Source: Streptomyces sp. B21-105
Lineage (GTDB): Bacteria > Actinomycetota > Actinomycetes > Streptomycetales > Streptomycetaceae
NCBI RefSeq assembly: GCF_036898465.1
Contig: NZ_JARUMJ010000001.1
Location: forward strand, 3,906,001-3,970,000
DNA: 64,000 nucleotides
Reading direction: 5' to 3'
In this document: positions 1 through 64,000 of the stretch, piece after piece
How the letters are laid out: the number at the start of each line of letters is the position of its first letter
Numbering within the stretch: position 1 is the stretch's first letter
Translations under genes and position numbers: made by a program
Notes under the pieces: generated by a model
What the model was told of the DNA's origin: nothing
The model's database searches: none
The model's input: only the letters and a program-made list of their open reading frames with translations

Positions 1-151
1 GTCATCCCCAGGTATGACATCGCGGCCTCTGGTCCGTCCCGAGTCTGCCCTCAGAACCGGAACAGCGGCTGACTACACGGCGGCGGACGGGCGGGACGAT
101 GGTGCACGTCCCCTTGGCACACCCCACCCTCCCGTCAGGAGCCCGTTTCCC
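1..151. other. Upstream region of the first ABC operon
   Basis: No gene is supported here. An in-frame extension of the ABC ATPase reaches back to position 14, but its residues are low-complexity and unlike the family, while GTG 152 has a GGAG-type ribosome site about 11 bases upstream. The stretch probably holds the promoter; no -35/-10 pair stands out. Confidence 0.4.
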
Positions 152-922
152 GTGACCACCAGCCCCCTCGCCGAACGGACCACCGCCGTGGCCGCGCGCG
201 CCACGGACCTGTCGAAGATCTACGGGCAGGGCGAGACCCAGGTGGTCGCCCTGGACCGGGTGTCGGTCGACTTCCGGCAGGCCGAGTTCACCGCGATCAT
301 GGGGCCCTCCGGCTCCGGCAAGTCCACCCTGATGCACTGTGTGGCCGGTCTCGACACCTTCTCCTCCGGCTCCGTCCGCATCGGCGACACCGAGCTCGGG
401 TCGCTGAAGGACAAGCAGCTCACCAAGCTCCGCAGGGACAAGATCGGGTTCATCTTCCAGGCGTTCAACCTGCTGCCGACGCTGACGGCCAGCGAGAACA
501 TCACGCTCCCGATGGACATCGCGGGCCGAAAGCCGGAAAAGGAGTGGCTGGAAAAGGTCATCGCCATGGTCGGCCTCGCCGACCGGCTCGGCCACCGGCC
601 CTCGCAGCTCTCCGGCGGTCAGCAGCAGCGGGTCGCCGTCGCCCGCGCCCTGGCCTCCCGGCCGGACATCATCTTCGGCGACGAGCCGACCGGCAACCTC
701 GACTCGCGCTCGGGCGCCGAGGTGCTGGGCTTCCTGCGCAACTCCGTGCGGGAGCTGGGGCAGACCGTGGTGATGGTGACCCACGACCCGGTGGCCGCGG
801 CCTACGCGGACCGGGTCGTCTTCCTCGCGGACGGACGGATCGTCGACGAGGTGCACGGCCCGACCGCCGAGTCGGTGCTCGACCGCATGAAGCGCTTCGA
901 CGCCAAGGGCCGCACCAGCTGA
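152..922 (+). CDS. ABC transporter ATP-binding protein (MacB/LolD type)
   Basis: A 256-residue nucleotide-binding subunit that would power the FtsX-like permease encoded next. All family motifs are visible: Walker A GPSGSGKST, Q-loop region IFQAFNLLP, signature LSGGQQQR, Walker B IIFGDEPT and H-loop VTHDP. The GTG start at 152 was chosen because a GGAG lies about 11 bases upstream and homology to such ATPases begins shortly after it. The permease starts 83 bases downstream, so the two form an operon. Families of this type work as mechanotransmission machines or export lipids, lipoproteins or peptides; the substrate cannot be told from sequence. A close paralogue of the pair lies at 32371-35735. 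Confidence 0.93.
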   Translation: MTTSPLAERTTAVAARATDLSKIYGQGETQVVALDRVSVDFRQAEFTAIMGPSGSGKSTLMHCVAGLDTFSSGSVRIGDTELGSLKDKQLTKLRRDKIGFIFQAFNLLPTLTASENITLPMDIAGRKPEKEWLEKVIAMVGLADRLGHRPSQLSGGQQQRVAVARALASRPDIIFGDEPTGNLDSRSGAEVLGFLRNSVRELGQTVVMVTHDPVAAAYADRVVFLADGRIVDEVHGPTAESVLDRMKRFDAKGRTS

Positions 923-1004
923 TCCCGGTCCGGGGCCGGCACCAGCTGATACCCGGACCGGGACCGACCGCTCGCCGACGAGCAGGACTGAGAAGACGAC
1001 ACCC

Positions 1005-3533
1005 ATGTTCCGTACCGCCTTGCGCAACGTGCTCGCGCACAAGGCCCGGCTCCTGATGACCGTGCTCGCCGTGATGCTCGGCGTGGCCTTCGTGTCGGGG
1101 ACCCTGGTCTTCACCAACACCTTGTCCAACGCCCTCCAGAACAGCTCCGCCAAGGGCTTCGACCAGGTCGACGTCGCCGTCACCGCGGAGTCGCAGCCCG
1201 ACGTCGGCGACCGCATCGTCAAGACGCCCGATCTGACCCAGGCCTTGCTGGAGCAGAGCGCGAAGGCCCCGGGCGCCGCGTCCGCGACCGGCGTGGTCAC
1301 CGGCTTCACCGCGATCGCCGACAAGGACGGCAAGCTCGTCGGCGGCGGCTTCCAGTCGCAGGGCGGCAACTACTGGGGCGAGAAGGACGCCCGGTACCCG
1401 CTCGAATCCGGGCACGCCCCGAGCGGCCGCAGCGAGGTCCTGATCGACTGGCGGACCGCCGAGCGGGCCGGGTACGAGGTCGGCGACACGGTGCGGATCT
1501 CCGTGGACGGCCCCGTCCTCTCTCCGACGATCGTCGGCGTCTTCACCACCGACGACGGCAACGTCGCCGCCGGCGGCAGCCTCGCCCTGTTCGACACGGC
1601 GACCGCGCAGACCCTCTTCGGCAAGCCGGGCACGTACGACGAGATCGACGTCAAGGCGGCCGCCGGGACCTCGCAGAGCGCGCTGAAGTCGGCGCTGGAC
1701 GCCGCCCTGCCCAAGGACCGGGTCGAGACCACCACCGGCCGTCAACTGGCCGACTCCCAGGCCGAGGCGATCTCCGCGTCGATGAGCGGGCTGAAGCAGG
1801 GGCTGCTGGTCTTCGCCGGCATCGCGCTGTTCGTCGGCACCTTCATCATCGCCAACACCTTCACGATGCTGGTCGCCCAGCGCACCAAGGAGCTCGCGCT
1901 GATGCGGGCCGTCGGCGCCTCCCGCCGGCAGGTCACCCGGTCCGTGCTGATCGAGGCGTTCGTGGTCGGCACGGTCGCCGGCGTGACCGGGCTGGTCGCC
2001 GGCATCGGCATCGGCGCCGGACTGCGCTCGCTGCTGGGGACGCTGGGGGCGACCGTCCCCGACGGGCCGCTCGTCGTCACCCCCGGCACGGTCGCCACCG
2101 CCATGGCCGTCGGCGTCGTCATCACCATGGTGGCGGCCTGGCTGCCCGGCCGCCGGGCCGCGAAGATCCCGCCGGTCGCCGCGATGAGCAGTGTGCACGC
2201 CGCCGCGACCACCAGGTCGCTGGTGCTGCGCAACACGCTGGGCGCGCTGTTCTCGGCGGCGGGCGTGGCCGTCGTCCTCGCCGCGACGACGATGGACGGC
2301 TCCGCCGGCCAGGCTCCGATGGGCCTCGGCGCGGTGCTGCTGATCATCGGTGTCTTCATCCTCACCCCGCTGCTGTCCCGCCCGCTGATCGCGGCCTCCG
2401 CGCCGGCCCTGCGGATCTTCGGGGTGTCCGGGAAGCTGGCCCGGCAGAACTCGGTGCGCAACCCGCGCCGCACGGCGGCCACCGCCTCCGCGCTGATGAT
2501 CGGCCTGACCCTGATCACCGGCATGACGGTGATGGCGGGCAGCCTGCAGAAGTCCATCGACAAGATGGCGTCCGCCTCGATCAAGGCGGACTACGTCGTG
2601 TCGATGGCCAACGGCAACCAACTCTCCCCGGACGTCGACGCGAAGCTGAAGACCGCCGACGGGGTGACCGCCACCAGCCCGATGCGCAACGCGCCCGGCC
2701 GCATCAACGGCGAGACCGAGTACCTCACCGGCGTCAACGGTCCCGCCTTCGGCGAGCTCACCGACCTCCCGATGGCCAACGGCGCCTTCACGGTGGGCGG
2801 CTCGCAGGTCGTCGTCGACGCGGGCACCGCGAAGTACAACGGCTGGAAGGCCGGTTCGGCGTTCACGGTGCACTACGAGGACGGCAAGAGCCAGCGGCTG
2901 ACGGTCGCCGGGGTGTACGAGAGCAACGAGCTGATCCGGGGCATCCTCCTCGACAACTCGGCGCTGACCCCGCACGTCGAGGACCCGTCCGACATGCAGG
3001 TCATGGTCAAGACGTCCGACGGCGTCTCGGACGGCACGAAGGACCGGCTGGAGAAGGCCCTCGGCTCCAACCCGGCCATCAAGGTGCAGAGCAAGCAGGA
3101 CCTCTCCGACGAGATCGCGAAGATGTTCACGCTGCTGCTGAACATGCTCTACGGGCTGCTCGCGATGGCCGTGATCGTCGCGGTGCTCGGCGTCGTCAAC
3201 ACCCTCGCGATGTCCGTCTTCGAGCGCTCGCAGGAGATCGGCATGCTGCGGGCGATCGGCCTGGACCGGCGGTCGGTGAAGCGGATGGTCCGGCTGGAGT
3301 CGCTGGTGATCTCGCTCTTCGGCGGGGTGCTCGGCATCGGCCTCGGCGTGTTCTTCGGCTGGGCTGCGGGCGAACTGCTCGGCACGAAGATGCCCACCTA
3401 CGAACTCGTCGTGCCCTGGGGCCGGATGGCGGTCTTCCTGGTGCTCGCGGCGGCGGTGGGCATCCTGGCGGCGCTCTGGCCGGCCCGGCGGGCGTCCCGC
3501 CTGAACATGCTGACGGCGATCAAGTCCGAGTAG
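1005..3533 (+). CDS. FtsX-like ABC transporter permease
   Basis: An 842-residue membrane protein and partner of the preceding ATPase. It starts MFRTALRNVLAHKARLLMT, with a first membrane helix near residues 16-40, then a large extracytoplasmic domain, three helices near 260-380, a second long extracytoplasmic domain (about 500-700) and three C-terminal helices. FtsX domains recur as TLAMSVFERSQEIGMLRAIG and in the equivalent first-half motif LVAQRTKELALMRAVG. The duplicated FtsX architecture is that of large actinobacterial permeases. The gene ends just before a strong hairpin. Substrate unknown. Confidence 0.92.
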   Translation: MFRTALRNVLAHKARLLMTVLAVMLGVAFVSGTLVFTNTLSNALQNSSAKGFDQVDVAVTAESQPDVGDRIVKTPDLTQALLEQSAKAPGAASATGVVTGFTAIADKDGKLVGGGFQSQGGNYWGEKDARYPLESGHAPSGRSEVLIDWRTAERAGYEVGDTVRISVDGPVLSPTIVGVFTTDDGNVAAGGSLALFDTATAQTLFGKPGTYDEIDVKAAAGTSQSALKSALDAALPKDRVETTTGRQLADSQAEAISASMSGLKQGLLVFAGIALFVGTFIIANTFTMLVAQRTKELALMRAVGASRRQVTRSVLIEAFVVGTVAGVTGLVAGIGIGAGLRSLLGTLGATVPDGPLVVTPGTVATAMAVGVVITMVAAWLPGRRAAKIPPVAAMSSVHAAATTRSLVLRNTLGALFSAAGVAVVLAATTMDGSAGQAPMGLGAVLLIIGVFILTPLLSRPLIAASAPALRIFGVSGKLARQNSVRNPRRTAATASALMIGLTLITGMTVMAGSLQKSIDKMASASIKADYVVSMANGNQLSPDVDAKLKTADGVTATSPMRNAPGRINGETEYLTGVNGPAFGELTDLPMANGAFTVGGSQVVVDAGTAKYNGWKAGSAFTVHYEDGKSQRLTVAGVYESNELIRGILLDNSALTPHVEDPSDMQVMVKTSDGVSDGTKDRLEKALGSNPAIKVQSKQDLSDEIAKMFTLLLNMLYGLLAMAVIVAVLGVVNTLAMSVFERSQEIGMLRAIGLDRRSVKRMVRLESLVISLFGGVLGIGLGVFFGWAAGELLGTKMPTYELVVPWGRMAVFLVLAAAVGILAALWPARRASRLNMLTAIKSE

Positions 3534-3547
3534 CGGCGGAAGCGGTC

Positions 3548-3579
3548 GGGCCCGGTGTCGTCCTCACGACGCCGGGCCC
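3548..3579. terminator. Bidirectional hairpin terminator
   Basis: A 14-base stem (GGGCCCGGTGTCGT against ACGACGCCGGGCCC, one G-T pair) with a 4-base loop lies between the convergent ABC permease and cfa genes and is followed on the plus strand by TTCTGT. Confidence 0.75.
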
Positions 3580-3596
3580 TTCTGTCGTGTTGTCGG

Positions 3597-4886
3597 TCAG
3601 TTCCAGGTGCGGGCGCGCAGCGGCAGCCCACAGTGCCCGGAGTCGGGGGTCCGGACGGCCAGGACCTGGTTGACGCCGAGGCGGTTGCGTTCGAAGCCGA
3701 CCGCGGAGGCGGCCATGTACAGCCGCCAGACGCGGGCGCGGGCGGGCCCGGCGAGGTGGACGGCCCGCTCCCAGCCGTCCTCCAGCCGGGTCACCCAGCG
3801 GCGCAGGGTGAGGGCGTAGTGCTCACGGATCGACTCGACGTCGCGGACCTCGAAGCCGGCTCGTTCGAGGTGGGCGACGGTGGTGCCGAGGGGGGCGAGT
3901 TCGCCGTCCGGGAAGACGTAGGCGTCGATGAAGGCGTCCACGTCGTAGGCCCTCTCGTCGCGTTGCGGGCGGCGGGCGATCTGGTGGTTGAGGAGCCGGC
4001 CGCCCGGCCGCAGCAGTGCGTGCAGGTCGCGCGCGTACGCGAGGTACTTGTCGGAGCCGACGTGTTCGGCCATGCCGATGGAGGAGACGGCGTCGAACGG
4101 GCCGTCGGCGACGTCCCGGTAGTCCTGGACGCGGATCTCGACCCGGTCGGTGAGGCCGGCGTCGGCGACCCGCTTGCGGGCGTAGGCCGCCTGCTCCCGG
4201 GAGAGGGTGATCCCGACGACGTGCGCGCCGTGCTCGCGGGCCGCGTGGATCGCCATCGAGCCCCAGCCGCAGCCGACGTCCAGCAGCCGCTGACCGGGTG
4301 TCAGGGCGAGTTTGCGGCAGACGAGTTCGAGCTTGTCGCGCTGGGCGTCCTCGAGAGTGCCGTCCGGGGTCTCCCAGTAGGCGCAGGAGTACACCATGGA
4401 CGGACCGAGGACGAGTGCGTAGAAGTCGTTGCCGACGTCGTAGTGGTGGCTGACGGCGCGTCGGTCGGTGCGCCGGGTGTGCAGGTGCCGGGCTCTGCGG
4501 ACCTCCTCGCGGGGCGGGGCGGGCGGCAGCGGGGGGCCGGCGAGCTTCAGCAGCCCGCGGACGGCGGCACGGAAGTCGGGGTCGCGCAGGGCCTGGGAGA
4601 GGGTGCGGGCGTCGTCGCCGCGCTCCCAGACGAGACCGGAGAGCAGGTCGACGGCGGTGTACAGGTCGCCCTCGATGTCCACGTCGCCGGCCACCCAGGC
4701 GCGGGCGAGACCCAGTTCGCCGGGTTTGAAGAGGAGACGGCGCAGGGCTCTGCGGCGGTGTGCGACGAGGACGGGGGCGCCGGGCGGGCCCGCCTGCGAA
4801 CCGTCCCAGGCGCGGACGCGCAGCGGGAACGGGGCGCCCAGCAGCTGTTCGACGAGTCCATGGAGCCGCTGCGCGGCGTCAGCCAT
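3597..4886 (-). CDS. cfa: Cyclopropane-fatty-acyl-phospholipid synthase family protein
   Basis: A 429-residue SAM-dependent methyltransferase expected to add a methylene bridge to unsaturated acyl chains of membrane phospholipids. The SAM-binding motif LLDVGCGWGSMAIHAA and the family motifs VVGITLSREQ, YRDV and SSIGMAEHVG are present, as is SHHYDVGNDFY upstream of them. The ATG at 4886 (MADAAQRL) was chosen because GGAGG lies 8 bases upstream; the frame stays open to 5033 without family-like residues. The gene converges on the ABC operon. In S. coelicolor the same gene follows the same ABC pair. Confidence 0.92.
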   Translation of the reverse strand: MADAAQRLHGLVEQLLGAPFPLRVRAWDGSQAGPPGAPVLVAHRRRALRRLLFKPGELGLARAWVAGDVDIEGDLYTAVDLLSGLVWERGDDARTLSQALRDPDFRAAVRGLLKLAGPPLPPAPPREEVRRARHLHTRRTDRRAVSHHYDVGNDFYALVLGPSMVYSCAYWETPDGTLEDAQRDKLELVCRKLALTPGQRLLDVGCGWGSMAIHAAREHGAHVVGITLSREQAAYARKRVADAGLTDRVEIRVQDYRDVADGPFDAVSSIGMAEHVGSDKYLAYARDLHALLRPGGRLLNHQIARRPQRDERAYDVDAFIDAYVFPDGELAPLGTTVAHLERAGFEVRDVESIREHYALTLRRWVTRLEDGWERAVHLAGPARARVWRLYMAASAVGFERNRLGVNQVLAVRTPDSGHCGLPLRARTWN

Positions 4887-5074
4887 GATGCACACCTCCG
4901 TGACGGTGATCCCGGAATGTCCTGTCACCACGTAAACACGAAGGGGTGCGGTGTCCAGTCCCGCGACGCCGTCACGGCTGGGCAAAATACCTGCACACGA
5001 CACACGCCGGACGCCACACGGCACACGCCGCACGCCGGTGCCGTCGGCGGAGACCGGAAACGGGGACGGACGCG

Positions 5075-5430
5075 TCAGAGCGCGTCGAGGGCTTCGGGCG
5101 TGATGTCGATGTCGATGCCGTAGGGCACGTCCACGTCGAGCAGGTCGCGGTGGGTGCCGGTGAATCCGTAGGTCCTGGTCACCGGGTCGAGCTCGAAGGT
5201 GCGGACCAAGGGCTGCTGGTTCGCCTCGGCCAGCTCGACCAGCCAGAAGTTCGGGATGCCTGCGGCTGCGTACTTGTGGGGCTTGGTGTCGCGGCCGCGG
5301 GCCTCGGAGTCCGGGGAGACCACCTCGACGGCCGGCAGGACGTCGGCTGCCTGGAAGCGGGTCCGGTCCAGGCCGGTGGCGGCCTCTGCGCGCACGACGC
5401 TGATGTCCGGTTCCGGGCCGTTGCGACGGC
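5075..5430 (-). pseudogene. Uma2 family (PD-(D/E)XK-like) remnant, 5' end missing
   Basis: The frame encodes the C-terminal part of a Uma2/DUF820 protein: GPEPDISVVRAEAATG, VLPAVEVVSPDSEARGRD with K in TKPHKYAAAG, and NFWLVELAE. These are the usual order around the nuclease-like core. Intact members run to about 185-200 residues, whereas only some 115 are recognisable here. Upstream of about 5430 the frame is open but unlike the family and runs into the ndh terminator hairpin. A GTG at 5395 could start a short product. I read it as a 5'-truncated remnant rather than a working gene. Confidence 0.7.
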
Positions 5431-5450
5431 CGCGCCCCGGCCGCGGGACG

Positions 5451-5494
5451 CCGAAGGGGCCGTCCGCACCACGGATGGCGGACGGCCCCTTCGG
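5451..5494 (-). terminator. Terminator hairpin downstream of ndh
   Basis: A perfect 17-base inverted repeat (5451-5467 and 5478-5494, core GAAGGGGCCGTCCGC) with a 10-base loop lies 51 bases past the ndh stop codon. Confidence 0.8.
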
Positions 5495-5544
5495 GGGTGT
5501 TCAGTGACCGTGGGCCCGCAGGCCCGAGGTCGGGTGACCTGAGG

Positions 5545-6939
5545 TCAGGAAGCGTTGGCCTTCTCGTTCTCGGTCTTGACGGCGGCCGGCTTCGCGGCGA
5601 CCGGGGCCGGCTTGGCGGCCTCGTAGAACTCCTCGCGCGGGGACTCCAGCGCGCCCAGCGCCACGACCTCGCGCTTGAGGAACATGCCGAGGGTCCAGTC
5701 GGCGAAGACGCGGATCTTGCGGTTCCAGGTCGGCATCGCCATGCCGTGGTAGCCGCGGTGCATGTACCAGGCGAGACGGCCCTTGAGCTTGATCTTCACC
5801 TTGCCCATGACGATCATCGCGACGCCCTTGTGGAGGCCGAGGCCCGCCACCGCACCCTTGTTGGAGTGCTCGTAGTCCTTCTGCGGGAAGCCCCGCATAC
5901 CGGAGATCACGTTGTCGCCGAGAACCTTGGCCTGACGCAGCGCGTGCTGCGCGTTCGGCGGGCACCAGGCGTTCTCCACGCCGGCCTTGCGGGCGGCGAC
6001 GTCGGGAACCTGGGCGTTGTCGCCCGCGGCCCAGATGTAGTCGGTGCCCTGGACCTGGAGGCTGGGGGCGGTGTCGACGTGACCACGCGGGCCCAGCGGG
6101 AGGCCGTAGCGGGCGAGGACCGGGTTGGGCTTGACGCCGGCCGTCCACACGATCGTGTGGGAGTCGACCTCGAGTCCGTTCTTCAGCACGACGTGGCCGT
6201 CGACGCAGGAGTCCATGGAGGTGGAGAGGTAGATCTCCACGCCGCGGCTCTCCAGGTGGGCCTTGCCGTACTGGCCGAGCTTCGGGCCGACCTCGGGGAG
6301 GATCTTGTCCGCGGCGTCGACGAGGATGAAGCGCATGTCCTCGCGGGACACGGTCTTGTAGTACTTGGCCGCGTCGCGGGCCAGGTCCTCGACCTCACCG
6401 ATGGTCTCGGCGCCGGCGAAGCCGCCGCCGATGAAGACGAAGGTGAGCGCCTTGCGGCGGATCTCCTCGTCGGTCGTGGAGTCGGCCTTGTCCAGCTGCT
6501 CCAGGACGTGGTTGCGCAGGCCGATGGCCTCCTCGACGCCCTTCATGCCGATGCCCTGCTCGGCGAGGCCGGGGATCGGGAAGGTGCGGGAGACCGCGCC
6601 GAGCGCGATCACCAGGTAGTCGAAGGGCAGCTCGTACGCCTCGCCCACGAGCGGGGCGATCGTGGCGACCTTGCGGTCCTGGTCGATGGTGGTGACCCGG
6701 CCGGTGAGGACCTCCGCCTTCGGCAGCACGCGTCGCAGCGGGACGACGACGTGGCGCGGGGAGATGTTGCCGGCGGCGGTTTCGGGGAGGAAGGGCTGGT
6801 AGGTCATGTACGACCGGGGGTCGACGACCGTGACGGTCGCCTCGCCGTAGCGCATCTTCTTGAGAATGCGCCGAGCTGCGTACAGGCCTACGTACCCACC
6901 GCCTACTACGAGGATCCTGGGACGCTCCGTGGTGCTCAT
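5545..6939 (-). CDS. ndh: Type II NADH dehydrogenase (NADH:quinone oxidoreductase)
   Basis: A 464-residue single-subunit flavoprotein that passes electrons from NADH to menaquinone without pumping protons. FAD-binding ILVVGGGYVGLYAARRI is at residues 10-26, a second Rossmann motif FIGGGFAGAET comes midway, and the late motif DYIWAAGDNAQVPD is typical of NDH-2. The C-terminal 60 residues would anchor it to the membrane surface. It is transcribed alone. The upstream region carries three Rex-like palindromes, which fits control by the NADH/NAD+ ratio. The C-terminus ends in an Ala/Pro/Lys-rich tail. Confidence 0.95.
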   Translation of the reverse strand: MSTTERPRILVVGGGYVGLYAARRILKKMRYGEATVTVVDPRSYMTYQPFLPETAAGNISPRHVVVPLRRVLPKAEVLTGRVTTIDQDRKVATIAPLVGEAYELPFDYLVIALGAVSRTFPIPGLAEQGIGMKGVEEAIGLRNHVLEQLDKADSTTDEEIRRKALTFVFIGGGFAGAETIGEVEDLARDAAKYYKTVSREDMRFILVDAADKILPEVGPKLGQYGKAHLESRGVEIYLSTSMDSCVDGHVVLKNGLEVDSHTIVWTAGVKPNPVLARYGLPLGPRGHVDTAPSLQVQGTDYIWAAGDNAQVPDVAARKAGVENAWCPPNAQHALRQAKVLGDNVISGMRGFPQKDYEHSNKGAVAGLGLHKGVAMIVMGKVKIKLKGRLAWYMHRGYHGMAMPTWNRKIRVFADWTLGMFLKREVVALGALESPREEFYEAAKPAPVAAKPAAVKTENEKANAS

Positions 6940-6973
6940 GCCATCGAGTATCCACCCGGTTCAGGGGGGTCGC

Positions 6974-6991
6974 TCGTGAGCCCCTTCACAA
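6974..6991 (-). promoter_or_regulatory. Rex operator-like site, proximal
   Basis: Read on the minus strand it is TTGTGAAGGGGCTCACGA. The left half matches the Rex consensus TTGTGAA-N4-TTCACAA fully and the right half at five of seven. It lies 35 bases upstream of the ndh start, where a repressor would act. Confidence 0.6.
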
Positions 6992-7188
6992 GCTTGTCGG
7001 GGGTGTGTGCTATCCTCCGCGGCCCACGTGATCCACATCATGACGGAGAGCGGGAACCCGCGTGCAGGGCATGGCGTTGTCAATGCCGCGTGAGCTGCCT
7101 CTCCGGCTCCGGAAGGCCTCTGTGAGCGTCCCGCGACAGGCCTCGCGAGGCCCTCGTGAGAGACCCGCGAGACGCCCCCGTCCGTCGC

Positions 7189-7206
7189 TTTTGAACACGT
7201 TCACAC
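7189..7206. promoter_or_regulatory. Rex operator-like site, middle
   Basis: TTTTGAACACGTTCACAC matches each heptamer half of the Rex consensus at six of seven positions with the expected 4-base spacer. Confidence 0.5.
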
Positions 7207-7268
7207 GAGGGTTGGGCCCGCGGAAGGGTCAACCGGGACACGATCGTCCTCCGACAGGGCCGAATTCC

Positions 7269-7286
7269 TTGTGAAGAACTTCACGA
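7269..7286. promoter_or_regulatory. Rex operator-like site, distal (best match)
   Basis: TTGTGAAGAACTTCACGA matches the Rex consensus in 13 of 14 defined positions. It is 80 bases from the middle site, close to a whole number of helical turns. Confidence 0.6.
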
Positions 7287-7321
7287 ACTTTCCCGGCGGG
7301 CTGTCGCGCGGACGCACCGAA

Positions 7322-7339
7322 GGGGCCCCGAAGGGCCCC
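7322..7339 (-). terminator. Terminator of the eno-divIC-DUF501-ppx operon
   Basis: On the minus strand this reads GGGGCCC-TTCG-GGGCCCC, a 7-base stem closed by a stable TTCG tetraloop, 64 bases past the ppx stop. Confidence 0.65.
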
Positions 7340-7402
7340 CAGGACCGCTCATCCGCGCATCCTGCCTGCTCAGCAGAGTGCGCGGAGCGGCCCGGCCGAG
7401 GA

Positions 7403-8344
7403 CTACGCGACCGACCACGCGATGCCGTCGAGGATGTCGTGTTCGCTCACGACGACCTCCTGTGCGCCGGTCCGCTCCATGATCGCCAGCAGTACCAGGG
7501 CGCCCGCCCCGATCACGTCCACCCGGCCGGGGTGCATCGCGCCGATCGCCGCCCGCTCGGCGTGCGTCGAGCGCAGCAGCCGCCCGGTGATCGCCCGGAC
7601 CTCGTCGTGCGAGACGCGCGAGTGGTGGATGGCCGCCGAGTCGTACTCCGGCAGTTGCTGGGCGATCGCCGAGACCGTGGTGACCGACCCGGCCAGGCCG
7701 ACGAGGGTGCGCGCCTCGCGCAGCGGGACCGTCCGCTCGGCGAGGTCCAGGGCGGCCTCGATGTCGGCGCGCATCGCCGCGATCTGCTCCTCGGACGGCG
7801 GGTCGGTGACCTTCCCGTCCACGACCAGGTGCCGCTCGGTCATCCGCACGCAGCCGACGTCGACCGAGCGGGCCGCGCGCACCCGGTCGTCGCCGACGAC
7901 GAACTCCGTCGAGCCGCCGCCGATGTCCACGACCAGGTAGGGCCGGGCCAGGTCGTCGCGGCCGGTGAGCTCCTTCGTGGCGCCGGTGAACGAGAACTCG
8001 GCCTCCTGGTCGCCGGTGATGACCTCCGGCTCGACGCCCAGGATGTCCAGCACCCCGCGCACGAACTCCTCCCGGTTCTCGGCGTCCCGGGAGGCGGACG
8101 TGGCGACGAACCGCAGCCGCTGCGCGCCGAGTTCCTTGATGGCGGCCGCGTACTCCCGGCAGGCGGCGAACGTCCGCTCCAGCGCCTCGGGCGCGAGCCG
8201 GCCGGTGCGGTCGACGCCCTGGCCGAGCCGGACGATCGTCATCCGGCGGTCCAGGTCGACGAGTTCGCCGGTCTCCGGGTCCGCGTCGGCGACGAGCAGC
8301 CGGATGGAGTTCGTGCCGCAGTCGACGGCGGCGACCCGCGTCAC
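7403..8344 (-). CDS. ppx: Ppx/GppA family exopolyphosphatase
   Basis: A 313-residue enzyme of the ASKHA superfamily that releases phosphate from polyphosphate or hydrolyses pppGpp. The phosphate-binding motifs are visible: AAVDCGTNSIRLLVAD at the N-terminus, VDIGGGSTEFVVG in the middle and GLAGSVTTVSAIA later. GTG 8344 was chosen because it overlaps the DUF501 stop codon by GTGA, a sign of translational coupling; the open frame upstream is only the shadow of DUF501. It is the short, single-module form usual in actinobacteria and the last gene of the eno operon. Confidence 0.92.
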   Translation of the reverse strand: MTRVAAVDCGTNSIRLLVADADPETGELVDLDRRMTIVRLGQGVDRTGRLAPEALERTFAACREYAAAIKELGAQRLRFVATSASRDAENREEFVRGVLDILGVEPEVITGDQEAEFSFTGATKELTGRDDLARPYLVVDIGGGSTEFVVGDDRVRAARSVDVGCVRMTERHLVVDGKVTDPPSEEQIAAMRADIEAALDLAERTVPLREARTLVGLAGSVTTVSAIAQQLPEYDSAAIHHSRVSHDEVRAITGRLLRSTHAERAAIGAMHPGRVDVIGAGALVLLAIMERTGAQEVVVSEHDILDGIAWSVA

Positions 8345-8880
8345 GGGGCCTCCCCCTCGACCGGCTGGGGAAGGGTCACGCAGGCGCCCTTGCGCCACCA
8401 CTCGGGGAGCATCTCCAGCGCCTCGTCGCCGAGCGGGTTCACGCCCGGGCCCGCGGCCAGCGAGTGAGCCACCAGAACGTGCAGACACTTCACCCGGTCC
8501 GGCATGCCGCCCGCGCTGGGGAAGTTCCTCAGCTCCTCGATCTCGTCCCGGCGCCGGACGTAGTCCTCGTGCGCGGCCCGGTAGGCGGCGGCGAGCCCGG
8601 GGTCGGACTGCAGCCGCTCCGTCATCTCCTTCATCACGCCGTTCGCCTCCAGCGTGCCGATCGCCGAGTTGGCCTTCGGGCACGTCAGGTAGTACAGCGT
8701 CGGGAAGGGGGTGCCGTCGGGCAGCCGCGGGGCCGTCTCGACGACGTCCGGATGGCCGCACGGGCAGCGGTGCGCGATCGCGCGCAGGCCGCGCGGCGGG
8801 CGTCCGAGCTGCTGCTTGAAGGCCTCGACGTCCGCGTCGGTGGGCTCGGTGCGCGGAGTGGTCGGCGGGGGCGTCTGCAT
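8341..8880 (-). CDS. DUF501 family protein
   Basis: A 179-residue cytoplasmic protein of unknown function. It begins MQTPPPTTP; DVEAFKQQLGRPPRGLRAIAHRCPCGHPDVVET follows, with a Cys-Pro-Cys-Gly-His cluster that could bind metal, then YYLTCPKANSAIGTLEA and a C-terminal MPDRVKCLHVLVAHSLAAGPGVNPLGDEAL. DUF501 is nearly always found between divIC and ppx in actinobacteria, as here. ATG 8880 starts where the family starts; the Shine-Dalgarno is weak (GGAAAG about 6 bases away). Confidence 0.88.
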   Translation of the reverse strand: MQTPPPTTPRTEPTDADVEAFKQQLGRPPRGLRAIAHRCPCGHPDVVETAPRLPDGTPFPTLYYLTCPKANSAIGTLEANGVMKEMTERLQSDPGLAAAYRAAHEDYVRRRDEIEELRNFPSAGGMPDRVKCLHVLVAHSLAAGPGVNPLGDEALEMLPEWWRKGACVTLPQPVEGEAP

Positions 8881-8884
8881 ACCT

Positions 8885-9041
8885 GTCTTTCCATCGGTCA
8901 GTCGGTCGGGCGGGCGGGCGCGACCGGTCACTCGGGCGATCCGGTCGATCGAGCGGGCCACCGGTCAGTCAGTCAGCCAGTCGGTCGGTCCATCGGTCGG
9001 TCGACCGGAGCGGCCGGTCGACGGAACGGCCGGGCGACCGG
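8885..9041. repeat. Degenerate CGGTC/AGTC short-repeat spacer
   Basis: The 161-base gap between divIC and DUF501 is made largely of imperfect 4-5 base units (GGTC, AGTC, CGGTCGGTC, with GACCGGTC palindromes), including GGTCAGTCAGTCAGCCAGTC near 8962. No reading frame or operator is evident. Confidence 0.6.
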
Positions 9042-9518
9042 TCAGTGGTCGGAGGCGTCGGACTTGTCGACCCCGTCCCAGACATTGGAGTACCAGGGGC
9101 GGTCGGCCGCCCCGAGGTCGGCGCGCGACTGCCTGGCGGCGTCCGGGTCGACGACGATGTAGCCGGTCTCCCCCGGCAGCACGTAGTGCAGCCGCAACCG
9201 GATCTGCTGCTCGGCGTACGCGTCGTCCTGCCAGCGCGCCTTGAGGTCGCGCAGCTGCTCGACGCGTTCGCCGGCCTGCTGCTTCTCGCGCTCCAGCTCG
9301 GCGATCTCGGCGCGCTGGGAGACGTACTGGCGCATCGGGTAGGCCAGGGCCACGATCAGCGTGCACAGGACGAGCGCCAGCAGGGCCGCGCGGCCGGTGA
9401 GGCGGGAGCGGCGGGCCTGGCGCTTGGTCTGCGAACGGTAGACGCGGGCCGCGGTCTGCTCGCCGAGCAGCTTGATCCTGGTCGCGGTGGAGAAACGGTC
9501 CCGGTCCTTCACGGCCAT
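9042..9518 (-). CDS. divIC: Septum formation initiator family protein (FtsB/DivIC-like)
   Basis: A 158-residue single-pass membrane protein of the division machinery, expected to bridge FtsL and FtsQ. A basic cytoplasmic N-terminus (to about residue 42) is followed by one membrane helix (ALLALVLCTLIVALAYPM, about 45-62), then a leucine/glutamate coiled coil (about 66-95), then the conserved region YAEQQIRLRLHYVLPGETGYIVV. The C-terminal tail is acidic. It follows eno with a 140-base gap and probably shares its transcript, though that gap contains a 9-base inverted repeat (9548-9586). Confidence 0.9.
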   Translation of the reverse strand: MAVKDRDRFSTATRIKLLGEQTAARVYRSQTKRQARRSRLTGRAALLALVLCTLIVALAYPMRQYVSQRAEIAELEREKQQAGERVEQLRDLKARWQDDAYAEQQIRLRLHYVLPGETGYIVVDPDAARQSRADLGAADRPWYSNVWDGVDKSDASDH

Positions 9519-9547
9519 GTGCTGCGCCTCCCGTCTCCCACGTGCGT

Positions 9548-9586
9548 ACGTCCCCGCACACGGTACGGGACCGAGTACGGGGACGT
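9548..9586. repeat. Inverted repeat between eno and divIC
   Basis: ACGTCCCCG (9548-9556) faces CGGGGACGT (9578-9586) across 21 bases. It could be a partial terminator or a processing hairpin lowering divIC relative to eno. Confidence 0.45.
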
Positions 9587-9658
9587 TCGTGCGACTGGCT
9601 AAGCCTTACCCCGGGTGGGGTCAGCCGTTGCTGTGCTCAGCGGTTCGCCGAGCCGCGC

Positions 9659-11323
<1,665 letters not shown>

Positions 11324-11376
11324 TCAGGCGCCGGCCTTCACCAGGCGGGCACGATGGCTTCGTCCGCGGCCGGCTG

Positions 11377-12481
<1,105 letters not shown>

Positions 12482-13567
12482 CTATTGGGCCCCTGTGTCG
12501 AGGGTCTGACCGGGCAGGATGTCGCTCGGGTCGGCGCCGATGACGTCCTTGTTCTCGGCATACAGGGCGCGCCATCCGCCGTGGAGGCCAAGGGAGTCGG
12601 CGATGGAGGCGAGAGAGTCTCCCTCCTGGACCACATAGGTGGCGGCGGCATGCCGGCCCGCCGAGGCGGTGGACGTGCCGCCCGTCGAGGGGTCGGCGCT
12701 CTTGGCCGCGGGCTCGTCGGCCGTGGCGCCGCGATGGCGGCCGGAGCCGAGGGAGCCGGTGTCGACGAGGCTCCAGGAACCCACCTCCTGGCCCGACTTG
12801 TCCGAGTCGCCCGCTTCCGGGGTGTCCGCGGGTGAGCCGCCGCCGGCCTGAGGGTCGCCCTGGCCGCCGGTGCCGTCGGAGTCACCCGTGACGACAGATG
12901 GGGATGAAGGAGATGAAGGCGACGGTGAGGATGAACTCGGAGAATCACCGGACGAGTCGGACGACTCGGACGAGCCCGATGATCCGGTCGAACCGCTGGA
13001 ACCGCTGGAACCGCTGGAACCGGTCGAGTCGTTGCCGGAATCCGAAGAGCCCGACGAACCCGACGGACCCGAGGACCCCGAGGAACCCGAAGAGCCCGAC
13101 AAGCCCCTGGACAGATCAGACAAACCAGAGGAGCCAGACGTTCCTGACGAATCGCCCGCCACGCCGGTGTCCACGGTCAGCGCGCCGTTCTCCTTGGTGA
13201 GCCCGGAGGTCAGCCCGCACGTGCCCCACGCGCCGATGCCCTTGGCGGCGAGCACCTTCTGCGCCACGGCGATCTGCTGGTTGCGGCTGGCCAGGTCGGG
13301 GCTCGCCGCGTAGTCGAGTCCGCCGTAGGTGTTCCAGTCCTGCTGGGTGAGGCTCAGGCCGCCGGACTCGCCGTCGCCGCCGTCGTCGGCACTCCACGAG
13401 CCCCCGGTCTCGCACTGCGCCACCTTGTCCCACACCGTGCCGTCCGCAGCGCTCGCGCCGGAGGCGGCGAGCAGCGGGATGGCGATGGCGGAGCCGGTCA
13501 CCCCGGCCGCGACGAGCAGCGCGGGGGCCTGGCGGGGGCGACGGTGACGGCCGTTCCCGGAGAGCAT
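12482..13567 (-). CDS. rpfC: Resuscitation-promoting factor-like transglycosylase with long Ser/Gly linker and LysM
   Basis: A 361-residue secreted paralogue of rpfA. Signal peptide (GRHRRPRQAPALLVAAGV to ASGASAADG), then an Rpf-like domain (GTVWDKVAQCETGGSWSADDG, catalytic Glu in CETGG, ending near residue 115), then about 170 residues of Ser/Gly/Asp/Pro low complexity with repeated SGSSGS units, and a C-terminal LysM domain (ATYVVQEGDSLASIADSLGL). In the Rpf domain GYYGG of rpfA is replaced by GESGG. The gene is plus-one in the rpfA-rpfC tandem, but has its own 5' region with no riboswitch. ATG 13567 heads the signal peptide; GAAAGG lies 7 bases upstream. Confidence 0.9.
   Translation of the reverse strand: MLSGNGRHRRPRQAPALLVAAGVTGSAIAIPLLAASGASAADGTVWDKVAQCETGGSWSADDGGDGESGGLSLTQQDWNTYGGLDYAASPDLASRNQQIAVAQKVLAAKGIGAWGTCGLTSGLTKENGALTVDTGVAGDSSGTSGSSGLSDLSRGLSGSSGSSGSSGPSGSSGSSDSGNDSTGSSGSSGSSGSTGSSGSSESSDSSGDSPSSSSPSPSSPSSPSVVTGDSDGTGGQGDPQAGGGSPADTPEAGDSDKSGQEVGSWSLVDTGSLGSGRHRGATADEPAAKSADPSTGGTSTASAGRHAAATYVVQEGDSLASIADSLGLHGGWRALYAENKDVIGADPSDILPGQTLDTGAQ
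12950..13115. repeat. Ser/Gly/Asp codon repeats inside rpfC
   Basis: Imperfect 9-12 base repeats (units such as GAACCGCTG, GACGAACCC and GAGGAACCC on the plus strand) encode the SGS/SGP linker. Such arrays vary in length between strains. Confidence 0.7.
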
Positions 13568-13654
13568 GCGAGGGCCTTTCTCTGGACAGCAGTGCCGGCG
13601 CGGGCGAGTGAGCTGACGCGTCGCGCTGACGAGTGAACGTATCGGCAGACGATC

Positions 13655-13667
13655 ACTTGTCACAAGT
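13655..13667. promoter_or_regulatory. Operator-like palindrome upstream of rpfC
   Basis: ACTTGT-C-ACAAGT, a perfect 6-base inverted repeat with a 1-base centre, 88 bases upstream of the rpfC start in a locally AT-richer stretch. Regulator unknown. Confidence 0.4.
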
Positions 13668-13794
13668 TAATGCCGCGCAGATCACGTGAAGATCACAGAC
13701 TTGAGGATCGGTCACGTTCGCTTCGCCACATGGTCACAATCCGGGCTGGCACCCGGTCAGACCCGCCCCTGCCGTTCCGGTCCGGACGGGAGCG

Positions 13795-15147
13795 TCAGGC
13801 GCCGGAGCGTGCGGCGGGCTCCGGGGCGAACTCGACCGGGAGCGTGCGCAGGCCGCGCATGATGAGGCCGCCGCGCCATCTCAACTCGGCCGGGTCCACC
13901 GCCGGTCGGAGGTCGGGAAGCCGGGTGAGCAGCGTGGCCAGCGCGGTCTGTCCCTCCAGCCGGGCCAGCGGGGCGCCCAGACAGTAGTGGATGCCGTGGC
14001 CGTAGCCGAGGTGCTGATTGTCACTGCGGGAGAGGTCGAGGGTGTCGGGGTCCGTGAAGCGGGCCGGGTCGCGGTCGGCGGCGGCCAGCACGACCAGGAC
14101 GGGATCGCCGGGTGCGATGTCCTGACCGCCGATGCGGACCGGCTCGGTCGCGAACCGCCAGGTGGCGAGCTCGACGGGACCGTCGTAGCGGAGCAGTTCC
14201 TCGACGCCGGTGGCGAGCAGGGAGCGGTCGCCGCCGTCCTCGGTGAGGGAGCGCTGAAGAGCCTCGCGCTGGGCGGGATGGGTGAGGAGGGCGTACATGC
14301 CGTTCCCGATGAGGTTCACGGTCGTCTCGAAGCCGGCGAACAGCAGGATGAAGGCCATCGCGGCGGCCTCGTTCTCCGTGAGGTGCTCGCCGTGGTCGGA
14401 GGCGCGGATGAGACCGGAGATGAGGTCCTCGCCGGGGGCCGGTTCCGCGGGCAGCTCCGCGCGCTTGCGGTGGATGAGCTCCAGCAGGTAGCCGCGCATC
14501 TTCTTCACCGACCGGGCGACGCCGCCGCGGGGGCCTCCGCCGTGCCGGATCATCATCCCCGCCCAGTCGCGGAAGTCGTCCTGGTCCTCCTCGGGGACGC
14601 CGAGCAGGTCGCAGATGGCGTAGATGGGGAGGGGGAAGGCGAAGTCGTGGATGAGGTCGGCCCGGCCCTCGGCGGCGAACCGGTCGATCAGCCGGTCCGT
14701 CAGCTCCTGCACGCGCGGCGCGAACTCGGCGACGCGGCGCGGGGTGAAGGCCTTGCTCACGAGCCGCCGCAGCCGGGTGTGGTCCGGCGGGTCGATGTTG
14801 AGCAGATGCGTCATCAGCTCGGCCTTGCGCTCGCCGGGGATACCGGTCCGGCCCTTGGCGTGGGCGGGTTCGTCGTGATGCGCCGGATTCTTGGACAGCC
14901 GCTGGTCGGCGAGGGCCTGCTTGGCATCGGCGTACCGGGTGACCAGCCAGGCCTCGACCCCGCTCGGCAACTCGGTCCGGTGCACCGGGGCGTGCTCCCG
15001 CAGCCAGGCGTAGGCCGGGTAGGGATCGGTGGCGAACTCCCAGGTGAAGAGCTCGGGTGCGGGCGGAGCGGCTGCCGGGGGCTGCCGGGACAGGCGGGTC
15101 GGGTCGCTCGCCGCGTTCGGGTCGATGTGGTGGATCGGGTCGCTCAC
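13795..15147 (-). CDS. Cytochrome P450 (CYP107-like)
   Basis: A 450-residue haem monooxygenase. The I-helix AGFETT (residues 271-276), the K-helix ELLR (ExxR, 317-320) and the haem-binding loop HLGYGHGIHYCLGAPLAR (axial Cys 389) are all intact. It needs a ferredoxin and reductase, neither of which is nearby. GTG 15147 gives SDPIHHIDP, a normal N-terminus. It occupies the position of S. coelicolor SCO3099 (CYP107U1), reported to affect sporulation; that equivalence is from gene order and memory. It follows mazG on the same strand with a 40-base gap and may be cotranscribed. Confidence 0.92.
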   Translation of the reverse strand: MSDPIHHIDPNAASDPTRLSRQPPAAAPPAPELFTWEFATDPYPAYAWLREHAPVHRTELPSGVEAWLVTRYADAKQALADQRLSKNPAHHDEPAHAKGRTGIPGERKAELMTHLLNIDPPDHTRLRRLVSKAFTPRRVAEFAPRVQELTDRLIDRFAAEGRADLIHDFAFPLPIYAICDLLGVPEEDQDDFRDWAGMMIRHGGGPRGGVARSVKKMRGYLLELIHRKRAELPAEPAPGEDLISGLIRASDHGEHLTENEAAAMAFILLFAGFETTVNLIGNGMYALLTHPAQREALQRSLTEDGGDRSLLATGVEELLRYDGPVELATWRFATEPVRIGGQDIAPGDPVLVVLAAADRDPARFTDPDTLDLSRSDNQHLGYGHGIHYCLGAPLARLEGQTALATLLTRLPDLRPAVDPAELRWRGGLIMRGLRTLPVEFAPEPAARSGA

Positions 15148-15187
15148 TCCCCGACCGTAACGGGCTTCTCGAGGTGCACGGTCACGC

Positions 15188-16285
15188 TCACTCGCCCGAG
15201 GACGGGGCCTGGGCCGGGGGCGGGGCCGGAGACGAAGGGGAGGACGAGGACGGAGACGCGGGCGGAGATGAGGGCGGAGTTGAGGAGAGACCGTCGAGGG
15301 TCCCTTCGGTGACCCGGATCGCGTCCCGATAGGCGCGGGCCGCCGCCCGCAGCGCCGCCTCCGGGTCGACGCCCTCCGACTCGGCCCGGGCGGCGAGGGC
15401 GAGCAGCTCGTAGCCGACGCCCTCGACGGCCGGCAGCGGTACGTCCAGCCCCGCCGTCCGGGCCCGCGCGGTCAGCTTCGCCGCGAGAGCCAGCGAGGGC
15501 TGGTGCAGCGGAACGCCGTCGGTCACCGACGCCCGGCGCTTCTCGACCGCCTTCGTGCGCAGCCAGTGCTCCTTGACCTCCTCCGGTGTGGTGGCGGTGG
15601 CGTCGCCGAAGACATGGGGGTGGCGGTGGACGAGTTTGGCGACGATGGTGCCCGCGACGTCGTCGACCGAGAAGGGGGACTCCTCGTCCTCCTCGGCGAT
15701 GCGGGCGTGGAACACCACCTGGAGCAGGACGTCGCCCAGTTCCTCGCGGAGTTCGTCGCGGTCGCCGTCCTCGATCGCCTCGACCAGCTCGTACGCCTCC
15801 TCCATCGCGTACTTCGCCAGGCCCTGGTGGGTCTGCTGCGAGGACCACGGGCACTCGTCGCGGATGCGGTCCATGACCTGGACGAGGTCGAGCAGCCGGG
15901 CGCCGGGCAGGTCGTAGGAGGCGGGGAGGAGTTCCAGCTCCGGCATCGACACCCGGCCGGAGCCCGCCAGCCGGGCCAGGCCGTCCGTGAGGGCCGGTTC
16001 GCCCTCGCCGGTCGCCACCACCACCGCGGTGCGGCCGCCGGCGCAGACGGCGACGAGCTCCTCGGCGGTCGGGGAGGTCTCCTCGACGGCTATGCCCGCG
16101 TCCCGCAGATAGGGCAGCTGCGGGTGCGCGCCGTCCGCGCACAGCACCCGGTCCGCCGCGCGCAGGGCCTGCCAGGCGGGCCAGGACAGCAGGCCGGGGG
16201 CGACGCGGTGGCTGGTGGTGAGCAGGACGACGCGTCCCGGGGCGGTGACTGCGGCGTGGGCATCGACGGAGCTGTTTGCGTTCAC
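15188..16285 (-). CDS. mazG: Nucleoside triphosphate pyrophosphohydrolase
   Basis: A 365-residue protein whose central MazG domain hydrolyses NTPs to NMP and pyrophosphate, a house-cleaning role. Metal-binding acidic motifs are visible: MEEAYELVEAIEDGD followed by ELREELGDVLLQVVFHARIA. A 110-residue N-terminal extension resembles the truncated methylase-like region seen in actinobacterial MazG proteins. The C-terminus ends in about 35 Ser/Pro-rich residues of low complexity. GTG 16285 (VNANSSVDAH) was chosen with a GGGG just upstream; the longer open frame is not family-like. A DnaA-box nonamer lies at 16325-16333. Confidence 0.9.
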   Translation of the reverse strand: MNANSSVDAHAAVTAPGRVVLLTTSHRVAPGLLSWPAWQALRAADRVLCADGAHPQLPYLRDAGIAVEETSPTAEELVAVCAGGRTAVVVATGEGEPALTDGLARLAGSGRVSMPELELLPASYDLPGARLLDLVQVMDRIRDECPWSSQQTHQGLAKYAMEEAYELVEAIEDGDRDELREELGDVLLQVVFHARIAEEDEESPFSVDDVAGTIVAKLVHRHPHVFGDATATTPEEVKEHWLRTKAVEKRRASVTDGVPLHQPSLALAAKLTARARTAGLDVPLPAVEGVGYELLALAARAESEGVDPEAALRAAARAYRDAIRVTEGTLDGLSSTPPSSPPASPSSSSPSSPAPPPAQAPSSGE

Positions 16286-16324
16286 ACCCCGAACGTAACC
16301 CACGCCCGTCGACAGCCCCAGGAG

Positions 16325-16333
16325 TTGTCCACA
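16325..16333 (+). promoter_or_regulatory. DnaA box (TTGTCCACA)
   Basis: A perfect match to the Streptomyces DnaA-box consensus, 40 bases upstream of the mazG start. A single nonamer can occur by chance; see the tandem pair at 32142-32172. Confidence 0.4.
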
Positions 16334-16364
16334 GGGCAGGCCCACCGGTCACACCATCACACGA

Positions 16365-17012
16365 TCATGTCGTCTGCTGCTTGGTCCCGGACGCCGTGAC
16401 CTCCCGCACCCACGGGGTCTTCGCGTCGACGCGGGCCACCTTCTGCGCGTCCCAGCTGCCGTAGCGCGGGTTGAGGTCGACGCCGAGGGCCTTGGACGCC
16501 TTGGACAGGGCGTTCCAGAAGGCGGGCTGGCTGGTGTTCGTGCCGAGCTGGGCGGCGAGTTTCTGGGCCTCCAGCTGGAGGCGGAGGTTCTCGTCGAGGC
16601 GCTGCGGCGGGATGCCGTACTGCTGCAGCCACGCCGTCTCCAGGCCCTTCGCACCGCCCGCCTGCTGTTCCAGGCCGGTCCGCATGTCCTGGACCTCACG
16701 AGGGGTGACGGTGATGCCCGCGTCCTCGGCGGCGCGGTGCAGCACCTGGTCGAGGACCATGCCGTGCAGGGTGTCCCGGGTCAGCGCGCCGGTCTGGCTG
16801 ATGACCTGCGCGTACTGGGTGTCGTCGGTGACGGCCGCACGCTGCGCGGAGCGCACCTCGTCCACCCGGCTCTCCAGCTGCGCGACGGTGATCCGCTGAC
16901 CGCCCACGACGGCCGCCGCGCCCGGATGCGCGTCGTTGCCGCAGGCGGTGAGGAGAGGGGCCGCCGCGATCACGGCGGACAGCAGGAGCGCGGTGCGACG
17001 ACGGCGGTGCAA
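16365..17012 (-). CDS. SurA N-terminal domain lipoprotein
   Basis: A 215-residue secreted lipoprotein, possibly a chaperone for exported proteins. A basic start (HRRRRTALLLS), a hydrophobic stretch and the lipobox LLTACGN mark type II signal peptidase cleavage before Cys; the mature part has the SurA-N pattern VVGGQRITVAQLESRVDEV and helical stretches. No PPIase domain follows. The start is TTG 17012: GGAGG lies 5 bases upstream, and nearer ATG codons are absent. It is transcribed upstream of mazG. Confidence 0.85.
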   Translation of the reverse strand: MHRRRRTALLLSAVIAAAPLLTACGNDAHPGAAAVVGGQRITVAQLESRVDEVRSAQRAAVTDDTQYAQVISQTGALTRDTLHGMVLDQVLHRAAEDAGITVTPREVQDMRTGLEQQAGGAKGLETAWLQQYGIPPQRLDENLRLQLEAQKLAAQLGTNTSQPAFWNALSKASKALGVDLNPRYGSWDAQKVARVDAKTPWVREVTASGTKQQTT

Positions 17013-17213
17013 GGAAGCCTCCCGAGGAGATTGTGCGGCGGTGCACAAGGTCTTGCGGTGATCGATGGTAGGCAGTGGCGCGGCTGCGGCCAACCCATTC
17101 GACCAACGATTCGCCAGGACTTCCCGCACCGCCGCGCCCGCCGGCCACCCGCTCGTCGGTGCGAGCGGTCGGCCGGACGGGTCCGGCGCGCCGGCAACCG
17201 CCCCGGGACGGTG

Positions 17214-18044
17214 TCAGCCGACCAGGGCGACCGGCGCGTCCCAGGAGTCCCGGTCCACGGTGATCGTGTAACCGCCGCGGGTCTCCTTGCTGTTGACCAT
17301 GTACTGGTGGCCGCGGCTGTGGCCGGTGAACTGGGTGGCGCCCCACGGCCAGTCCGTGGTCGTGGTGTCCTTCTTGTCCCACAGGGCGTACCAGAGGTTG
17401 CCCGGCAGGTCCGTCTTGTTCGTCGCGGTGGCGATCGCCTTGGCGCTGGAGCTGCTGAACCCGTAGTAGCCGGCCCGGTACGTCTTGGCACGCAGCGTCT
17501 TGCTGAAGGAGCGGACGTACGCCAGCACGGAGTCGTTGCACGACTTGTTCGTGATGTCGTACGCCTCCATGTCGAGGTAGACCGGGCTGCCGGCCTTCAT
17601 GCCGAGCGCGGAGGCCTTGGCGACGGCGTCCGCCGCGTCCTTGGCGCCGAGGGAGGTGGCCGTGGAGGCGGTGATCTTCTCGGGGCTGGAGCCTGTCTGG
17701 CACGGCGGCTGCGCGCCGACGTAGAGCGGGATGAGCTTCCAGCCCAGCGTGTTGACCGACTTCACCCAGGACGCGGTCAGGTTGGGCTGCGCGCAACCGC
17801 GGTTCTTGCCCCCGATGTAGACGGCGGCGCCGCCGTAGTAGCCGTCCTTCTTCCAGGCCTTCATCGCGGCCAGCGAGGGCGCGGTGCAGGCGTCGAAGGC
17901 GCGCCCGGTGTACGTCTTCTGTGCCGGCCAGACGGTGGCCGCCATCGAGGTCTGCGCCGCTATCCCGGCGCCCGCGAGGACGGCGGCGCCGGCCACGCCC
18001 CACGTGATGTATCTGCGCTTCCTGGACTGCCGGTGCTCGGCCAT
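17214..18044 (-). CDS. DUF1906 glycoside-hydrolase-like secreted protein
   Basis: A 276-residue exported protein. The N-terminus (EHRQSRKRRYITWGVAG and a hydrophobic helix ending TSMAATVW) is a signal peptide. The mature part begins YTGRAFDACTAPSLAAMKAW and has the DUF1906 landmarks GYYGGAAVYIGG, LIPLYVGAQPP, GSPVYLDMEAYD and AGYYGFSSS, which match a TIM-barrel glycosidase-like fold related to GH25; DMEAYD would hold the acidic catalytic residues. Cell-wall hydrolysis is an inference. ATG 18044 follows a GGGG-rich ribosome site. Transcribed alone. Confidence 0.85.
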   Translation of the reverse strand: MAEHRQSRKRRYITWGVAGAAVLAGAGIAAQTSMAATVWPAQKTYTGRAFDACTAPSLAAMKAWKKDGYYGGAAVYIGGKNRGCAQPNLTASWVKSVNTLGWKLIPLYVGAQPPCQTGSSPEKITASTATSLGAKDAADAVAKASALGMKAGSPVYLDMEAYDITNKSCNDSVLAYVRSFSKTLRAKTYRAGYYGFSSSSAKAIATATNKTDLPGNLWYALWDKKDTTTTDWPWGATQFTGHSRGHQYMVNSKETRGGYTITVDRDSWDAPVALVG

Positions 18045-18072
18045 GCGATCCCCACCCCATCGTTCGTCTGTG

Positions 18073-18108
18073 CGTACGACGGCCTCGGTGTCACGGCCCC
18101 GTCGTACG
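18073..18108. promoter_or_regulatory. Inverted repeat upstream of the DUF1906 gene
   Basis: CGTACGACGG (18073-18082) and CCGTCGTACG (18099-18108), a perfect 10-base pair of arms across 16 bases, in the divergent gap before the membrane-protein gene. It could be an operator or a leader hairpin. Confidence 0.4.
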
Positions 18109-18320
18109 TGCGTCTCCCCTTGACCGGTACGACGATACGGCGTCGGCTCGACGCCCTGGGCACCGGAGGCGGATCGCACCGTAACCCGTGGCGCCCCCGC
18201 GAACGGGAAAGGGGGCGTCCGCAGCGCCACAAGATTCACTTACGTCACGGTAAAGAAGCGGCGGCCTGATGCGGGCCTCCCATGTCCTACCCTTGCTCCC
18301 TGGTGACCTTGGGGGGCGAC

Positions 18321-18719
18321 ATGACGATGCCGACGACGACCGTGACCGGCACGGTGAGACGGCTGGAGGGCGGCTGGTTCGAGCGGTTCGCCTGGGTGCT
18401 GCTGGTGTGGCTCTCGCTGGGTTTCCTGGCGTGGGTGCCGTTCCTCTACGTGGGGATCCGCCGCGGGCTGTCCTCGGACTGGCTGGCCTTCGGCTCGTTC
18501 GCGCTGTACGAGGTGGCGATCATCTGGAGCACGGCGGCCACCGACGACGACGGCTCGAACACGTACTTCGGCGGCATGTTCCTGATCACCGTGATGATGG
18601 CGACCGGGATGCTGCTGTTCGCGATGTTCGACAAGAAGACCCCCAGAACGGCCCTGGCCTACGGACCGGGCCACCCCGGCCCCAACCCGTACCAACAGGG
18701 CTACCCGTACGGCCGCTAG
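18321..18719 (+). CDS. Small integral membrane protein, function unknown
   Basis: A 132-residue protein with three predicted membrane helices (about 20-45, 50-72 and 82-102) and a cytoplasmic Gly/Pro/Tyr-rich tail (PGPNPYQQGYPYG). ATG 18321 was chosen because GGGGGG lies 4 bases upstream; an earlier ATG at 18282 lacks a ribosome site. I do not recognise the family. The C-terminal PYQQGYPYG resembles tails of other Streptomyces small membrane proteins. Confidence 0.75.
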   Translation: MTMPTTTVTGTVRRLEGGWFERFAWVLLVWLSLGFLAWVPFLYVGIRRGLSSDWLAFGSFALYEVAIIWSTAATDDDGSNTYFGGMFLITVMMATGMLLFAMFDKKTPRTALAYGPGHPGPNPYQQGYPYGR

Positions 18720-19266
18720 CCGCCAGCCGGTACGGCTCACCCGGAACGCAGTGGCCGTGCCCCGTCAGCCGTCGCCCTCGGGTGCGCTCACCCCGCGTGG
18801 AAACGGCCCGGGGCCTTGGTCGGGTTGCCCCCGCCGGGCAGTCGCTGCCCGGGGCAGGCCGCCAACACCTTCTCCATCGCGGACTTCTCCGCCCCGGTGA
18901 CCCACAGCTCGTACTTCCGCTTCACCGCGACCTGCGCCGCGACGTACGTGCAGCGGTAGGCCTTGTTGGGCGGCAGCCACGTCGCCGCGTCACCGTCCCC
19001 CTTGGAACGGTTGGTGCTCGCGTCAACGGCCAGGAGGTTGAGCGGGTCGTTGGCAAGCGCTATCCGCTTGGCGGCGTCCCAGTACTTGGCGCCCTTCTGC
19101 CAGGCGTCGGAAAGGGCGACGACATGGTCGATGTCGACCTTGCTGCTGCCCCGCCGGTAGGTCACGGCCTTCCCCGAGTACGGATCCGATTCCAGCACCC
19201 CGGAGGACACCTTGCAGACGCCGCCGGTGAACTCAACCTTGTCCAGGTCCCGCTTGAGGATGTCGT

Positions 19267-19272
19267 CGCGGG
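19267..19272. repeat. Transposon insertion core, left copy
   Basis: CGCGGG, identical to 25496-25501. The two copies flank the element as in Tn554-type insertion, where a short core is carried at each side. Confidence 0.88.
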
Positions 19273-19282
19273 TTATCTCTAT
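19273..19282 (+). repeat. Left terminal inverted repeat
   Basis: TTATCTCTAT; pairs perfectly with 25486-25495. The next base differs, so the repeat is 10 bases. Confidence 0.88.
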
Positions 19283-19300
19283 CTCTCTCCTCAACGCGAT

Positions 19301-19369
19301 GCACATGAGGCACAGCCGTAACCGATCCCTGTCCCTTGCCGTTATCAGTCACACCATGAGGCACATGAG
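19301..19369 (+). repeat. Left subterminal repeats
   Basis: GCACATGAGGCACAGC (19301-19316) and ATGAGGCACATGAG (19356-19369) share GCACATGAG in the same orientation. The 16-base form recurs inverted at 25403-25418. They lie between the end and tnpA, where accessory recombinase sites would be expected. Confidence 0.7.
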
Positions 19370-19396
19370 TGATATCGGAGACAGAGGGCAGATCCC

Positions 19397-20518
19397 GTGA
19401 CGTTACGCACAGAGAAGGCCGTATCGCCCACCACCGGCGAGATCACCTGGCTCCTGGTCGACGAGGAGACGTACGCGCCTCATCCCGAGGCCCGCGAGTT
19501 CTCCCTGTATCTGCGCGGAGCAGGTCGATCGCCACAGACACAGCGCGCGTACATCCCCAGGGTCGGTCGCTTCCTCAGCTGGTGCGCGGAGCGAGGCATC
19601 GACTGGAAGACCATCCGGCTCGGTGACATGAGCCTGTTCAAGTTCCACGTCGAACGGACACCGACACGACATGGCCGGCCTCCGTCCGGAAAGACGGTCA
19701 ACGCCACGCTCACCGCGGTGTGCGAGTTTCTCCGCTTCTGCGCGGTCCAGGGCCATGTGGATCACGAGGTCGCGGCGCGTCTCAGCGAACCGCGCTTCCT
19801 CACCCATGCCCCGGCCGGCTTCGACCCCGGCGAGGGCGGCCAGCATCTGATGGTCAAAGCCCGTGTCCTCAAGGCGCCGGAGATCGAGCGGGCGCCACAG
19901 ACTCTCACCGGTGCCCAGATGGACCAGATGCTCGATGCCGCTCGCACCGCGCGTGACCGGCTGCTGCTGACCGTCCTGGTGGAGGCGGGCCTCCGCATCG
20001 GCGAAGCCCTCGGGCTGCGGCGTGAGGACATGCACCTGCTCCCGGACTCCACACATCTCGGCTGCCGGACCGGTGGTGCCCACCTGCACGTCCGTCCCCG
20101 CCAGGACAACGAGAACGGGGCACGCGCCAAGGCCGGCCGGCACCGTGCGGTGCCCCTAGTTCAGACCGCCGTTCACCGGTACCGCGAGTATCTGGCCGAG
20201 CGGGAAGACGTTTCCGGAGCGGCAGGCTGCGACTACGTATTCGTGAATCTCGTCGGCGGCTGGGCGGGCCGTCCGATGTCGTACTCGAACGCGAAGCAGG
20301 TCATCGAGCGCATCGGGGACCGTTGCGGCCTGCGTGCCCGACCGCACGTGATGCGGCATACAGCGGCAACCCGCTGGATCCGCAGCGGCGTGGCACCCGA
20401 TGTCGTACAGACCTTGCTGGGGCATGCGTCGTCGGCCAGCACGGCTGTCTATCTCCACGCTCAGGACGAGGACCTTCGATCGGCCGTCGACAGCCTCACC
20501 CTGGAGATCGCGCGATGA
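19397..20518 (+). CDS. Tyrosine recombinase, TnpA-like
   Basis: A 373-residue site-specific recombinase. An N-terminal SAM-like core-binding domain (about 30-130) is followed by the catalytic domain with all residues in place: Arg 200 ([12 protein letters not shown]), Lys 245 (ARAKAGRHR), His 317 and Arg 320 ([10 protein letters not shown]), His 343 (LLGHAS) and Tyr 352 (TAVYLH). GTG 19397 has GAGGG 8 bases upstream and is the first start after the left end. Its stop overlaps the next gene (ATGA). It should cut and rejoin the element ends together with the second recombinase. Confidence 0.92.
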
Positions 20519-22716
20519 CATCGAGCCCCGTGCTCGCCACGATTCCCTCGCAGTCAACCGCGCTCGCCGACTGGTCCGCCTGGCTCGCGAAACGCCTCGC
20601 TTCCGATTGGCGAGCGACCGAATGGGATCCGGCCAAGGCACTGTTCACAGCTGATCCAGACAATCCGACGACCCACGTGTTCACCTGCGTAGTCGCGGCT
20701 TGCTCCACGCACGTCGGAAGTAATGGCAGTCGCTGCGACGCCTGCCGCAAAGCCCGTCTCCTCAGAAAAAATCCTGCGGACTTCGACACGACGTACGCCC
20801 CGGTGGTGACTCGTCGACGGCCGAACGTCACGGACGGAGTGAAGCCAGGGGTCTCCCAGTTCTCGCTGGCACGGGTCTCCCCGGCCGTGCGACACGAGAT
20901 TCTGTATGGGCTTCAGCAACGCGACGACGCTGGAATCAGCCTCGTCCCCCAACGCGTGCGCCGCATCGTGGCCAGCCTCCCGCAGGAGCTCGACTCCCTC
21001 CTGAGCCTCGACTCCGGCTTCTCCTCCAAACTCCCCGCCGCTGCCAGAGGCGTCCTCAACAGCGTCCTCCTTCACATCCGATGTGCCCGGGCGGAGTTCG
21101 AATGTGCCGACCCCACCTCGGGCGACGTCTGGGAATGCGCGCTGGTGGGCCTCACTGCAGGTCGGGGCAGAAAGTACAAAGCCGTTCATGGCGTGATCGA
21201 CTTCCGGCCCGCACGACAGACGTGGCTGCGGGAACTCGTCAAGGAGTACAGGCGCACTGCACGACCCGATGTTCTGGAGCTGAGGCAGACCGTGTACGCC
21301 GCGACGATCGCGTCGGCCGCTCTGTCTCACCGCCCCGAGGGAGACGCCCCTGAGCGGCTGTCGATGGCGGACATGAACGCCGTAGTGGACCACTTCCGCA
21401 TCAGCAAACGCCCCGAGGACGGGCACGACCACTCGACGAGCCACAGGCGAGCGCTGCTGCGGCGCTGGCGTGCGTTTCTGGAGTTCGCCCGGCAAGCCGG
21501 GATGATGGACCACATCCCCGGCGGGTTCGCCGTCAATCCCCGCTTTCACGCCATCGCGGCGATCGAGGTGACCGAGGACGACATCGGCCGAGCAGTTCCC
21601 GAACATGTCATCGCCCAACTCGATGCGCACATCAACCTGCTGGGCAGGTCCACGGCCTACGAGAGCGGCGGTTGGGCCACTGCGGACTTCGCCCGCATGT
21701 ACCAGGTGGTCTACACAGTCCTGAGGGACACAGGGCGCCGCCCGGGCGAGGTCACCAGCCTGCGGCGAGACTGCCTGGAGTGGATCGACGGCAAGCCGAC
21801 GCTGATCTACGACAACCACAAGCGTCGCCGACACGGCCGCCGCCTGCCGATCTCCGAGAGCACCGCCCGGGAGATCGAGGCCTGGCAGAGGGAACTGAAG
21901 GCTCTCCCCCCGGTGCCGGCCTGCACCCAGTGGCTGTTTCCCTCTCCCGGTCAACGCAACCGTCCCCGCCGCCGTCACCTCACTGCGTCACAGTTCTGCA
22001 GCCGCATCTTCCGTATCTGGGTCGACGAGCTGATCCCCACCATCTGGGACGAGCGCCTGGACGACAACGGCGAACCACTGGCATATGACCGCACCAAGAT
22101 CGTCCCCTACGGCTTCCGTCACGCCTACGCTCAACGCCACGCAGACGCGGGCACTCGCCCCGATGTCCTTCGAGAACTGATGGACCACCGGTCGCTGGAC
22201 GTCACCATGGGGTACTACAAGGTCTCCCTCAGCCGGAAACAGGAAGCCGTACGAACGGTCGCGTCGCTCGCCGTGGACCGGCACGGAGAATCCCGTGGCT
22301 TCAGCGACCCACTGGCCTACGAAGTGGAGAGCGTCGGGGTTCCGTACGGCGGCTGCACCGAGCCGAGCAACGTCAAGGCCGGAGGCGGGCACTGCCGCAT
22401 CCGCTTCCAGTGCGCGGGCTGCGACTTCTACCGGCCCGACCCCTCCTACCTCCCGGCCCTGGAACAGCAGATCGCGGACCTGCGGGCCGACAAGGAAGCC
22501 GCTCTAGCGATGGAGGCAGCGGACTGGGTTGTTCGCAATCTCGATGACCAGATCCTCGCGTACTCGAAGTCGGCCGACGAGATGCGAAGGAAGCTCGACG
22601 CGCTGCCCGCCGAGGAGCGCGCGGTCGTCGAATCCGCCTCGCGCGAGCTGCGCAAGGCCCGCTCCGCAGCGGCCTTCGTCCCCTTGCAGGCACTGACGAC
22701 ACGGAGCCCCGAATGA
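20515..22716 (+). CDS. Tyrosine recombinase, TnpB-like (large)
   Basis: A 733-residue recombinase. A Cys/His cluster near residues 58-77 ([20 protein letters not shown]) looks like a zinc knuckle; the catalytic domain lies at about 390-580 with Arg 409 (DTGRRPGEV), Lys 436 (DNHKRRRHG), YGFR at 532-535 (the usual first His is Tyr), His 558 (LMDHRS) and Tyr 567 or 568 (MGYYKV). A C-terminal [16 protein letters not shown] adds a second Cys cluster. The length and the paired smaller recombinase match Tn554 TnpB. The ATG at 20515 overlaps the tnpA stop, whereas an upstream in-frame extension is only shadow of tnpA. Confidence 0.9.
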
Positions 22717-23318
22717 GAAGTCCCGCCGCCTCCGGCAGCAATGACCGGAACACACGGGTCGAGCGCCTGCGCGCCAGCCGCGCCAAGGACAGCGAGGACA
22801 AGACCAAGCGCGCGCTCGATGCAGTGGACGGCCTTCTCCGCTCGGGACTGCGTATCACCGTAGCCCAGGTGGCGCGGGACGCGGCGGTGTCCACGTGGTT
22901 CGTCTACAACCAGCCCCAGGTGCACCAGGCCGTTCAGGACGGCACCGCCGCCCAGCGAGAGCGTGTGCGTGTGCGTGACAAGTTCCCCGTTCCGGAGACA
23001 CGACAGGTCTCCTCTACCGGGCTGCGGACGGATCTCGCCCTGGCACGCGAAGAAATCAAGGACCTCAAGAAGGAACGCGACCGCCTCCGGACCCGGGTCC
23101 GGCTGTCTCTCGGCGCCGAGCTGGACGAGGTGGACCGAAACGAGCTGATCGAGCGGGTGCAGCAATTGGAGCAGCGGAACACCGCCCTGAGCCAGGAGCT
23201 CTCAGAGGCCAAGGCCCGGATCACCTCCCTGGAAGGCCAGTTGAGTCGGACAGAAGACGATCTCACCGCCGCGCGTGTCAGTCTCCGCCGTGCCATGCGG
23301 GCCGTTCCGTCTCCGTAG
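22713..23318 (+). CDS. TnpC-like DUF6262 family protein
   Basis: A 201-residue basic protein coupled to tnpB by ATGA. The N-terminal half contains a helix-turn-helix-like stretch (LRITVAQVARDAAVSTWFVYNQP); the C-terminal half (about 105-195) is a charged coiled coil (LAREEIKDLKKERDRLRTRV and onward). Tn554 TnpC is not essential but sets orientation and efficiency of transposition; the same accessory role is inferred. The DUF number is from memory of similar proteins. Confidence 0.8.
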   Translation: MRSPAASGSNDRNTRVERLRASRAKDSEDKTKRALDAVDGLLRSGLRITVAQVARDAAVSTWFVYNQPQVHQAVQDGTAAQRERVRVRDKFPVPETRQVSSTGLRTDLALAREEIKDLKKERDRLRTRVRLSLGAELDEVDRNELIERVQQLEQRNTALSQELSEAKARITSLEGQLSRTEDDLTAARVSLRRAMRAVPSP

Positions 23319-23338
23319 ATCCATGCTGTGCCGCCGCC

Positions 23339-23385
23339 CCTCGTGGCTGTCTGGCTTTCGTGCCGTCTGCCGGACAGCCACGAGG
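23339..23385. terminator. Hairpin between tnpC and the cargo genes
   Basis: CCTCGTGGCTGTCTGG (23339-23354) faces CCGGACAGCCACGAGG (23370-23385), 16 bases with one G-T-type mismatch and a 15-base loop, placed to stop transcripts from both convergent gene sets. Confidence 0.7.
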
Positions 23386-23437
23386 AACACCGGCGCAAAA
23401 TGGTCAGGACTTCGCCAATGCACAGTCCAGGTCATGC

Positions 23438-24586
23438 TCAATCGGTGTCCGTCGCGGCCAACATTGCCAGCCGTCGGCGTTCCGGAGAGACCGCGGCGAG
23501 ACCGATGTCCCAGGCCACACGCTCGAACCACTTGGTTTCGGCCCCGAAGCCATACCAGGCGCATTCCCGTGCACGTGCCTCGACCTCCTCCACAGGGTCG
23601 CCCTCTGCGATTCCGGAGAGGCTGGCCAGAGACTGCCACGCGGCCAGACGGCCGTAGGCCCCACGGATACCAGAGTTGTAGGCACCTCCCGTGGACGCGG
23701 CAGCGAAGAGGACCCGCCACGCCTGGTCCGGTGGGCAGGCCGCGACCGAGAGGGCGGTCTTCTTCCCCGCTCCCTTCAGGCACTCCAGCCCCAGTCCCAG
23801 CAACATGCTCGGTACCGACTCGGCCTCCAGAGGAGCTGCCAGATCGAAGACTCGTGCCTCGATCCGACCGTTCGACTCCTCGGCCCAGTTCGCCACAGCA
23901 GCGCCGATGCCCTTGGCCGCGGCTTCGGTCGTCGTCTCCTCGGCCGAAGGCACATGCGCCCCAGCATCGCCCCGCACCTTGCTGCCTGCCGACGGGTCGT
24001 ACGGCATCGAATGACTGCCGCCGCGGGCACCGTAGCTCGGCAGATCCGGCTGTCCTTCCACATCGGACAGCGCCAACGGCAGCCATCCCAGCGGATGGTG
24101 CCTCCAGTGCGGCGACATCGCCCACCCTGCGATCCCCGGGGTCTCCATAACGCCGGCACCCCTGAGCACCAGCTCATGGACCAGGCACGCACGCAGTTCC
24201 TCAGTGGCGTGTCCGGTGAACGCCACCGCCAGTTCCTTTGCCGGTTGGCTGGAGGCCAGCAGGGAGGCCGCGTAACGGTCCAGCTTCCCGTCAGCAGCCC
24301 CCGCAGAGGAGACCAGCCGCAACGCCTGGGCGACGTTCCCGGGACCGGACGTGGTGGCCAGCAGCCGGAGCAGATAGTCGAAGACGCTCCTGCACTGCCA
24401 GATCCGCCCGGCGTCGGAGCCGTAAGCACCTGCGAGCGCGATGCCGAGGTCCGCGAGGAACGCGGCATCCCCCCTCGCGAGACTGCGGTCAGCCACCTTC
24501 CACACGTCAGTGACACTCTTCAGGTCCGGCAGCTTCGTCACGATCTTCTGTATGCGGTCAGCCACGGTACGGAGCGTACGCGTCAC
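23438..24586 (-). CDS. DUF6183-like protein of unknown function (transposon cargo)
   Basis: A 382-residue, largely alpha-helical, soluble protein without signal peptide or membrane segments. Visible landmarks are a helical N-terminus, HATEELRACLVHELVLRGAGV, a central charged region, VAACPPDQAWRVLFAAASTGGAYN and a C-terminal WYGFGAETKWFERVAWDIGLAA. The last block recalls DUF6183 proteins of Streptomyces, an assignment from memory. It lies 45 bases behind the HNH cargo gene on the same strand, so the two are probably one transcript. The start is uncertain: GTG 24586 or GTG 24565, neither with a clear ribosome site. Confidence 0.7.
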   Translation of the reverse strand: MTRTLRTVADRIQKIVTKLPDLKSVTDVWKVADRSLARGDAAFLADLGIALAGAYGSDAGRIWQCRSVFDYLLRLLATTSGPGNVAQALRLVSSAGAADGKLDRYAASLLASSQPAKELAVAFTGHATEELRACLVHELVLRGAGVMETPGIAGWAMSPHWRHHPLGWLPLALSDVEGQPDLPSYGARGGSHSMPYDPSAGSKVRGDAGAHVPSAEETTTEAAAKGIGAAVANWAEESNGRIEARVFDLAAPLEAESVPSMLLGLGLECLKGAGKKTALSVAACPPDQAWRVLFAAASTGGAYNSGIRGAYGRLAAWQSLASLSGIAEGDPVEEVEARARECAWYGFGAETKWFERVAWDIGLAAVSPERRRLAMLAATDTD

Positions 24587-24631
24587 ACAGCCCGAAGCTC
24601 GATCGCATTTTCCCAGGTCACTGCAGCCCCA

Positions 24632-25414
24632 TCAGTCCTCGCACTGCTTCAGCATCATCGCCTTGTCCGCCGGGGTAACCGGGAGGTCGTACTTCAACGA
24701 CACCTGAGCAAAGCGCACCACGTAGGAGCAACGGATCTGCTTGTTCGGGGGCAGCCAGGTCGCGGGCCCCGAGTCGCTCTTCGCGCCATTGGTCGGTCCG
24801 TCCACCGGGATCAGGTTGAGCGGGTCATTGGCGATATCCTCCCGCTTGCCCTTCGTCCAGCGCGAGGCACCCATCTGCCAGTCGTACGACAACGGCATGA
24901 CGTGGTCTATCTGGACTGTCGTCGCGCGGGACTTGGCCCACTCGATCGTCTTCCCGGTGTACGGATCGTGCAGCGTCATGGTGGTGACGATGCAGTCAGA
25001 GCCAGCCCGGAAGCGGACACTCTCGCCATCGCGTTTCAAGAGATCGTTTCGCGAGTCACACCCATTGCGGGCGAAGGGAATGCCGCCCGGAGCCGAATCC
25101 ATCCAGGCGTAGCCGAACTTGTCCCGCTCGTACCCCGTCTTGGGGCCGCGCCCCTTCGTCGCCACCTTCTCGATCAACGACCGCGCCTTGGCTTCATCCG
25201 CGGTGGAGGTGATCGCCGCCAGCCCTGGCTTCGTGCCGTCCGGATTGTCCAGCGGGTTCACAGCCCGACCGTTGCCGACGGCCGAAGCGGCAGGGCCGGA
25301 AGGTCCGCTGTCCGCAGGTGGAGCAATGTCCTTGCAACCGGTGGCCACAAATCCGGCGGCCACCACGACGGCGGATGCCATGAGGACACGCCGTCCTCCA
25401 CTGCTGTGCCTCAT
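24632..25414 (-). CDS. Secreted HNH nuclease-like (GmrSD C-terminal/DUF1524) lipoprotein, transposon cargo
   Basis: A 260-residue homologue of the gene the element interrupts. Signal peptide with lipobox VATGC (Cys 27), an Ala/Pro-rich linker, GRGPKTGYERDKFGYAW, GCDSRNDLLKRD at the point matching the insertion site, then the HNH core TTVQIDHVMPLSYDWQMGAS, NDPLNLIPVDGPTNGAKSD and PATWLPPNKQIRCSYVV. The His and Asn positions of the family are kept. The start may be ATG 25414 or ATG 25432; the start region overlaps the right subterminal repeat, so promoter and recombinase sites are interleaved. Relative to the target, three of six core bases differ. It would restore the lost secreted activity. 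Confidence 0.88.
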   Translation of the reverse strand: MRHSSGGRRVLMASAVVVAAGFVATGCKDIAPPADSGPSGPAASAVGNGRAVNPLDNPDGTKPGLAAITSTADEAKARSLIEKVATKGRGPKTGYERDKFGYAWMDSAPGGIPFARNGCDSRNDLLKRDGESVRFRAGSDCIVTTMTLHDPYTGKTIEWAKSRATTVQIDHVMPLSYDWQMGASRWTKGKREDIANDPLNLIPVDGPTNGAKSDSGPATWLPPNKQIRCSYVVRFAQVSLKYDLPVTPADKAMMLKQCED

Positions 25415-25419
25415 GTGCC
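25403..25419 (-). repeat. Right subterminal repeat
   Basis: GCTGTGCCTCATGTGC, the exact inverse of 19301-19316, with GGCACATGAG (minus strand) at 25410-25419. It sits 77 bases from the right end, against 28 on the left. Confidence 0.7.
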
Positions 25420-25485
25420 TCTCAGTAGGCATACCACACCACCCCCTGGATGAGCTGCGAAAAGTCCGCGATGGCGCCGCGAAGC

Positions 25486-25495
25486 ATAGAGATAA
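25486..25495 (-). repeat. Right terminal inverted repeat
   Basis: ATAGAGATAA, the inverse of 19273-19282. Confidence 0.88.
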
Positions 25496-25501
25496 CGCGG
25501 G
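25496..25501. repeat. Transposon insertion core, right copy
   Basis: CGCGGG, identical to 19267-19272. Confidence 0.88.
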
Positions 25502-25962
25502 TGTCGCACGAGTTGGAGTCCGTGTCCGCCCAGGCGGAGCCGAACCGGTCGCGGGCGTAGCCGGTCTTGGGGGCGCGCCCCTTCACCGGCAGCGACTCGG
25601 CCGCCGCGAGGGCCGCCCCGTCGCCTGCCTTTCCGGCGCCCGCCGTGGCGCCCGGGCCACCGGAGCCCGCACCGCCGGAATCCGCGCCGGTGGTCTGCTG
25701 CTTGCAGCCCGTCAGCGGCACGGCGCACATCAACGCGACGGCGACCGCCGTCCCAGCCCTCAGACGTCTCACGCGTCCCTCCCCTGCATGGCCGCTGCCC
25801 GCCCCGCACGGGGCGGATTCCCCTGACGTGGTCCGGACACACCCTAGCGAGGGGGCGTTCGGAAGCAGTCGGGAGGTCCAGACCACAACGGTCCCAAGTG
25901 GGCATATCGCACATCACGGGAATATCGTCGGTGGAGAGTCACCTTCGGGAAGGGAGCTCTGG

Positions 25963-26151
25963 ATGGGCATCTTCGACAGGTTCAAGAGCAACAAGGCGGC
26001 GCAGGAAAAGACCAGGGACATGTCCGACGCCGCGGAGCGGCGGATCAACGAGAAGACGGGCAACAAGTACGAGTCCCAGGTCGACTCCGGGCAGCAGCAG
26101 CTGCACGAGCGCATGGGGATGGACGAGGACCGGCCCGAGAACCCGAAGTAG
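25963..26151 (+). CDS. Small Rv0909-like antitoxin family protein
   Basis: A 62-residue, highly charged helical protein: MGIFDRFKSNKAAQEKTRDMSDAAERRINEKTG, then YESQVDSGQQQLHERMG. It matches in length and layout the small Streptomyces proteins annotated as antitoxins because of similarity to M. tuberculosis Rv0909. No toxin partner is adjacent, so a toxin-antitoxin role is doubtful. ATG 25963 follows AAGGGAG at a good distance. A terminator hairpin lies 70 bases downstream. Confidence 0.8.
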   Translation: MGIFDRFKSNKAAQEKTRDMSDAAERRINEKTGNKYESQVDSGQQQLHERMGMDEDRPENPK

Positions 26152-26220
26152 CACGCCGGGTTTCCTGCCGAGACCGGCCCAGTCGGCCGATCCCCCCGTC
26201 CGGTCCGTGAGCTGTCGTGA

Positions 26221-26251
26221 CCGTCCGCGGAGCTTGCCGCTCCGCGGACGG
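26221..26251 (+). terminator. Terminator of the small antitoxin-like gene
   Basis: CCGTCCGCGGAGC-TTGCC-GCTCCGCGGACGG, a perfect 13-base stem with a 5-base loop. Confidence 0.8.
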
Positions 26252-26264
26252 TTCAGCGTGAGAA

Positions 26265-26400
26265 GCGTGACGTGAGAAGAAGAGAAGGCCCGGCCTCCTT
26301 CCGTTGCTCAGAGCCTCAGCGGCTCTCAGCATTCCGGGCATTCCGGCCCGGAAGGTCCGTCTCATCACCAGAGCGTGAGGGCTTCGGCTTGAGTACGGTC
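26265..26400 (-). ncRNA. Candidate TnpB guide RNA (omega/reRNA) region
   Basis: In IS607 and IS200/IS605 elements the guide RNA overlaps the 3' end of tnpB and runs to the element end. Here the minus strand just past tnpB has nested hairpins, including AGAGCC-GCTGA-GGCTCT and a longer stem CCTTCC with GGAAGG around it. The position and foldedness fit; the 5' end and guide boundary cannot be fixed by eye. Confidence 0.45.
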
Positions 26401-27821
26401 TCTCGCTTCCGTCTGCCGCTGGTGCGGCAGGGTTGCGCCACCTGCCCGCCCCGCGCTCGCCTTGCGGCGGGGGCGGGTGGCGCGGGTCTTGTGGTCGGCT
26501 CCACGAGGCTTCGACACCGCCGGGGCGGTGTCCTGGTCTCCGGCCACTCCGGTACCAGTCACGCAGGCTGCCGCGAGAGCGGCGAGGTTGAGTGCGGCGT
26601 TGTCGTCCCGGTCGAGAACCAGGCCGCAGGCGTCGCATTCGTACGTCCGGACGTGCAGCGGCAGCTTGGCTTTCACCGCGCCGCACCCGGAACAGGTCTT
26701 CGAGGACGGGTACCAGCGGTCCGCGACCACCATGCGGGGGCGTGGCGCTGGAGGGTCTTGTAGTCGAGCTGGCGGCGAATCTCCCCGAACCCGGCGTCGG
26801 CGATACGGCGGGCCAGGCGCCGGTTGCGGAGCATCCCGGCGACGTTGAGGTCCTCGACGACGACAGTGCCGTACTCGGCCGCGACACTCGTGGTGAGCTT
26901 GTGCAGGGCGTCTTCGCGGAGGTTCGCGACGCGGTGGTGGACCTTGTTCCGCTGGGCGTTGGCCTTCTCCCACCGCTTCGAGGGCTTCTGGCCGGTCCTG
27001 CGGTCGGGGCCCTGGCGGCGGGAGACGACACGGGACGCGCGGCGCAACTGTTTGCGCGCCTGGTCGTAGTGTCCGGGGTTCGCGACGGTGCGGATCTCGC
27101 CCGTGCTGTCGGCCGTCACCGCGAGGGTCTTCACCCCGAGATCGATGCCGACCGTCACGTCCGGGCGCGTGACGCGCTCGAGGTCGTGCTTCACCTCTGC
27201 CTGGAAGGACACGAACCAGCGTCCGCGTTCATGCCGGACCGTCGCGGACAGGATCCGGGCCGTCCCGCCCTGGACACGGTTGAGGAGCTTGTGCGTCGGC
27301 TCGTGGACGCGGACCGTGCCCAGCCGGGGCAGCGTCACGTGCCGGCCGTCGGTGTCGACACGGATCGTGCCGGTGGTGAACCGGCAGGACGGACGAGCCT
27401 TCCGCTTCGACTTGAACCGGGGCGCGCCCACCCGCTTGCCGCGACGCTTGCCGTTCTTCGACTTCGCGTAGTTGTCGAACGCGGCCGACGCGTTGGCCAG
27501 GCCGGTGCTGTACGCCTCCTTGGAGTTCTCCTGCCACCAGGACGCGAAACGCGGGTCGGTGTACTTGGCGGTGTTGAACGCCTTCCGCAGGGCGGGCAGC
27601 GACCACGGCCGCCACTCGGCCAGGTCCTCCTCGGGGACGCCGTAGGTCTCCTCGGCCTTCCGCTGCCACCACGAGGCGGTCACCCAGCCGACAGCCCAGT
27701 TGTACGCGGCCCGCGCGGCACCGCAGTGCGAGCGCGACGCGGCCTCCTGGGCGGCGTTCGGGTCCAGGGCGAAGCGGAACGCCTGGACCACGAACCCGGA
27801 CTGCGGCTGGAACTTCTTCAC
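26365..27821 (-). pseudogene. TnpB RNA-guided nuclease of IS607, single-base frameshift
   Basis: An otherwise complete TnpB of about 485 residues. RuvC residues are kept in GIDLGVKTLAV (Asp) and VVVEDLNVAGM (Glu); the zinc ribbon TCSGCGAVKAKLPLHVRTYE, ECDACG and the final catalytic Asp in LDRDDNAALNLAAL are in another frame. The break is at a run of five G (26736-26740, plus strand); adding one base restores LQRHAPRMVVADRWYPSS. It may be a real inactivation, a slippage site, or a sequencing slip. GTG 27821 overlaps the tnpA stop. Without correction the product stops short and lacks the zinc ribbon. Confidence 0.88.
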
Positions 27822-28393
27822 TCGGCGGCCTCGCCGGTCGCTACGGCCACCGCGCGGGCGGCCCGGTTCTTCGCAGCCCGCCGCCCGTACAAGCGCGCAC
27901 ACATCGACGTCAGTACCTCGGTGATGTCCCGCACCAGGTCATCGGCGGTCTCGGCGGGGTCGAGGACGACCAGCCGCCGCCCGGACGCCGATAGCACGGC
28001 CTCCAGGTGCTCGACGCCGAACCGGGCCAGCCGGTCGCGGTGCTCCACCACGATCACCGCCGCTTGCGGGTCGGACAGCAGCCGGTGCAGCTTGCGGCGC
28101 CGCCCGTTCAGCCCCGAGCCGACCTCGGTCACGACCTGCGCAACCGGCAGGCCGAGCCCGGTAGCTCCTTGGACCACGCGGGCGACCTGCCGGTCAAGGT
28201 CCGGCTTCTGGTCCGCCGATGAGACCCGGCAGTACGCCACGACCCGGCCGGATGCCTCCGAGGCGGGCTCGTCGACCAGCCACGTCCCGGATGGCGTCTG
28301 GCGCACAGGGACCGGCATACGGCCCTCTTTCGCCCACGCCCACGCGGTCTGGTAGTGCACGCCGTTGCGTGCCGCCCACTCGGAAAGCTTCAC
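27818..28393 (-). CDS. IS607-family serine transposase (TnpA)
   Basis: A 191-residue serine recombinase. A MerR-like helix-turn-helix opens it (VKLSEWAARNGVHYQTAWAWAKEG), followed by the catalytic domain with the active Ser in VVAYCRVSSADQKPDLDRQ, EVGSGLNGRRRKLHRLL and VVVEHRDRLARFG. Small N-terminal-HTH serine recombinases of this layout are typical of IS607. GTG 28393 matches family starts; GTG 28420 in the same frame is possible. Confidence 0.9.
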   Translation of the reverse strand: MKLSEWAARNGVHYQTAWAWAKEGRMPVPVRQTPSGTWLVDEPASEASGRVVAYCRVSSADQKPDLDRQVARVVQGATGLGLPVAQVVTEVGSGLNGRRRKLHRLLSDPQAAVIVVEHRDRLARFGVEHLEAVLSASGRRLVVLDPAETADDLVRDITEVLTSMCARLYGRRAAKNRAARAVAVATGEAAE

Positions 28394-28464
28394 ACGATCA
28401 AGATAGCAGATGAGAAACACTGAGGTTTACTGATGAACCACGCAGCAGTTGTCAGCCCCCTCTG

Positions 28465-31400
28465 CTACGAACCCAGGACCGTCGCCAGGAACTCGCCCAC
28501 CCAGCCCAGGAGTTCCCGTCCGACCAGCGGCTTGCCGCCGACCTTCGCGGTCTTCGGGCGGGGCACGAGGACCTGGTGCGCGGCCGGCTTGATGACCGAC
28601 CCGGGGTACAGCCGCTTCAGGCGCAGTTCCTGCGACTCGCGCAACTCCACCGGCGCGAAGCGGATGTTGGCGCCCTGGAGCACGATCTCACCGACGCCGC
28701 ACGCGCGGGCCAGCATCCGCAGCCCCGCCACCAGCAGCAGGTTCTCCACCGGCTCGGGCAACTTGCCGTACCGGTCGACGAGTTCCTCACGGACCGCCCT
28801 GACGTCGTCCTCCGAGTTGGCGGAGGCGATCGCCCGGTAGGCCTGCAGCCGCAGCCGCTCACCGGGCGCGTAGTCGTGCGGGACGTGCGCGTCGACCGGC
28901 AGCTCGATCTTGACCTCGAGCGGCGGCTCCTCCTCGATCTCGCCGGTCTCCAGCTGACGCCGGTAGTCCGCGACGGCCTCGCCGACCATCCGCACATACA
29001 GGTCGAAGCCGACGCCCGCGATATGGCCGGACTGCTCGCCGCCGAGCAGGTTGCCCGCGCCGCGGATCTCCAGGTCCTTCATCGCCACGTACATGCCGGC
29101 GCCCATCTCGGTGTGCTGGGCGATCGTCGCGAGCCGCTCGTGGGCGGTCTCCGTGAGCGGCTTCTCCGGCGGGTACAGGAAGTACGCGTAGCCGCGCTCC
29201 CGGCCACGGCCCACTCGGCCGCGCAGCTGGTGCAGCTGGGACAGGCCGAAGGTGTCGCCGCGCTCCACGATCAGCGTGTTCGCGTTGGAGATGTCGATGC
29301 CGGACTCGACGATCGTCGTCGAGACGAGCACGTCGAACTTCTTCTCCCAGAAGTCGACGACGACCTGTTCCAGCGCCGACTCCGACATCTGGCCGTGCGC
29401 GGTGGCGATGCGCGCCTCGGGGATGATCTCGCGCAGTCTCGACGCCGCCCGGTCGATCGACTCGACCCGGTTGTGGATGTAGAAGACCTGGCCCTCGCGG
29501 AGCAGTTCACGGCGGACGGCGGCGCCGATCTGCTTCTGCTCGTAGGGGCCGACGAAGGTGAGCACCGGGTGGCGCTCCTCCGGGGGCGTGGTGATCGTCG
29601 ACATCTCGCGGATGCCCGTCACCGCCATCTCCAGCGTCCTCGGGATCGGGGTCGCCGACATCGTCAGGACGTCCACGTTCGCCCGGAGCTTCTTCAGCTG
29701 CTCCTTGTGTTCGACGCCGAAACGCTGCTCCTCGTCGACGATGACCAGGCCGAGGTCCTTGAACTTCGTCTCGGAGGAGAACAGACGGTGGGTGCCGATG
29801 ACGACGTCCACGGAGCCCTCGCGCAGCCCCTCCAGGGTGGCCTTCGCCTCCGCGTCCGTCTGGAAGCGGGACAGGGCGCGCACCTTCACCGGGAACTGCG
29901 CGTACCGCTCGCTGAACGTGCCGAAGTGCTGCTGCACCAGCAGGGTCGTCGGCACGAGGACGGCGACCTGCTTGCCGTCCTGGACGGCCTTGAAGGCGGC
30001 CCGCACCGCGATCTCCGTCTTGCCGTAGCCGACGTCGCCGCAGATCAGGCGGTCCATCGGGACCGTCTTCTCCATGTCGTCCTTGACCTCGGCGATGGTG
30101 GTGAGCTGGTCGGGCGTCTCCGCGTAGGGGAAGGCGTCCTCCAGCTCGCGCTGCCAGGGCGTGTCGGTGCCGAAGGCGTGGCCGGGGGCCGCCATCCGCG
30201 CGCTGTACAGCTTGATCAGGTCGGCGGCGATCTCCTTGACGGCCTTCTTGGCGCGCGCCTTGGTCTTGGTCCAGTCAGCTCCGCCGAGCCGGTGCAGGGT
30301 GGGGGCCTCGCCGCCGACGTACTTGGTGATCTGCTCCAGCTGGTCGGTGGGGATGTAGAGGCGGTCGCCGGGCTGGCCGCGCTTGGCGGGCGCGTACTCC
30401 ACGACCAGGTACTCGCGCGTGGCGCTCTGGACGGTGCGCTGCACCATCTCGATGTAGCGGCCCACGCCGTGCTGCTCGTGGACGATGTAGTCGCCCGCCT
30501 CCAGGGTGAGCGGGTCGATGGTCTTCCTACGGCGCGCGGGCATGCGCGCGCCGTCCTTGCCGGCCGCTTTCTGCCCGGTCAGGTCGGTCTCGGTGAGGAC
30601 GGCGAGGCGCAGCGCGTGGTCGACGAAGCCGTAGTCGATCGAACCGCAGGAGACGTGCACGACGGACGGGCTCAGCTCGGTCAGGTCGCTGTCGAGGCGG
30701 GCGGCGACGCCCTCCCCGCCGAGCACCTCGACCGTGCGGGCGGCCGGGCCGTGCGCCTCGGTGACGAAGGCGACGCGCCAGCCGTCGGCGAGCCAGCCCT
30801 TGGTGTCGGCGAGGGCCTTGGCGGTGTCGCCGCGGTAGGTCTCGGGTGCGCGCATGCCGAGCTTCAGCGTGCCGTCGTCCAGCTCGTCGTCGGCCGCGAA
30901 CGGCGACACCGACCACCACATCATGTCCAGCTCGCGCGCGTGTTCGCGGACGTCGGCGATCGACCACAGGGAGGCCGCGCCGACGTCGATGGGCGCCTCG
31001 CCGCCGCCCGCCGTGGCCGCCCAGGAGGCCTGCAGGAACTCGTGCGAGGTCGCCACCAGGTCGGCGGCGCGGGTACGGACCCGCTCCGGGTCGCAGACGA
31101 CGGCCATCGCGCCCTTGGGCAGGACGTCGATCAGCAGTTCCATGTCATCGACGAGCACCGGGGCCAGGGACTCCATGCCCTCGACGGCGATGCCCTCGGC
31201 GATCTTCCCGAGCAGTTCGCCCAGCTCGGGGTGCTGTTCGGCGAGGACACCCGCGCGCGTGCGGACGTCGTCCGTCAGCAGCAGTTCACGGCAGGGCGGG
31301 GCCCACAGGCCGTGTGCGGCGACTTCCAGGGAGCGCTGGTCGGCGACCTTGAAGTAGCGGATCTCCTCGACGTCGTCGCCCCAGAACTCGACGCGCAGGG

Positions 31401-31998
31401 GGTGTTCCTCGGTGGGCGGGAACACGTCCAGGATGCCGCCGCGGACGGCGAACTCGCCGCGCTTCTCGACGAGCTCCACGCGCGCGTAGGCGGCCGCGGC
31501 GAGCGCTTCGACGATCTCGTTCAGGTCGGCGGTCCCGCCGGAGCGCAGCGCCACCGGTTCCAGGTCGCCGAGGCCCTTGACCTGCGGCTGGAGCACCGAG
31601 CGGACGGGTGCGACGACCACCGAGACGGGGCCGGTCTCCGGGTCGTCGGGGCGCGGGTGGGCCAGTCGGCGCAGCACGGCGAGGCGGCGGCCGACGGTGT
31701 CGCTGCGCGGGCTGAGGCGCTCGTGCGGGAGCGTCTCCCAGGAGGGGTACTCGACGACGCCGTCCGGCGGGAGCAGTGAGCGCAGGGCGGCCGCGAGGTC
31801 CTCGGCCTCGCGGCCGGTGGCGGTCACCGCGAGGACGGTGCGGCCGGTCTCGCGGGCGAGGGCGGCGATCGCGAAGGGGCGGGCCGCCGGAGGACCGACC
31901 AGATCGACGTGCATGCGGTTGCCGTCGGCGGCCGCGGGGATGGCTTCCGCGAGGGCGGCGTCCTTGACGACGGCGTCGAGCAGACCGTGCAGGCTCAT
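28465..31998 (-). CDS. mfd: Transcription-repair coupling factor
   Basis: An 1,177-residue DNA translocase that removes stalled RNA polymerase and recruits UvrA. Domains in order: UvrB-like N-terminal region (to about 330), RNA-polymerase-interacting domain (LEAGDYIVHEQHGVGRYIEM, about 500), helicase lobes with Walker A GDVGYGKTEIAVRAA, DEEQRFG box and the motif SATPIPRTLEMA, the TRG-type lobe 2 (GRVGRGRERGYAY) and a C-terminal TRCF domain. ATG 31998 gives the normal N-terminus MSLHGLLDAVV; the open frame upstream is shadow. Two DnaA-box nonamers lie upstream. Confidence 0.96.
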   Translation of the reverse strand: MSLHGLLDAVVKDAALAEAIPAAADGNRMHVDLVGPPAARPFAIAALARETGRTVLAVTATGREAEDLAAALRSLLPPDGVVEYPSWETLPHERLSPRSDTVGRRLAVLRRLAHPRPDDPETGPVSVVVAPVRSVLQPQVKGLGDLEPVALRSGGTADLNEIVEALAAAAYARVELVEKRGEFAVRGGILDVFPPTEEHPLRVEFWGDDVEEIRYFKVADQRSLEVAAHGLWAPPCRELLLTDDVRTRAGVLAEQHPELGELLGKIAEGIAVEGMESLAPVLVDDMELLIDVLPKGAMAVVCDPERVRTRAADLVATSHEFLQASWAATAGGGEAPIDVGAASLWSIADVREHARELDMMWWSVSPFAADDELDDGTLKLGMRAPETYRGDTAKALADTKGWLADGWRVAFVTEAHGPAARTVEVLGGEGVAARLDSDLTELSPSVVHVSCGSIDYGFVDHALRLAVLTETDLTGQKAAGKDGARMPARRRKTIDPLTLEAGDYIVHEQHGVGRYIEMVQRTVQSATREYLVVEYAPAKRGQPGDRLYIPTDQLEQITKYVGGEAPTLHRLGGADWTKTKARAKKAVKEIAADLIKLYSARMAAPGHAFGTDTPWQRELEDAFPYAETPDQLTTIAEVKDDMEKTVPMDRLICGDVGYGKTEIAVRAAFKAVQDGKQVAVLVPTTLLVQQHFGTFSERYAQFPVKVRALSRFQTDAEAKATLEGLREGSVDVVIGTHRLFSSETKFKDLGLVIVDEEQRFGVEHKEQLKKLRANVDVLTMSATPIPRTLEMAVTGIREMSTITTPPEERHPVLTFVGPYEQKQIGAAVRRELLREGQVFYIHNRVESIDRAASRLREIIPEARIATAHGQMSESALEQVVVDFWEKKFDVLVSTTIVESGIDISNANTLIVERGDTFGLSQLHQLRGRVGRGRERGYAYFLYPPEKPLTETAHERLATIAQHTEMGAGMYVAMKDLEIRGAGNLLGGEQSGHIAGVGFDLYVRMVGEAVADYRRQLETGEIEEEPPLEVKIELPVDAHVPHDYAPGERLRLQAYRAIASANSEDDVRAVREELVDRYGKLPEPVENLLLVAGLRMLARACGVGEIVLQGANIRFAPVELRESQELRLKRLYPGSVIKPAAHQVLVPRPKTAKVGGKPLVGRELLGWVGEFLATVLGS

Positions 31999-32141
31999 GG
32001 AGGGCTTTCCGTCCGAGGGACCGGGGTACGTCCGGGGGTGCGGGCGTAGCCGGTCCGGGGTGGGCAACACGAAGGGCCCGACGCGTGTCACGGGCCGGGG
32101 GTGTCCAGAGTACGACGGGGGCGGTGCGGTTCGCCGGGGGC

Positions 32142-32172
32142 TGTGGACAACCCGGCCGAGGGCTGTGGACAA
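32142..32172 (-). promoter_or_regulatory. Tandem DnaA boxes upstream of mfd
   Basis: TGTGGACAA at 32142-32150 and again at 32164-32172, each the exact complement of the Streptomyces DnaA-box consensus TTGTCCACA, in the same orientation with 22-base spacing, within a repeated GGCTGTGGACAACCC. Confidence 0.6.
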
Positions 32173-32205
32173 CCCCGGGGGCGGCCTGCCCCTGAGGGCC
32201 TCGTC

Positions 32206-32260
32206 CTCAAGCGCCTCCGAGGGCGTCCTCAAGCGCCTCCGATGGCCTCGTCCTCAAGCC
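32206..32260. repeat. CGTCCTCAAGC intergenic repeat
   Basis: Three copies of CGTCCTCAAGC, two within a 20-base tandem (CGTCCTCAAGCGCCTCCGA), ending in CCCCGGACGGGC. Similar GC-rich CGTCCTCAA-CGCCGGACGGGC units occur near terminators in many Streptomyces genomes. Confidence 0.6.
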
Positions 32261-32300
32261 CCGGACGGGCCCAAGTGCCGGACGGGCGGGAACAGCACGG

Positions 32301-32347
32301 ACGGCCCGGCGCTGAGAGGACCCCCGTCCGTCTCAGTGCCGGGCCGT
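32301..32347 (-). terminator. Terminator of the second ABC operon
   Basis: A 17-base stem (ACGGCCCGGCGCTGAGA against TCTCAGTGCCGGGCCGT, one mismatch) with a 13-base loop, 24 bases past the permease stop. Confidence 0.75.
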
Positions 32348-32370
32348 GCCTGTGCCCCGCGGGTTGTGCG

Positions 32371-34950
32371 TCAGTCCGTCGCGATCGCCTTGAGGACGTT
32401 CATGCGGCCCGCGCGGAACGCCGGGATCAGCGCCGCGAACAGGCCCACGAACGCGGAGCCGATGAACACGCCGATGATGGTCGGCCACGGGATGTCGAGG
32501 ACGTCCAGCCCCTGGAGGGCGAGGAGCTGCTGGGCGGTCGCGCCCCAGCCCATGCCCAGCCCGAGGCCGAGCAGGGCGCCGAACAGGGCGATCACGACCG
32601 ACTCCATGCGGATCATGCGGCGCAGCTGGCGGCGGGAGAGACCGATCGCCCGCATCAGGCCGATCTCCCGGGTGCGCTCCACCACCGACAGGGCCAGGGT
32701 GTTCACCACGCCGAGGACGGCGACGATGATCGCGAGGGCGAGCAGGCCGTAGATCAGGTTCAGCAGCTGCCCGATCTGGTCCTTCAGCTCCTGCTTGTAG
32801 TCGGTCTGGTCGCGCACGACGTACTGCGGGTAGTCGTGCAGCGCCGCCCTCAGGGCCGTGTACGCGGCGTCCTGCTGCCCGTCCTTCGCCGAGGCGAAGA
32901 CCAGCTGGTCCAGCGGCAGCTTGCCGGCCGGGACGTACTTCTTCAGGGTGTCGATGGAGGTGTACATCGCGCCCTGGTCGATGACGCCGTCGCTGCTGGT
33001 GATCGCGCGGACCGTCAGCCGGGCGGTGGATCCGTCCTTGAAGGCCACGGAGATCTGGGAGCCCAGCTTGATCTTGTGGTCCTCGGCGAACTTCTCGTGG
33101 ACGGACATCGAGTCGAGGCGGTAGGCGTCGGCGAGCTTGCCGGCGACGGTCTCGACGCGCAGGTCGGTCGCGTAGGTCGGGTCGGCCGCCGTGATCGACG
33201 TGTCGTCGAGGGTCTTGCCGTCGGGGGTGGTGAAGTCGGCCTGGGTCCCCTTGTACTCGGTGACCCGCTCCAGACCCGGGACCGACTTGATCGCCTGCAC
33301 CGCGTCGGCGGTCATGCGCTGGCCCCTGTCGCTCTGGATGATGAAGTCCGTGCCGACGCTTTTGTCGAGTTCCTCGGTGGCCGAGGCGACCATGGACGAG
33401 CCGACCACCGACAGGCAGGCGACGAGCGCGAGGCCGATCATGAGGGCCGCGCCCGTGGCCCCCGTGCGGCGCGGGTTGCGCAGCGCGTTGCGCTCCGCCA
33501 TCCGTCCGACCGGGCCGAAGGGTTTCAGCAGGACCGTGCCGAACACCCGGACGACCGCGCCCGCCAGCAGCGGGCCGATCACCACGAAGCCGATCAGGCT
33601 CAGCACCACGCCGACGCCCAGCCACATCGAGCCCTCGGCGGCCTTGTCGGCGACGGAGGCGAGGTAGAGGCCGACGCCGCCGCCGGCGGTGAGCAGCAGA
33701 CCGATGACGGCCCGCACGACGCCCGCCTTGGCGTCGGCCGGGGCGCCGGCGTCGCGCAGCGCGGCCATCGGGGAGACCTTGCCGGCGCGGCGGGCCGGGA
33801 GGTAGGCCGCCAGCACCGTGACGACGACGCCGAGGACCATGCCGAGCACCGGCGTCGTCCAGGCGACCGTCAGGTCGTCCGTGGACAGGTTCATGCCGGT
33901 CATGCCCATGAGTTTCATGAGGCCGACCGCGACGCCGATGCCCGCGCCGACGCCGAGGACGGAGCCGACGACGCCCAGCAACAGGGCCTCCACGAGCACG
34001 GACCGGTTGACCTGCTTGCGGCTGGAGCCGATGGCCCGCATCAGGCCGATCTCGCGGGTGCGCTGCGCGACCAGCATCGAGAAGGTGTTGATGATCAGGA
34101 AGATACCGACGAGGAAGGCGATCCCGGCGAAGCCGAGCATCGCGTACTTCATCACGTCCAGGAAGCTTCCGACGTCCTTGCGGTTGGCGTCCGCGGTCTC
34201 CTTGGCGGTCTGCACCTTGTAGTCGGCGCCGATCCCGGCCGCGACGTTCTTCTTGAGCTGTTCGTCGCTGACCCCGGCCGCGGCCGTGACGTTGACGTTC
34301 GTGAAGACGTTCGCCTCGCCGACCAGCGTCTTCTGGGCGGTCGCGGTGTCCAGGTAGAAGATCGCCGCGCCGGGGTTGGTGACCTGGAAGGCGGCGATGC
34401 CGGAGATCTTCGCGTGGTGCGTGCCGACCGCGGTGATCACGCCGATATCGTCGCCGAGCTTCAGGTCGTGCTTGTCGGCGGTGTCCTCGTCGACCATGAT
34501 CTGGTCGGAGCCCTTGGGCGCCGCGCCTTCGGTGATCTTCATGGTGCGGGCTTCGTTGGCGTTCCAGCCGCCGACGATGGTGGGCGCGCCGCTGGACGGC
34601 GACAGGTTGTCCTTGTCGGCGTCGACGACGGTCGCCGCACTGGTGAAGACCGATCCCTCCGCGGACTTCACGCCCGGCGCCTTGCGGACCTCGTCGAGCA
34701 CGGAGGCCGGCATGACCGGCGGCTTCCCGTTGTCGGCGGTCGTCTCGCCGCTGTCGGAGGCGCCCTTGGCGCTCACCGTCACATCGGAGGAGGTGGCGGC
34801 GAACAGCTTGTCGAACGTCGTGTTCATGGTGTCGGTGAACACCAGCGTCCCGCAGACGAACGCCACGGACAGCAGGACCGCCACGGCCGACAGGGCCATG
34901 CGTCCCTTGTGCGCGAAGAAGTTGCGCATCGAGGTCTTCAGCACGGTCAT
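32371..34950 (-). CDS. FtsX-like ABC transporter permease (second copy)
   Basis: An 859-residue membrane protein paralogous to the permease at 1005-3533. It begins MTVLKTSMRNFFAHKGRMAL, has a first helix near 16-40, an extracytoplasmic domain, a helix cluster near 270-400 with LVAQRTREIGLMRAIG, a second extracytoplasmic domain and final helices with LALSVVERTREIGLMRAIG. ATG 34950 overlaps the ATPase stop (ATGA), showing translational coupling. Substrate unknown. Confidence 0.92.
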   Translation of the reverse strand: MTVLKTSMRNFFAHKGRMALSAVAVLLSVAFVCGTLVFTDTMNTTFDKLFAATSSDVTVSAKGASDSGETTADNGKPPVMPASVLDEVRKAPGVKSAEGSVFTSAATVVDADKDNLSPSSGAPTIVGGWNANEARTMKITEGAAPKGSDQIMVDEDTADKHDLKLGDDIGVITAVGTHHAKISGIAAFQVTNPGAAIFYLDTATAQKTLVGEANVFTNVNVTAAAGVSDEQLKKNVAAGIGADYKVQTAKETADANRKDVGSFLDVMKYAMLGFAGIAFLVGIFLIINTFSMLVAQRTREIGLMRAIGSSRKQVNRSVLVEALLLGVVGSVLGVGAGIGVAVGLMKLMGMTGMNLSTDDLTVAWTTPVLGMVLGVVVTVLAAYLPARRAGKVSPMAALRDAGAPADAKAGVVRAVIGLLLTAGGGVGLYLASVADKAAEGSMWLGVGVVLSLIGFVVIGPLLAGAVVRVFGTVLLKPFGPVGRMAERNALRNPRRTGATGAALMIGLALVACLSVVGSSMVASATEELDKSVGTDFIIQSDRGQRMTADAVQAIKSVPGLERVTEYKGTQADFTTPDGKTLDDTSITAADPTYATDLRVETVAGKLADAYRLDSMSVHEKFAEDHKIKLGSQISVAFKDGSTARLTVRAITSSDGVIDQGAMYTSIDTLKKYVPAGKLPLDQLVFASAKDGQQDAAYTALRAALHDYPQYVVRDQTDYKQELKDQIGQLLNLIYGLLALAIIVAVLGVVNTLALSVVERTREIGLMRAIGLSRRQLRRMIRMESVVIALFGALLGLGLGMGWGATAQQLLALQGLDVLDIPWPTIIGVFIGSAFVGLFAALIPAFRAGRMNVLKAIATD

Positions 34951-35735
34951 GACGTACGCCCCCGCGCGTCGAAGTCCTTCATGCGGTCGAGGACGGTCTC
35001 GGCGGTCGGCTTGAACATCTCGTCGACGATCCTGCCGTCCGCGAGGTACAGCACCCGGTCCGCGTAGGAGGCGGCGACGGGGTCGTGCGTGACCATCACG
35101 ATGGTCTGGCCCAGGTCGTCCACCGAGCGGCGCAGGAAGCCCAGGACCTCGGCGCCGGCGCGCGAGTCGAGGTTTCCGGTGGGCTCGTCCCCGAAGATGA
35201 TCTCCGGGCGGGCGGCGAGGGCGCGGGCCACGGCGACGCGCTGCTGCTGACCGCCGGAGAGCTGGGTGGGACGGTGCTTGAGGCGGTCGGCGAGCCCGAC
35301 GGTCTCCACGACCTGGCTCAGCCACGCCTTGTCCGGCTTGCGGCCGGCTATGTCCATGGGCAGCGTGATGTTCTCGAGCGCGTTCAGGGTGGGCAGCAGG
35401 TTGAACGCCTGGAAGATGAACCCGATCCGGTCCCGGCGCAGCTTGGTGAGCTTCTTGTCCTTCAGCCCGGTGATCTCGGTCTCGTCCAGGTAGATCTGGC
35501 CCGACGAGACGGTGTCGAGACCGGCGAGGCAGTGCATCAGCGTGGACTTGCCGGACCCCGAGGGGCCCATGATCGCGGTGAACTGGCCACGGTTGATGTC
35601 CACGTCGACGTGGTCGAGGGCGACGACCCGGGTCTCCCCGGACCCGTACGCCTTGACGACCTGTCGCGCTCGGGCGGCAACGGCCGTACGCCCTCCAGTG
35701 CCCCCGTGCCTGGGAATGGTCACAGCCGAAGTCAC
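34947..35735 (-). CDS. ABC transporter ATP-binding protein (second copy)
   Basis: A 262-residue ATPase with Walker A GPSGSGKST, LSGGQQQR signature, Walker B IIFGDEPT and H-loop VTHDP. It is very similar to the protein at 152-922 over its whole length, including the C-terminal VLDRMK(D/R)FDARGRTS-type ending. First gene of a two-gene operon with the permease. Confidence 0.93.
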   Translation of the reverse strand: MTSAVTIPRHGGTGGRTAVAARARQVVKAYGSGETRVVALDHVDVDINRGQFTAIMGPSGSGKSTLMHCLAGLDTVSSGQIYLDETEITGLKDKKLTKLRRDRIGFIFQAFNLLPTLNALENITLPMDIAGRKPDKAWLSQVVETVGLADRLKHRPTQLSGGQQQRVAVARALAARPEIIFGDEPTGNLDSRAGAEVLGFLRRSVDDLGQTIVMVTHDPVAASYADRVLYLADGRIVDEMFKPTAETVLDRMKDFDARGRTS

Positions 35736-36043
35736 GGTCAGTCTCCTCAGTCGAAAGTCAGGATCTGCGGTGGACGAGCAGCGCGTCGGCCCGGTGGTGC
35801 CGAGCAGTGCCCGGTGGTGCCGAGCGGTGATGCGCTACGTCGAGAAGTGTGTCGGCGGGAGGCGGTCCCGCGCGCTGGTGCCCGGGCCCGTCTTCCCGGG
35901 GGGTTAACCCCACCCCCCGTGGGTGGGCTTGTCCGCCCCGCCGGTCCCCGTACGCCCCCCGTCGACGGCGTAAAGCCAGGTTAAGGACGGCGGCGGGGGG
36001 TTCTCCTCCTCCGACGGAAGGAACCCACCCCCAGCCGTAGTGC

Positions 36044-36100
36044 GGAGAGACCCCTAGGGGCTGTCCACCGCCAGGTGGAGAGGCACTCGGGGGTCTCTCC
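36044..36100. repeat. Nested inverted repeat with CTAG palindrome
   Basis: GGAGAGACCCC (36044-36054) faces GGGGTCTCTCC (36090-36100); between them are the palindrome CCCCTAGGGG (36051-36060) and the small hairpin CCACC-GCCA-GGTGG. The alternatives are mutually exclusive, as in an attenuator or protein-binding site, about 310-365 bases upstream of the ABC ATPase. Confidence 0.45.
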
Positions 36101-36249
36101 ACCCTCCGCTCCGCACAGACTGCGCCCTCCCGTCACGTGAGGATCAAGTGGAAAGCCGAGTTCCGGCAGATGGATGCAAGGGGCACGCAGATGCACGGGG
36201 CGGGGCGCGGAGGACACGGAGGGCTCGAGGGCGCGGCGGCGCGCGAAGG

Positions 36250-36277
36250 ACACGGAGGGCACGGAGGGCACGGAGGG
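36250..36277. repeat. CACGGAGGG tandem repeat
   Basis: Three direct 9-base copies of CACGGAGGG, with partial copies from about 36212. Confidence 0.65.
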
Positions 36278-36351
36278 CGCCTCGTCGGCCGCGCGGTGAT
36301 CGCCCGGGCGGACCCCGTGGCAACACCGCCTACCCGCTGGGCTCCCGGGCC

Positions 36352-36671
36352 GCGTTCGGCGCCGAGAGGTCCACCGTCGAGACCCTCCTCTCCACCACCG
36401 TCACGACGGCGATCTTCCTCACCGTCCTCGCCTCGGTCGCCGGCATGATCCTCGTCTGCGCCAACTCCCTCGCCCACAGCTGGTGGCCCGGCTGTCCGCC
36501 CTCGCGGTCGGCGTCCCGACGATCCTGGGCATCGTCACCGTCCCGCTGGGCTTCGCCCTCGGCTGGCTGGGGACGGTGCTCTCGGGCCACCGCAAGGCCG
36601 AGGAACACCGCCGCCGGTACGAGGAGGTGGAGGGCTCGATCCTGGCGGGCGCGGTCCGCAGGGGCGACTGA
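36352..36671 (+). pseudogene. Possible small membrane-protein gene with frameshift
   Basis: One frame encodes VETLLSTTVTTAIFLTVLAS and on to ILVCANSLAH, a good membrane helix; about 36475 the sense passes to another frame, VARLSALAVGVPTILGIVTV and a second helix, then HRKAEEHRRRYEEVEGSILA to a stop at 36671. The two parts would make one two-helix protein if one base were changed near 36475. No good start codon is seen for the first part; GTG 36483 could start a 62-residue product from the second alone. Weak evidence. Confidence 0.35.
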
Positions 36672-36780
36672 ATCCCCCTCACGTGCGGGCGGGACGAACA
36701 AGCACGGAGATCGTCGGGCGACCGGATCACCGGCCGCCGCACCGCGCGGTGGGGTGGGCGCGGCGGGGGCGGGGCGGTCG

Positions 36781-37665
36781 TCAGTCCATCGCGCGGCCGG
36801 TGAGAGCGGTCAGGCTGTTGCGGACGTGATCCATGTGCGCCTGGACGTCCTCCCCGCGCGCGCCGTGCTCCCGCAGGACGCGCTCCGTCTCCCGCTCGGT
36901 GCACTCCTCCCGGGCGCGCGCCTCGACGAGGATCGCGGCCGCACGTGCGTGTGCGTCCTCCTGACCGCGTCGCGCGCACTCCTCGGCCTCGGCGAGCGCC
37001 TGCTTCGCCTCGGACAGCGCCGCCTCGGCGCGCCCCACCGCCCCGGCATGCCGCGCGTCGAGGGCGGCGGCCCGCTCGGCGGCCTCCTGTTCCACCGCCG
37101 CCCACCGCTCGGCGTGCTCCCTGTGCTGCTCGGCGAGCATCGCGGCGGTGCGCTGCCGCACCTCGCGCAGGGCGGCCAGCGCCTCCCCCCGGTACTCCTT
37201 CACCTCGCGCCGGGCGTCGATGCGGACCTCGTCGGCCTCGGCGCGCGCCGCGAGCAGCCGCTGGCGGGCGCGTTCCTCCGCCTCCGCGCGCAGCGCGTCG
37301 GCCGCCTCCTGCGCCACCCGGCGCGTCTCGAGGGCGCACGTCTCGGCGTGCGCGACATCGTCCGCCGCCGCACGCCGCGCACGCGCGCGGACGTCCGCCG
37401 CCTCTTCGGTCCCGAGCTGGAGAAGGCGCTGCGCACGCTCGCCCAGGGCCTCGTAGGTCTGCGGCGCGAGCCCTGTCACGACCTCGCGCAACCGCTCGGC
37501 CTCCTCCTCCATCTGCCGCGCGAGGACGGTGAGCCGGGCGGCCCGCTCCCACGCCGCGTCCCGGTCGGCACAGAGCGCGGCCGTGTACGCCTCGACCTGC
37601 TCGGGACGGTAGCCGCGGCCGCGAACGGTCACGAACCCCGGCGGTGACACCGATGCGCTGCTCAT
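36781..37665 (-). CDS. Coiled-coil DivIVA-like / cellulose-binding-type protein
   Basis: A 294-residue protein, nearly all coiled coil. The N-terminus FVTVRGRGYRPEQVEAYTAAL matches the short DivIVA-like lead of the actinobacterial family that includes proteins annotated as cellulose-binding and cytoskeletal FilP/Scy relatives. Residues 45-280 are heptad-rich with many Ala/Glu/Arg and few Pro or Gly. A polar-growth or scaffold role is inferred. ATG 37665 has GAGGGG 7 bases upstream. Confidence 0.78.
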   Translation of the reverse strand: MSSASVSPPGFVTVRGRGYRPEQVEAYTAALCADRDAAWERAARLTVLARQMEEEAERLREVVTGLAPQTYEALGERAQRLLQLGTEEAADVRARARRAAADDVAHAETCALETRRVAQEAADALRAEAEERARQRLLAARAEADEVRIDARREVKEYRGEALAALREVRQRTAAMLAEQHREHAERWAAVEQEAAERAAALDARHAGAVGRAEAALSEAKQALAEAEECARRGQEDAHARAAAILVEARAREECTERETERVLREHGARGEDVQAHMDHVRNSLTALTGRAMD

Positions 37666-37811
37666 CCTGGAACCCCTCGCCACCCGACGGACACGACATG
37701 ATGATTTCGCGCATATCTTGATGTATCGGGCGTAAGTGTTCATAACGCGACACTCCGCGTACAGGTCACGGTCAACGGCGACACCGACCCGGCACCACCC
37801 GGACACAAAAA

Positions 37812-37843
37812 GGTCGGACCCGGTCTCCCGACCGGACCCGACC
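37812..37843 (-). terminator. Intrinsic terminator of the toxin/immunity operon
   Basis: On the minus strand a 14-base imperfect stem (GGTCGGGTCCGGTC, loop GGGA, GACCGGGTCCGACC) is followed directly by TTTTT, 56 bases past the stop codon. Confidence 0.8.
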
Positions 37844-37898
37844 CCTTCACCGCCCTGCGCCCTGCGCCCTGTGTGCTGCGGGGCTCAGCGACGACCGG

Positions 37899-40688
37899 TC
37901 ACAACAGTCCGTCCCACATCTGCTCCAGCAGCACCGACCACCAGCTCTCCGGCGAACCGAGCGCCGCCGGGTCGAGCGAGGCCAACTGGGCCTGGAAGTC
38001 GACGGTCCAGCGACCCGCCTGCTCCTGGTTCAGACCGAACCGCAGCCGCCACATCCGCCCCAGCAGCGCCAGACAGCGCGCGAACTCCGGCAGCCCCGTG
38101 TTCACGAACTGCGGCGGCACCGGAGCACCGCCCAGACCCGCCTCCACCGGCACCGCGACGATGTTCGCCGTCCCGTACTGCACACAGATCGCCTTGCCGA
38201 AGTCGCTGCCCATCACGAGGTACGACCCCGCGTCCGACGCCGGCTGCACACCCCGCTCCGCCGCCAGCTCCGCCAACGTCGGCACCGGCCGCCCCGGCTG
38301 GGCCTGCGCCCAGAAGAACGGCCCCATGTCCGCCGGCAGACCCGCCACCACCAGCGTGTGCGCCACCACCGGCGGCACACCCTGCCGGGACACCGCCGCC
38401 TGCTCGAACCGGAACACCGCCGGCCCGAACACCGCCGCCAGCTCCTGCCCGATCGCCTCCGGCGGCACGGGCGGCACCGGCTGCACCGCGGCCAGCGGCG
38501 CACGCACCGGCCCCGGACGCGCGGGACCGTCCGCCACCTGGTGCAACTCGCCCTGATGCGCAAGCAACTGCTGCATGCCCTGCTGCCGGCTCGCATGATC
38601 CGTGCCGTACGGCGCAATGCTCGTGATCCGCGCCTGCGGCCACTGCTCCCGGATCATCCGCGCGCAGTACGCACCCGGCAGCTCGCACGACTCCAACTCC
38701 GTGTGAAGCTCCAGCACCTGGTCCGGCGGCACGTTCATCGCCCGCAACTCGTGGAAGATCTGCCACTCCGGGTGCGGGGTGCCCGGCGCCGAACGCCGGA
38801 TGAGCTGCTGCTCCGAACCGTCCTGCGCCCGGAAGCGCAGCACGGCCTGGTAACCGGGCCCGACCGTCGGCAGACCCTGCTGCTGCGGATACCCGTACGA
38901 CGGCGGCTGCCCCGGCACCGGCCCGCCCGGCGGCGGCGGCATCGCACCGGGCGGCATCGCACCGGGCGCGGGCGGCATCGGAGGCTGCGGGACGCCCGGA
39001 GGCGTCCCGGGAGGCCCCGGCGGCACACCCGGACCGCCACCCGGGAAACCGGGAGCACCGGGGGCCTGCGGCGGGGGCGGGGGCGCGCCCGGGCCGCCGG
39101 TCGACGGAGGGGCCAGCATCGTCGCGGCATGGTGGACGGCGCCCTGCCCACCGCCCGCCGAGCCGTTCCCGCCGGGAGCCCCCGGCGGCTGCGGAGCGGC
39201 ACCCGGACCCTGCTGACCCGGGTCGGCGAACATGGTCGCGGCATGATGCACCGCGCCGGGAGGCGTCCCGCCGGGCGGGTTCGGCGCACCGGGCACCTGC
39301 GGAGCACCGGGCGCACCAGGAGGACCCGCAGGACCGGAACCCGCCGGACCACCCGGACCGCCAGGAGCACCCGGGCCACCGGGAGCACCCGGAGCACCCG
39401 GCTCGAGGGCGGAGATCAGCTGCGTCGGCACATAACCGCCCGCCGGAGTGCCCGGCGCACCCGGGCCGGACGGCGCGGACGGCGGCGGAGGCGGGCCGCC
39501 CGGCCGCCCGCCCGGCGCACCGGGCAGCCCCGGCGGAGGCGGCGGCGCACCCGCACCGCGATTGCGACGCGGAGGCGGCGCGGCCTTGCTGGTCGCCGCA
39601 TCGGCGATGTCCCCGGCGTTCGGCGCGAGCGAGCGCGCGGCGGCGCCCGGACCGGCCGGCGGCTGCGGACCACCCGGCGCACCAGGAGCACCAGGAGCAT
39701 CCGCACCCTGCGGATAGCCGTACGACGACCCCGCCGGACCCGTCGGCGGAGGCGTCGGAGCCGCGGGCGGAGGCGTCGCGGACGGCCCGGCCGGAGCGCT
39801 CCCCGACGCCGCCTGCTGCGCACCCCGCGCACCCGAAGCACCCGGATCGCCGAGCGCGGGCGCGACGGCCGTCGCCGGAAGCTGACTGCCACCCGACATC
39901 AACGCCGTCTTGGCGTCCGGCGCGGCCGTCGGCGGCCGAGTCTCGTCGTCGGACCCGCTCAGCGGAGGCGCGAACACCGTCGCGGGCAGCGGCACGGAAC
40001 GGTCGTCACCGGCGTCGGCGTTGGTGTCCGTCCCGGCCCACGGCGTCGCACCGGCCGGAGCAGCGGCAGGGGCAGGGGCAGGAACAGGCGCGGGAGCACC
40101 GGCACCCGGCGCCGGACCCGTCGGCACCCCGGCGTGCGTCTCGGGCAGCCCGCTCCCGGGCACACCCCCCTGCGTCCGAGGCAGCGACGGATCACCACCG
40201 ACAACCGCACCCGCACCCGCACCCGCACCGAACCCCGAACCCGGCCCCGACGACGCCCCCGAACCCGAACCCGCGTCCGACGCCGCCCCCGACCCCGGCT
40301 CCCGCCGATCCGGAATCCCCATCCGGTCCGCCGCCTCCTGCAACCACTCCGGCGGCGACAACAAGAACGACGTCTGATTCAGATCCACCCGCGCCGCAGG
40401 CGCCGGCACCGCGTCCACCGGCCCCTCCGGACGGCCGTACTCCTCCTCGTACCGGCGAATCACCTCACCCACCGGCACCGAAGGCCACAACGTGGCCTCC
40501 CCGCTGTCCCGGGCGATCACCAGCCGCTGCGCACCCCCGTCCGACCGCGGCCCCTCCGCACGGTCCTCCGCCCACACCACGAACCCGAGCTCGAACTCCC
40601 GCACCCGCACCTCACGATGCTGATACGCCGGCACATCCCCGTTGACCCACTCCTCGGCGCGCTCCTGCGCCTGCGCGAACGTCACCAT
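37899..40688 (-). CDS. Multidomain protein: YrhB-like N-terminus, Pro-rich linker, deaminase-like domain, SUKH-4
   Basis: A 929-residue cytoplasmic protein. Residues 1-120 (VTFAQAQERAEEWVN, FVVWAED, ATLWPSVPVGEVIRRYEEE) resemble the YrhB-type immunity domain. Residues about 125-605 are Pro/Gly/Ala-rich low complexity with recurring GAVHHAATM and PGAPGAPGG units. Residues about 610-700 hold PHPEWQIFHELRAMNVPPDQ, then HTE at 661 and two Cys six residues apart (CELPGAYC), the zinc-site layout of toxin-type nucleotide deaminases. Residues about 745-929 (VFGPAVFRFEQAAV, FVNTGLPEFARCLALLGRMW) match SUKH-4. Toxin and immunity domains in one chain suggest a self-controlled effector or a decoy. Domain names are from memory. 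The WHH-SUKH gene ends 7 bases upstream. Confidence 0.75.
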   Translation of the reverse strand: MVTFAQAQERAEEWVNGDVPAYQHREVRVREFELGFVVWAEDRAEGPRSDGGAQRLVIARDSGEATLWPSVPVGEVIRRYEEEYGRPEGPVDAVPAPAARVDLNQTSFLLSPPEWLQEAADRMGIPDRREPGSGAASDAGSGSGASSGPGSGFGAGAGAGAVVGGDPSLPRTQGGVPGSGLPETHAGVPTGPAPGAGAPAPVPAPAPAAAPAGATPWAGTDTNADAGDDRSVPLPATVFAPPLSGSDDETRPPTAAPDAKTALMSGGSQLPATAVAPALGDPGASGARGAQQAASGSAPAGPSATPPPAAPTPPPTGPAGSSYGYPQGADAPGAPGAPGGPQPPAGPGAAARSLAPNAGDIADAATSKAAPPPRRNRGAGAPPPPPGLPGAPGGRPGGPPPPPSAPSGPGAPGTPAGGYVPTQLISALEPGAPGAPGGPGAPGGPGGPAGSGPAGPPGAPGAPQVPGAPNPPGGTPPGAVHHAATMFADPGQQGPGAAPQPPGAPGGNGSAGGGQGAVHHAATMLAPPSTGGPGAPPPPPQAPGAPGFPGGGPGVPPGPPGTPPGVPQPPMPPAPGAMPPGAMPPPPGGPVPGQPPSYGYPQQQGLPTVGPGYQAVLRFRAQDGSEQQLIRRSAPGTPHPEWQIFHELRAMNVPPDQVLELHTELESCELPGAYCARMIREQWPQARITSIAPYGTDHASRQQGMQQLLAHQGELHQVADGPARPGPVRAPLAAVQPVPPVPPEAIGQELAAVFGPAVFRFEQAAVSRQGVPPVVAHTLVVAGLPADMGPFFWAQAQPGRPVPTLAELAAERGVQPASDAGSYLVMGSDFGKAICVQYGTANIVAVPVEAGLGGAPVPPQFVNTGLPEFARCLALLGRMWRLRFGLNQEQAGRWTVDFQAQLASLDPAALGSPESWWSVLLEQMWDGLL
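39000..40330. repeat. Repetitive DNA of the Pro/Gly-rich linker
   Basis: Imperfect 9-18 base repeats of GGAGCACCC- and GGCACCGGG-type units encode PGAPG and AGAG blocks in the preceding protein. Such tracts are prone to length change and assembly error. Confidence 0.6.
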
Positions 40689-40695
40689 CGCCAGC

Positions 40696-41724
40696 TCACT
40701 CCCCCGCCGAAGACGCCGAAGACGCCGGCACCGCCCGCGCGAACCCGCCGTCCACCATCAGATTCGCCACCGTCGCCAACTCCGGCGGATTACCCGCCAA
40801 CCGCGACAGAAAGACGTCGAAGTCCTCACCACACGGCAACAACAACCGCTCCATCCGCTCCGCCGGCGACCACCCGGGATCCACGTCCCGCACATCGTCG
40901 TACGAGCAGAACCACACCGAACCGGCCCGCTCGCCCCGCACCTTCACCGCCAGCAACCCGCCCTGCACGAAACCGACGCTCAGATAGTCCTTCGTCAAAT
41001 GGTCCCGCAGACACTTGTTCACATACACCAGGTCATTGACCGCCGCCTCGTCCCGCACCGTGAAGAACGGCTGATCCACCAACAGACCCAACTCCGCGTC
41101 CAACGCCGCACCCACCGGCGCACACCCGCCCGCCGCCTTCAAGAACGACCGGTATGCCCCTGGCAGCCGATACCCCAGATCCTCCTCAACCCCCTGCACC
41201 TGCGACTCCGACACCGCCACACCCGACTTCGGCAGACCGAAATGCGCCGGACGCGTCTCCTGCAACGGACGCGTCCCCCGTTTCCCCTGATCCACCAACG
41301 CCGTCGACACCCCACCGTGATGCCTGAGCAACGCCTTCACCTCGACCGGAACCAACTCCAGCCGCCGCGAACCCACCACGTGATGCCACGTCCAGCCATG
41401 CGGAGTCGCCACCGCCGGCACCGTGTCCCACAACTCGTGCCCCGACGCCGCCGACGCCGCGTTCGCCGACACATAATCCGTCAACCGCAACTCGTCCACA
41501 CCGAAACCCTCCGGCGGATCCGCGATCTCCGCGACCGCCCGCGCATACGGCGAGAAATCCGGATAACCCCGCTCATCCACCCGCACACCCCTCGGGTGCC
41601 GCGCCGCCCGGACCGGATCCGGAAAATGCACGACCTGCCCCGCATAGGCCGCATTCGGCGGCGTCCCCTGTCCCCCCACCTGGCGGCCGGGAGGAGCCCC
41701 CAGCCCGAGCCGACCTGACGTCAT
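40696..41724 (-). CDS. WHH-type HNH nuclease domain fused to SUKH (SMI1/KNR4) domain
   Basis: A 342-residue soluble protein. Residues about 35-140 look like an HNH/WHH toxin nuclease: PDPVRAARHPRGVRVDERGY, PDFSPYARA, then WTWHHV at 111-116, LELVPVEVKALLRHHGGVS with His at 135-136. Residues about 170-310 fit SUKH (VEEDLGYRLPGAYRSFLKAAGG, YLSVGFVQGGLLAVKV, VWFCSYDDVRD). In polymorphic toxin systems WHH nucleases are the toxin and SUKH the immunity protein; here they are one chain, so the nuclease may be held inactive in cis. ATG 41724 has GGGGG 8 bases upstream. It leads a two-gene operon with the 929-residue protein. Confidence 0.8.
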   Translation of the reverse strand: MTSGRLGLGAPPGRQVGGQGTPPNAAYAGQVVHFPDPVRAARHPRGVRVDERGYPDFSPYARAVAEIADPPEGFGVDELRLTDYVSANAASAASGHELWDTVPAVATPHGWTWHHVVGSRRLELVPVEVKALLRHHGGVSTALVDQGKRGTRPLQETRPAHFGLPKSGVAVSESQVQGVEEDLGYRLPGAYRSFLKAAGGCAPVGAALDAELGLLVDQPFFTVRDEAAVNDLVYVNKCLRDHLTKDYLSVGFVQGGLLAVKVRGERAGSVWFCSYDDVRDVDPGWSPAERMERLLLPCGEDFDVFLSRLAGNPPELATVANLMVDGGFARAVPASSASSAGE

Positions 41725-42030
41725 GGCGGTTGCCCCCTGCGGCACTCTGTACGACCCGCGACAACCGGCTCCGCTTCCGGACCCGAACCGCCACGACCCG
41801 TATCGACTGTCTCCAACGATCTCCGACGCGCGTCAACCACGCGCTCACGGGGCGACAGCCTATGCGGTACGACGACAGCGGTCACCGGCCCTCCACTTCC
41901 GTGACCAGCCGTCACCCCGCCGTGACGACCCACCCCACCCCCTGGCGTGTCGCACCGCCCCAGCTACCGCACCAGCCCCGCCATTTGGCACCCTGTGACC
42001 TCCGGGGGGATGCACGGAGGGGAAACGATC
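41725..42030. other. Divergent promoter region of the toxin/immunity cluster
   Basis: A 306-base gap between the minus-strand WHH-SUKH operon and the plus-strand YwqJ/SUKH-3 pair. Promoters for both must lie here; I see no clear operator palindrome. Confidence 0.4.
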
Positions 42031-42567
42031 ATGAACACCACACAGACGGGGCCACACACCGGCAGGCCGGACGACCTGCACACCGCCCACACCGGCGACC
42101 CCCGCATCGGCTGGTCCGCAACCACCACACCCCACCCCCCAACCCTCCACCACCGCCGCGACGGCATACTCCCCACCGTCGCCGCCGCCCTCTCCGTCCG
42201 CGGCACCACCCTCACCGGCACCGCCGCCCGCGGCGACCAACCCCCACCCCTGCACCCCCTCGTCCAGGACTTCCTCGACACCCTCACCAGCGCCCAACGC
42301 GACCGCTCCACCGGCCGCTGCGCCGAAGCCCTCCTCATCTCCCGCCACATCACCGCCGCCGACGCCACCCGCAGCAGACGCGCCGCCCGCCGCCCCATGA
42401 CCAACGGCGAAGCCAGAAAAACCCTCAAACAAGCCAAACTCACCACCCGCCACATCCGCGAGGACGGCGACCCCCTCCACGGCAGCTTCGCCACCCCCTG
42501 CCGCGCCTGCACCGCCCTCAGCGCCCACTTCGGCGTCCGCGTCGTCAACCCCGCAAACGACACCTGA
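42031..42567 (+). CDS. YwqJ-related deaminase family protein
   Basis: A 178-residue protein with the YwqJ-type deaminase pattern in residues about 75-170: HPLVQDFLDTLTSAQRDRST, then GRCAEALLISRHI (Cys-Ala-Glu catalytic motif) and later FATPCRACTALSAHFGVRV (PCxxC zinc ligands). The N-terminal 70 residues are Thr/Pro/His-rich. YwqJ deaminases are toxin domains of polymorphic systems; a free-standing copy followed by SUKH-3 looks like a toxin-immunity pair. ATG 42031 has GGAGGGG 8 bases upstream; an earlier ATG at 42010 overlaps that site. Confidence 0.82.
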   Translation: MNTTQTGPHTGRPDDLHTAHTGDPRIGWSATTTPHPPTLHHRRDGILPTVAAALSVRGTTLTGTAARGDQPPPLHPLVQDFLDTLTSAQRDRSTGRCAEALLISRHITAADATRSRRAARRPMTNGEARKTLKQAKLTTRHIREDGDPLHGSFATPCRACTALSAHFGVRVVNPANDT

Positions 42568-42582
42568 ACCACCCCCCGCCCC

Positions 42583-42642
42583 CACCCGCACCCGCACACC
42601 CACCCGCACCCGCACCCGCACCCGCACCCGCACCCGCACCCG
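42583..42642. repeat. CACCCG hexanucleotide repeat
   Basis: Two copies of CACCCG, an interruption (CACACC), then seven uninterrupted copies (42601-42642), in the 94-base gap between the deaminase stop and the SUKH-3 start. Confidence 0.9.
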
Positions 42643-42661
42643 CACCACGAACGAAGGGCAG

Positions 42662-43156
42662 ATGCACCCCGACCGCACCTCCACCACACGCTTCCCCGTA
42701 CCCGTCGACGCCGCCCTACGCGCCGCCGGCTGGCAACCCGGACGCTGGGACATCAAACAAGCCGAAATCTGGGCCGACACCCTCCGCGAACACACCTCAC
42801 CCGCCGGCCACCGCCACGCCGTCTTCCCCGCCGCCGTCGAAGCCTGGGCCGAATTCGGCGGACTCACCATCACCCCCACCGGACCCGGCCGCCAGATCGC
42901 CCCCACCACCCTCCACATCGACCCCCTCCACGGCCTCCACCTCGCCCGCACCCTCGCCGACCTCGGCCGCGCCCTCGACACCGAAGTCGCCCCCCTCGGC
43001 GCCGAAGCCGACGACCGCGCCCTCCTCGCCATCGACGCCGAAGGCCGCGTCTACGCCCTCGACCACACCGGCGACTGGTACCTCGGCCCCGACATAGACC
43101 AAGCCCTCCACGCCCTCACCGCCGGCACCCAACCCACCCGCCTCACCGCAACCTGA
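42662..43156 (+). CDS. SUKH-3 family immunity protein
   Basis: A 164-residue protein with the SUKH-3 pattern: VDAALRAAGWQPGRWDIKQA, AVEAWAEFGGLTITPTGPG, IDPLHGLHLARTLADLGRAL and ALLAIDAEGRVYALDHTGDWYLG. SUKH-3 proteins neutralise partner toxins of polymorphic systems; here the YwqJ deaminase is the natural candidate. GAAGGG lies 4 bases upstream of ATG 42662. It converges with the histidine kinase gene. Confidence 0.88.
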   Translation: MHPDRTSTTRFPVPVDAALRAAGWQPGRWDIKQAEIWADTLREHTSPAGHRHAVFPAAVEAWAEFGGLTITPTGPGRQIAPTTLHIDPLHGLHLARTLADLGRALDTEVAPLGAEADDRALLAIDAEGRVYALDHTGDWYLGPDIDQALHALTAGTQPTRLTAT

Positions 43157-43214
43157 CCCCCGACCCACGCCCGCGCGCCAAGCGGACAGGACACACAGCC
43201 ACCACCCCACCCGC

Positions 43215-44504
43215 CTACGACGCCGGAATCACCGCCGACACCCGAAAACCCCCCGCCTCCGTCGGCCCCGACACAAACACCCCGCCCAACGCCACCACCC
43301 GCTCCCTCATCCCCACCAGCCCATTCCCCCCCGACGGCAACCCCGCCGACGACGCCGACCCCGCCTCCGGCGGCGCCCCGTTCTCCACCTGCATCGCGAT
43401 CTCCCCCACCCGATGCGCCAACCGCACCTGCGCCTTCGCACCCCCCGCATGCTTGTGCACGTTCGTCAACGCCTCCTGCACCACCCGATACGCCGTCTGC
43501 TCCACCTCCGGCGCGTACGACCGCACCTCGCCCTCCACCGACAGATCCACCACCATCCCCGCAGCCGCCGACTGCCCCACCAACTCCTCCAACTCCGCCA
43601 GACACGGCCCCTCACCCTCCTCCACCACCACCGCGGCCACCCCCACCACCACCGAAGCCGCCGCCACCCGCTCCACCCCGCTGCCACTCCCACTACGCAA
43701 CACCCCGAGCATCTCCCGCAACTCGGTCAACGCCTGCCGCCCCATGTCACCCACCAGCGCCGCGTTACGCACCGCCTTCTCCGGATCCTTCCGCGCCACC
43801 GCCTGCAACGCCGCCGCATGCACCACCATCAGACTCACCCGATGCGCCACCACGTCGTGCATCTCCCGCGCGATCCGCGTCCGCTCCTCGTTACGCGCCC
43901 ACTCCGCACGCTCCTCCGCCCGCTCCGCGAGCAACTGCAACTCCCGCTCAAGACTGTCCGCCCGCTCCCGCAAGCTCTCCATCAACCGCCGCCGCGCCCC
44001 CACATACAGCCCCAGCAACAACGGCGGCGCCGTCAACCCCAACGACGTCGTGATCGCCGCGAACGGAATGAACCAGTCCCCGATCGTCAGACGTCCCTGA
44101 TCCAGACTCTGCCGCACCCGCACGAACGTCACGATCAACGTCCCCACCAACTGCATCCCCGCCAACGAGGCGATGATCCGCCGCGGCAACTCCGACGCCG
44201 CCAGCGTGTACAGCCCCACGATGCCCATCAGGTAACCCATCTGCGCCGGCGTGATCGCGATCGCCACCAGCACCACCGCGATCGGCCACCTCCGCCGCAC
44301 CACCAGCACCGAACCCGCCAGCAGACCGAACACCACCCCCACCGCCACAGGAAGCCCCGCGTCCCGCGCGAACGGCACCCCCTCCACCGCGCACTCCACA
44401 GCCGACACGAGCCCCAGCCCCGAGTCGAACACCGCGCTACGCCGTCTGGCCCACCACAGCGGCCCTCCCCGGACCGCCGTGTCCTCTTCCCCCGTCATGG
44501 TCAT
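43215..44504 (-). CDS. NarL-type sensor histidine kinase (orphan)
   Basis: A 429-residue membrane kinase. Five or six N-terminal helices (about 30-170) are followed by a coiled-coil linker and the HisKA_3 motif ERTRIAREMHDVVAHRVSLM with phospho-acceptor His 216. The ATPase domain has QEALTNVHKHAGGA (N box) and GNGLVGMRERV (G box). No NarL/LuxR response regulator is adjacent, so its partner is elsewhere; the LuxR-type regulator at 57140 is far off. Residues 285-310 include a Val/Glu-rich insertion. Starts at ATG 44504 or 44498. Confidence 0.88.
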   Translation of the reverse strand: MTMTGEEDTAVRGGPLWWARRRSAVFDSGLGLVSAVECAVEGVPFARDAGLPVAVGVVFGLLAGSVLVVRRRWPIAVVLVAIAITPAQMGYLMGIVGLYTLAASELPRRIIASLAGMQLVGTLIVTFVRVRQSLDQGRLTIGDWFIPFAAITTSLGLTAPPLLLGLYVGARRRLMESLRERADSLERELQLLAERAEERAEWARNEERTRIAREMHDVVAHRVSLMVVHAAALQAVARKDPEKAVRNAALVGDMGRQALTELREMLGVLRSGSGSGVERVAAASVVVGVAAVVVEEGEGPCLAELEELVGQSAAAGMVVDLSVEGEVRSYAPEVEQTAYRVVQEALTNVHKHAGGAKAQVRLAHRVGEIAMQVENGAPPEAGSASSAGLPSGGNGLVGMRERVVALGGVFVSGPTEAGGFRVSAVIPAS

Positions 44505-44668
44505 GCCCCCAGCCTACGGGCGCACCCCCCGCCTTTTCCGGCGACTTTCCGCGACCGCCCCCCACCACGCACCGTAACCGAACGCATCGAAACCCCCGCT
44601 ATCCCTCGAACGGATGAACCAGAACCGTTCGACCCCGGAACCCCACATTCCGCCCGGACGGTATGCGT

Positions 44669-45308
44669 ATGACACATGCGACTGGCAAGTACGCCGACTT
44701 CGAGGGGCTGCGGGAACGGGCGCTGGCCTTGCGCCGGGCAGGGCTCAGCCTCCGGCAGATCCGCGACGAGCTTCAGGTCCACAACAAAGAGACGCTGCAA
44801 CGACTCGTCGAGGGCGAGCCACCCCCTGAATGGACGAAACGCCCGCGCGCTAAGGACGACCTCCGCGAGAGGGCGCGAGAGCTACGACAGCAAGGCTGGA
44901 CGTACAACCAGATCCAGGCGGAACTGGGATGCTCCAAGAGTTCGGTGTCACTCTGGGTACGAGATCTGCCCCATCCGGAGCCCAAGTGCACACCCGAGGA
45001 ACAACGAGAACGCATGAACGCGGGACTGGCGCGGCTCAGGGCCTCTCGCGAGCAGGAGCGCGAGGCCGCAAAGCGGGAGGCGGCTGCAGCGATCGGGGCC
45101 CTGTCGGACCGGGAACTATTCCTCACGGGTGTCGCCCTCTACTGGGCCGCACGATCCGCAGACCGGGCGCAAGAACACGGGAGACACCTACCGCGGGCGC
45201 TTCGGCATCAAAGTACGGCAAGGAGTTGACCTGTACCGTCGCATCGAGGGTGCCTGGTACGGCATAGTAGGTGCTGCCTGTCCGAGTGATCTACGAAATC
45301 GGACATAA
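44669..45308 (+). pseudogene. Helix-turn-helix protein gene with internal deletion
   Basis: The frame from ATG 44669 gives two helix-turn-helix repeats (ALALRRAGLSLRQIRDEL and ARELRQQGWTYNQIQAELGC followed by KSSVSLWV), then ELFLTGVALYWAA. After about 45145 it loses sense, and another frame resumes with KNTGDTYRGRFGIKVRQGVD and YRRIEGAWYGIVGAA to TAA 45306. Homologues I recall carry roughly 60-80 residues between these blocks, so an internal deletion with frame change is likely. It ends 6 bases before a tRNA gene. Confidence 0.75.
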
Positions 45309-45314
45309 GGGTAA

Positions 45315-45385
45315 TCCCGGGTCGTCTAAGGGCAAGACGTCAGATTTTGGATCTGATCATGGGGGTTCGAGTCCTCCCCCGGGAG
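45315..45385 (+). tRNA. tRNA-Gln (anticodon TTG)
   Basis: The cloverleaf is complete: acceptor TCCCGGG/CCCGGGA, anticodon stem TCAGA/TCTGA with loop TTTTGGA (anticodon TTG, reading CAA), T stem GGGGG/CCTCC with loop TTCGAGT, discriminator G. CCA is not encoded. It lies 118 bases upstream of glmU, as in other Streptomyces. Confidence 0.93.
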
Positions 45386-45502
45386 CAAAGCACAGTTCGG
45401 GTCCTGCCCCAACATGGGGGCGGGGCCCGCTCTCATGTCCGCCGGAAAACGCCCCGGTATCCTTCGGATGTCCCCACCTCTCCACAGCCGAAGGGCAACT
45501 CC

Positions 45503-46951
45503 GTGAGCGCCATCCGCCCGGCAGCCGTCGTCGTACTCGCAGCGGGTGAGGGAACCCGTATGAAGTCGGCCATACCGAAGGTCCTCCACGAGCTCTGCGG
45601 CCGCAGTCTCGTGGGCCACGTGCTGGCCGCCGCCCGTGAACTGGACCCCGAGAACCTGGTCGTGGTGGTCGGACACGCGCGCGAGAAGGTCACCGCGCAC
45701 CTCGCCGAGGTCGACGCCGCCGTGCGCACCGCCGTGCAGGAGGAGCAGAACGGCACCGGGCACGCCGTGCGGATGGGGCTCGAGCAGCTGGGCGGCGGTG
45801 TGGACGGCACGGTGGTGGTCGTGTGCGGTGACACGCCGCTGCTGACGGGTGCGACGCTTGCGGAGCTGGCGGCGACGCATCACGCGGACGGCAACGCGGT
45901 CACCGTGCTGACCGCCGAGGTGCAGGATGCGACGGGGTACGGGCGGATCGTGCGGAACGGGGCTTCCGGGGCCGTGACGGCGATCGTGGAGCACAAGGAC
46001 GCGGATGACGCGGTGCTGTCGATCCGGGAGATCAATTCCGGGGTGTTCGCGTTCGACGGGCAGCTGCTCGCGGACGCGTTGAAGAAGGTGCGCACGGACA
46101 ACAGTCAGGGCGAGGAGTATCTGACGGACGTGCTGGGGATTCTGCGTGAGGCCGGTCATCGGGTGGGTGCGTCGGTGGCCGCCGATCACCGGGAGATCGC
46201 CGGGATCAACAACCGGGTGCAGCTGAGCGAGGCGCGCCGGATCCTGAACGACCGGTTGCTGGCCGCGGCGATGCTGTCGGGTGTGACGGTGATCGACCCG
46301 GCGACGACGTGGGTGGACGTGACGGTGACGTTCGAGCGGGACGCGGTGGTGCATCCGGGTACGCAGCTGCACGGGAGCACGCATGTGGGCGAGGGCGCCG
46401 AGGTGGGTCCGAACAGCCGGCTGACGGACACGGTGGTCGGTGCGGGGGCCCGGGTCGACAACACGGTGTCGAACGACTCGGAGATCGGGGCGGGCGCGTC
46501 GGTGGGTCCGTTCGCGTATCTGCGTCCCGGTACGCGGCTGGGGGTGAAGAGCAAGATCGGTACGTTCGTGGAGGCGAAGAACGCGTCGCTCGGTGAGGGG
46601 ACGAAGGTTCCGCATCTGTCGTACGTGGGTGACGCGACGATCGGTGAGTACAGCAACATCGGTGCGGCGAGCGTGTTCGTGAACTACGACGGGGAGAGCA
46701 AGCACCACACCACCGTCGGCTCGCACTGCAAGACGGGTTCGGACAACATGTTTGTGGCTCCGGTCACGGTCGGGGACGGTGCGTACACCGCGGCCGGGTC
46801 CGTGATCACGAAGGATGTGCCGCCCGGTTCGCTGGCCGTGGCCCGTGGTCAGCAGCGGAATATCGAGGGCTGGGTGGCCCGTAAGCGTCCGGGCAGTGCG
46901 TCGGCGAAGGCGGCCGAGGCGGCCTCTCGTCAGGGCGAAGGCGAAAGCTGA
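45503..46951 (+). CDS. glmU: Bifunctional UDP-N-acetylglucosamine pyrophosphorylase / glucosamine-1-phosphate N-acetyltransferase
   Basis: A 482-residue cytoplasmic enzyme making UDP-GlcNAc for peptidoglycan. The N-terminal uridylyltransferase has [33 protein letters not shown] and [11 protein letters not shown]; the C-terminal left-handed beta helix has hexapeptide repeats, [34 protein letters not shown] and [16 protein letters not shown] 45503 has AAGGG 8 bases upstream. The last 25 residues are a charged low-complexity tail. Followed by prs. Confidence 0.96.
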
Positions 46952-47085
46952 CCGGAAACGGGCACGTCGAACACGGCGTACCGTGATAAGTGCACACCCG
47001 CACCCCACCAGCTGAGACGGCCCCGTCGCGCCCAGCGGCGAGGTTTCTCGACATCCAGCTGAGACACCTCTGAGGAGACAGTGCT

Positions 47086-48060
47086 GTGACCGGGATCAAG
47101 ACGACCGGCGAGAAGAAGATGATGTTCTTCTCCGGCCGCGCCCACCCCGAGCTTGCCGAGGAGGTCGCCCACCAGCTGGGTGTCGGGGTCGTCCCGACGA
47201 AGGCCTTCGATTTCGCCAATGGTGAGATCTATGTTCGCTACCAGGAGTCGGCGCGCGGTGCGGACTGCTTCTTGATCCAGAGCCACACGGCTCCGATCAA
47301 TAAGTGGATCATGGAACAGTTGATCATGATCGATGCGTTGAAGCGGGCTTCGGCGCGTTCGATCACCGTCATCGTGCCGTTCTACGGCTATGCGCGTCAG
47401 GACAAGAAGCACCGTGGGCGTGAGCCGATCTCGGCGCGGCTGGTCGCGGATCTGATGAAGACGGCGGGTGCGCACCGGATCCTGACCGTGGATCTGCACA
47501 CGGACCAGATCCAGGGGTTCTTCGACGGTCCGGTGGATCATCTGTTCGCGTTGCCGCTGCTGGCGGACTACGTGGGCCGGAAGGTGGACCGCGACAAGCT
47601 GACGGTGGTGTCGCCGGACGCGGGCCGGGTGCGGGTGGCGGACCGCTGGTGCGACCGTCTGGGTGCGCCGCTGGCGATCGTGCACAAGCGGCGTGACAAG
47701 GATGTGGCGAATCAGGTGACGGTCCACGAGGTCGTGGGCGAGGTCAAGGGCCGTGTCTGTGTTCTGGTGGACGACATGATCGACACGGGTGGCACGATCT
47801 GTGCGGCTGCGGACGCGTTGTTCGCGCATGGTGCGGAGGACGTCATAGTGACGGCGACGCACGGTGTGCTGTCGGGTCCGGCGGCGGATCGTCTGAAGAA
47901 CTCGAAGGTGAGTGAGTTCGTGTTCACGAACACGCTGCCGACACCGGGTGAGCTGGAAGTGGACAAGATCACGGTGTTGTCGATCGCTCCGACGATCGCG
48001 AACGCGGTGCGTGAGGTGTTCGAGGACGGTTCGGTGACGAGCCTGTTCGACGAGCAGTGA
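47086..48060 (+). CDS. prs: Ribose-phosphate pyrophosphokinase
   Basis: A 324-residue enzyme making PRPP from ribose 5-phosphate and ATP. Landmarks: MMFFSGRAHPELAEEVAHQL, VPFYGYARQDKKHRGREPIS (flexible catalytic region), VDLHTDQIQGFFDGPVDHL (PRPP synthase signature) and the PRPP loop VLVDDMIDTGGTI. GTG 47086 has GAGGAG about 8 bases upstream. Follows glmU by 134 bases. Confidence 0.96.
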   Translation: MTGIKTTGEKKMMFFSGRAHPELAEEVAHQLGVGVVPTKAFDFANGEIYVRYQESARGADCFLIQSHTAPINKWIMEQLIMIDALKRASARSITVIVPFYGYARQDKKHRGREPISARLVADLMKTAGAHRILTVDLHTDQIQGFFDGPVDHLFALPLLADYVGRKVDRDKLTVVSPDAGRVRVADRWCDRLGAPLAIVHKRRDKDVANQVTVHEVVGEVKGRVCVLVDDMIDTGGTICAAADALFAHGAEDVIVTATHGVLSGPAADRLKNSKVSEFVFTNTLPTPGELEVDKITVLSIAPTIANAVREVFEDGSVTSLFDEQ

Positions 48061-48296
48061 CGGCTGCCCTTCGGGGCATGCTCCGGGGCGTCCTCCGGGG
48101 CGTCCTCCGGGGCAGGTTCTAGATCGATTTCGTGTACGGCCTTCCCGCTGCGTAAGCTGTGACAGTTGCTCGGCGAGGGAGGCCGTACGCGTGTGTGTGG
48201 CGCGTGTGTACGGCGGTCCGTTATCGACGCGCTCTTCGTAGCAGGCCGATGGTTTGGCCGGGTGACCACCTTTCCCCCGTTCTACGAGGAGTGAAC
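48061..48296. other. prs-rplY intergenic region with repeats and long stem
   Basis: It contains a tandem repeat of GGGGCGTCCTCC (48085-48116) and a 9-base inverted repeat GTACGGCCT (48134-48142) / AGGCCGTAC (48180-48188), extended inside by CCC/GGG pairing. The stem may be the prs terminator or part of the rplY leader. Confidence 0.5.
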
Positions 48297-48881
48297 ATGG
48301 CTGAGCTGAAGCTTGCCGCCGAGTCCCGGACCGAGTTCGGCAAGGGCGCTGCCCGTCGTATCCGTCGTGCCAACAAGGTTCCGGCCGTGGTGTACGGGCA
48401 CGGTGCCGAGCCGGTGCACATCACGCTGCCGGGTCACGAGCTGCAGCTGGCGCTGCGTACGCCGAACGTGCTGCTGAGCCTGGAGATCGAGGGCAAGACG
48501 CAGCTGGCGATCCCGAAGGCCGTGCAGCGTGACGCGATCAAGGGCTTCCTGGACCACGTCGACCTGCTGCTGGTGAAGCGCGGCGAGAAGGTCAACGTCG
48601 AGGTGTTCGTGCACACCGAGGGCGACCTGGCGCCGGGTGCCTACCTGCTCGAGCACGTGCTGAGCACGCTGAACGTCGAGGCCGAGGCCACCCACATCCC
48701 CGAGTCGGTCACCGTCTCCATCGCGGGCCTGGAGGCCGGCGCGGCCATCCTCGCCAAGGACATCCCGCTGCCCGAGGGCACGACGCTGGCGACCGACGAG
48801 GACGCGGTCGTTCTGCAGGTTCTGGCCGCTCAGGCGGAGGAGGCTCCGGCTGAGGCCGAGGCCGAGGCCACCGAGGCCTGA
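48297..48881 (+). CDS. rplY: 50S ribosomal protein L25/general stress protein Ctc
   Basis: A 194-residue protein that binds 5S rRNA. The N-terminal L25 domain (LKLAAESRTEFGKGAARRIR, VPAVVYGHG) is followed by the Ctc-type C-terminal beta domain (VFVHTEGDLAPGAYLLEHVL, LEAGAAILAKDIPLPEGTTL) and an Ala/Glu tail. GGAG lies 5 bases before ATG 48297. pth follows after 78 bases; rplY-pth is a common pair. Confidence 0.95.
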   Translation: MAELKLAAESRTEFGKGAARRIRRANKVPAVVYGHGAEPVHITLPGHELQLALRTPNVLLSLEIEGKTQLAIPKAVQRDAIKGFLDHVDLLLVKRGEKVNVEVFVHTEGDLAPGAYLLEHVLSTLNVEAEATHIPESVTVSIAGLEAGAAILAKDIPLPEGTTLATDEDAVVLQVLAAQAEEAPAEAEAEATEA

Positions 48882-48959
48882 TTTTCCGGTAGCTCATTCT
48901 CCGTCGGCCGCCGTTCCCTTCGGGGGGCGGCGGTCTGCGCGTATCAAGGAGACATGCAG

Positions 48960-49556
48960 GTGACGATGGATGCGAACGCGCCGTGGCTGCTCGTGGGTCT
49001 CGGCAATCCGGGGCCGGAGTACGCGATGAACCGGCACAACGTGGGGTTCATGGTGGCGGATCTGCTGGCGACGCGGATGGGGGGGCGGTTCAAGCGGGCG
49101 GGGAAGGCGCAGGCGCAGGTGGTGGAGGGCCGGATCGGTCCGCCGGGGGTGGGGAGCCGGCGGGTGGTGCTGGCGAAGCCGATGTCGTTCATGAACTTGT
49201 CGGGTGGTCCGGTGAACGCGTTGCGGGAGTTCTACAAGGTGCCGCTGGCGAACGTGGTGGCGGTGCATGACGAGTTGGACATCGATTACGGCGTGCTGCG
49301 GTTGAAGCTGGGTGGCGGGGACAACGGGCACAACGGTCTGAAGTCGATGACGAAGGCGATGGGTGCGGAGTATCACCGGGTGCGGTTCGGGATCGGGCGT
49401 CCGCCGGGGCGGATGCAGGTGGCGGATTTCGTGCTGAAGGATTTCTCGTCGGCGGAGCGCAAGGAGTTGGACTACTTCGTGGACCGGGCGGCGGATGCGA
49501 TGGAGGCGTTGGTGCTGGAGGGTCTGGAGGGGGCGCAAAGCACGTACAACTCGTGA
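48960..49556 (+). CDS. pth: Peptidyl-tRNA hydrolase
   Basis: A 198-residue enzyme recycling tRNA from prematurely released peptidyl-tRNA. Motifs: [20 protein letters not shown] (with catalytic His), [25 protein letters not shown] (catalytic Asp) and [13 protein letters not shown]. Three starts are possible; GTG 48960 is preferred because AGGAG is 8 bases upstream, whereas ATG 48954 is only 2 bases from it. Confidence 0.95.
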
Positions 49557-49597
49557 CTTGTCTCCCGGCGAGGTTGACGTTGGTTCAGTGATGGCTG

Positions 49598-50212
49598 ATG
49601 ATCCCGGCCATGTCTGGCTCTGCAGTCTCGTCGCATCGCCGTGGGGGTCCGTCCCGGAAGCATTCGGCCAAGGGGTCCGCCAAGGGCCGGGTCGCGGGCT
49701 CGGGGGCCGCCGGGGGCGCGGCCTCGGCCCGGGGGGCCGCCGGGGGTTCTGCTTCGGCGGTGGTGCTGCGGTGGGGGCGGTGTGCGGTGATGGGTGTGCT
49801 CGCGGTGCTGATTCTGGTGGCGGGGGTGTGGGGTTCCTGGGGTTCGGCGCAGCACGTGATGCTGACGAAGGGGCGGGAGCAGGGGACGGTGGCGGTGACG
49901 GGGTGTGCCGGGGGGAGGTGTGTGGGGCCGTACACGCCGTTGTCGGGGGGGTCGAGGGCGCGGGCGCGGGTGGTGCTGGATGAGTCGGTGGCGGTGCGTG
50001 AGGGGCGGACGTACACGGTGGTGCTGAAGCCGGGTGGTGATCGTGCGGTGCGTTCGGGGCCTGCGGGGGTGTTGTACGCGTGGGTGCCGTTCGGTGGGGC
50101 GTTGTTGTTGGCGTCGGTTGTGGTGGCGGGTGGTCTGGGTCGGGTGCGGGCGGGTTGGGTGTTGGCGGGGTCGGGGGTGGCGTTGCTGACGGCGGCGTTC
50201 GTGACGGTGTGA
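49598..50212 (+). CDS. Membrane protein, function unknown
   Basis: A 204-residue protein with a Ser/Gly/Ala/Arg-rich N-terminus (to about 55), a membrane helix (AVMGVLAVLILVAGVWGSW), an extracytoplasmic region of about 65 residues (HVMLTKGREQGTVAVTGCAGGRC with two Cys) and two closing helices (GALLLASVVVAGGLG and VLAGSGVALLTAAFVTV). I do not recognise the family. ATG 49598 or ATG 49610 may start it; neither has a strong ribosome site. It follows pth after 41 bases, as in related genomes. Confidence 0.7.
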   Translation: MIPAMSGSAVSSHRRGGPSRKHSAKGSAKGRVAGSGAAGGAASARGAAGGSASAVVLRWGRCAVMGVLAVLILVAGVWGSWGSAQHVMLTKGREQGTVAVTGCAGGRCVGPYTPLSGGSRARARVVLDESVAVREGRTYTVVLKPGGDRAVRSGPAGVLYAWVPFGGALLLASVVVAGGLGRVRAGWVLAGSGVALLTAAFVTV

Positions 50213-50275
50213 GTGGGACGGGTCGGGGAGAGCGGGGCGGGTGGGGGAGCAGGCGGGTTGGGGTGTGGGGACGGG

Positions 50276-50329
50276 CGAGGGGCGCCTCCGGGTTCGTACG
50301 GATTCGTACGGACTCGGGGGCGCCCCTCG
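50276..50329. terminator. Bidirectional terminator between the membrane-protein gene and ppc
   Basis: CGAGGGGCGCC (50276-50286) pairs with GGCGCCCCTCG in 50319-50329, with an inner repeat of CGTACG; it lies between two convergent stops. Confidence 0.7.
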
Positions 50330-50347
50330 TGGTGTGTGTGGGGGGGG

Positions 50348-53077
<2,730 letters not shown>

Positions 53078-53248
53078 AGGTGCGGCTCCTTGCAGTGTTG
53101 AAGCTCGTCCAAGCGGGAACTCGGACATCCTCCCCGCGGGCAGGCGTCGCATACGGGGTCGGACATCCGGGAAGAAAACTCAGCGGACCGCGCTGTCCGA
53201 CCGACTCCAAGGATAGGTGTCTGTGGGGACGCGCAGGTCGGCGGGCTC

Positions 53249-53276
53249 TTGCCGCGAGGCGGCGCACTGCCATACT
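53249..53276 (+). promoter_or_regulatory. Candidate desaturase promoter
   Basis: TTGCCG (53249-53254) and CATACT (53271-53276), 16 bases apart, a fair match to a vegetative promoter, directly abutting the two TACG-N4-CGTA boxes. Confidence 0.5.
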
Positions 53277-53303
53277 TACGATGCCGTAGGTTACGGGACC
53301 GTA
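53277..53303. promoter_or_regulatory. Tandem TetR-type operators
   Basis: TACGATGCCGTA (53277-53288) and TACGGGACCGTA (53292-53303) are two palindromes of form TACG-N4-CGTA, 15 bases apart centre to centre, in a 15-base direct repeat. They overlap the probable -10/start region of the desaturase-tetR operon, so autoregulation by the TetR protein is likely. Confidence 0.7.
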
Positions 53304-53368
53304 GGAAGTACCGTGCGGTTCCGGCGGTACGGCTCCTCCCCCATTCCCAGACCCCCCAGGGGACGCGC

Positions 53369-54379
53369 ATGACCACAGGCTCCAATGTGATCGAAGACCC
53401 TTCCAAGCCATCCGCCGACAGTTCCGCGCCGCTCGCCACTCTCGGTGGTGAGCAGAAGCGTTCGATCGAGCAGATCTCTCTGCTGCTCTTCATCGTCGTC
53501 CCGTTCCTGGCGGTGCTGGCGGCTCTGCCGCTGGCCTGGGGATGGGGGGTGAGCTGGCTGGACCTGGGGCTGATGGTCTTCATGTACTTCCTCGGCTGCC
53601 ACGGCATCACGATCGGTTTCCACCGTTACTTCACGCACGGTTCGTTCAAGGCGAAGCGGCCGCTGCGGATCGCGTTGGCGGTCATGGGCTCGCTGGCCGT
53701 GGAGGGTCCGCTGGTGCGCTGGGTGGCGGACCACCGCAAGCACCACAAGTTCTCCGACGCGGAGGGCGACCCGCATTCGCCGTGGCGGTTCGGGGAGACG
53801 GTCCCGGCGTTGATGAAGGGCCTGTGGTGGGCTCATATCGCATGGATGTTCGATGAGGAGCAGACCTCGCAGGAGAAGTACGCGCCGGATCTGATCAAGG
53901 ACCCGGCGATCCGTGCGATCTCGCGCCAGTTCATCCTGTTCACGGTGGTGTCGCTGGCGATCCCGCCGCTGGTGGGCGGTCTGGTGACGATGTCCTGGTG
54001 GGGCGCGTTCACGGCGTTCTTCTGGGGTTCGCTGGTGCGGGTGGCTCTGCTGCATCACGTGACGTGGTCGATCAACTCGATCTGTCACGCGGTGGGCAAG
54101 CGTCCGTTCAGGTCCCGGGACCGGTCCGGCAACGTGTGGTGGCTGGCGGTGCTGTCCTGCGGCGAGTCCTGGCACAACCTGCACCACGCCGATCCGACGT
54201 CGGCGCGGCACGGGGTGATGCGGGGCCAGGTGGACTCCTCGGCCCGGTTCATCCGGTGGTTCGAGATGCTCGGCTGGGCGTACGACGTGCGCTGGCCGTC
54301 ACGCTCGCGTATCGATTCGCGCCGTATCACGGACGGGGACGGCTCCCGGCAGGGGAAGGCGGCCGCTGAGGCTGCATGA
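53369..54379 (+). CDS. Membrane acyl-CoA/acyl-lipid fatty acid desaturase
   Basis: A 336-residue di-iron membrane desaturase introducing a double bond (delta-9 type) into fatty acyl chains. Three histidine boxes: HRYFTH, HRKHH and HNLHH. Four helices in two pairs (about 35-85 and 180-225). It could supply the unsaturated substrate of the cyclopropane synthase at 3597. ATG 53369 has GGGGA 6 bases upstream. Its stop overlaps the TetR start (ATGA). Upstream operators suggest repression. Confidence 0.93.
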   Translation: MTTGSNVIEDPSKPSADSSAPLATLGGEQKRSIEQISLLLFIVVPFLAVLAALPLAWGWGVSWLDLGLMVFMYFLGCHGITIGFHRYFTHGSFKAKRPLRIALAVMGSLAVEGPLVRWVADHRKHHKFSDAEGDPHSPWRFGETVPALMKGLWWAHIAWMFDEEQTSQEKYAPDLIKDPAIRAISRQFILFTVVSLAIPPLVGGLVTMSWWGAFTAFFWGSLVRVALLHHVTWSINSICHAVGKRPFRSRDRSGNVWWLAVLSCGESWHNLHHADPTSARHGVMRGQVDSSARFIRWFEMLGWAYDVRWPSRSRIDSRRITDGDGSRQGKAAAEAA

Positions 54380-55062
54380 TTGACGGCGTGGCGACCGATC
54401 CCAGCAGTAACTCCAGTCCCAGCAGTGATGTGAAGCCGCGGCGCGCACGGCGTACCCGCATGACGGGGGCCGAGCGCCGGCAGCAGTTGCTGGAGATCGG
54501 TCGCACCCTGTTCGCGGCGAAGGGCTTCGAGGGCACGTCGGTGGAGGAGATCGCGGCGAAGGCCGGGGTGTCCAAGCCGGTGGTGTACGAGCACTTCGGC
54601 GGCAAGGAGGGGCTGTACGCGGTCGTCGTGGACCGGGAGATGCGCCGGCTGCTGGACATGGTCACGTCGTCGTTGACGGCGGGCCATCCGCGGGAGCTTC
54701 TGGAGCAGGCGGCGTTCGCGCTGCTGGACTACATCGAGGAGTACACGGACGGTTTCCGCATTCTGGTGCGGGACTCTCCGATCCCGCAGTCGACGGGGTC
54801 CTTCGCGTCGTTGATCTCGGACATCGCGACGCAGGTGGAGGACATTCTGGGCCGCGAGTTCAAGAGCCGCGGCTTCGATCCGAAGCTGGCGCCGCTGTAT
54901 GCGCAGGCGCTGGTGGGGATGGTCGCGTTGACCGGTCAGTGGTGGCTGGACGTGCGGCGTCCGAAGAAGGCGGAGGTGGCGGCGCATCTGGTGAACCTGT
55001 CGTGGCACGGTCTGGACGGCCTGGAGGCCAAGCCGCGGCTGATCGGGCACCGCAAGAGCTGA
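54376..55062 (+). CDS. TetR family transcriptional regulator
   Basis: A 228-residue regulator. The N-terminal HTH is clear (RRQQLLEIGRTLFAAKGFEG, TSVEEIAAKAGVSKPVVYEHF), preceded by a 28-residue polar lead; the C-terminal domain would bind a ligand, perhaps an acyl-CoA. ATG 54376 overlaps the desaturase stop, so both are made from one transcript and the regulator most probably controls its own operon through 53277-53303. Confidence 0.93.
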   Translation: MIDGVATDPSSNSSPSSDVKPRRARRTRMTGAERRQQLLEIGRTLFAAKGFEGTSVEEIAAKAGVSKPVVYEHFGGKEGLYAVVVDREMRRLLDMVTSSLTAGHPRELLEQAAFALLDYIEEYTDGFRILVRDSPIPQSTGSFASLISDIATQVEDILGREFKSRGFDPKLAPLYAQALVGMVALTGQWWLDVRRPKKAEVAAHLVNLSWHGLDGLEAKPRLIGHRKS

Positions 55063-55102
55063 GCCGCCGGCACGACCCGTCGGCCACGACACACACCCGC
55101 GG

Positions 55103-55133
55103 CAGGCCCCCCGTCCCACGGACGGGGGGCCTG
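55103..55133. terminator. Bidirectional terminator between tetR and csbD
   Basis: CAGGCCCCCCGTCC-CAC-GGACGGGGGGCCTG, a perfect 14-base stem with a 3-base loop between convergent genes. Confidence 0.82.
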
Positions 55134-55152
55134 CGGCGGGTCTGGGCCCGGC

Positions 55153-55326
55153 TCAGTGCTTGAAGACGTCCTTCGTCTTCTCCTTGGCCTGCCGGGCGTC
55201 GCCCTTCGCCTGGTCGGCGCGGCCTTCGGCTTCGAGCCTCTCGTTGCCCACGGCGCGCCCGACCGTTTCCTTCGCCTTGCCCTTGGCCTGTTCCATCTTC
55301 GCCTTGGACTTCTGCTCGCCTGCCAC
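55153..55326 (-). CDS. CsbD family stress protein
   Basis: A 57-residue hydrophilic protein: AGEQKSKAKMEQAKGKAKET, then VGRAVGNERLEAEGRADQAK and GDARQAKEKTKDVFKH. This Lys/Ala/Glu pattern with GNERLEAEGRADQAKG is diagnostic of CsbD proteins, often induced in the general stress response; the molecular role is unknown. GTG 55326 has GGGAG 9 bases upstream. Confidence 0.88.
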   Translation of the reverse strand: MAGEQKSKAKMEQAKGKAKETVGRAVGNERLEAEGRADQAKGDARQAKEKTKDVFKH

Positions 55327-55342
55327 TGTCCATCACTCCCAG

Positions 55343-55792
55343 TCAGGTCTGCGGGGTCTGCGTGTGGTCTGTGTCCTGCGAGTGTCCCTGCTGGGGCCGC
55401 TCAAACCCGCCCGGCTCCTCGCCGGCCTCCGGCGGGTCGGGTTCCAGGAACTCCAGTCGGTTGCCGACGGGGTCCTGGGCGTAGAAGCGGCGGTGTCGGG
55501 GCAGGGCGTCGTCCCACTCGACGCGGACGCCGTGGTCCGCCAGCCGGGCCGCGTACGCGTCGATGCCGGTGACCCGCAGCCCGGGGTGGGCCTTGCGGGA
55601 GGGCCGGAAGCCGGGCTCGACGCCCAGGTGGAGCTGGACGGCGCCGGCCTGGAACCAGCATCCGCCGCGTGCGGCGAGCACCGGCGGCTTGGGGATCTCG
55701 GTCATGCCGAGGGCGCCTGTGTAGAAGGGGCGCAGGAGGTCTTCGGAGCCGGGCGGGGCGGCGAGCTGGACGTGGTCGACGGCGGTCAGCAT
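55343..55792 (-). CDS. VOC (glyoxalase/bleomycin resistance) family protein
   Basis: A 149-residue protein with the vicinal-oxygen-chelate fold pattern: AVDHVQLAAPPGSEDLLRPF, YTGALGMTEIPKP, VQLHLGVEPGFRPSRKAHPG and RFYAQDPVGNRLEFLEPD; His 7, His 55 and the C-terminal Glu are candidate metal ligands. The substrate is unknown. ATG 55792 overlaps the tam stop by 7 bases, so it is translated with tam and may help handle a related metabolite. Confidence 0.87.
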   Translation of the reverse strand: MLTAVDHVQLAAPPGSEDLLRPFYTGALGMTEIPKPPVLAARGGCWFQAGAVQLHLGVEPGFRPSRKAHPGLRVTGIDAYAARLADHGVRVEWDDALPRHRRFYAQDPVGNRLEFLEPDPPEAGEEPGGFERPQQGHSQDTDHTQTPQT

Positions 55793-56595
55793 GCCGGGCC
55801 TCCGTCCTTCGTGGCCACGGCGAACAGGCGGCGAAACGGCAGGACGGTGCCGTAGGGCGCGCTCGGGTAGGCCGCGCGGAGCTGGTCGCGGTAGGCGGCG
55901 GTGAAGGCGTCGCGGGCGTCGGGGTCGTCGGCGAGGGCGTCGAGGACGGGGCGCAGGCCGGTGCCGGCGACCCAGTCGAGGACGGGGTCCTCGCCGTGCA
56001 GGACGTGGAGGTAGGTGGTGGTCCAGACGTCGGCGGTGCAGCCGGTGCGGGTCAGCCGGTCGAGGTAGACGCCGGGGGCGTGGACGGAGTCCTCGCGGCG
56101 CAGGACGTGGCCGAGGCGGCTCTGCCAGCGGGGGCTGTCGGCGAGGTCGCGCATGAGGGCGTGCAGGGGCGCGTCGGTGTTGTGCGGCATCTGGAGGGCG
56201 AGGGAGCCGCCGGGGGCGAGGCCGTCGATCCAGCCGGGGAGGGCGTCGAGGTGGCCGGGGACCCATTGGAGGGCGGCGTTCGACACGAGGAGGTCGTAGG
56301 TCTCGGGGGGCGTCCAGTCGGTGAGGTCGGCGTGGGCGAAGTCGAGGCGCGGGCCGGCGTGGGCGGCGGCGTCGGCGAGCATCTGCGGGGAGTTGTCGTA
56401 GCCGGTGACGTGGGCGGTGGGCCAGCGGTCGGCGAGGAGGGCCGTGACGTTGCCGGGGCCGCAGCCGAGGTCGGCGATGCGGGGCGGGTCGCCGGGGAGG
56501 TCGGGGACGCGGGCGAGAAGGTCGGCGAAGGGGCGGGCGCGGTGGCCGGCGTGGCGTAGGTACTGGGCGGGATCCCAGGTGGGGTTGGTCGTCAT
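55786..56595 (-). CDS. tam: Trans-aconitate 2-methyltransferase
   Basis: A 269-residue SAM-dependent methyltransferase that methylates trans-aconitate, an inhibitor of aconitase. Motifs: NPTWDPAQYLRHAGHRARPF (typical N-terminus), IADLGCGPGNVTALLADRWP, VTGYDNSPQML and YDLLVSNAALQWVP. ATG 56595 was preferred to GTG 56604, which is only 3 bases from GGAG. Divergent from a MarR gene; in S. coelicolor TamR controls tam. Confidence 0.93.
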   Translation of the reverse strand: MTTNPTWDPAQYLRHAGHRARPFADLLARVPDLPGDPPRIADLGCGPGNVTALLADRWPTAHVTGYDNSPQMLADAAAHAGPRLDFAHADLTDWTPPETYDLLVSNAALQWVPGHLDALPGWIDGLAPGGSLALQMPHNTDAPLHALMRDLADSPRWQSRLGHVLRREDSVHAPGVYLDRLTRTGCTADVWTTTYLHVLHGEDPVLDWVAGTGLRPVLDALADDPDARDAFTAAYRDQLRAAYPSAPYGTVLPFRRLFAVATKDGGPAC

Positions 56596-56618
56596 GATCG
56601 TCACTGTCTCCGGCTTTT

Positions 56619-56634
56619 ATCTTGACGTCAAGAT
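56619..56634. promoter_or_regulatory. TamR-type operator
   Basis: ATCTTGACGTCAAGAT, a perfect 16-base palindrome, midway in the 88-base gap between tam and the MarR gene. It is followed by related half-sites (GACATCAAGA and CTTCACGTCG). Its position fits MarR-family control of both genes. Confidence 0.78.
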
Positions 56635-56670
56635 GTTCGACATCAAGAGACTTCACGTCGACACAACCAC

Positions 56671-56676
56671 TACACT
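56671..56676 (+). promoter_or_regulatory. Possible -10 element of a leaderless tamR transcript
   Basis: TACACT lies 7 bases before ATG 56684 and no ribosome site is present, so transcription may start at or near the start codon. Confidence 0.45.
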
Positions 56677-56683
56677 GATCGTC

Positions 56684-57181
56684 ATGGAGGACGAGGTCGA
56701 TCGGCTGGTCGCAGCGTGGCGCCGGGAGCGCCCGGACCTCGACGTGGAGCCGCTGGAGGTACTCAGCCGCGTGAGCAGACTTGCCCGGCACCTGGACCGG
56801 GCGCGCCGGCTGGCGTTCTCCGAGCACCAGCTCGAGCCCTGGGAATTCGACGTCCTGACGGCGCTGCGGCGCGCGGGGGCGCCCTATCAGCTCTCGCCGG
56901 GGCAGCTGCTGACGCAGACGCTGGTCACCTCGGGCACGATGACCAACCGCATCGACCGGCTCGCGAAGAAGGGCCTGGTGGAGCGGCTGCCGGACCCCAG
57001 CGACCGGCGCGGGGTGCTGGTGCGCCTCACGGACGACGGCAAGGACCGCGCCGATCAGGCGCTCGCCGGGCTGCTCGACCAGGAGCGGGCGATCCTGGCC
57101 GAGCTCTCCCCGTCCCAGCGCGGCGACCTGGCGAGCCTGCTACGCCAGCTGACCGCCCCGTTCGACAACATCCCCGGTTAG
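56684..57181 (+). CDS. tamR: MarR family transcriptional regulator
   Basis: A 165-residue winged-helix regulator. N-terminal dimer helix (EVDRLVAAWRRERPDLD), then SEHQLEPWEFDVLTALRRAG, recognition helix region TLVTSGTMTNRIDRLAKKGL, wing RLPDPSDRRGVLVRLTDDG and a C-terminal dimer helix. The divergent tam gene and the palindrome at 56619 identify it by context as TamR, which in S. coelicolor binds trans-aconitate and citrate. Its 3' end overlaps the convergent LuxR gene by 42 bases. Confidence 0.9.
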   Translation: MEDEVDRLVAAWRRERPDLDVEPLEVLSRVSRLARHLDRARRLAFSEHQLEPWEFDVLTALRRAGAPYQLSPGQLLTQTLVTSGTMTNRIDRLAKKGLVERLPDPSDRRGVLVRLTDDGKDRADQALAGLLDQERAILAELSPSQRGDLASLLRQLTAPFDNIPG

Positions 57182-57916
57182 GGCCTGCCCCAGGTCCGCC
57201 GGCCCGACCCCGGCGCGCCGGGCGAGGGCCACCGCGGCGAGGGTGGAGTGCACTCCCAGCTTGCCGAGCACGTTCTGCATATGGGTGCGGACGGTGTGCG
57301 GGGAGAGGAACAGGCGTTCGGCGACCGCCTTGCGGCCCAGACCCGCGACCATGCAGCGCAGCACCTCGCGTTCCCTCGGCGTGAGGGACTCCACCAGCCG
57401 CTCGCTCTCTGTGCGGTGCTTGCGGGCGGCCGTCAGTTCCCGCAGGACGCCGGTGAGCAGGGCGGCGGGCAGATGCGTCTCGTCGCGCAGGACGCCGCGG
57501 ATCACCGTCAGCAGACGGGACAGCGAGCAGTCCTTCGCCACCCAGCCGGACGCCCCGGCCTGCAGGGCACAGGCCGCGCGCTGCGGGTCGTCCTTCTCGG
57601 CGAGGACGACGATCCGGATGTGGGGCTGTGCGACGCGGACGCCGGCGACCAGGGGGATCCCGTCGACCGGGCCGTCCTCCCCCACCTCCTGCACGGGCAC
57701 CGCGGGCCGTATGCCCGGCAGCCCGCCGAGGTCGGCGTCGACGAGCAGCACGTCGTACCGGCGTCCCTCGGCGACCGCGCGTTCCAGGCTGCGCAGCGCC
57801 GCGGGGCCGCTGCCGGCCGCGGACACGTCGACGTCGGGCTCGGCCGCCAGCGCCGCGGCGAGCGACTCGGCGAAAATACGGTGGTCGTCGACGACCAGTA
57901 CACGAATGCGAACCAC
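57140..57916 (-). CDS. LuxR/NarL family response regulator
   Basis: A 258-residue DNA-binding protein. The receiver domain has acidic pocket VVDDHR, phospho-acceptor Asp in LLVDADLGG and the conserved Lys in WVAKDCS; an inserted segment of about 15 residues (PAVPVQEVGEDGPVD) after the acceptor is unusual. The C-terminal HTH has SLTPREREVLRCMVAGLGRK, AVAERLFLSPHTVRTHMQNV. GTG 57916 has GGAAGGGGG just upstream. No kinase is adjacent. Confidence 0.88.
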   Translation of the reverse strand: MVRIRVLVVDDHRIFAESLAAALAAEPDVDVSAAGSGPAALRSLERAVAEGRRYDVLLVDADLGGLPGIRPAVPVQEVGEDGPVDGIPLVAGVRVAQPHIRIVVLAEKDDPQRAACALQAGASGWVAKDCSLSRLLTVIRGVLRDETHLPAALLTGVLRELTAARKHRTESERLVESLTPREREVLRCMVAGLGRKAVAERLFLSPHTVRTHMQNVLGKLGVHSTLAAVALARRAGVGPADLGQALTGDVVERGGQLA

Positions 57917-58198
57917 GAAACCCCCTTCCCCGAGCTCCTTGACGGAGCAGGGGATACCCCAAAGGTCCGGAGACGGGAAACGGACGACCGCCGCGGGCAG
58001 GACGCCCCGACGGGGAGGCCAGGACCGCACGGCCACCGCCGCGCGGAGACAGCTACCCCACCGCAGGCGTCGTACCCGACTGTCTCGCCCCCTGATCGAC
58101 ACCGACCCCCACCGATGCTGTTCACAGGGTAGGGCTGCGGGCGGAGAGCGGAAGGCAAATGGCAGAACTGGTGGACCCGCGCGTTTATGGTGTGCCGC
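57917..58198. other. Divergent LuxR-GNAT intergenic region
   Basis: A 282-base gap that must contain promoters for both genes. No clear palindrome or hairpin stands out. Confidence 0.35.
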
Positions 58199-58654
58199 AT
58201 GTTTCGTCTTGAGACAGAAGTAGACAGGACTCGTCGCGATCTTCTCCGTTCACGGCTGCGGGCCACGAACACGGAGGCCTCCCCGGTGCTGCGCGCCTTG
58301 CGCGGCACCCCGGCCGAACGCGAGTCTCCGCTGCACGTGTGGGCCTCGGGGCCGGGAGGCGAACTGGCCGGCGGGCTGGTGGGCCACACCTGGACGGCCT
58401 GGCTGCACGTCGCCTACCTCTGGGTCGACGACCGGCACCGCGGCGCGGGGCTGGGCACCCGGCTCCTCGCCGAGGCGGAGCGCGTCGCCCGCGACGAACG
58501 GGGCTGCGCCCGCGTACGCCTGGAGACCTGGGACTTCCAGGCGCCGGACTTCTACCGGCGGCGGGGCTACGAGGTGGTGTGCGTGATCGAGGACTATCCG
58601 CCGGGCGTCACGGAGTTCACGCTGACGAAGCGGCTGACCCGGGAACAGGGCTGA
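58199..58654 (+). CDS. GNAT family N-acetyltransferase
   Basis: A 151-residue acetyl-CoA-dependent transferase. The acetyl-CoA site is VDDRHRGAGLGTRLLAEAER, followed by RVRLETWDFQAPDFYRRRGY and EVVCVIEDYPPGVTEFTLTK. Substrate unknown. ATG 58199 (MFRLETEVDR) matches relatives; ATG 58187 in frame is possible. No ribosome site is visible, so it may be leaderless. Confidence 0.88.
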   Translation: MFRLETEVDRTRRDLLRSRLRATNTEASPVLRALRGTPAERESPLHVWASGPGGELAGGLVGHTWTAWLHVAYLWVDDRHRGAGLGTRLLAEAERVARDERGCARVRLETWDFQAPDFYRRRGYEVVCVIEDYPPGVTEFTLTKRLTREQG

Positions 58655-58679
58655 CGCAGGAACAGGAGCTGGGCGGACA

Positions 58680-58744
58680 CCGGGGTGCGGCGGGCGCCGG
58701 GTGACACGGCACCGGGGTGGGGGCGGGAGACCGCCGCACCCCGG
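58680..58744. terminator. Long hairpin between convergent GNAT and galK genes
   Basis: CCGGGGTGCGGCGG (58680-58693) pairs perfectly with CCGCCGCACCCCGG (58731-58744) across a 37-base GC-rich loop. Confidence 0.6.
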
Positions 58745-58763
58745 CGCCGTGACGCCGAACCGC

Positions 58764-59918
58764 TCAGCCCAGCCGGCGCGCCCCCGCCGACGGCACCGCC
58801 TCGAAGACGCGCGGGGCCTTGTACCCGGCGGCCGCGAACGCCTCCTCGACGGCCTTGGTCAGGGTGTCGACGTCGGCGGCGTCCGCGAGGACGATCGCCG
58901 AGCCGCCGAAGCCGCCGCCGGTCATCCGCGCGCCGAGTGCGCCGGCCGCGACGGCGGTCTCGACGACCATGTCCAGCTCGGGGCAGGAGACCCGGAAGTC
59001 GTCCCGGAGGGAGGCGTGGCCCTCGGTGAGGACCGGGCCGACGGCGCGGGTGTCGCCCGACGCCAGCAGCCGCACCACGCGTTCGACGCGCTCGTCCTCG
59101 GTGACCACGTGACGGACCAGCCGGCGGACCTCCTCCTCGTCGCCGAGCCGGGCCAGCGCCGCGTCGAGACCGTCGAAGGGGACGTCGCGCAGCGCGTCGA
59201 CGCCGAGCAGCGCCGCGCCCTTCTCGCAGCCGGCCCGCCGCTTGCCGTACTCGCCGCCGCTGTGCGCGTGCGTGACCTGGGTGTCCACGACCAGCAGGCG
59301 CATGCCCTCGGCCGCGAGGTCGAGCGGGATCTGCTTCTGGGAGAGGTCGCGGGTGTCGAGGAACAGCGCGTGGCCGCTTTCACAGCAGGCGGAGGCGGTC
59401 TGGTCCATGATGCCGGTGGGCGCGCCGACGTAGACGTTCTCCGCGCGCTGGCACAGCCGGGCCAGCTGCCAGCTCGGCAGCCCGAGTTCGTACAGGTCGT
59501 TGAGCGCGAGCGCGACCACGACCTCCAGCGCCGCCGACGAGGACAGGCCCGCGCCGGTCGGCACCGTCGAGGCGAGGTGGACGTCCGCGCCGGTGACGGG
59601 GTGTCCGGCGTCGCGCAGCGCCCAGACGACGCCGGCGGGGTAGGAGGCCCAGCCGTCGTCCGACCCGGGTGTCAGGGCGTCCGGCTCCAGCTCGACGACG
59701 CCGCCCTCGATGTCGGCCGAGTGCAGCCGCAGCCGGCCGTCCTCGCGCCGGGAGACCGCCGCGACCGCGGTGTGCGGCAGCGCGAAGGGCATCACGAAGC
59801 CGTCGTTGTAGTCGGTGTGCTCACCGATGAGGTTGACGCGGCCGGGTGCCGCCCAGACGCCGTCGGGCTCCGCGCCGTACAGCTCGACGAAGCCGTCCCG
59901 GACCTGCTGTGCCCCCAT
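58764..59918 (-). CDS. galK: Galactokinase
   Basis: A 384-residue GHMP kinase that phosphorylates galactose. Motifs: GRVNLIGEHTDYNDGFVMPF (galactokinase signature), VPTGAGLSSSAALEVVVALA (ATP site) and ARMTGGGFGGSAIVLAD. ATG 59918 shares bases with the galE stop (TAATG) and has GGAG 5 bases upstream. Last gene of the galT-galE-galK operon (Leloir pathway). Confidence 0.96.
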   Translation of the reverse strand: MGAQQVRDGFVELYGAEPDGVWAAPGRVNLIGEHTDYNDGFVMPFALPHTAVAAVSRREDGRLRLHSADIEGGVVELEPDALTPGSDDGWASYPAGVVWALRDAGHPVTGADVHLASTVPTGAGLSSSAALEVVVALALNDLYELGLPSWQLARLCQRAENVYVGAPTGIMDQTASACCESGHALFLDTRDLSQKQIPLDLAAEGMRLLVVDTQVTHAHSGGEYGKRRAGCEKGAALLGVDALRDVPFDGLDAALARLGDEEEVRRLVRHVVTEDERVERVVRLLASGDTRAVGPVLTEGHASLRDDFRVSCPELDMVVETAVAAGALGARMTGGGFGGSAIVLADAADVDTLTKAVEEAFAAAGYKAPRVFEAVPSAGARRLG

Positions 59919-60919
59919 TACCGCTCCTTCGTCGTGCCGTCGGCGGGCGTCGTGCCGTCGGCGAGCTGCTGGGCGAACGCCCAGGCGTCCGCGACGATGC
60001 CCGCGAGGTCCGCGCGGGACGGGTTCCAGCCCAGCTGTTCGCGGGCGGTGGCCGCGGAGGCGACCAGGACGGCCGGGTCGCCTCCGCGGCGCGGGGCCAT
60101 GACCTCGGGGATCGGGTGGCCGGTGACCTTGCGGGCGGTCTCGACCACCTCGCGGACGGAGAAGCCGTTGCCGTTGCCGAGGTTGCAGATGAGGTGCTCG
60201 CCCGGCACGGCGGCGGCGACGGCGAGGAGGTGCGCCTCGGCGAGGTCGGCGACGTGGATGTAGTCGCGGATGCAGGTGCCGTCGGGGGTCGGGTAGTCGT
60301 CGCCGAAGACGGAGATGGCCTCGCGGCGGCCCTGCGCGACCTGGAGGACGAGCGGGATGAGGTGCGACTCGGGGTCGTGGCGCTCGCCCTGCGCGCCGTA
60401 CGCGCCGGCCACGTTGAAGTACCGCAGGGAGACCGCGCCGAGCCCGTGCGCGGCGGCCTCGCCGCTGATCATGTGGTCGACGGCGAGCTTGGAGGCGCCG
60501 TAGGGGTTGGTGGGCCGGGTGGGCGCGGACTCGACGATCGGGACCTGCTCCGGCTCGCCGTAGGTGGCCGCCGTGGAGGAGAAGACGAGCTTGCGCACGC
60601 CCGCCTCGCGCATCGCGGCGAGCAGCGCCATGGTGCCGCCGACGTTGTTGTCCCAGTACTTCTCGGGCTTCACGACGGATTCGCCGACCTGCGAGAACGC
60701 GGCGAAGTGCAGCACGGCGTCGAAGGAGGCGTCGAGGTGCTCGGCCGCGTCGCGGATGTCGCCCTCGACGAACACGGCGCCGGCGGGGACGCTTTCGCGG
60801 AAACCGGTGGAGAGGTTGTCCAGGACGACGACCTCGTGCCCCGCCTCCAGCAGGTGCTGGGCGACCACGCTGCCGACGTATCCCGCGCCGCCCGTGACCA
60901 GATACTTGCCGCTGTTCAT
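59918..60919 (-). CDS. galE: UDP-glucose 4-epimerase
   Basis: A 333-residue short-chain dehydrogenase/reductase enzyme interconverting UDP-galactose and UDP-glucose. NAD-binding [18 protein letters not shown], catalytic Ser/Thr region [17 protein letters not shown] and YxxxK in [14 protein letters not shown] are present. ATG 60919 overlaps the galT stop (TGATG) with GAGG about 9 bases upstream. Confidence 0.96.
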
Positions 60920-62001
60920 CAACTCGCTACCTCTCGCAGTCGCTCGGCCGCGCGCTCCGGGGGCACGTCGTTGATGAAGACGTTCATGCCGGATTCGGAG
61001 CCCGCGAGGAACTTCAGCTTGCCGGACGTGCGGCGGATCGTGAAAAGCTCGAGGTGCAGCGCGAAGTCGTCGCGGTTGACGCCCTCGAACTCCTCCAGCG
61101 CGCCGAACGGCGCCTGGTGCCAGGCGGCGATGTACGGCGTCTGCGACGCGGCGCCCTCGCCCTTTCCTCCGTCCGGCTCGTCGAAGATCCGGTCGAAGCG
61201 CCTCAAGAGTTCCAGATACATCTTGGGGAACTCTGTGCGCGCCTCCTCGTCGAGAGCCAGCAGGTCGGGCACCCGGCGCTTGGGGTAGAGGTGCACCTCG
61301 TACGGCCAGTGGGCGGCGTACGGCACGAACGCGACCCAGTGTTCACCCTCCAGGACGACCCGGGCCCCGGCGAGTTCACGCCCCAGCACGGCGTCGAAGA
61401 GGTTCTCGCCGCCGGTCGCCTCCTTGTGCGCCGCGACCGAACGCAGCATCAGGGCGGTGCGCGGGGTGGTGAACGGGTACGCGTAGATCTGCCCGTGCGG
61501 GTGCCCCAGCGTCACGCCGATCTCGGCGCCGCGGTTCTCGAAGCAGAACACCTGTTCCACGGAGGGCAGGTTCGAGAGCTCGGCCGTGCGGTCCGTCCAC
61601 GCCTCGAGGACGAGTGCCGCCTGTTCCTCGGTGAGGTCGGCGAAGGACGCGTTGTGGTCGGAGGTGAAGCAGACCACCTCGCAGCGCCCGGAGTCGCCGG
61701 CGAGGGAGGGGAAGCGGTTCTCGAAGACGACGGCGTCGTACGACGAGTCCGGGATCTCGCTCAGCCGGTCGCCCTCGGAAGGGCAGAGCGGGCACTCGTC
61801 GGCCGGCGGGTGGTACGTGCGCCCCTGCCGGTGCGAGGCGATGGCGACGGAATCCCCGAGCAGGGGGTCGCGCCGTACCTCCGAAGTGGTGACCGTGCGC
61901 TCGAGCGGACGCTTGTCCACCGCGTCGCGCACCACGTCGTCGCGCCGGTCGTAGTAGATCAGCTCACGACCGTCGGCCAGCCGGGTCGAGGTCTTCTTCA
62001 C
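60919..62001 (-). CDS. galT: Galactose-1-phosphate uridylyltransferase
   Basis: A 360-residue enzyme exchanging galactose 1-phosphate with UDP-glucose. Zinc ligands in [21 protein letters not shown], the active-site motif [12 protein letters not shown] (His-Pro-His) and a C-terminal domain [23 protein letters not shown] 62001 has GGAGAG 6 bases upstream; a longer frame to 62049 lies in the promoter region. First gene of the operon. Confidence 0.95.
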
Positions 62002-62149
62002 CGCGACTCTCCATCCGTACCCCGGGCCCGCGGACCCGGATCGGTACACCTAGCGAAGCATCAAACAGAACCGAACACATAAAACCATAAACCCCCACGC
62101 GAGTCATCGTCACAACCAAACAAAGAACACCAAGCGAAGCGAGCAGTGC
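62002..62149. promoter_or_regulatory. Divergent gal/symporter control region
   Basis: A 148-base region much richer in A/T than its surroundings. It holds mirrored sets of short direct repeats: GCGAAGC at 62053 and 62134, CAAACA at 62062 and 62117, GAACAC at 62073 and 62125. Together with the hexamer repeats known at Streptomyces galP1 this suggests a shared repressor acting on both galTEK and the symporter. Confidence 0.55.
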
Positions 62150-63829
62150 ATGCGAACCCCCACCTACCTGGCGGCAGAGCTACGGCTCCCCACGAACTGG
62201 CTCGACTACACGATCCTCGGCATCTACTTCGTCGTGGTCCTCGGTATCGGCTTCGCCGCCCGGCGCTCGGTGAAGACCTCCCTCGACTTCTTCCTCTCGG
62301 GCCGCTCGCTGCCCGCCTGGATCACCGGTCTCGCGTTCATCTCGGCGAACCTGGCCGCCACCGAGATCCTGGGCATGGCCGCGAACAGCGCGCAGTACGG
62401 CGCGTACACCGTGCACTGGTACTGGATCGGCGCCATCCCGGCGATGGTGTTCCTCGGCCTGGTGATGATGCCGTTCTACTACGGCAGCAAGGTCCGCTCG
62501 GTGCCGGAGATGCTGCTGCTGCGCTTCGACAAGGCGGCGCACCTGCTGAGCTCGGCCCTGTTCGCGTTCGCCGCGATCCTGATCGCCGGGGTGAACCTGT
62601 ACGCGCTGGCCATCGTCGTCGAGGCGCTGCTGGGCTGGCCGCAGTGGGTGGCGATCGTGGTGGCCGGGTTCTTCGTGCTGGCGTACATCACGCTCGGCGG
62701 CCTCTCCTCGGCGATCTACAACGAGGTCCTCCAGTTCTTCGTGATCCTGGCGGCCCTCATCCCGCTGTCGGTGCTGGGCCTGAAGAAGGTGGGCGGCTGG
62801 GACGGCCTCACCGACAAGCTGACCGCGTCCCACGGGGACGACTTCGTCACCGCCTGGGGCGGCACCGGCATCGGCAGCGCCAACCCGCTGGGCGCGAACT
62901 GGCTGACGATCGTGCTGGGCCTCGGCTTCGTGCTGTCCTTCGGCTACTGGACGACCAACTTCGCGGAGGTGCAGCGCGCGCTGTCGGCGAAGAACCTCTC
63001 GGCGGCGCAGCGCACCCCGCTCATCGCGGCCTTCCCCAAGATCTTCATCGTGTTCCTGGTGATGATCCCGGGCCTGGTGGCGGCGGTGCTGGTGCCGAAG
63101 ATCGGCACCGCCGACTCCGACCTCCAGTACAACGACGCCATCCCCTATCTGATGGAGCAGCTGCTGCCGAACGGCGTGCTGGGCATCGCGGTGACGGGCC
63201 TGCTGGCCGCGTTCATGGCCGGCATGGCGGCGAACGTCTCGTCCTTCAACACGGTGTTCACCACCGACATCTGGGCGAAGTACGTGGTGCGGGGGCGGGA
63301 GGACGCGTACTACGTGCGCTTCGGCCGGCTGATCACGGCGATCGGGGTGGCGGCCTCGGTGGGCACGGCGTTCCTGGCGTCGTCCTTCTCGAACATCATG
63401 AGCTACCTGCAGACGCTGTTCAGCTTCTTCAACGTGCCGATGTTCGTGGTCTTCGTCGTCGGCATGTTCTGGAAGCGGGCGTCGAAGAAGTCGGGCTTCT
63501 GGGGGCTGCTCGCGGGCACCACGGCGGCGATGGTGAACTACTTCGTCCTCTACAAGCAGGACGTCATCGGCATCCCCACCGACCAGGGCGCCAACTTCGT
63601 CTCCGCGATCGCGGGCTTCGTGGCGGGCGCCGTCGTGATGGTGGCGGTGTCGCTGTTCACGGCCCCCAAGACGGACGAGGAGCTGCAGGGCCTGGTCTAC
63701 GGCACCGTCTCCCCCGGGATGGCCGAACCGCCCGCGGCGGGCGACGACGCCTGGTACCGCCGGCCCGCGCTGCTGGGCTGGGGCGCGGTGATCCTGGCCG
63801 CCCTGTACTACATCCCGTTCTCGTTCTGA
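62150..63829 (+). CDS. Sodium:solute symporter (SSS family), probable galactose transporter
   Basis: A 559-residue membrane protein with about 13-14 helices. The SSS core is clear: LDFFLSGRSLPAWITGLAFI, SANLAATEILGMAANSAQYG, LITAIGVAASVGTAFLASSF and FNVPMFVVFVVGMFWKRASK. SGLT-type members couple sodium and sugar uptake; the divergent gal operon makes galactose the likeliest substrate (inferred). ATG 62150 has no clear ribosome site. Confidence 0.9.
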   Translation: MRTPTYLAAELRLPTNWLDYTILGIYFVVVLGIGFAARRSVKTSLDFFLSGRSLPAWITGLAFISANLAATEILGMAANSAQYGAYTVHWYWIGAIPAMVFLGLVMMPFYYGSKVRSVPEMLLLRFDKAAHLLSSALFAFAAILIAGVNLYALAIVVEALLGWPQWVAIVVAGFFVLAYITLGGLSSAIYNEVLQFFVILAALIPLSVLGLKKVGGWDGLTDKLTASHGDDFVTAWGGTGIGSANPLGANWLTIVLGLGFVLSFGYWTTNFAEVQRALSAKNLSAAQRTPLIAAFPKIFIVFLVMIPGLVAAVLVPKIGTADSDLQYNDAIPYLMEQLLPNGVLGIAVTGLLAAFMAGMAANVSSFNTVFTTDIWAKYVVRGREDAYYVRFGRLITAIGVAASVGTAFLASSFSNIMSYLQTLFSFFNVPMFVVFVVGMFWKRASKKSGFWGLLAGTTAAMVNYFVLYKQDVIGIPTDQGANFVSAIAGFVAGAVVMVAVSLFTAPKTDEELQGLVYGTVSPGMAEPPAAGDDAWYRRPALLGWGAVILAALYYIPFSF

Positions 63830-63863
63830 GCCCTCACGACACCTGCGGGAGGATGGAGACACC

Positions 63864-64000
63864 ATGTCCGAGCAATTCGACCGGTCCGAGCAATTCGACC
63901 CGTCCGAGCGCGACGAGGCCGCCGAGCGGCTGCGGCGGGCGGGCTGGTCCGAGGCCGACGTCCAGCGCGAGGTCACGGAGCTCGAGGAGAAGTCCGCGAC
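63864..64000 (+). CDS. Small hypothetical protein, cut by the window end
   Basis: ATG 63864 follows GGGAGGATGGAG and lies 34 bases past the symporter stop, so the genes are probably cotranscribed. The visible 45 residues begin MSEQFDRSEQFDPSERDEAA, with a duplicated SEQFD unit, and continue with RLRRAGWSEADVQREVTELE. Function unknown. The 3' end is outside the window. Confidence 0.7.
   Translation, partial: MSEQFDRSEQFDPSERDEAAERLRRAGWSEADVQREVTELEEKSA

Follow-up and report, generated by a model that had tools for sequence, protein, structure and literature searches.

Introduction

Site-specific elements usually settle where they do no harm, or else restore one end of the gene that they enter. 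Synthetic cleave-and-rescue or home-and-rescue gene drives destroy a target and supply a recoded copy that resists the attack. In tDNA islands and in islands inserted in icd, attP restores the target, and the element repairs what it breaks (PMC10111431, PMC4383910). The helper-embedded PICI 11capE disrupts a capsid gene and bears a capsid gene of its own, a possible functional backup (PMC10111431). Tn552-II of Staphylococcus aureus, a Tn554-like tnpABC transposon, carries tgl, a homologue of its target gene, and its authors suggest that tgl may rescue the disrupted gene (PMC12486829). Tn554 and the strand-biased circularizing integrative elements share with the Streptomyces element analysed here an ordinary and a large tyrosine recombinase, a third protein, site-specific insertion and a 6-bp core (PMC10214605). 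The present locus lies in a window of 64,000 nucleotides from Streptomyces sp. B21-105 (the whole stretch of DNA that was analysed, to which all coordinates refer), and it probably holds a site-specific Tn554-like transposon that has as its target a DUF1524 lipoprotein gene near mfd and that brings a replacement for the gene it breaks.

Structure of the element and of the disrupted gene

The transposon is 6,223 bp long, of the tyrosine-recombinase type (tnpA, tnpB, tnpC; Tn554-like), and inserted inside a DUF1524 (GmrSD_C/HNH) lipoprotein gene; it spans 19273..25495 (no strand assigned, as for its terminal repeats), with ends and cores read from the sequence. The left terminal repeat, TTATCTCTAT (10 bp, 19273..19282), returns as the inverted copy ATAGAGATAA on the right (10 bp, 25486..25495), and the 6-bp core CGCGGG stands on both sides (19267-19272 and 25496-25501). 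The subterminal repeat GCACATGAGGCACAGC (19301..19316, + strand), a candidate recombinase site, has an inverted copy at 25403..25418 (- strand), within which the cargo start codon lies. On the + strand, the Pfam matches identify tnpA (19397..20518), a tyrosine recombinase of 373 aa (Phage_integrase, 5.2e-33), tnpB (20515..22716), a large tyrosine recombinase of 733 aa (Phage_integrase, 3.3e-08), and the gene of a tnpC-like DUF6262 protein of 201 aa (22713..23318; DUF6262, 4e-12), which overlap in the order that matches the Tn554 family. By gene order, site specificity and core size, the features from which it is known here, the element fits a Tn554-like transposon. PADLOC gave weak matches to the tnpC protein only. 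On the - strand follow a DUF6183 passenger gene (23438..24586) and the cargo (24632..25414, with its ATG at 25414), a full-length DUF1524 lipoprotein of 260 aa with a GmrSD_C match at 7.3e-18; a PDB search with the cargo gave a single match, to an antibody fragment (E 0.96), which is uninformative.

The N-terminal half of the disrupted gene (25496..25886, - strand, with a provisional start codon), with a lipobox VPLTGC read by eye, ends in the core 25496-25501, and the C-terminal half (18788..19272, - strand), with the GmrSD_C domain (Pfam 2.2e-21), begins with the core 19267-19272. The N half has no Pfam match and nonetheless aligns with homologues. Joining the flanks with one core gives the codons CDTRDDIL, the sequence of uninterrupted type-A genes such as those of L087 and L161. 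The preliminary description had read the ends, the core on both sides and the restored CDTR-DDIL from the window, together with a full-length 260-residue DUF1524 lipoprotein inside the element in the same orientation; all of these are borne out, and the uninterrupted orthologues that it had proposed to look for, intact genes joining both halves, exist in other genomes, L087 and L161 among them.

Two types of the gene are distinguished by the residues at the site, C-D/G-T-R-D-D-I-L in type A and C-D-T/S-R-N-D-L in type B. The landmark on the N-half side of the target is a homologue of mfd (TRCF; 28465..32232, - strand), which is found on that side in hosts of type A (for example L087, L088 and L161) and of type B (for example L119, L120 and L036); in L048 it lies about 6 kb away, and an mfd match was not seen in L051 and in many short loci. 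The window genome (9.2 Mb) has four Pfam GmrSD_C matches, namely the cargo, the target C half, an 891-aa ORF and a gene that belongs to a different type, with CNTRE at the site, and since these four are the only ones the cargo appears to be the sole intact type A/B gene of this genome.

Occurrence in Streptomyces and nature of the cargo

A TnpB search of 392 genomes of the genus gave a match at 1e-30 in 73, seven of which (the window included) have at least 78% TnpB identity over nearly the full length, and a search of genome contigs for the element gave 8 loci, all from Streptomyces and 5 of them new. All 12 distinct Streptomyces elements (TnpB at least 78%) sit in the same codon (C-D/G-T-R) of a DUF1524 gene, and all 12 contain a full DUF1524 cargo, always at the same end, with 62-67% identity to the window cargo in the other 11 tnp-bearing elements. 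A cargo-blind search was made with the bare junction CACNCGCRTTATCTCTA in 699 genomes, comprising the 392 of the genus and 307 new ones from a family sample. The junction was found in 13 of the 699 (11/392 genus genomes and 2/307 new ones, both of the latter duplicating loci already named), with none outside the genus among the 307 new genomes, and an open cargo of 256-260 codons from +82 was present in all 13. Overall, 16 distinct Streptomyces loci were obtained, 12 of them with tnp genes. Relatives in the same site that lack a DUF1524 gene, which would have told against the first proposal, were found in 0/12 tnp-bearing elements and in 0/13 junction-bearing genomes of the 699. The cores on both sides are identical in all 12 Streptomyces insertions, although five different cores occur, as would follow from a last move between conspecific sites or from a need for core identity.

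Among the 12 tnp-bearing elements, 8 have a type-A target and 4 a type-B target, and the cargo is of type B in 16/16 loci. The preliminary description had taken the cargo for a diverged homologue of the disrupted gene; the homology holds, and the idea of a simple diverged copy gives way to that of a type-B gene. A cargo that copies the disrupted gene itself was rejected, the two being of different type in 8/12 tnp-bearing elements. Chance similarity of cargo and target was likewise rejected, as the arrangement recurs in 16 distinct Streptomyces loci.

A different account would make the DUF1524 gene an ordinary passenger, beneficial in its own right as a secreted nuclease, its family being shared with the target only because such genes are common in Streptomyces. 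They are indeed abundant (a cargo match in at least 149 of 150 genomes, among the matches listed), and the remainder of the cargo region differs from one element to the next. Nevertheless, an ordinary passenger accords poorly with a DUF1524 gene in 12/12 elements, at the same end and with its start fixed at +82, when the DUF6183 passenger is present in 5/12, or with the separate Rhodococcus subfamily described below (TnpA 26% identical), which is likewise inserted in a DUF1524 gene and brings one along; we regard this account as unlikely, and prefer that of a replacement for the broken gene.

Position of the cargo and possible coupling to the target frame

The cargo is placed directly within the element end that abuts the target N-terminal half, and it shares the orientation of the target. 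In the window, the cut target ORF runs on as an in-frame tail of 24 codons to a TGA (25422..25495, - strand) that adjoins the likely ribosome-binding site of the cargo, and GAGAGG (25418..25423, - strand), its likely Shine-Dalgarno sequence, is overlapped by the stop codon of the tail. In all 16 loci the cut target frame is open for 23-24 codons into the element and stops at +71 or +74, with GAGAGG from +73 onwards and an ATG or GTG at +82 as the start of the cargo, an arrangement that would place the cargo to use the target's own transcript. The open frame alone is weak evidence for such coupling. The other two frames of the tail are also open in 5/12 and 9/12 elements and the codon-position bias of the tail is small (0.233, 0.248 and 0.313), so that the open frame may be partly a by-product of a binding site; in the window the subterminal repeat overlaps the cargo start codon.

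Recoding of the cargo at the insertion site

Host genes were taken from 119 loci (L056-L174), 14 of which were missed by the motif search and 13 removed as duplicates; L117, at a contig edge, was excluded from the cargo and host sets. The scan of silent differences used 54 type-B hosts, and the target-profile test 61 type-B and 19 type-A hosts.

At the bases matching the target core, the window cargo has CGCGAA vs CCCGCG in the target, and the three differences in six that had been read at first sight were confirmed. The cargo residues at the site are C-D-T-R-N-D in 14/16 loci, as in type-B targets, and in these 14 the difference from type-B targets is silent; the exceptions are the window and L115 (C-D-S-R-N-D, 2/16). 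The Arg codon is CGC in 12/12 targets, a figure restricted to the elements retrieved with TnpB (CGC is built into the core of the junction pattern, and any target retrieved by that pattern necessarily has this codon), and it is CGA or CGG in 16/16 cargos (CGC in 0/16), with CGC in 38/54 host type-B genes. The Cys codon is TGT in 15/16 cargos vs TGC in 11/12 targets, and none of the 16 cargos has a core sequence of the 12 targets.

A scan of 127 conserved columns in 15 cargos vs the 54 host type-B genes, with windows 4 to 8 columns wide, gave an excess of silent differences that peaks around the insertion codon, at cargo residues 116-123. The value for residues 116-125 is attained by 1/20,000 random sets of 10 columns and by 2/127 circular shifts, figures to be read with the 10-column window having been picked after the scan and with random column sets that ignore the shared descent of the cargos. 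In comparison with the five nearest host genes of each cargo, agreement is lower at the site than elsewhere in the gene for 12/15 cargos; the deficit is absent in 3/15 (L036, L048 and L115), and the site falls within the lowest 5% of windows in 2/15 only (L053 and L116). Outside the site, GC3 is also lower in the cargo genes (0.836 vs 0.938).

A 24-base profile of the 12 targets is fitted by 0/16 cargos, 32/61 type-B hosts and 10/19 type-A hosts, and in a leave-out test by 8/12 of the targets themselves. The profile of the 12 targets disallows the G that an extra target, in L120, has at core position 2; once that G is allowed, the type-B hosts that fit rise from 32 to 34 of 61, still none of the 12 cargos re-tested does so, and the other four cargos are still excluded by the Arg base. 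From these patterns, which lend indirect support to the immunity expected in the preliminary description, we infer that the silent changes would shield the cargo from the recombinases of its own element.

Selection, likely exchange and loci without tnpABC

The cargo ORF is open in all 16 distinct loci, including four (L115, L116, L120 and L186) in whose fetched stretch tnpABC was not found, and cargo dN/dS is below 1 (0.15-0.51) in 8/8 pairs computed. L116 also holds DUF6183 in two frames and part of the target C half. As to the tree proposed at the outset, the cargos are interleaved with resident type-B genes, with 6 label changes, at least 4 of them forced by starred branches, on a tree of 116 rows and 140 columns made by a quick method, in which 59/113 inner branches are unresolved and the label changes approximate. 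As cargo and host type-B genes interleave in this way, exchange between element and locus is likely. Cargos seem to be exchanged, since identity between the window element and its counterpart in G110 is 94% for TnpB and 67% for the cargo. The cargo of G273 (L177) looks chimeric, with residues 1-150 nearer to cargos and 151-258 nearer to host genes, as might be expected from deletion by recombination with the target C half. The cargo and the target C half are direct repeats, and L177/L186 and L194 look like recombination products of such direct copies. Element remnants were not found upstream of any of the 54 host type-B genes, so that a cargo origin is unsupported for any given resident gene. 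The resident gene of L118 (G144) has CGA and GAT codons in common with the window cargo.

The interleaved tree, with the exchange that it makes likely, and the chimeric cargo of G273 would also agree with a historical accident, in which imprecise excision or recombination let an ancestor capture a resident gene nearby, which has since travelled as a hitch-hiker with no replacement role. A hitch-hiker of this kind is difficult to reconcile with a cargo that is open in 16/16 loci, those where tnpABC was not found included, with dN/dS of 0.15-0.51 in 8/8 pairs, and with recoding at the insertion codon, and such an accident seems improbable to us. The direct repeats and the apparent recombination products in L177/L186 and L194 suggest instead that the cargo might be kept for its DNA, its homology to the target aiding integration, excision or repair, and the authors of the staphylococcal work also consider a joint role of the target and tgl in transposition (PMC12486829). 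However, the DNA of the insertion site is precisely the part that is changed, and dN/dS below 1 and the fixed start position point to a protein, which makes retention for DNA homology quite improbable. The replacement of a broken gene by a carried protein-coding one is the reading retained below.

Relatives in Rhodococcus and more distant loci

TnpB relatives at 51% are present on Rhodococcus plasmids; 106 plasmid records match the window TnpB and 284 match a second Rhodococcus TnpB, 11 of which were opened, and the matches to the window TnpB are annotated simply as integrases or recombinases. For the 51% relative, 3/3 opened plasmid loci lie in a DUF1524 gene and carry a DUF1524 gene. In L198 and L191 the element sits in the same CDTR codon (2/2 junctions read), and the two cores differ in both insertions. 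Their DUF1524 cargo begins 309 nt into the element and the target frame is open for just 6 codons, which means that the tail coupling is not general; the Arg codons are CGA and AGA, and CGC is therefore not required by this relative. L192 is similar to both by tblastn, with weak target remnants. In L191 an element of a second subfamily (TnpA 26% identical), which has a DUF1524 gene on board as well, interrupts the target C half a second time, at the HNH motif. In L195 (a 62% relative of the second subfamily, in a DUF1524 gene) a cargo was not detected, and L197 keeps only the cargo end, with target fragments; a DUF1524 match is absent in L196 and L199-L201, and none is annotated in L193.

The proposition that all Tn554-like relatives carry a homologue of their target was rejected as a general rule, since 0/27 distant Streptomyces loci (L041-L047 and L202-L221), some of which end early at contig ends, have a DUF1524 tblastn match within the fetched stretch. 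Comparison of all 27 with themselves gave other self-similar pairs in L203-L205, L211 and L212. An HA-domain helicase is carried by the related loci L207 and L208, which show a piece of an HA helicase on the outside as well; a matching N half was not found.

Discussion

The sequences show that the element inserts at one codon (C-D/G-T-R) of a DUF1524 gene and cuts it in two. In the reading that we favour, the target's promoter and ribosomes would drive the cargo, the cell would thus keep a DUF1524 lipoprotein, and the silent changes at the cargo site would protect the cargo from the recombinases. Subsequent deletions, some of them possibly through recombination of the cargo with the target C half, would leave the cargo as the resident gene, and such a former cargo might acquire a usable site once more and become a target anew. 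The element would in this way act as a natural counterpart of a 'home and recoded rescue' design. More tentatively, and with somewhat less belief than doubt, these elements may be seen as a natural home-and-rescue system, a clade selected to carry a recombinase-proof, silently recoded replacement of the target, positioned for translation from the target transcript, that becomes the resident allele once the transposase is lost, drifts in the direction of a usable site and is hit anew, the two gene types being partly shaped by the elements; the strategy may have arisen or been exchanged more than once, since in the second Rhodococcus subfamily, too, a DUF1524 gene is brought into a target of the DUF1524 family. 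If the favoured reading is true, it would explain how a useful gene can be targeted at little cost, would provide a natural experiment on the bases read by a tyrosine-recombinase transposon (16 cargos vs 12 targets), and would reveal a route by which transposons replace chromosomal alleles.

The idea of rescue is not new, having been proposed before for one staphylococcal Tn554-family transposon (PMC12486829). Tn552-II resembles the Streptomyces element in carrying a cargo homologous to the disrupted gene; it differs in being a single element with a YolD-like target, in which tgl keeps a copy of the 7-bp att sequence and the core is not recoded, and in the available passages no description of a comparative set, of coupling or of locus takeover was found (PMC12486829). 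Tn554 and the strand-biased circularizing elements bring a 6-bp copy of the donor flank to the new site (PMC10214605), a feature to be set beside cores that are equal in 12/12 Streptomyces insertions and differ in 2/2 from Rhodococcus. PICI 11capE, unlike the present element, is a phage satellite that captures late genes, and recoding is not mentioned in the passages available (PMC10111431). At the junction, the tDNA and icd islands reconstitute one end of the very gene that they enter, whereas the Streptomyces element carries a separate, divergent whole gene.

In the literature searched (titles, beginnings of abstracts and passages), no description of silent recoding of this kind was found; the conserved coupling, the silent recoding, the retention of the cargo after loss of tnp and the spread over two genera appear to be new. 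Cleave-and-rescue drives are engineered, eukaryotic and nuclease-based, unlike the Streptomyces element. Nevertheless, this element appears to destroy a gene outright and to bring a separate, recoded version of it, which is the logic that gene-drive engineers reached independently.

Accessory genes and neighbouring elements

In the window, the passenger slot between tnpC and the cargo DUF1524 gene holds a DUF6183 gene (positions 23438-24586); the same family occupies this slot in five of the 12 Streptomyces elements, and other open frames are found there in the remaining seven.

Between the target gene and mfd, two open frames on the minus strand (window 26673-28420) code for products that, on inspection by eye, resemble OrfB/TnpB in one case and a serine recombinase in the other; by the same visual judgement the pair looks like a candidate IS607-type element. 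At L116, a Streptomyces locus with the junction and an open cargo gene, a relative (88%) of the OrfB/TnpB-like frame likewise lies upstream of the target. Beside the tnpB of a distant Streptomyces relative (L044, genome G297), a stretch is present twice, at 6711-10837, in near-identical copies 2.8 kb apart, and is probably an insertion sequence.

Repeated DUF1524 genes and a possible second target homologue in related elements

A DUF1524 gene on a Rhodococcus plasmid (L191, 516-11218) has been hit by two different Tn554-like elements, each of which brings its own DUF1524 gene, with five DUF1524 pieces or copies lying within 11 kb. On the R. erythropolis plasmid pR09L01 (L194, 7341-13272), the second-subfamily element comes after residue 147 of a cargo copy that belongs to the other of these two kinds of element, and the tnp genes of that other kind are missing; the arrangement looks like the product of recombination between repeated DUF1524 pieces.

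Two distant, mutually related Tn554-like elements from Streptomyces (L207, 4597-7368; L208, 10541-13195) carry an HA-domain helicase gene adjoining tnpC. At both loci, the C-terminal part of a second HA helicase lies beyond the tnpA end of the element at a distance of 4-5 kb, in the same orientation, and a search of these loci for its N-terminal half did not find it. The helicase pair is possibly a second case of an element carrying a homologue of its target.
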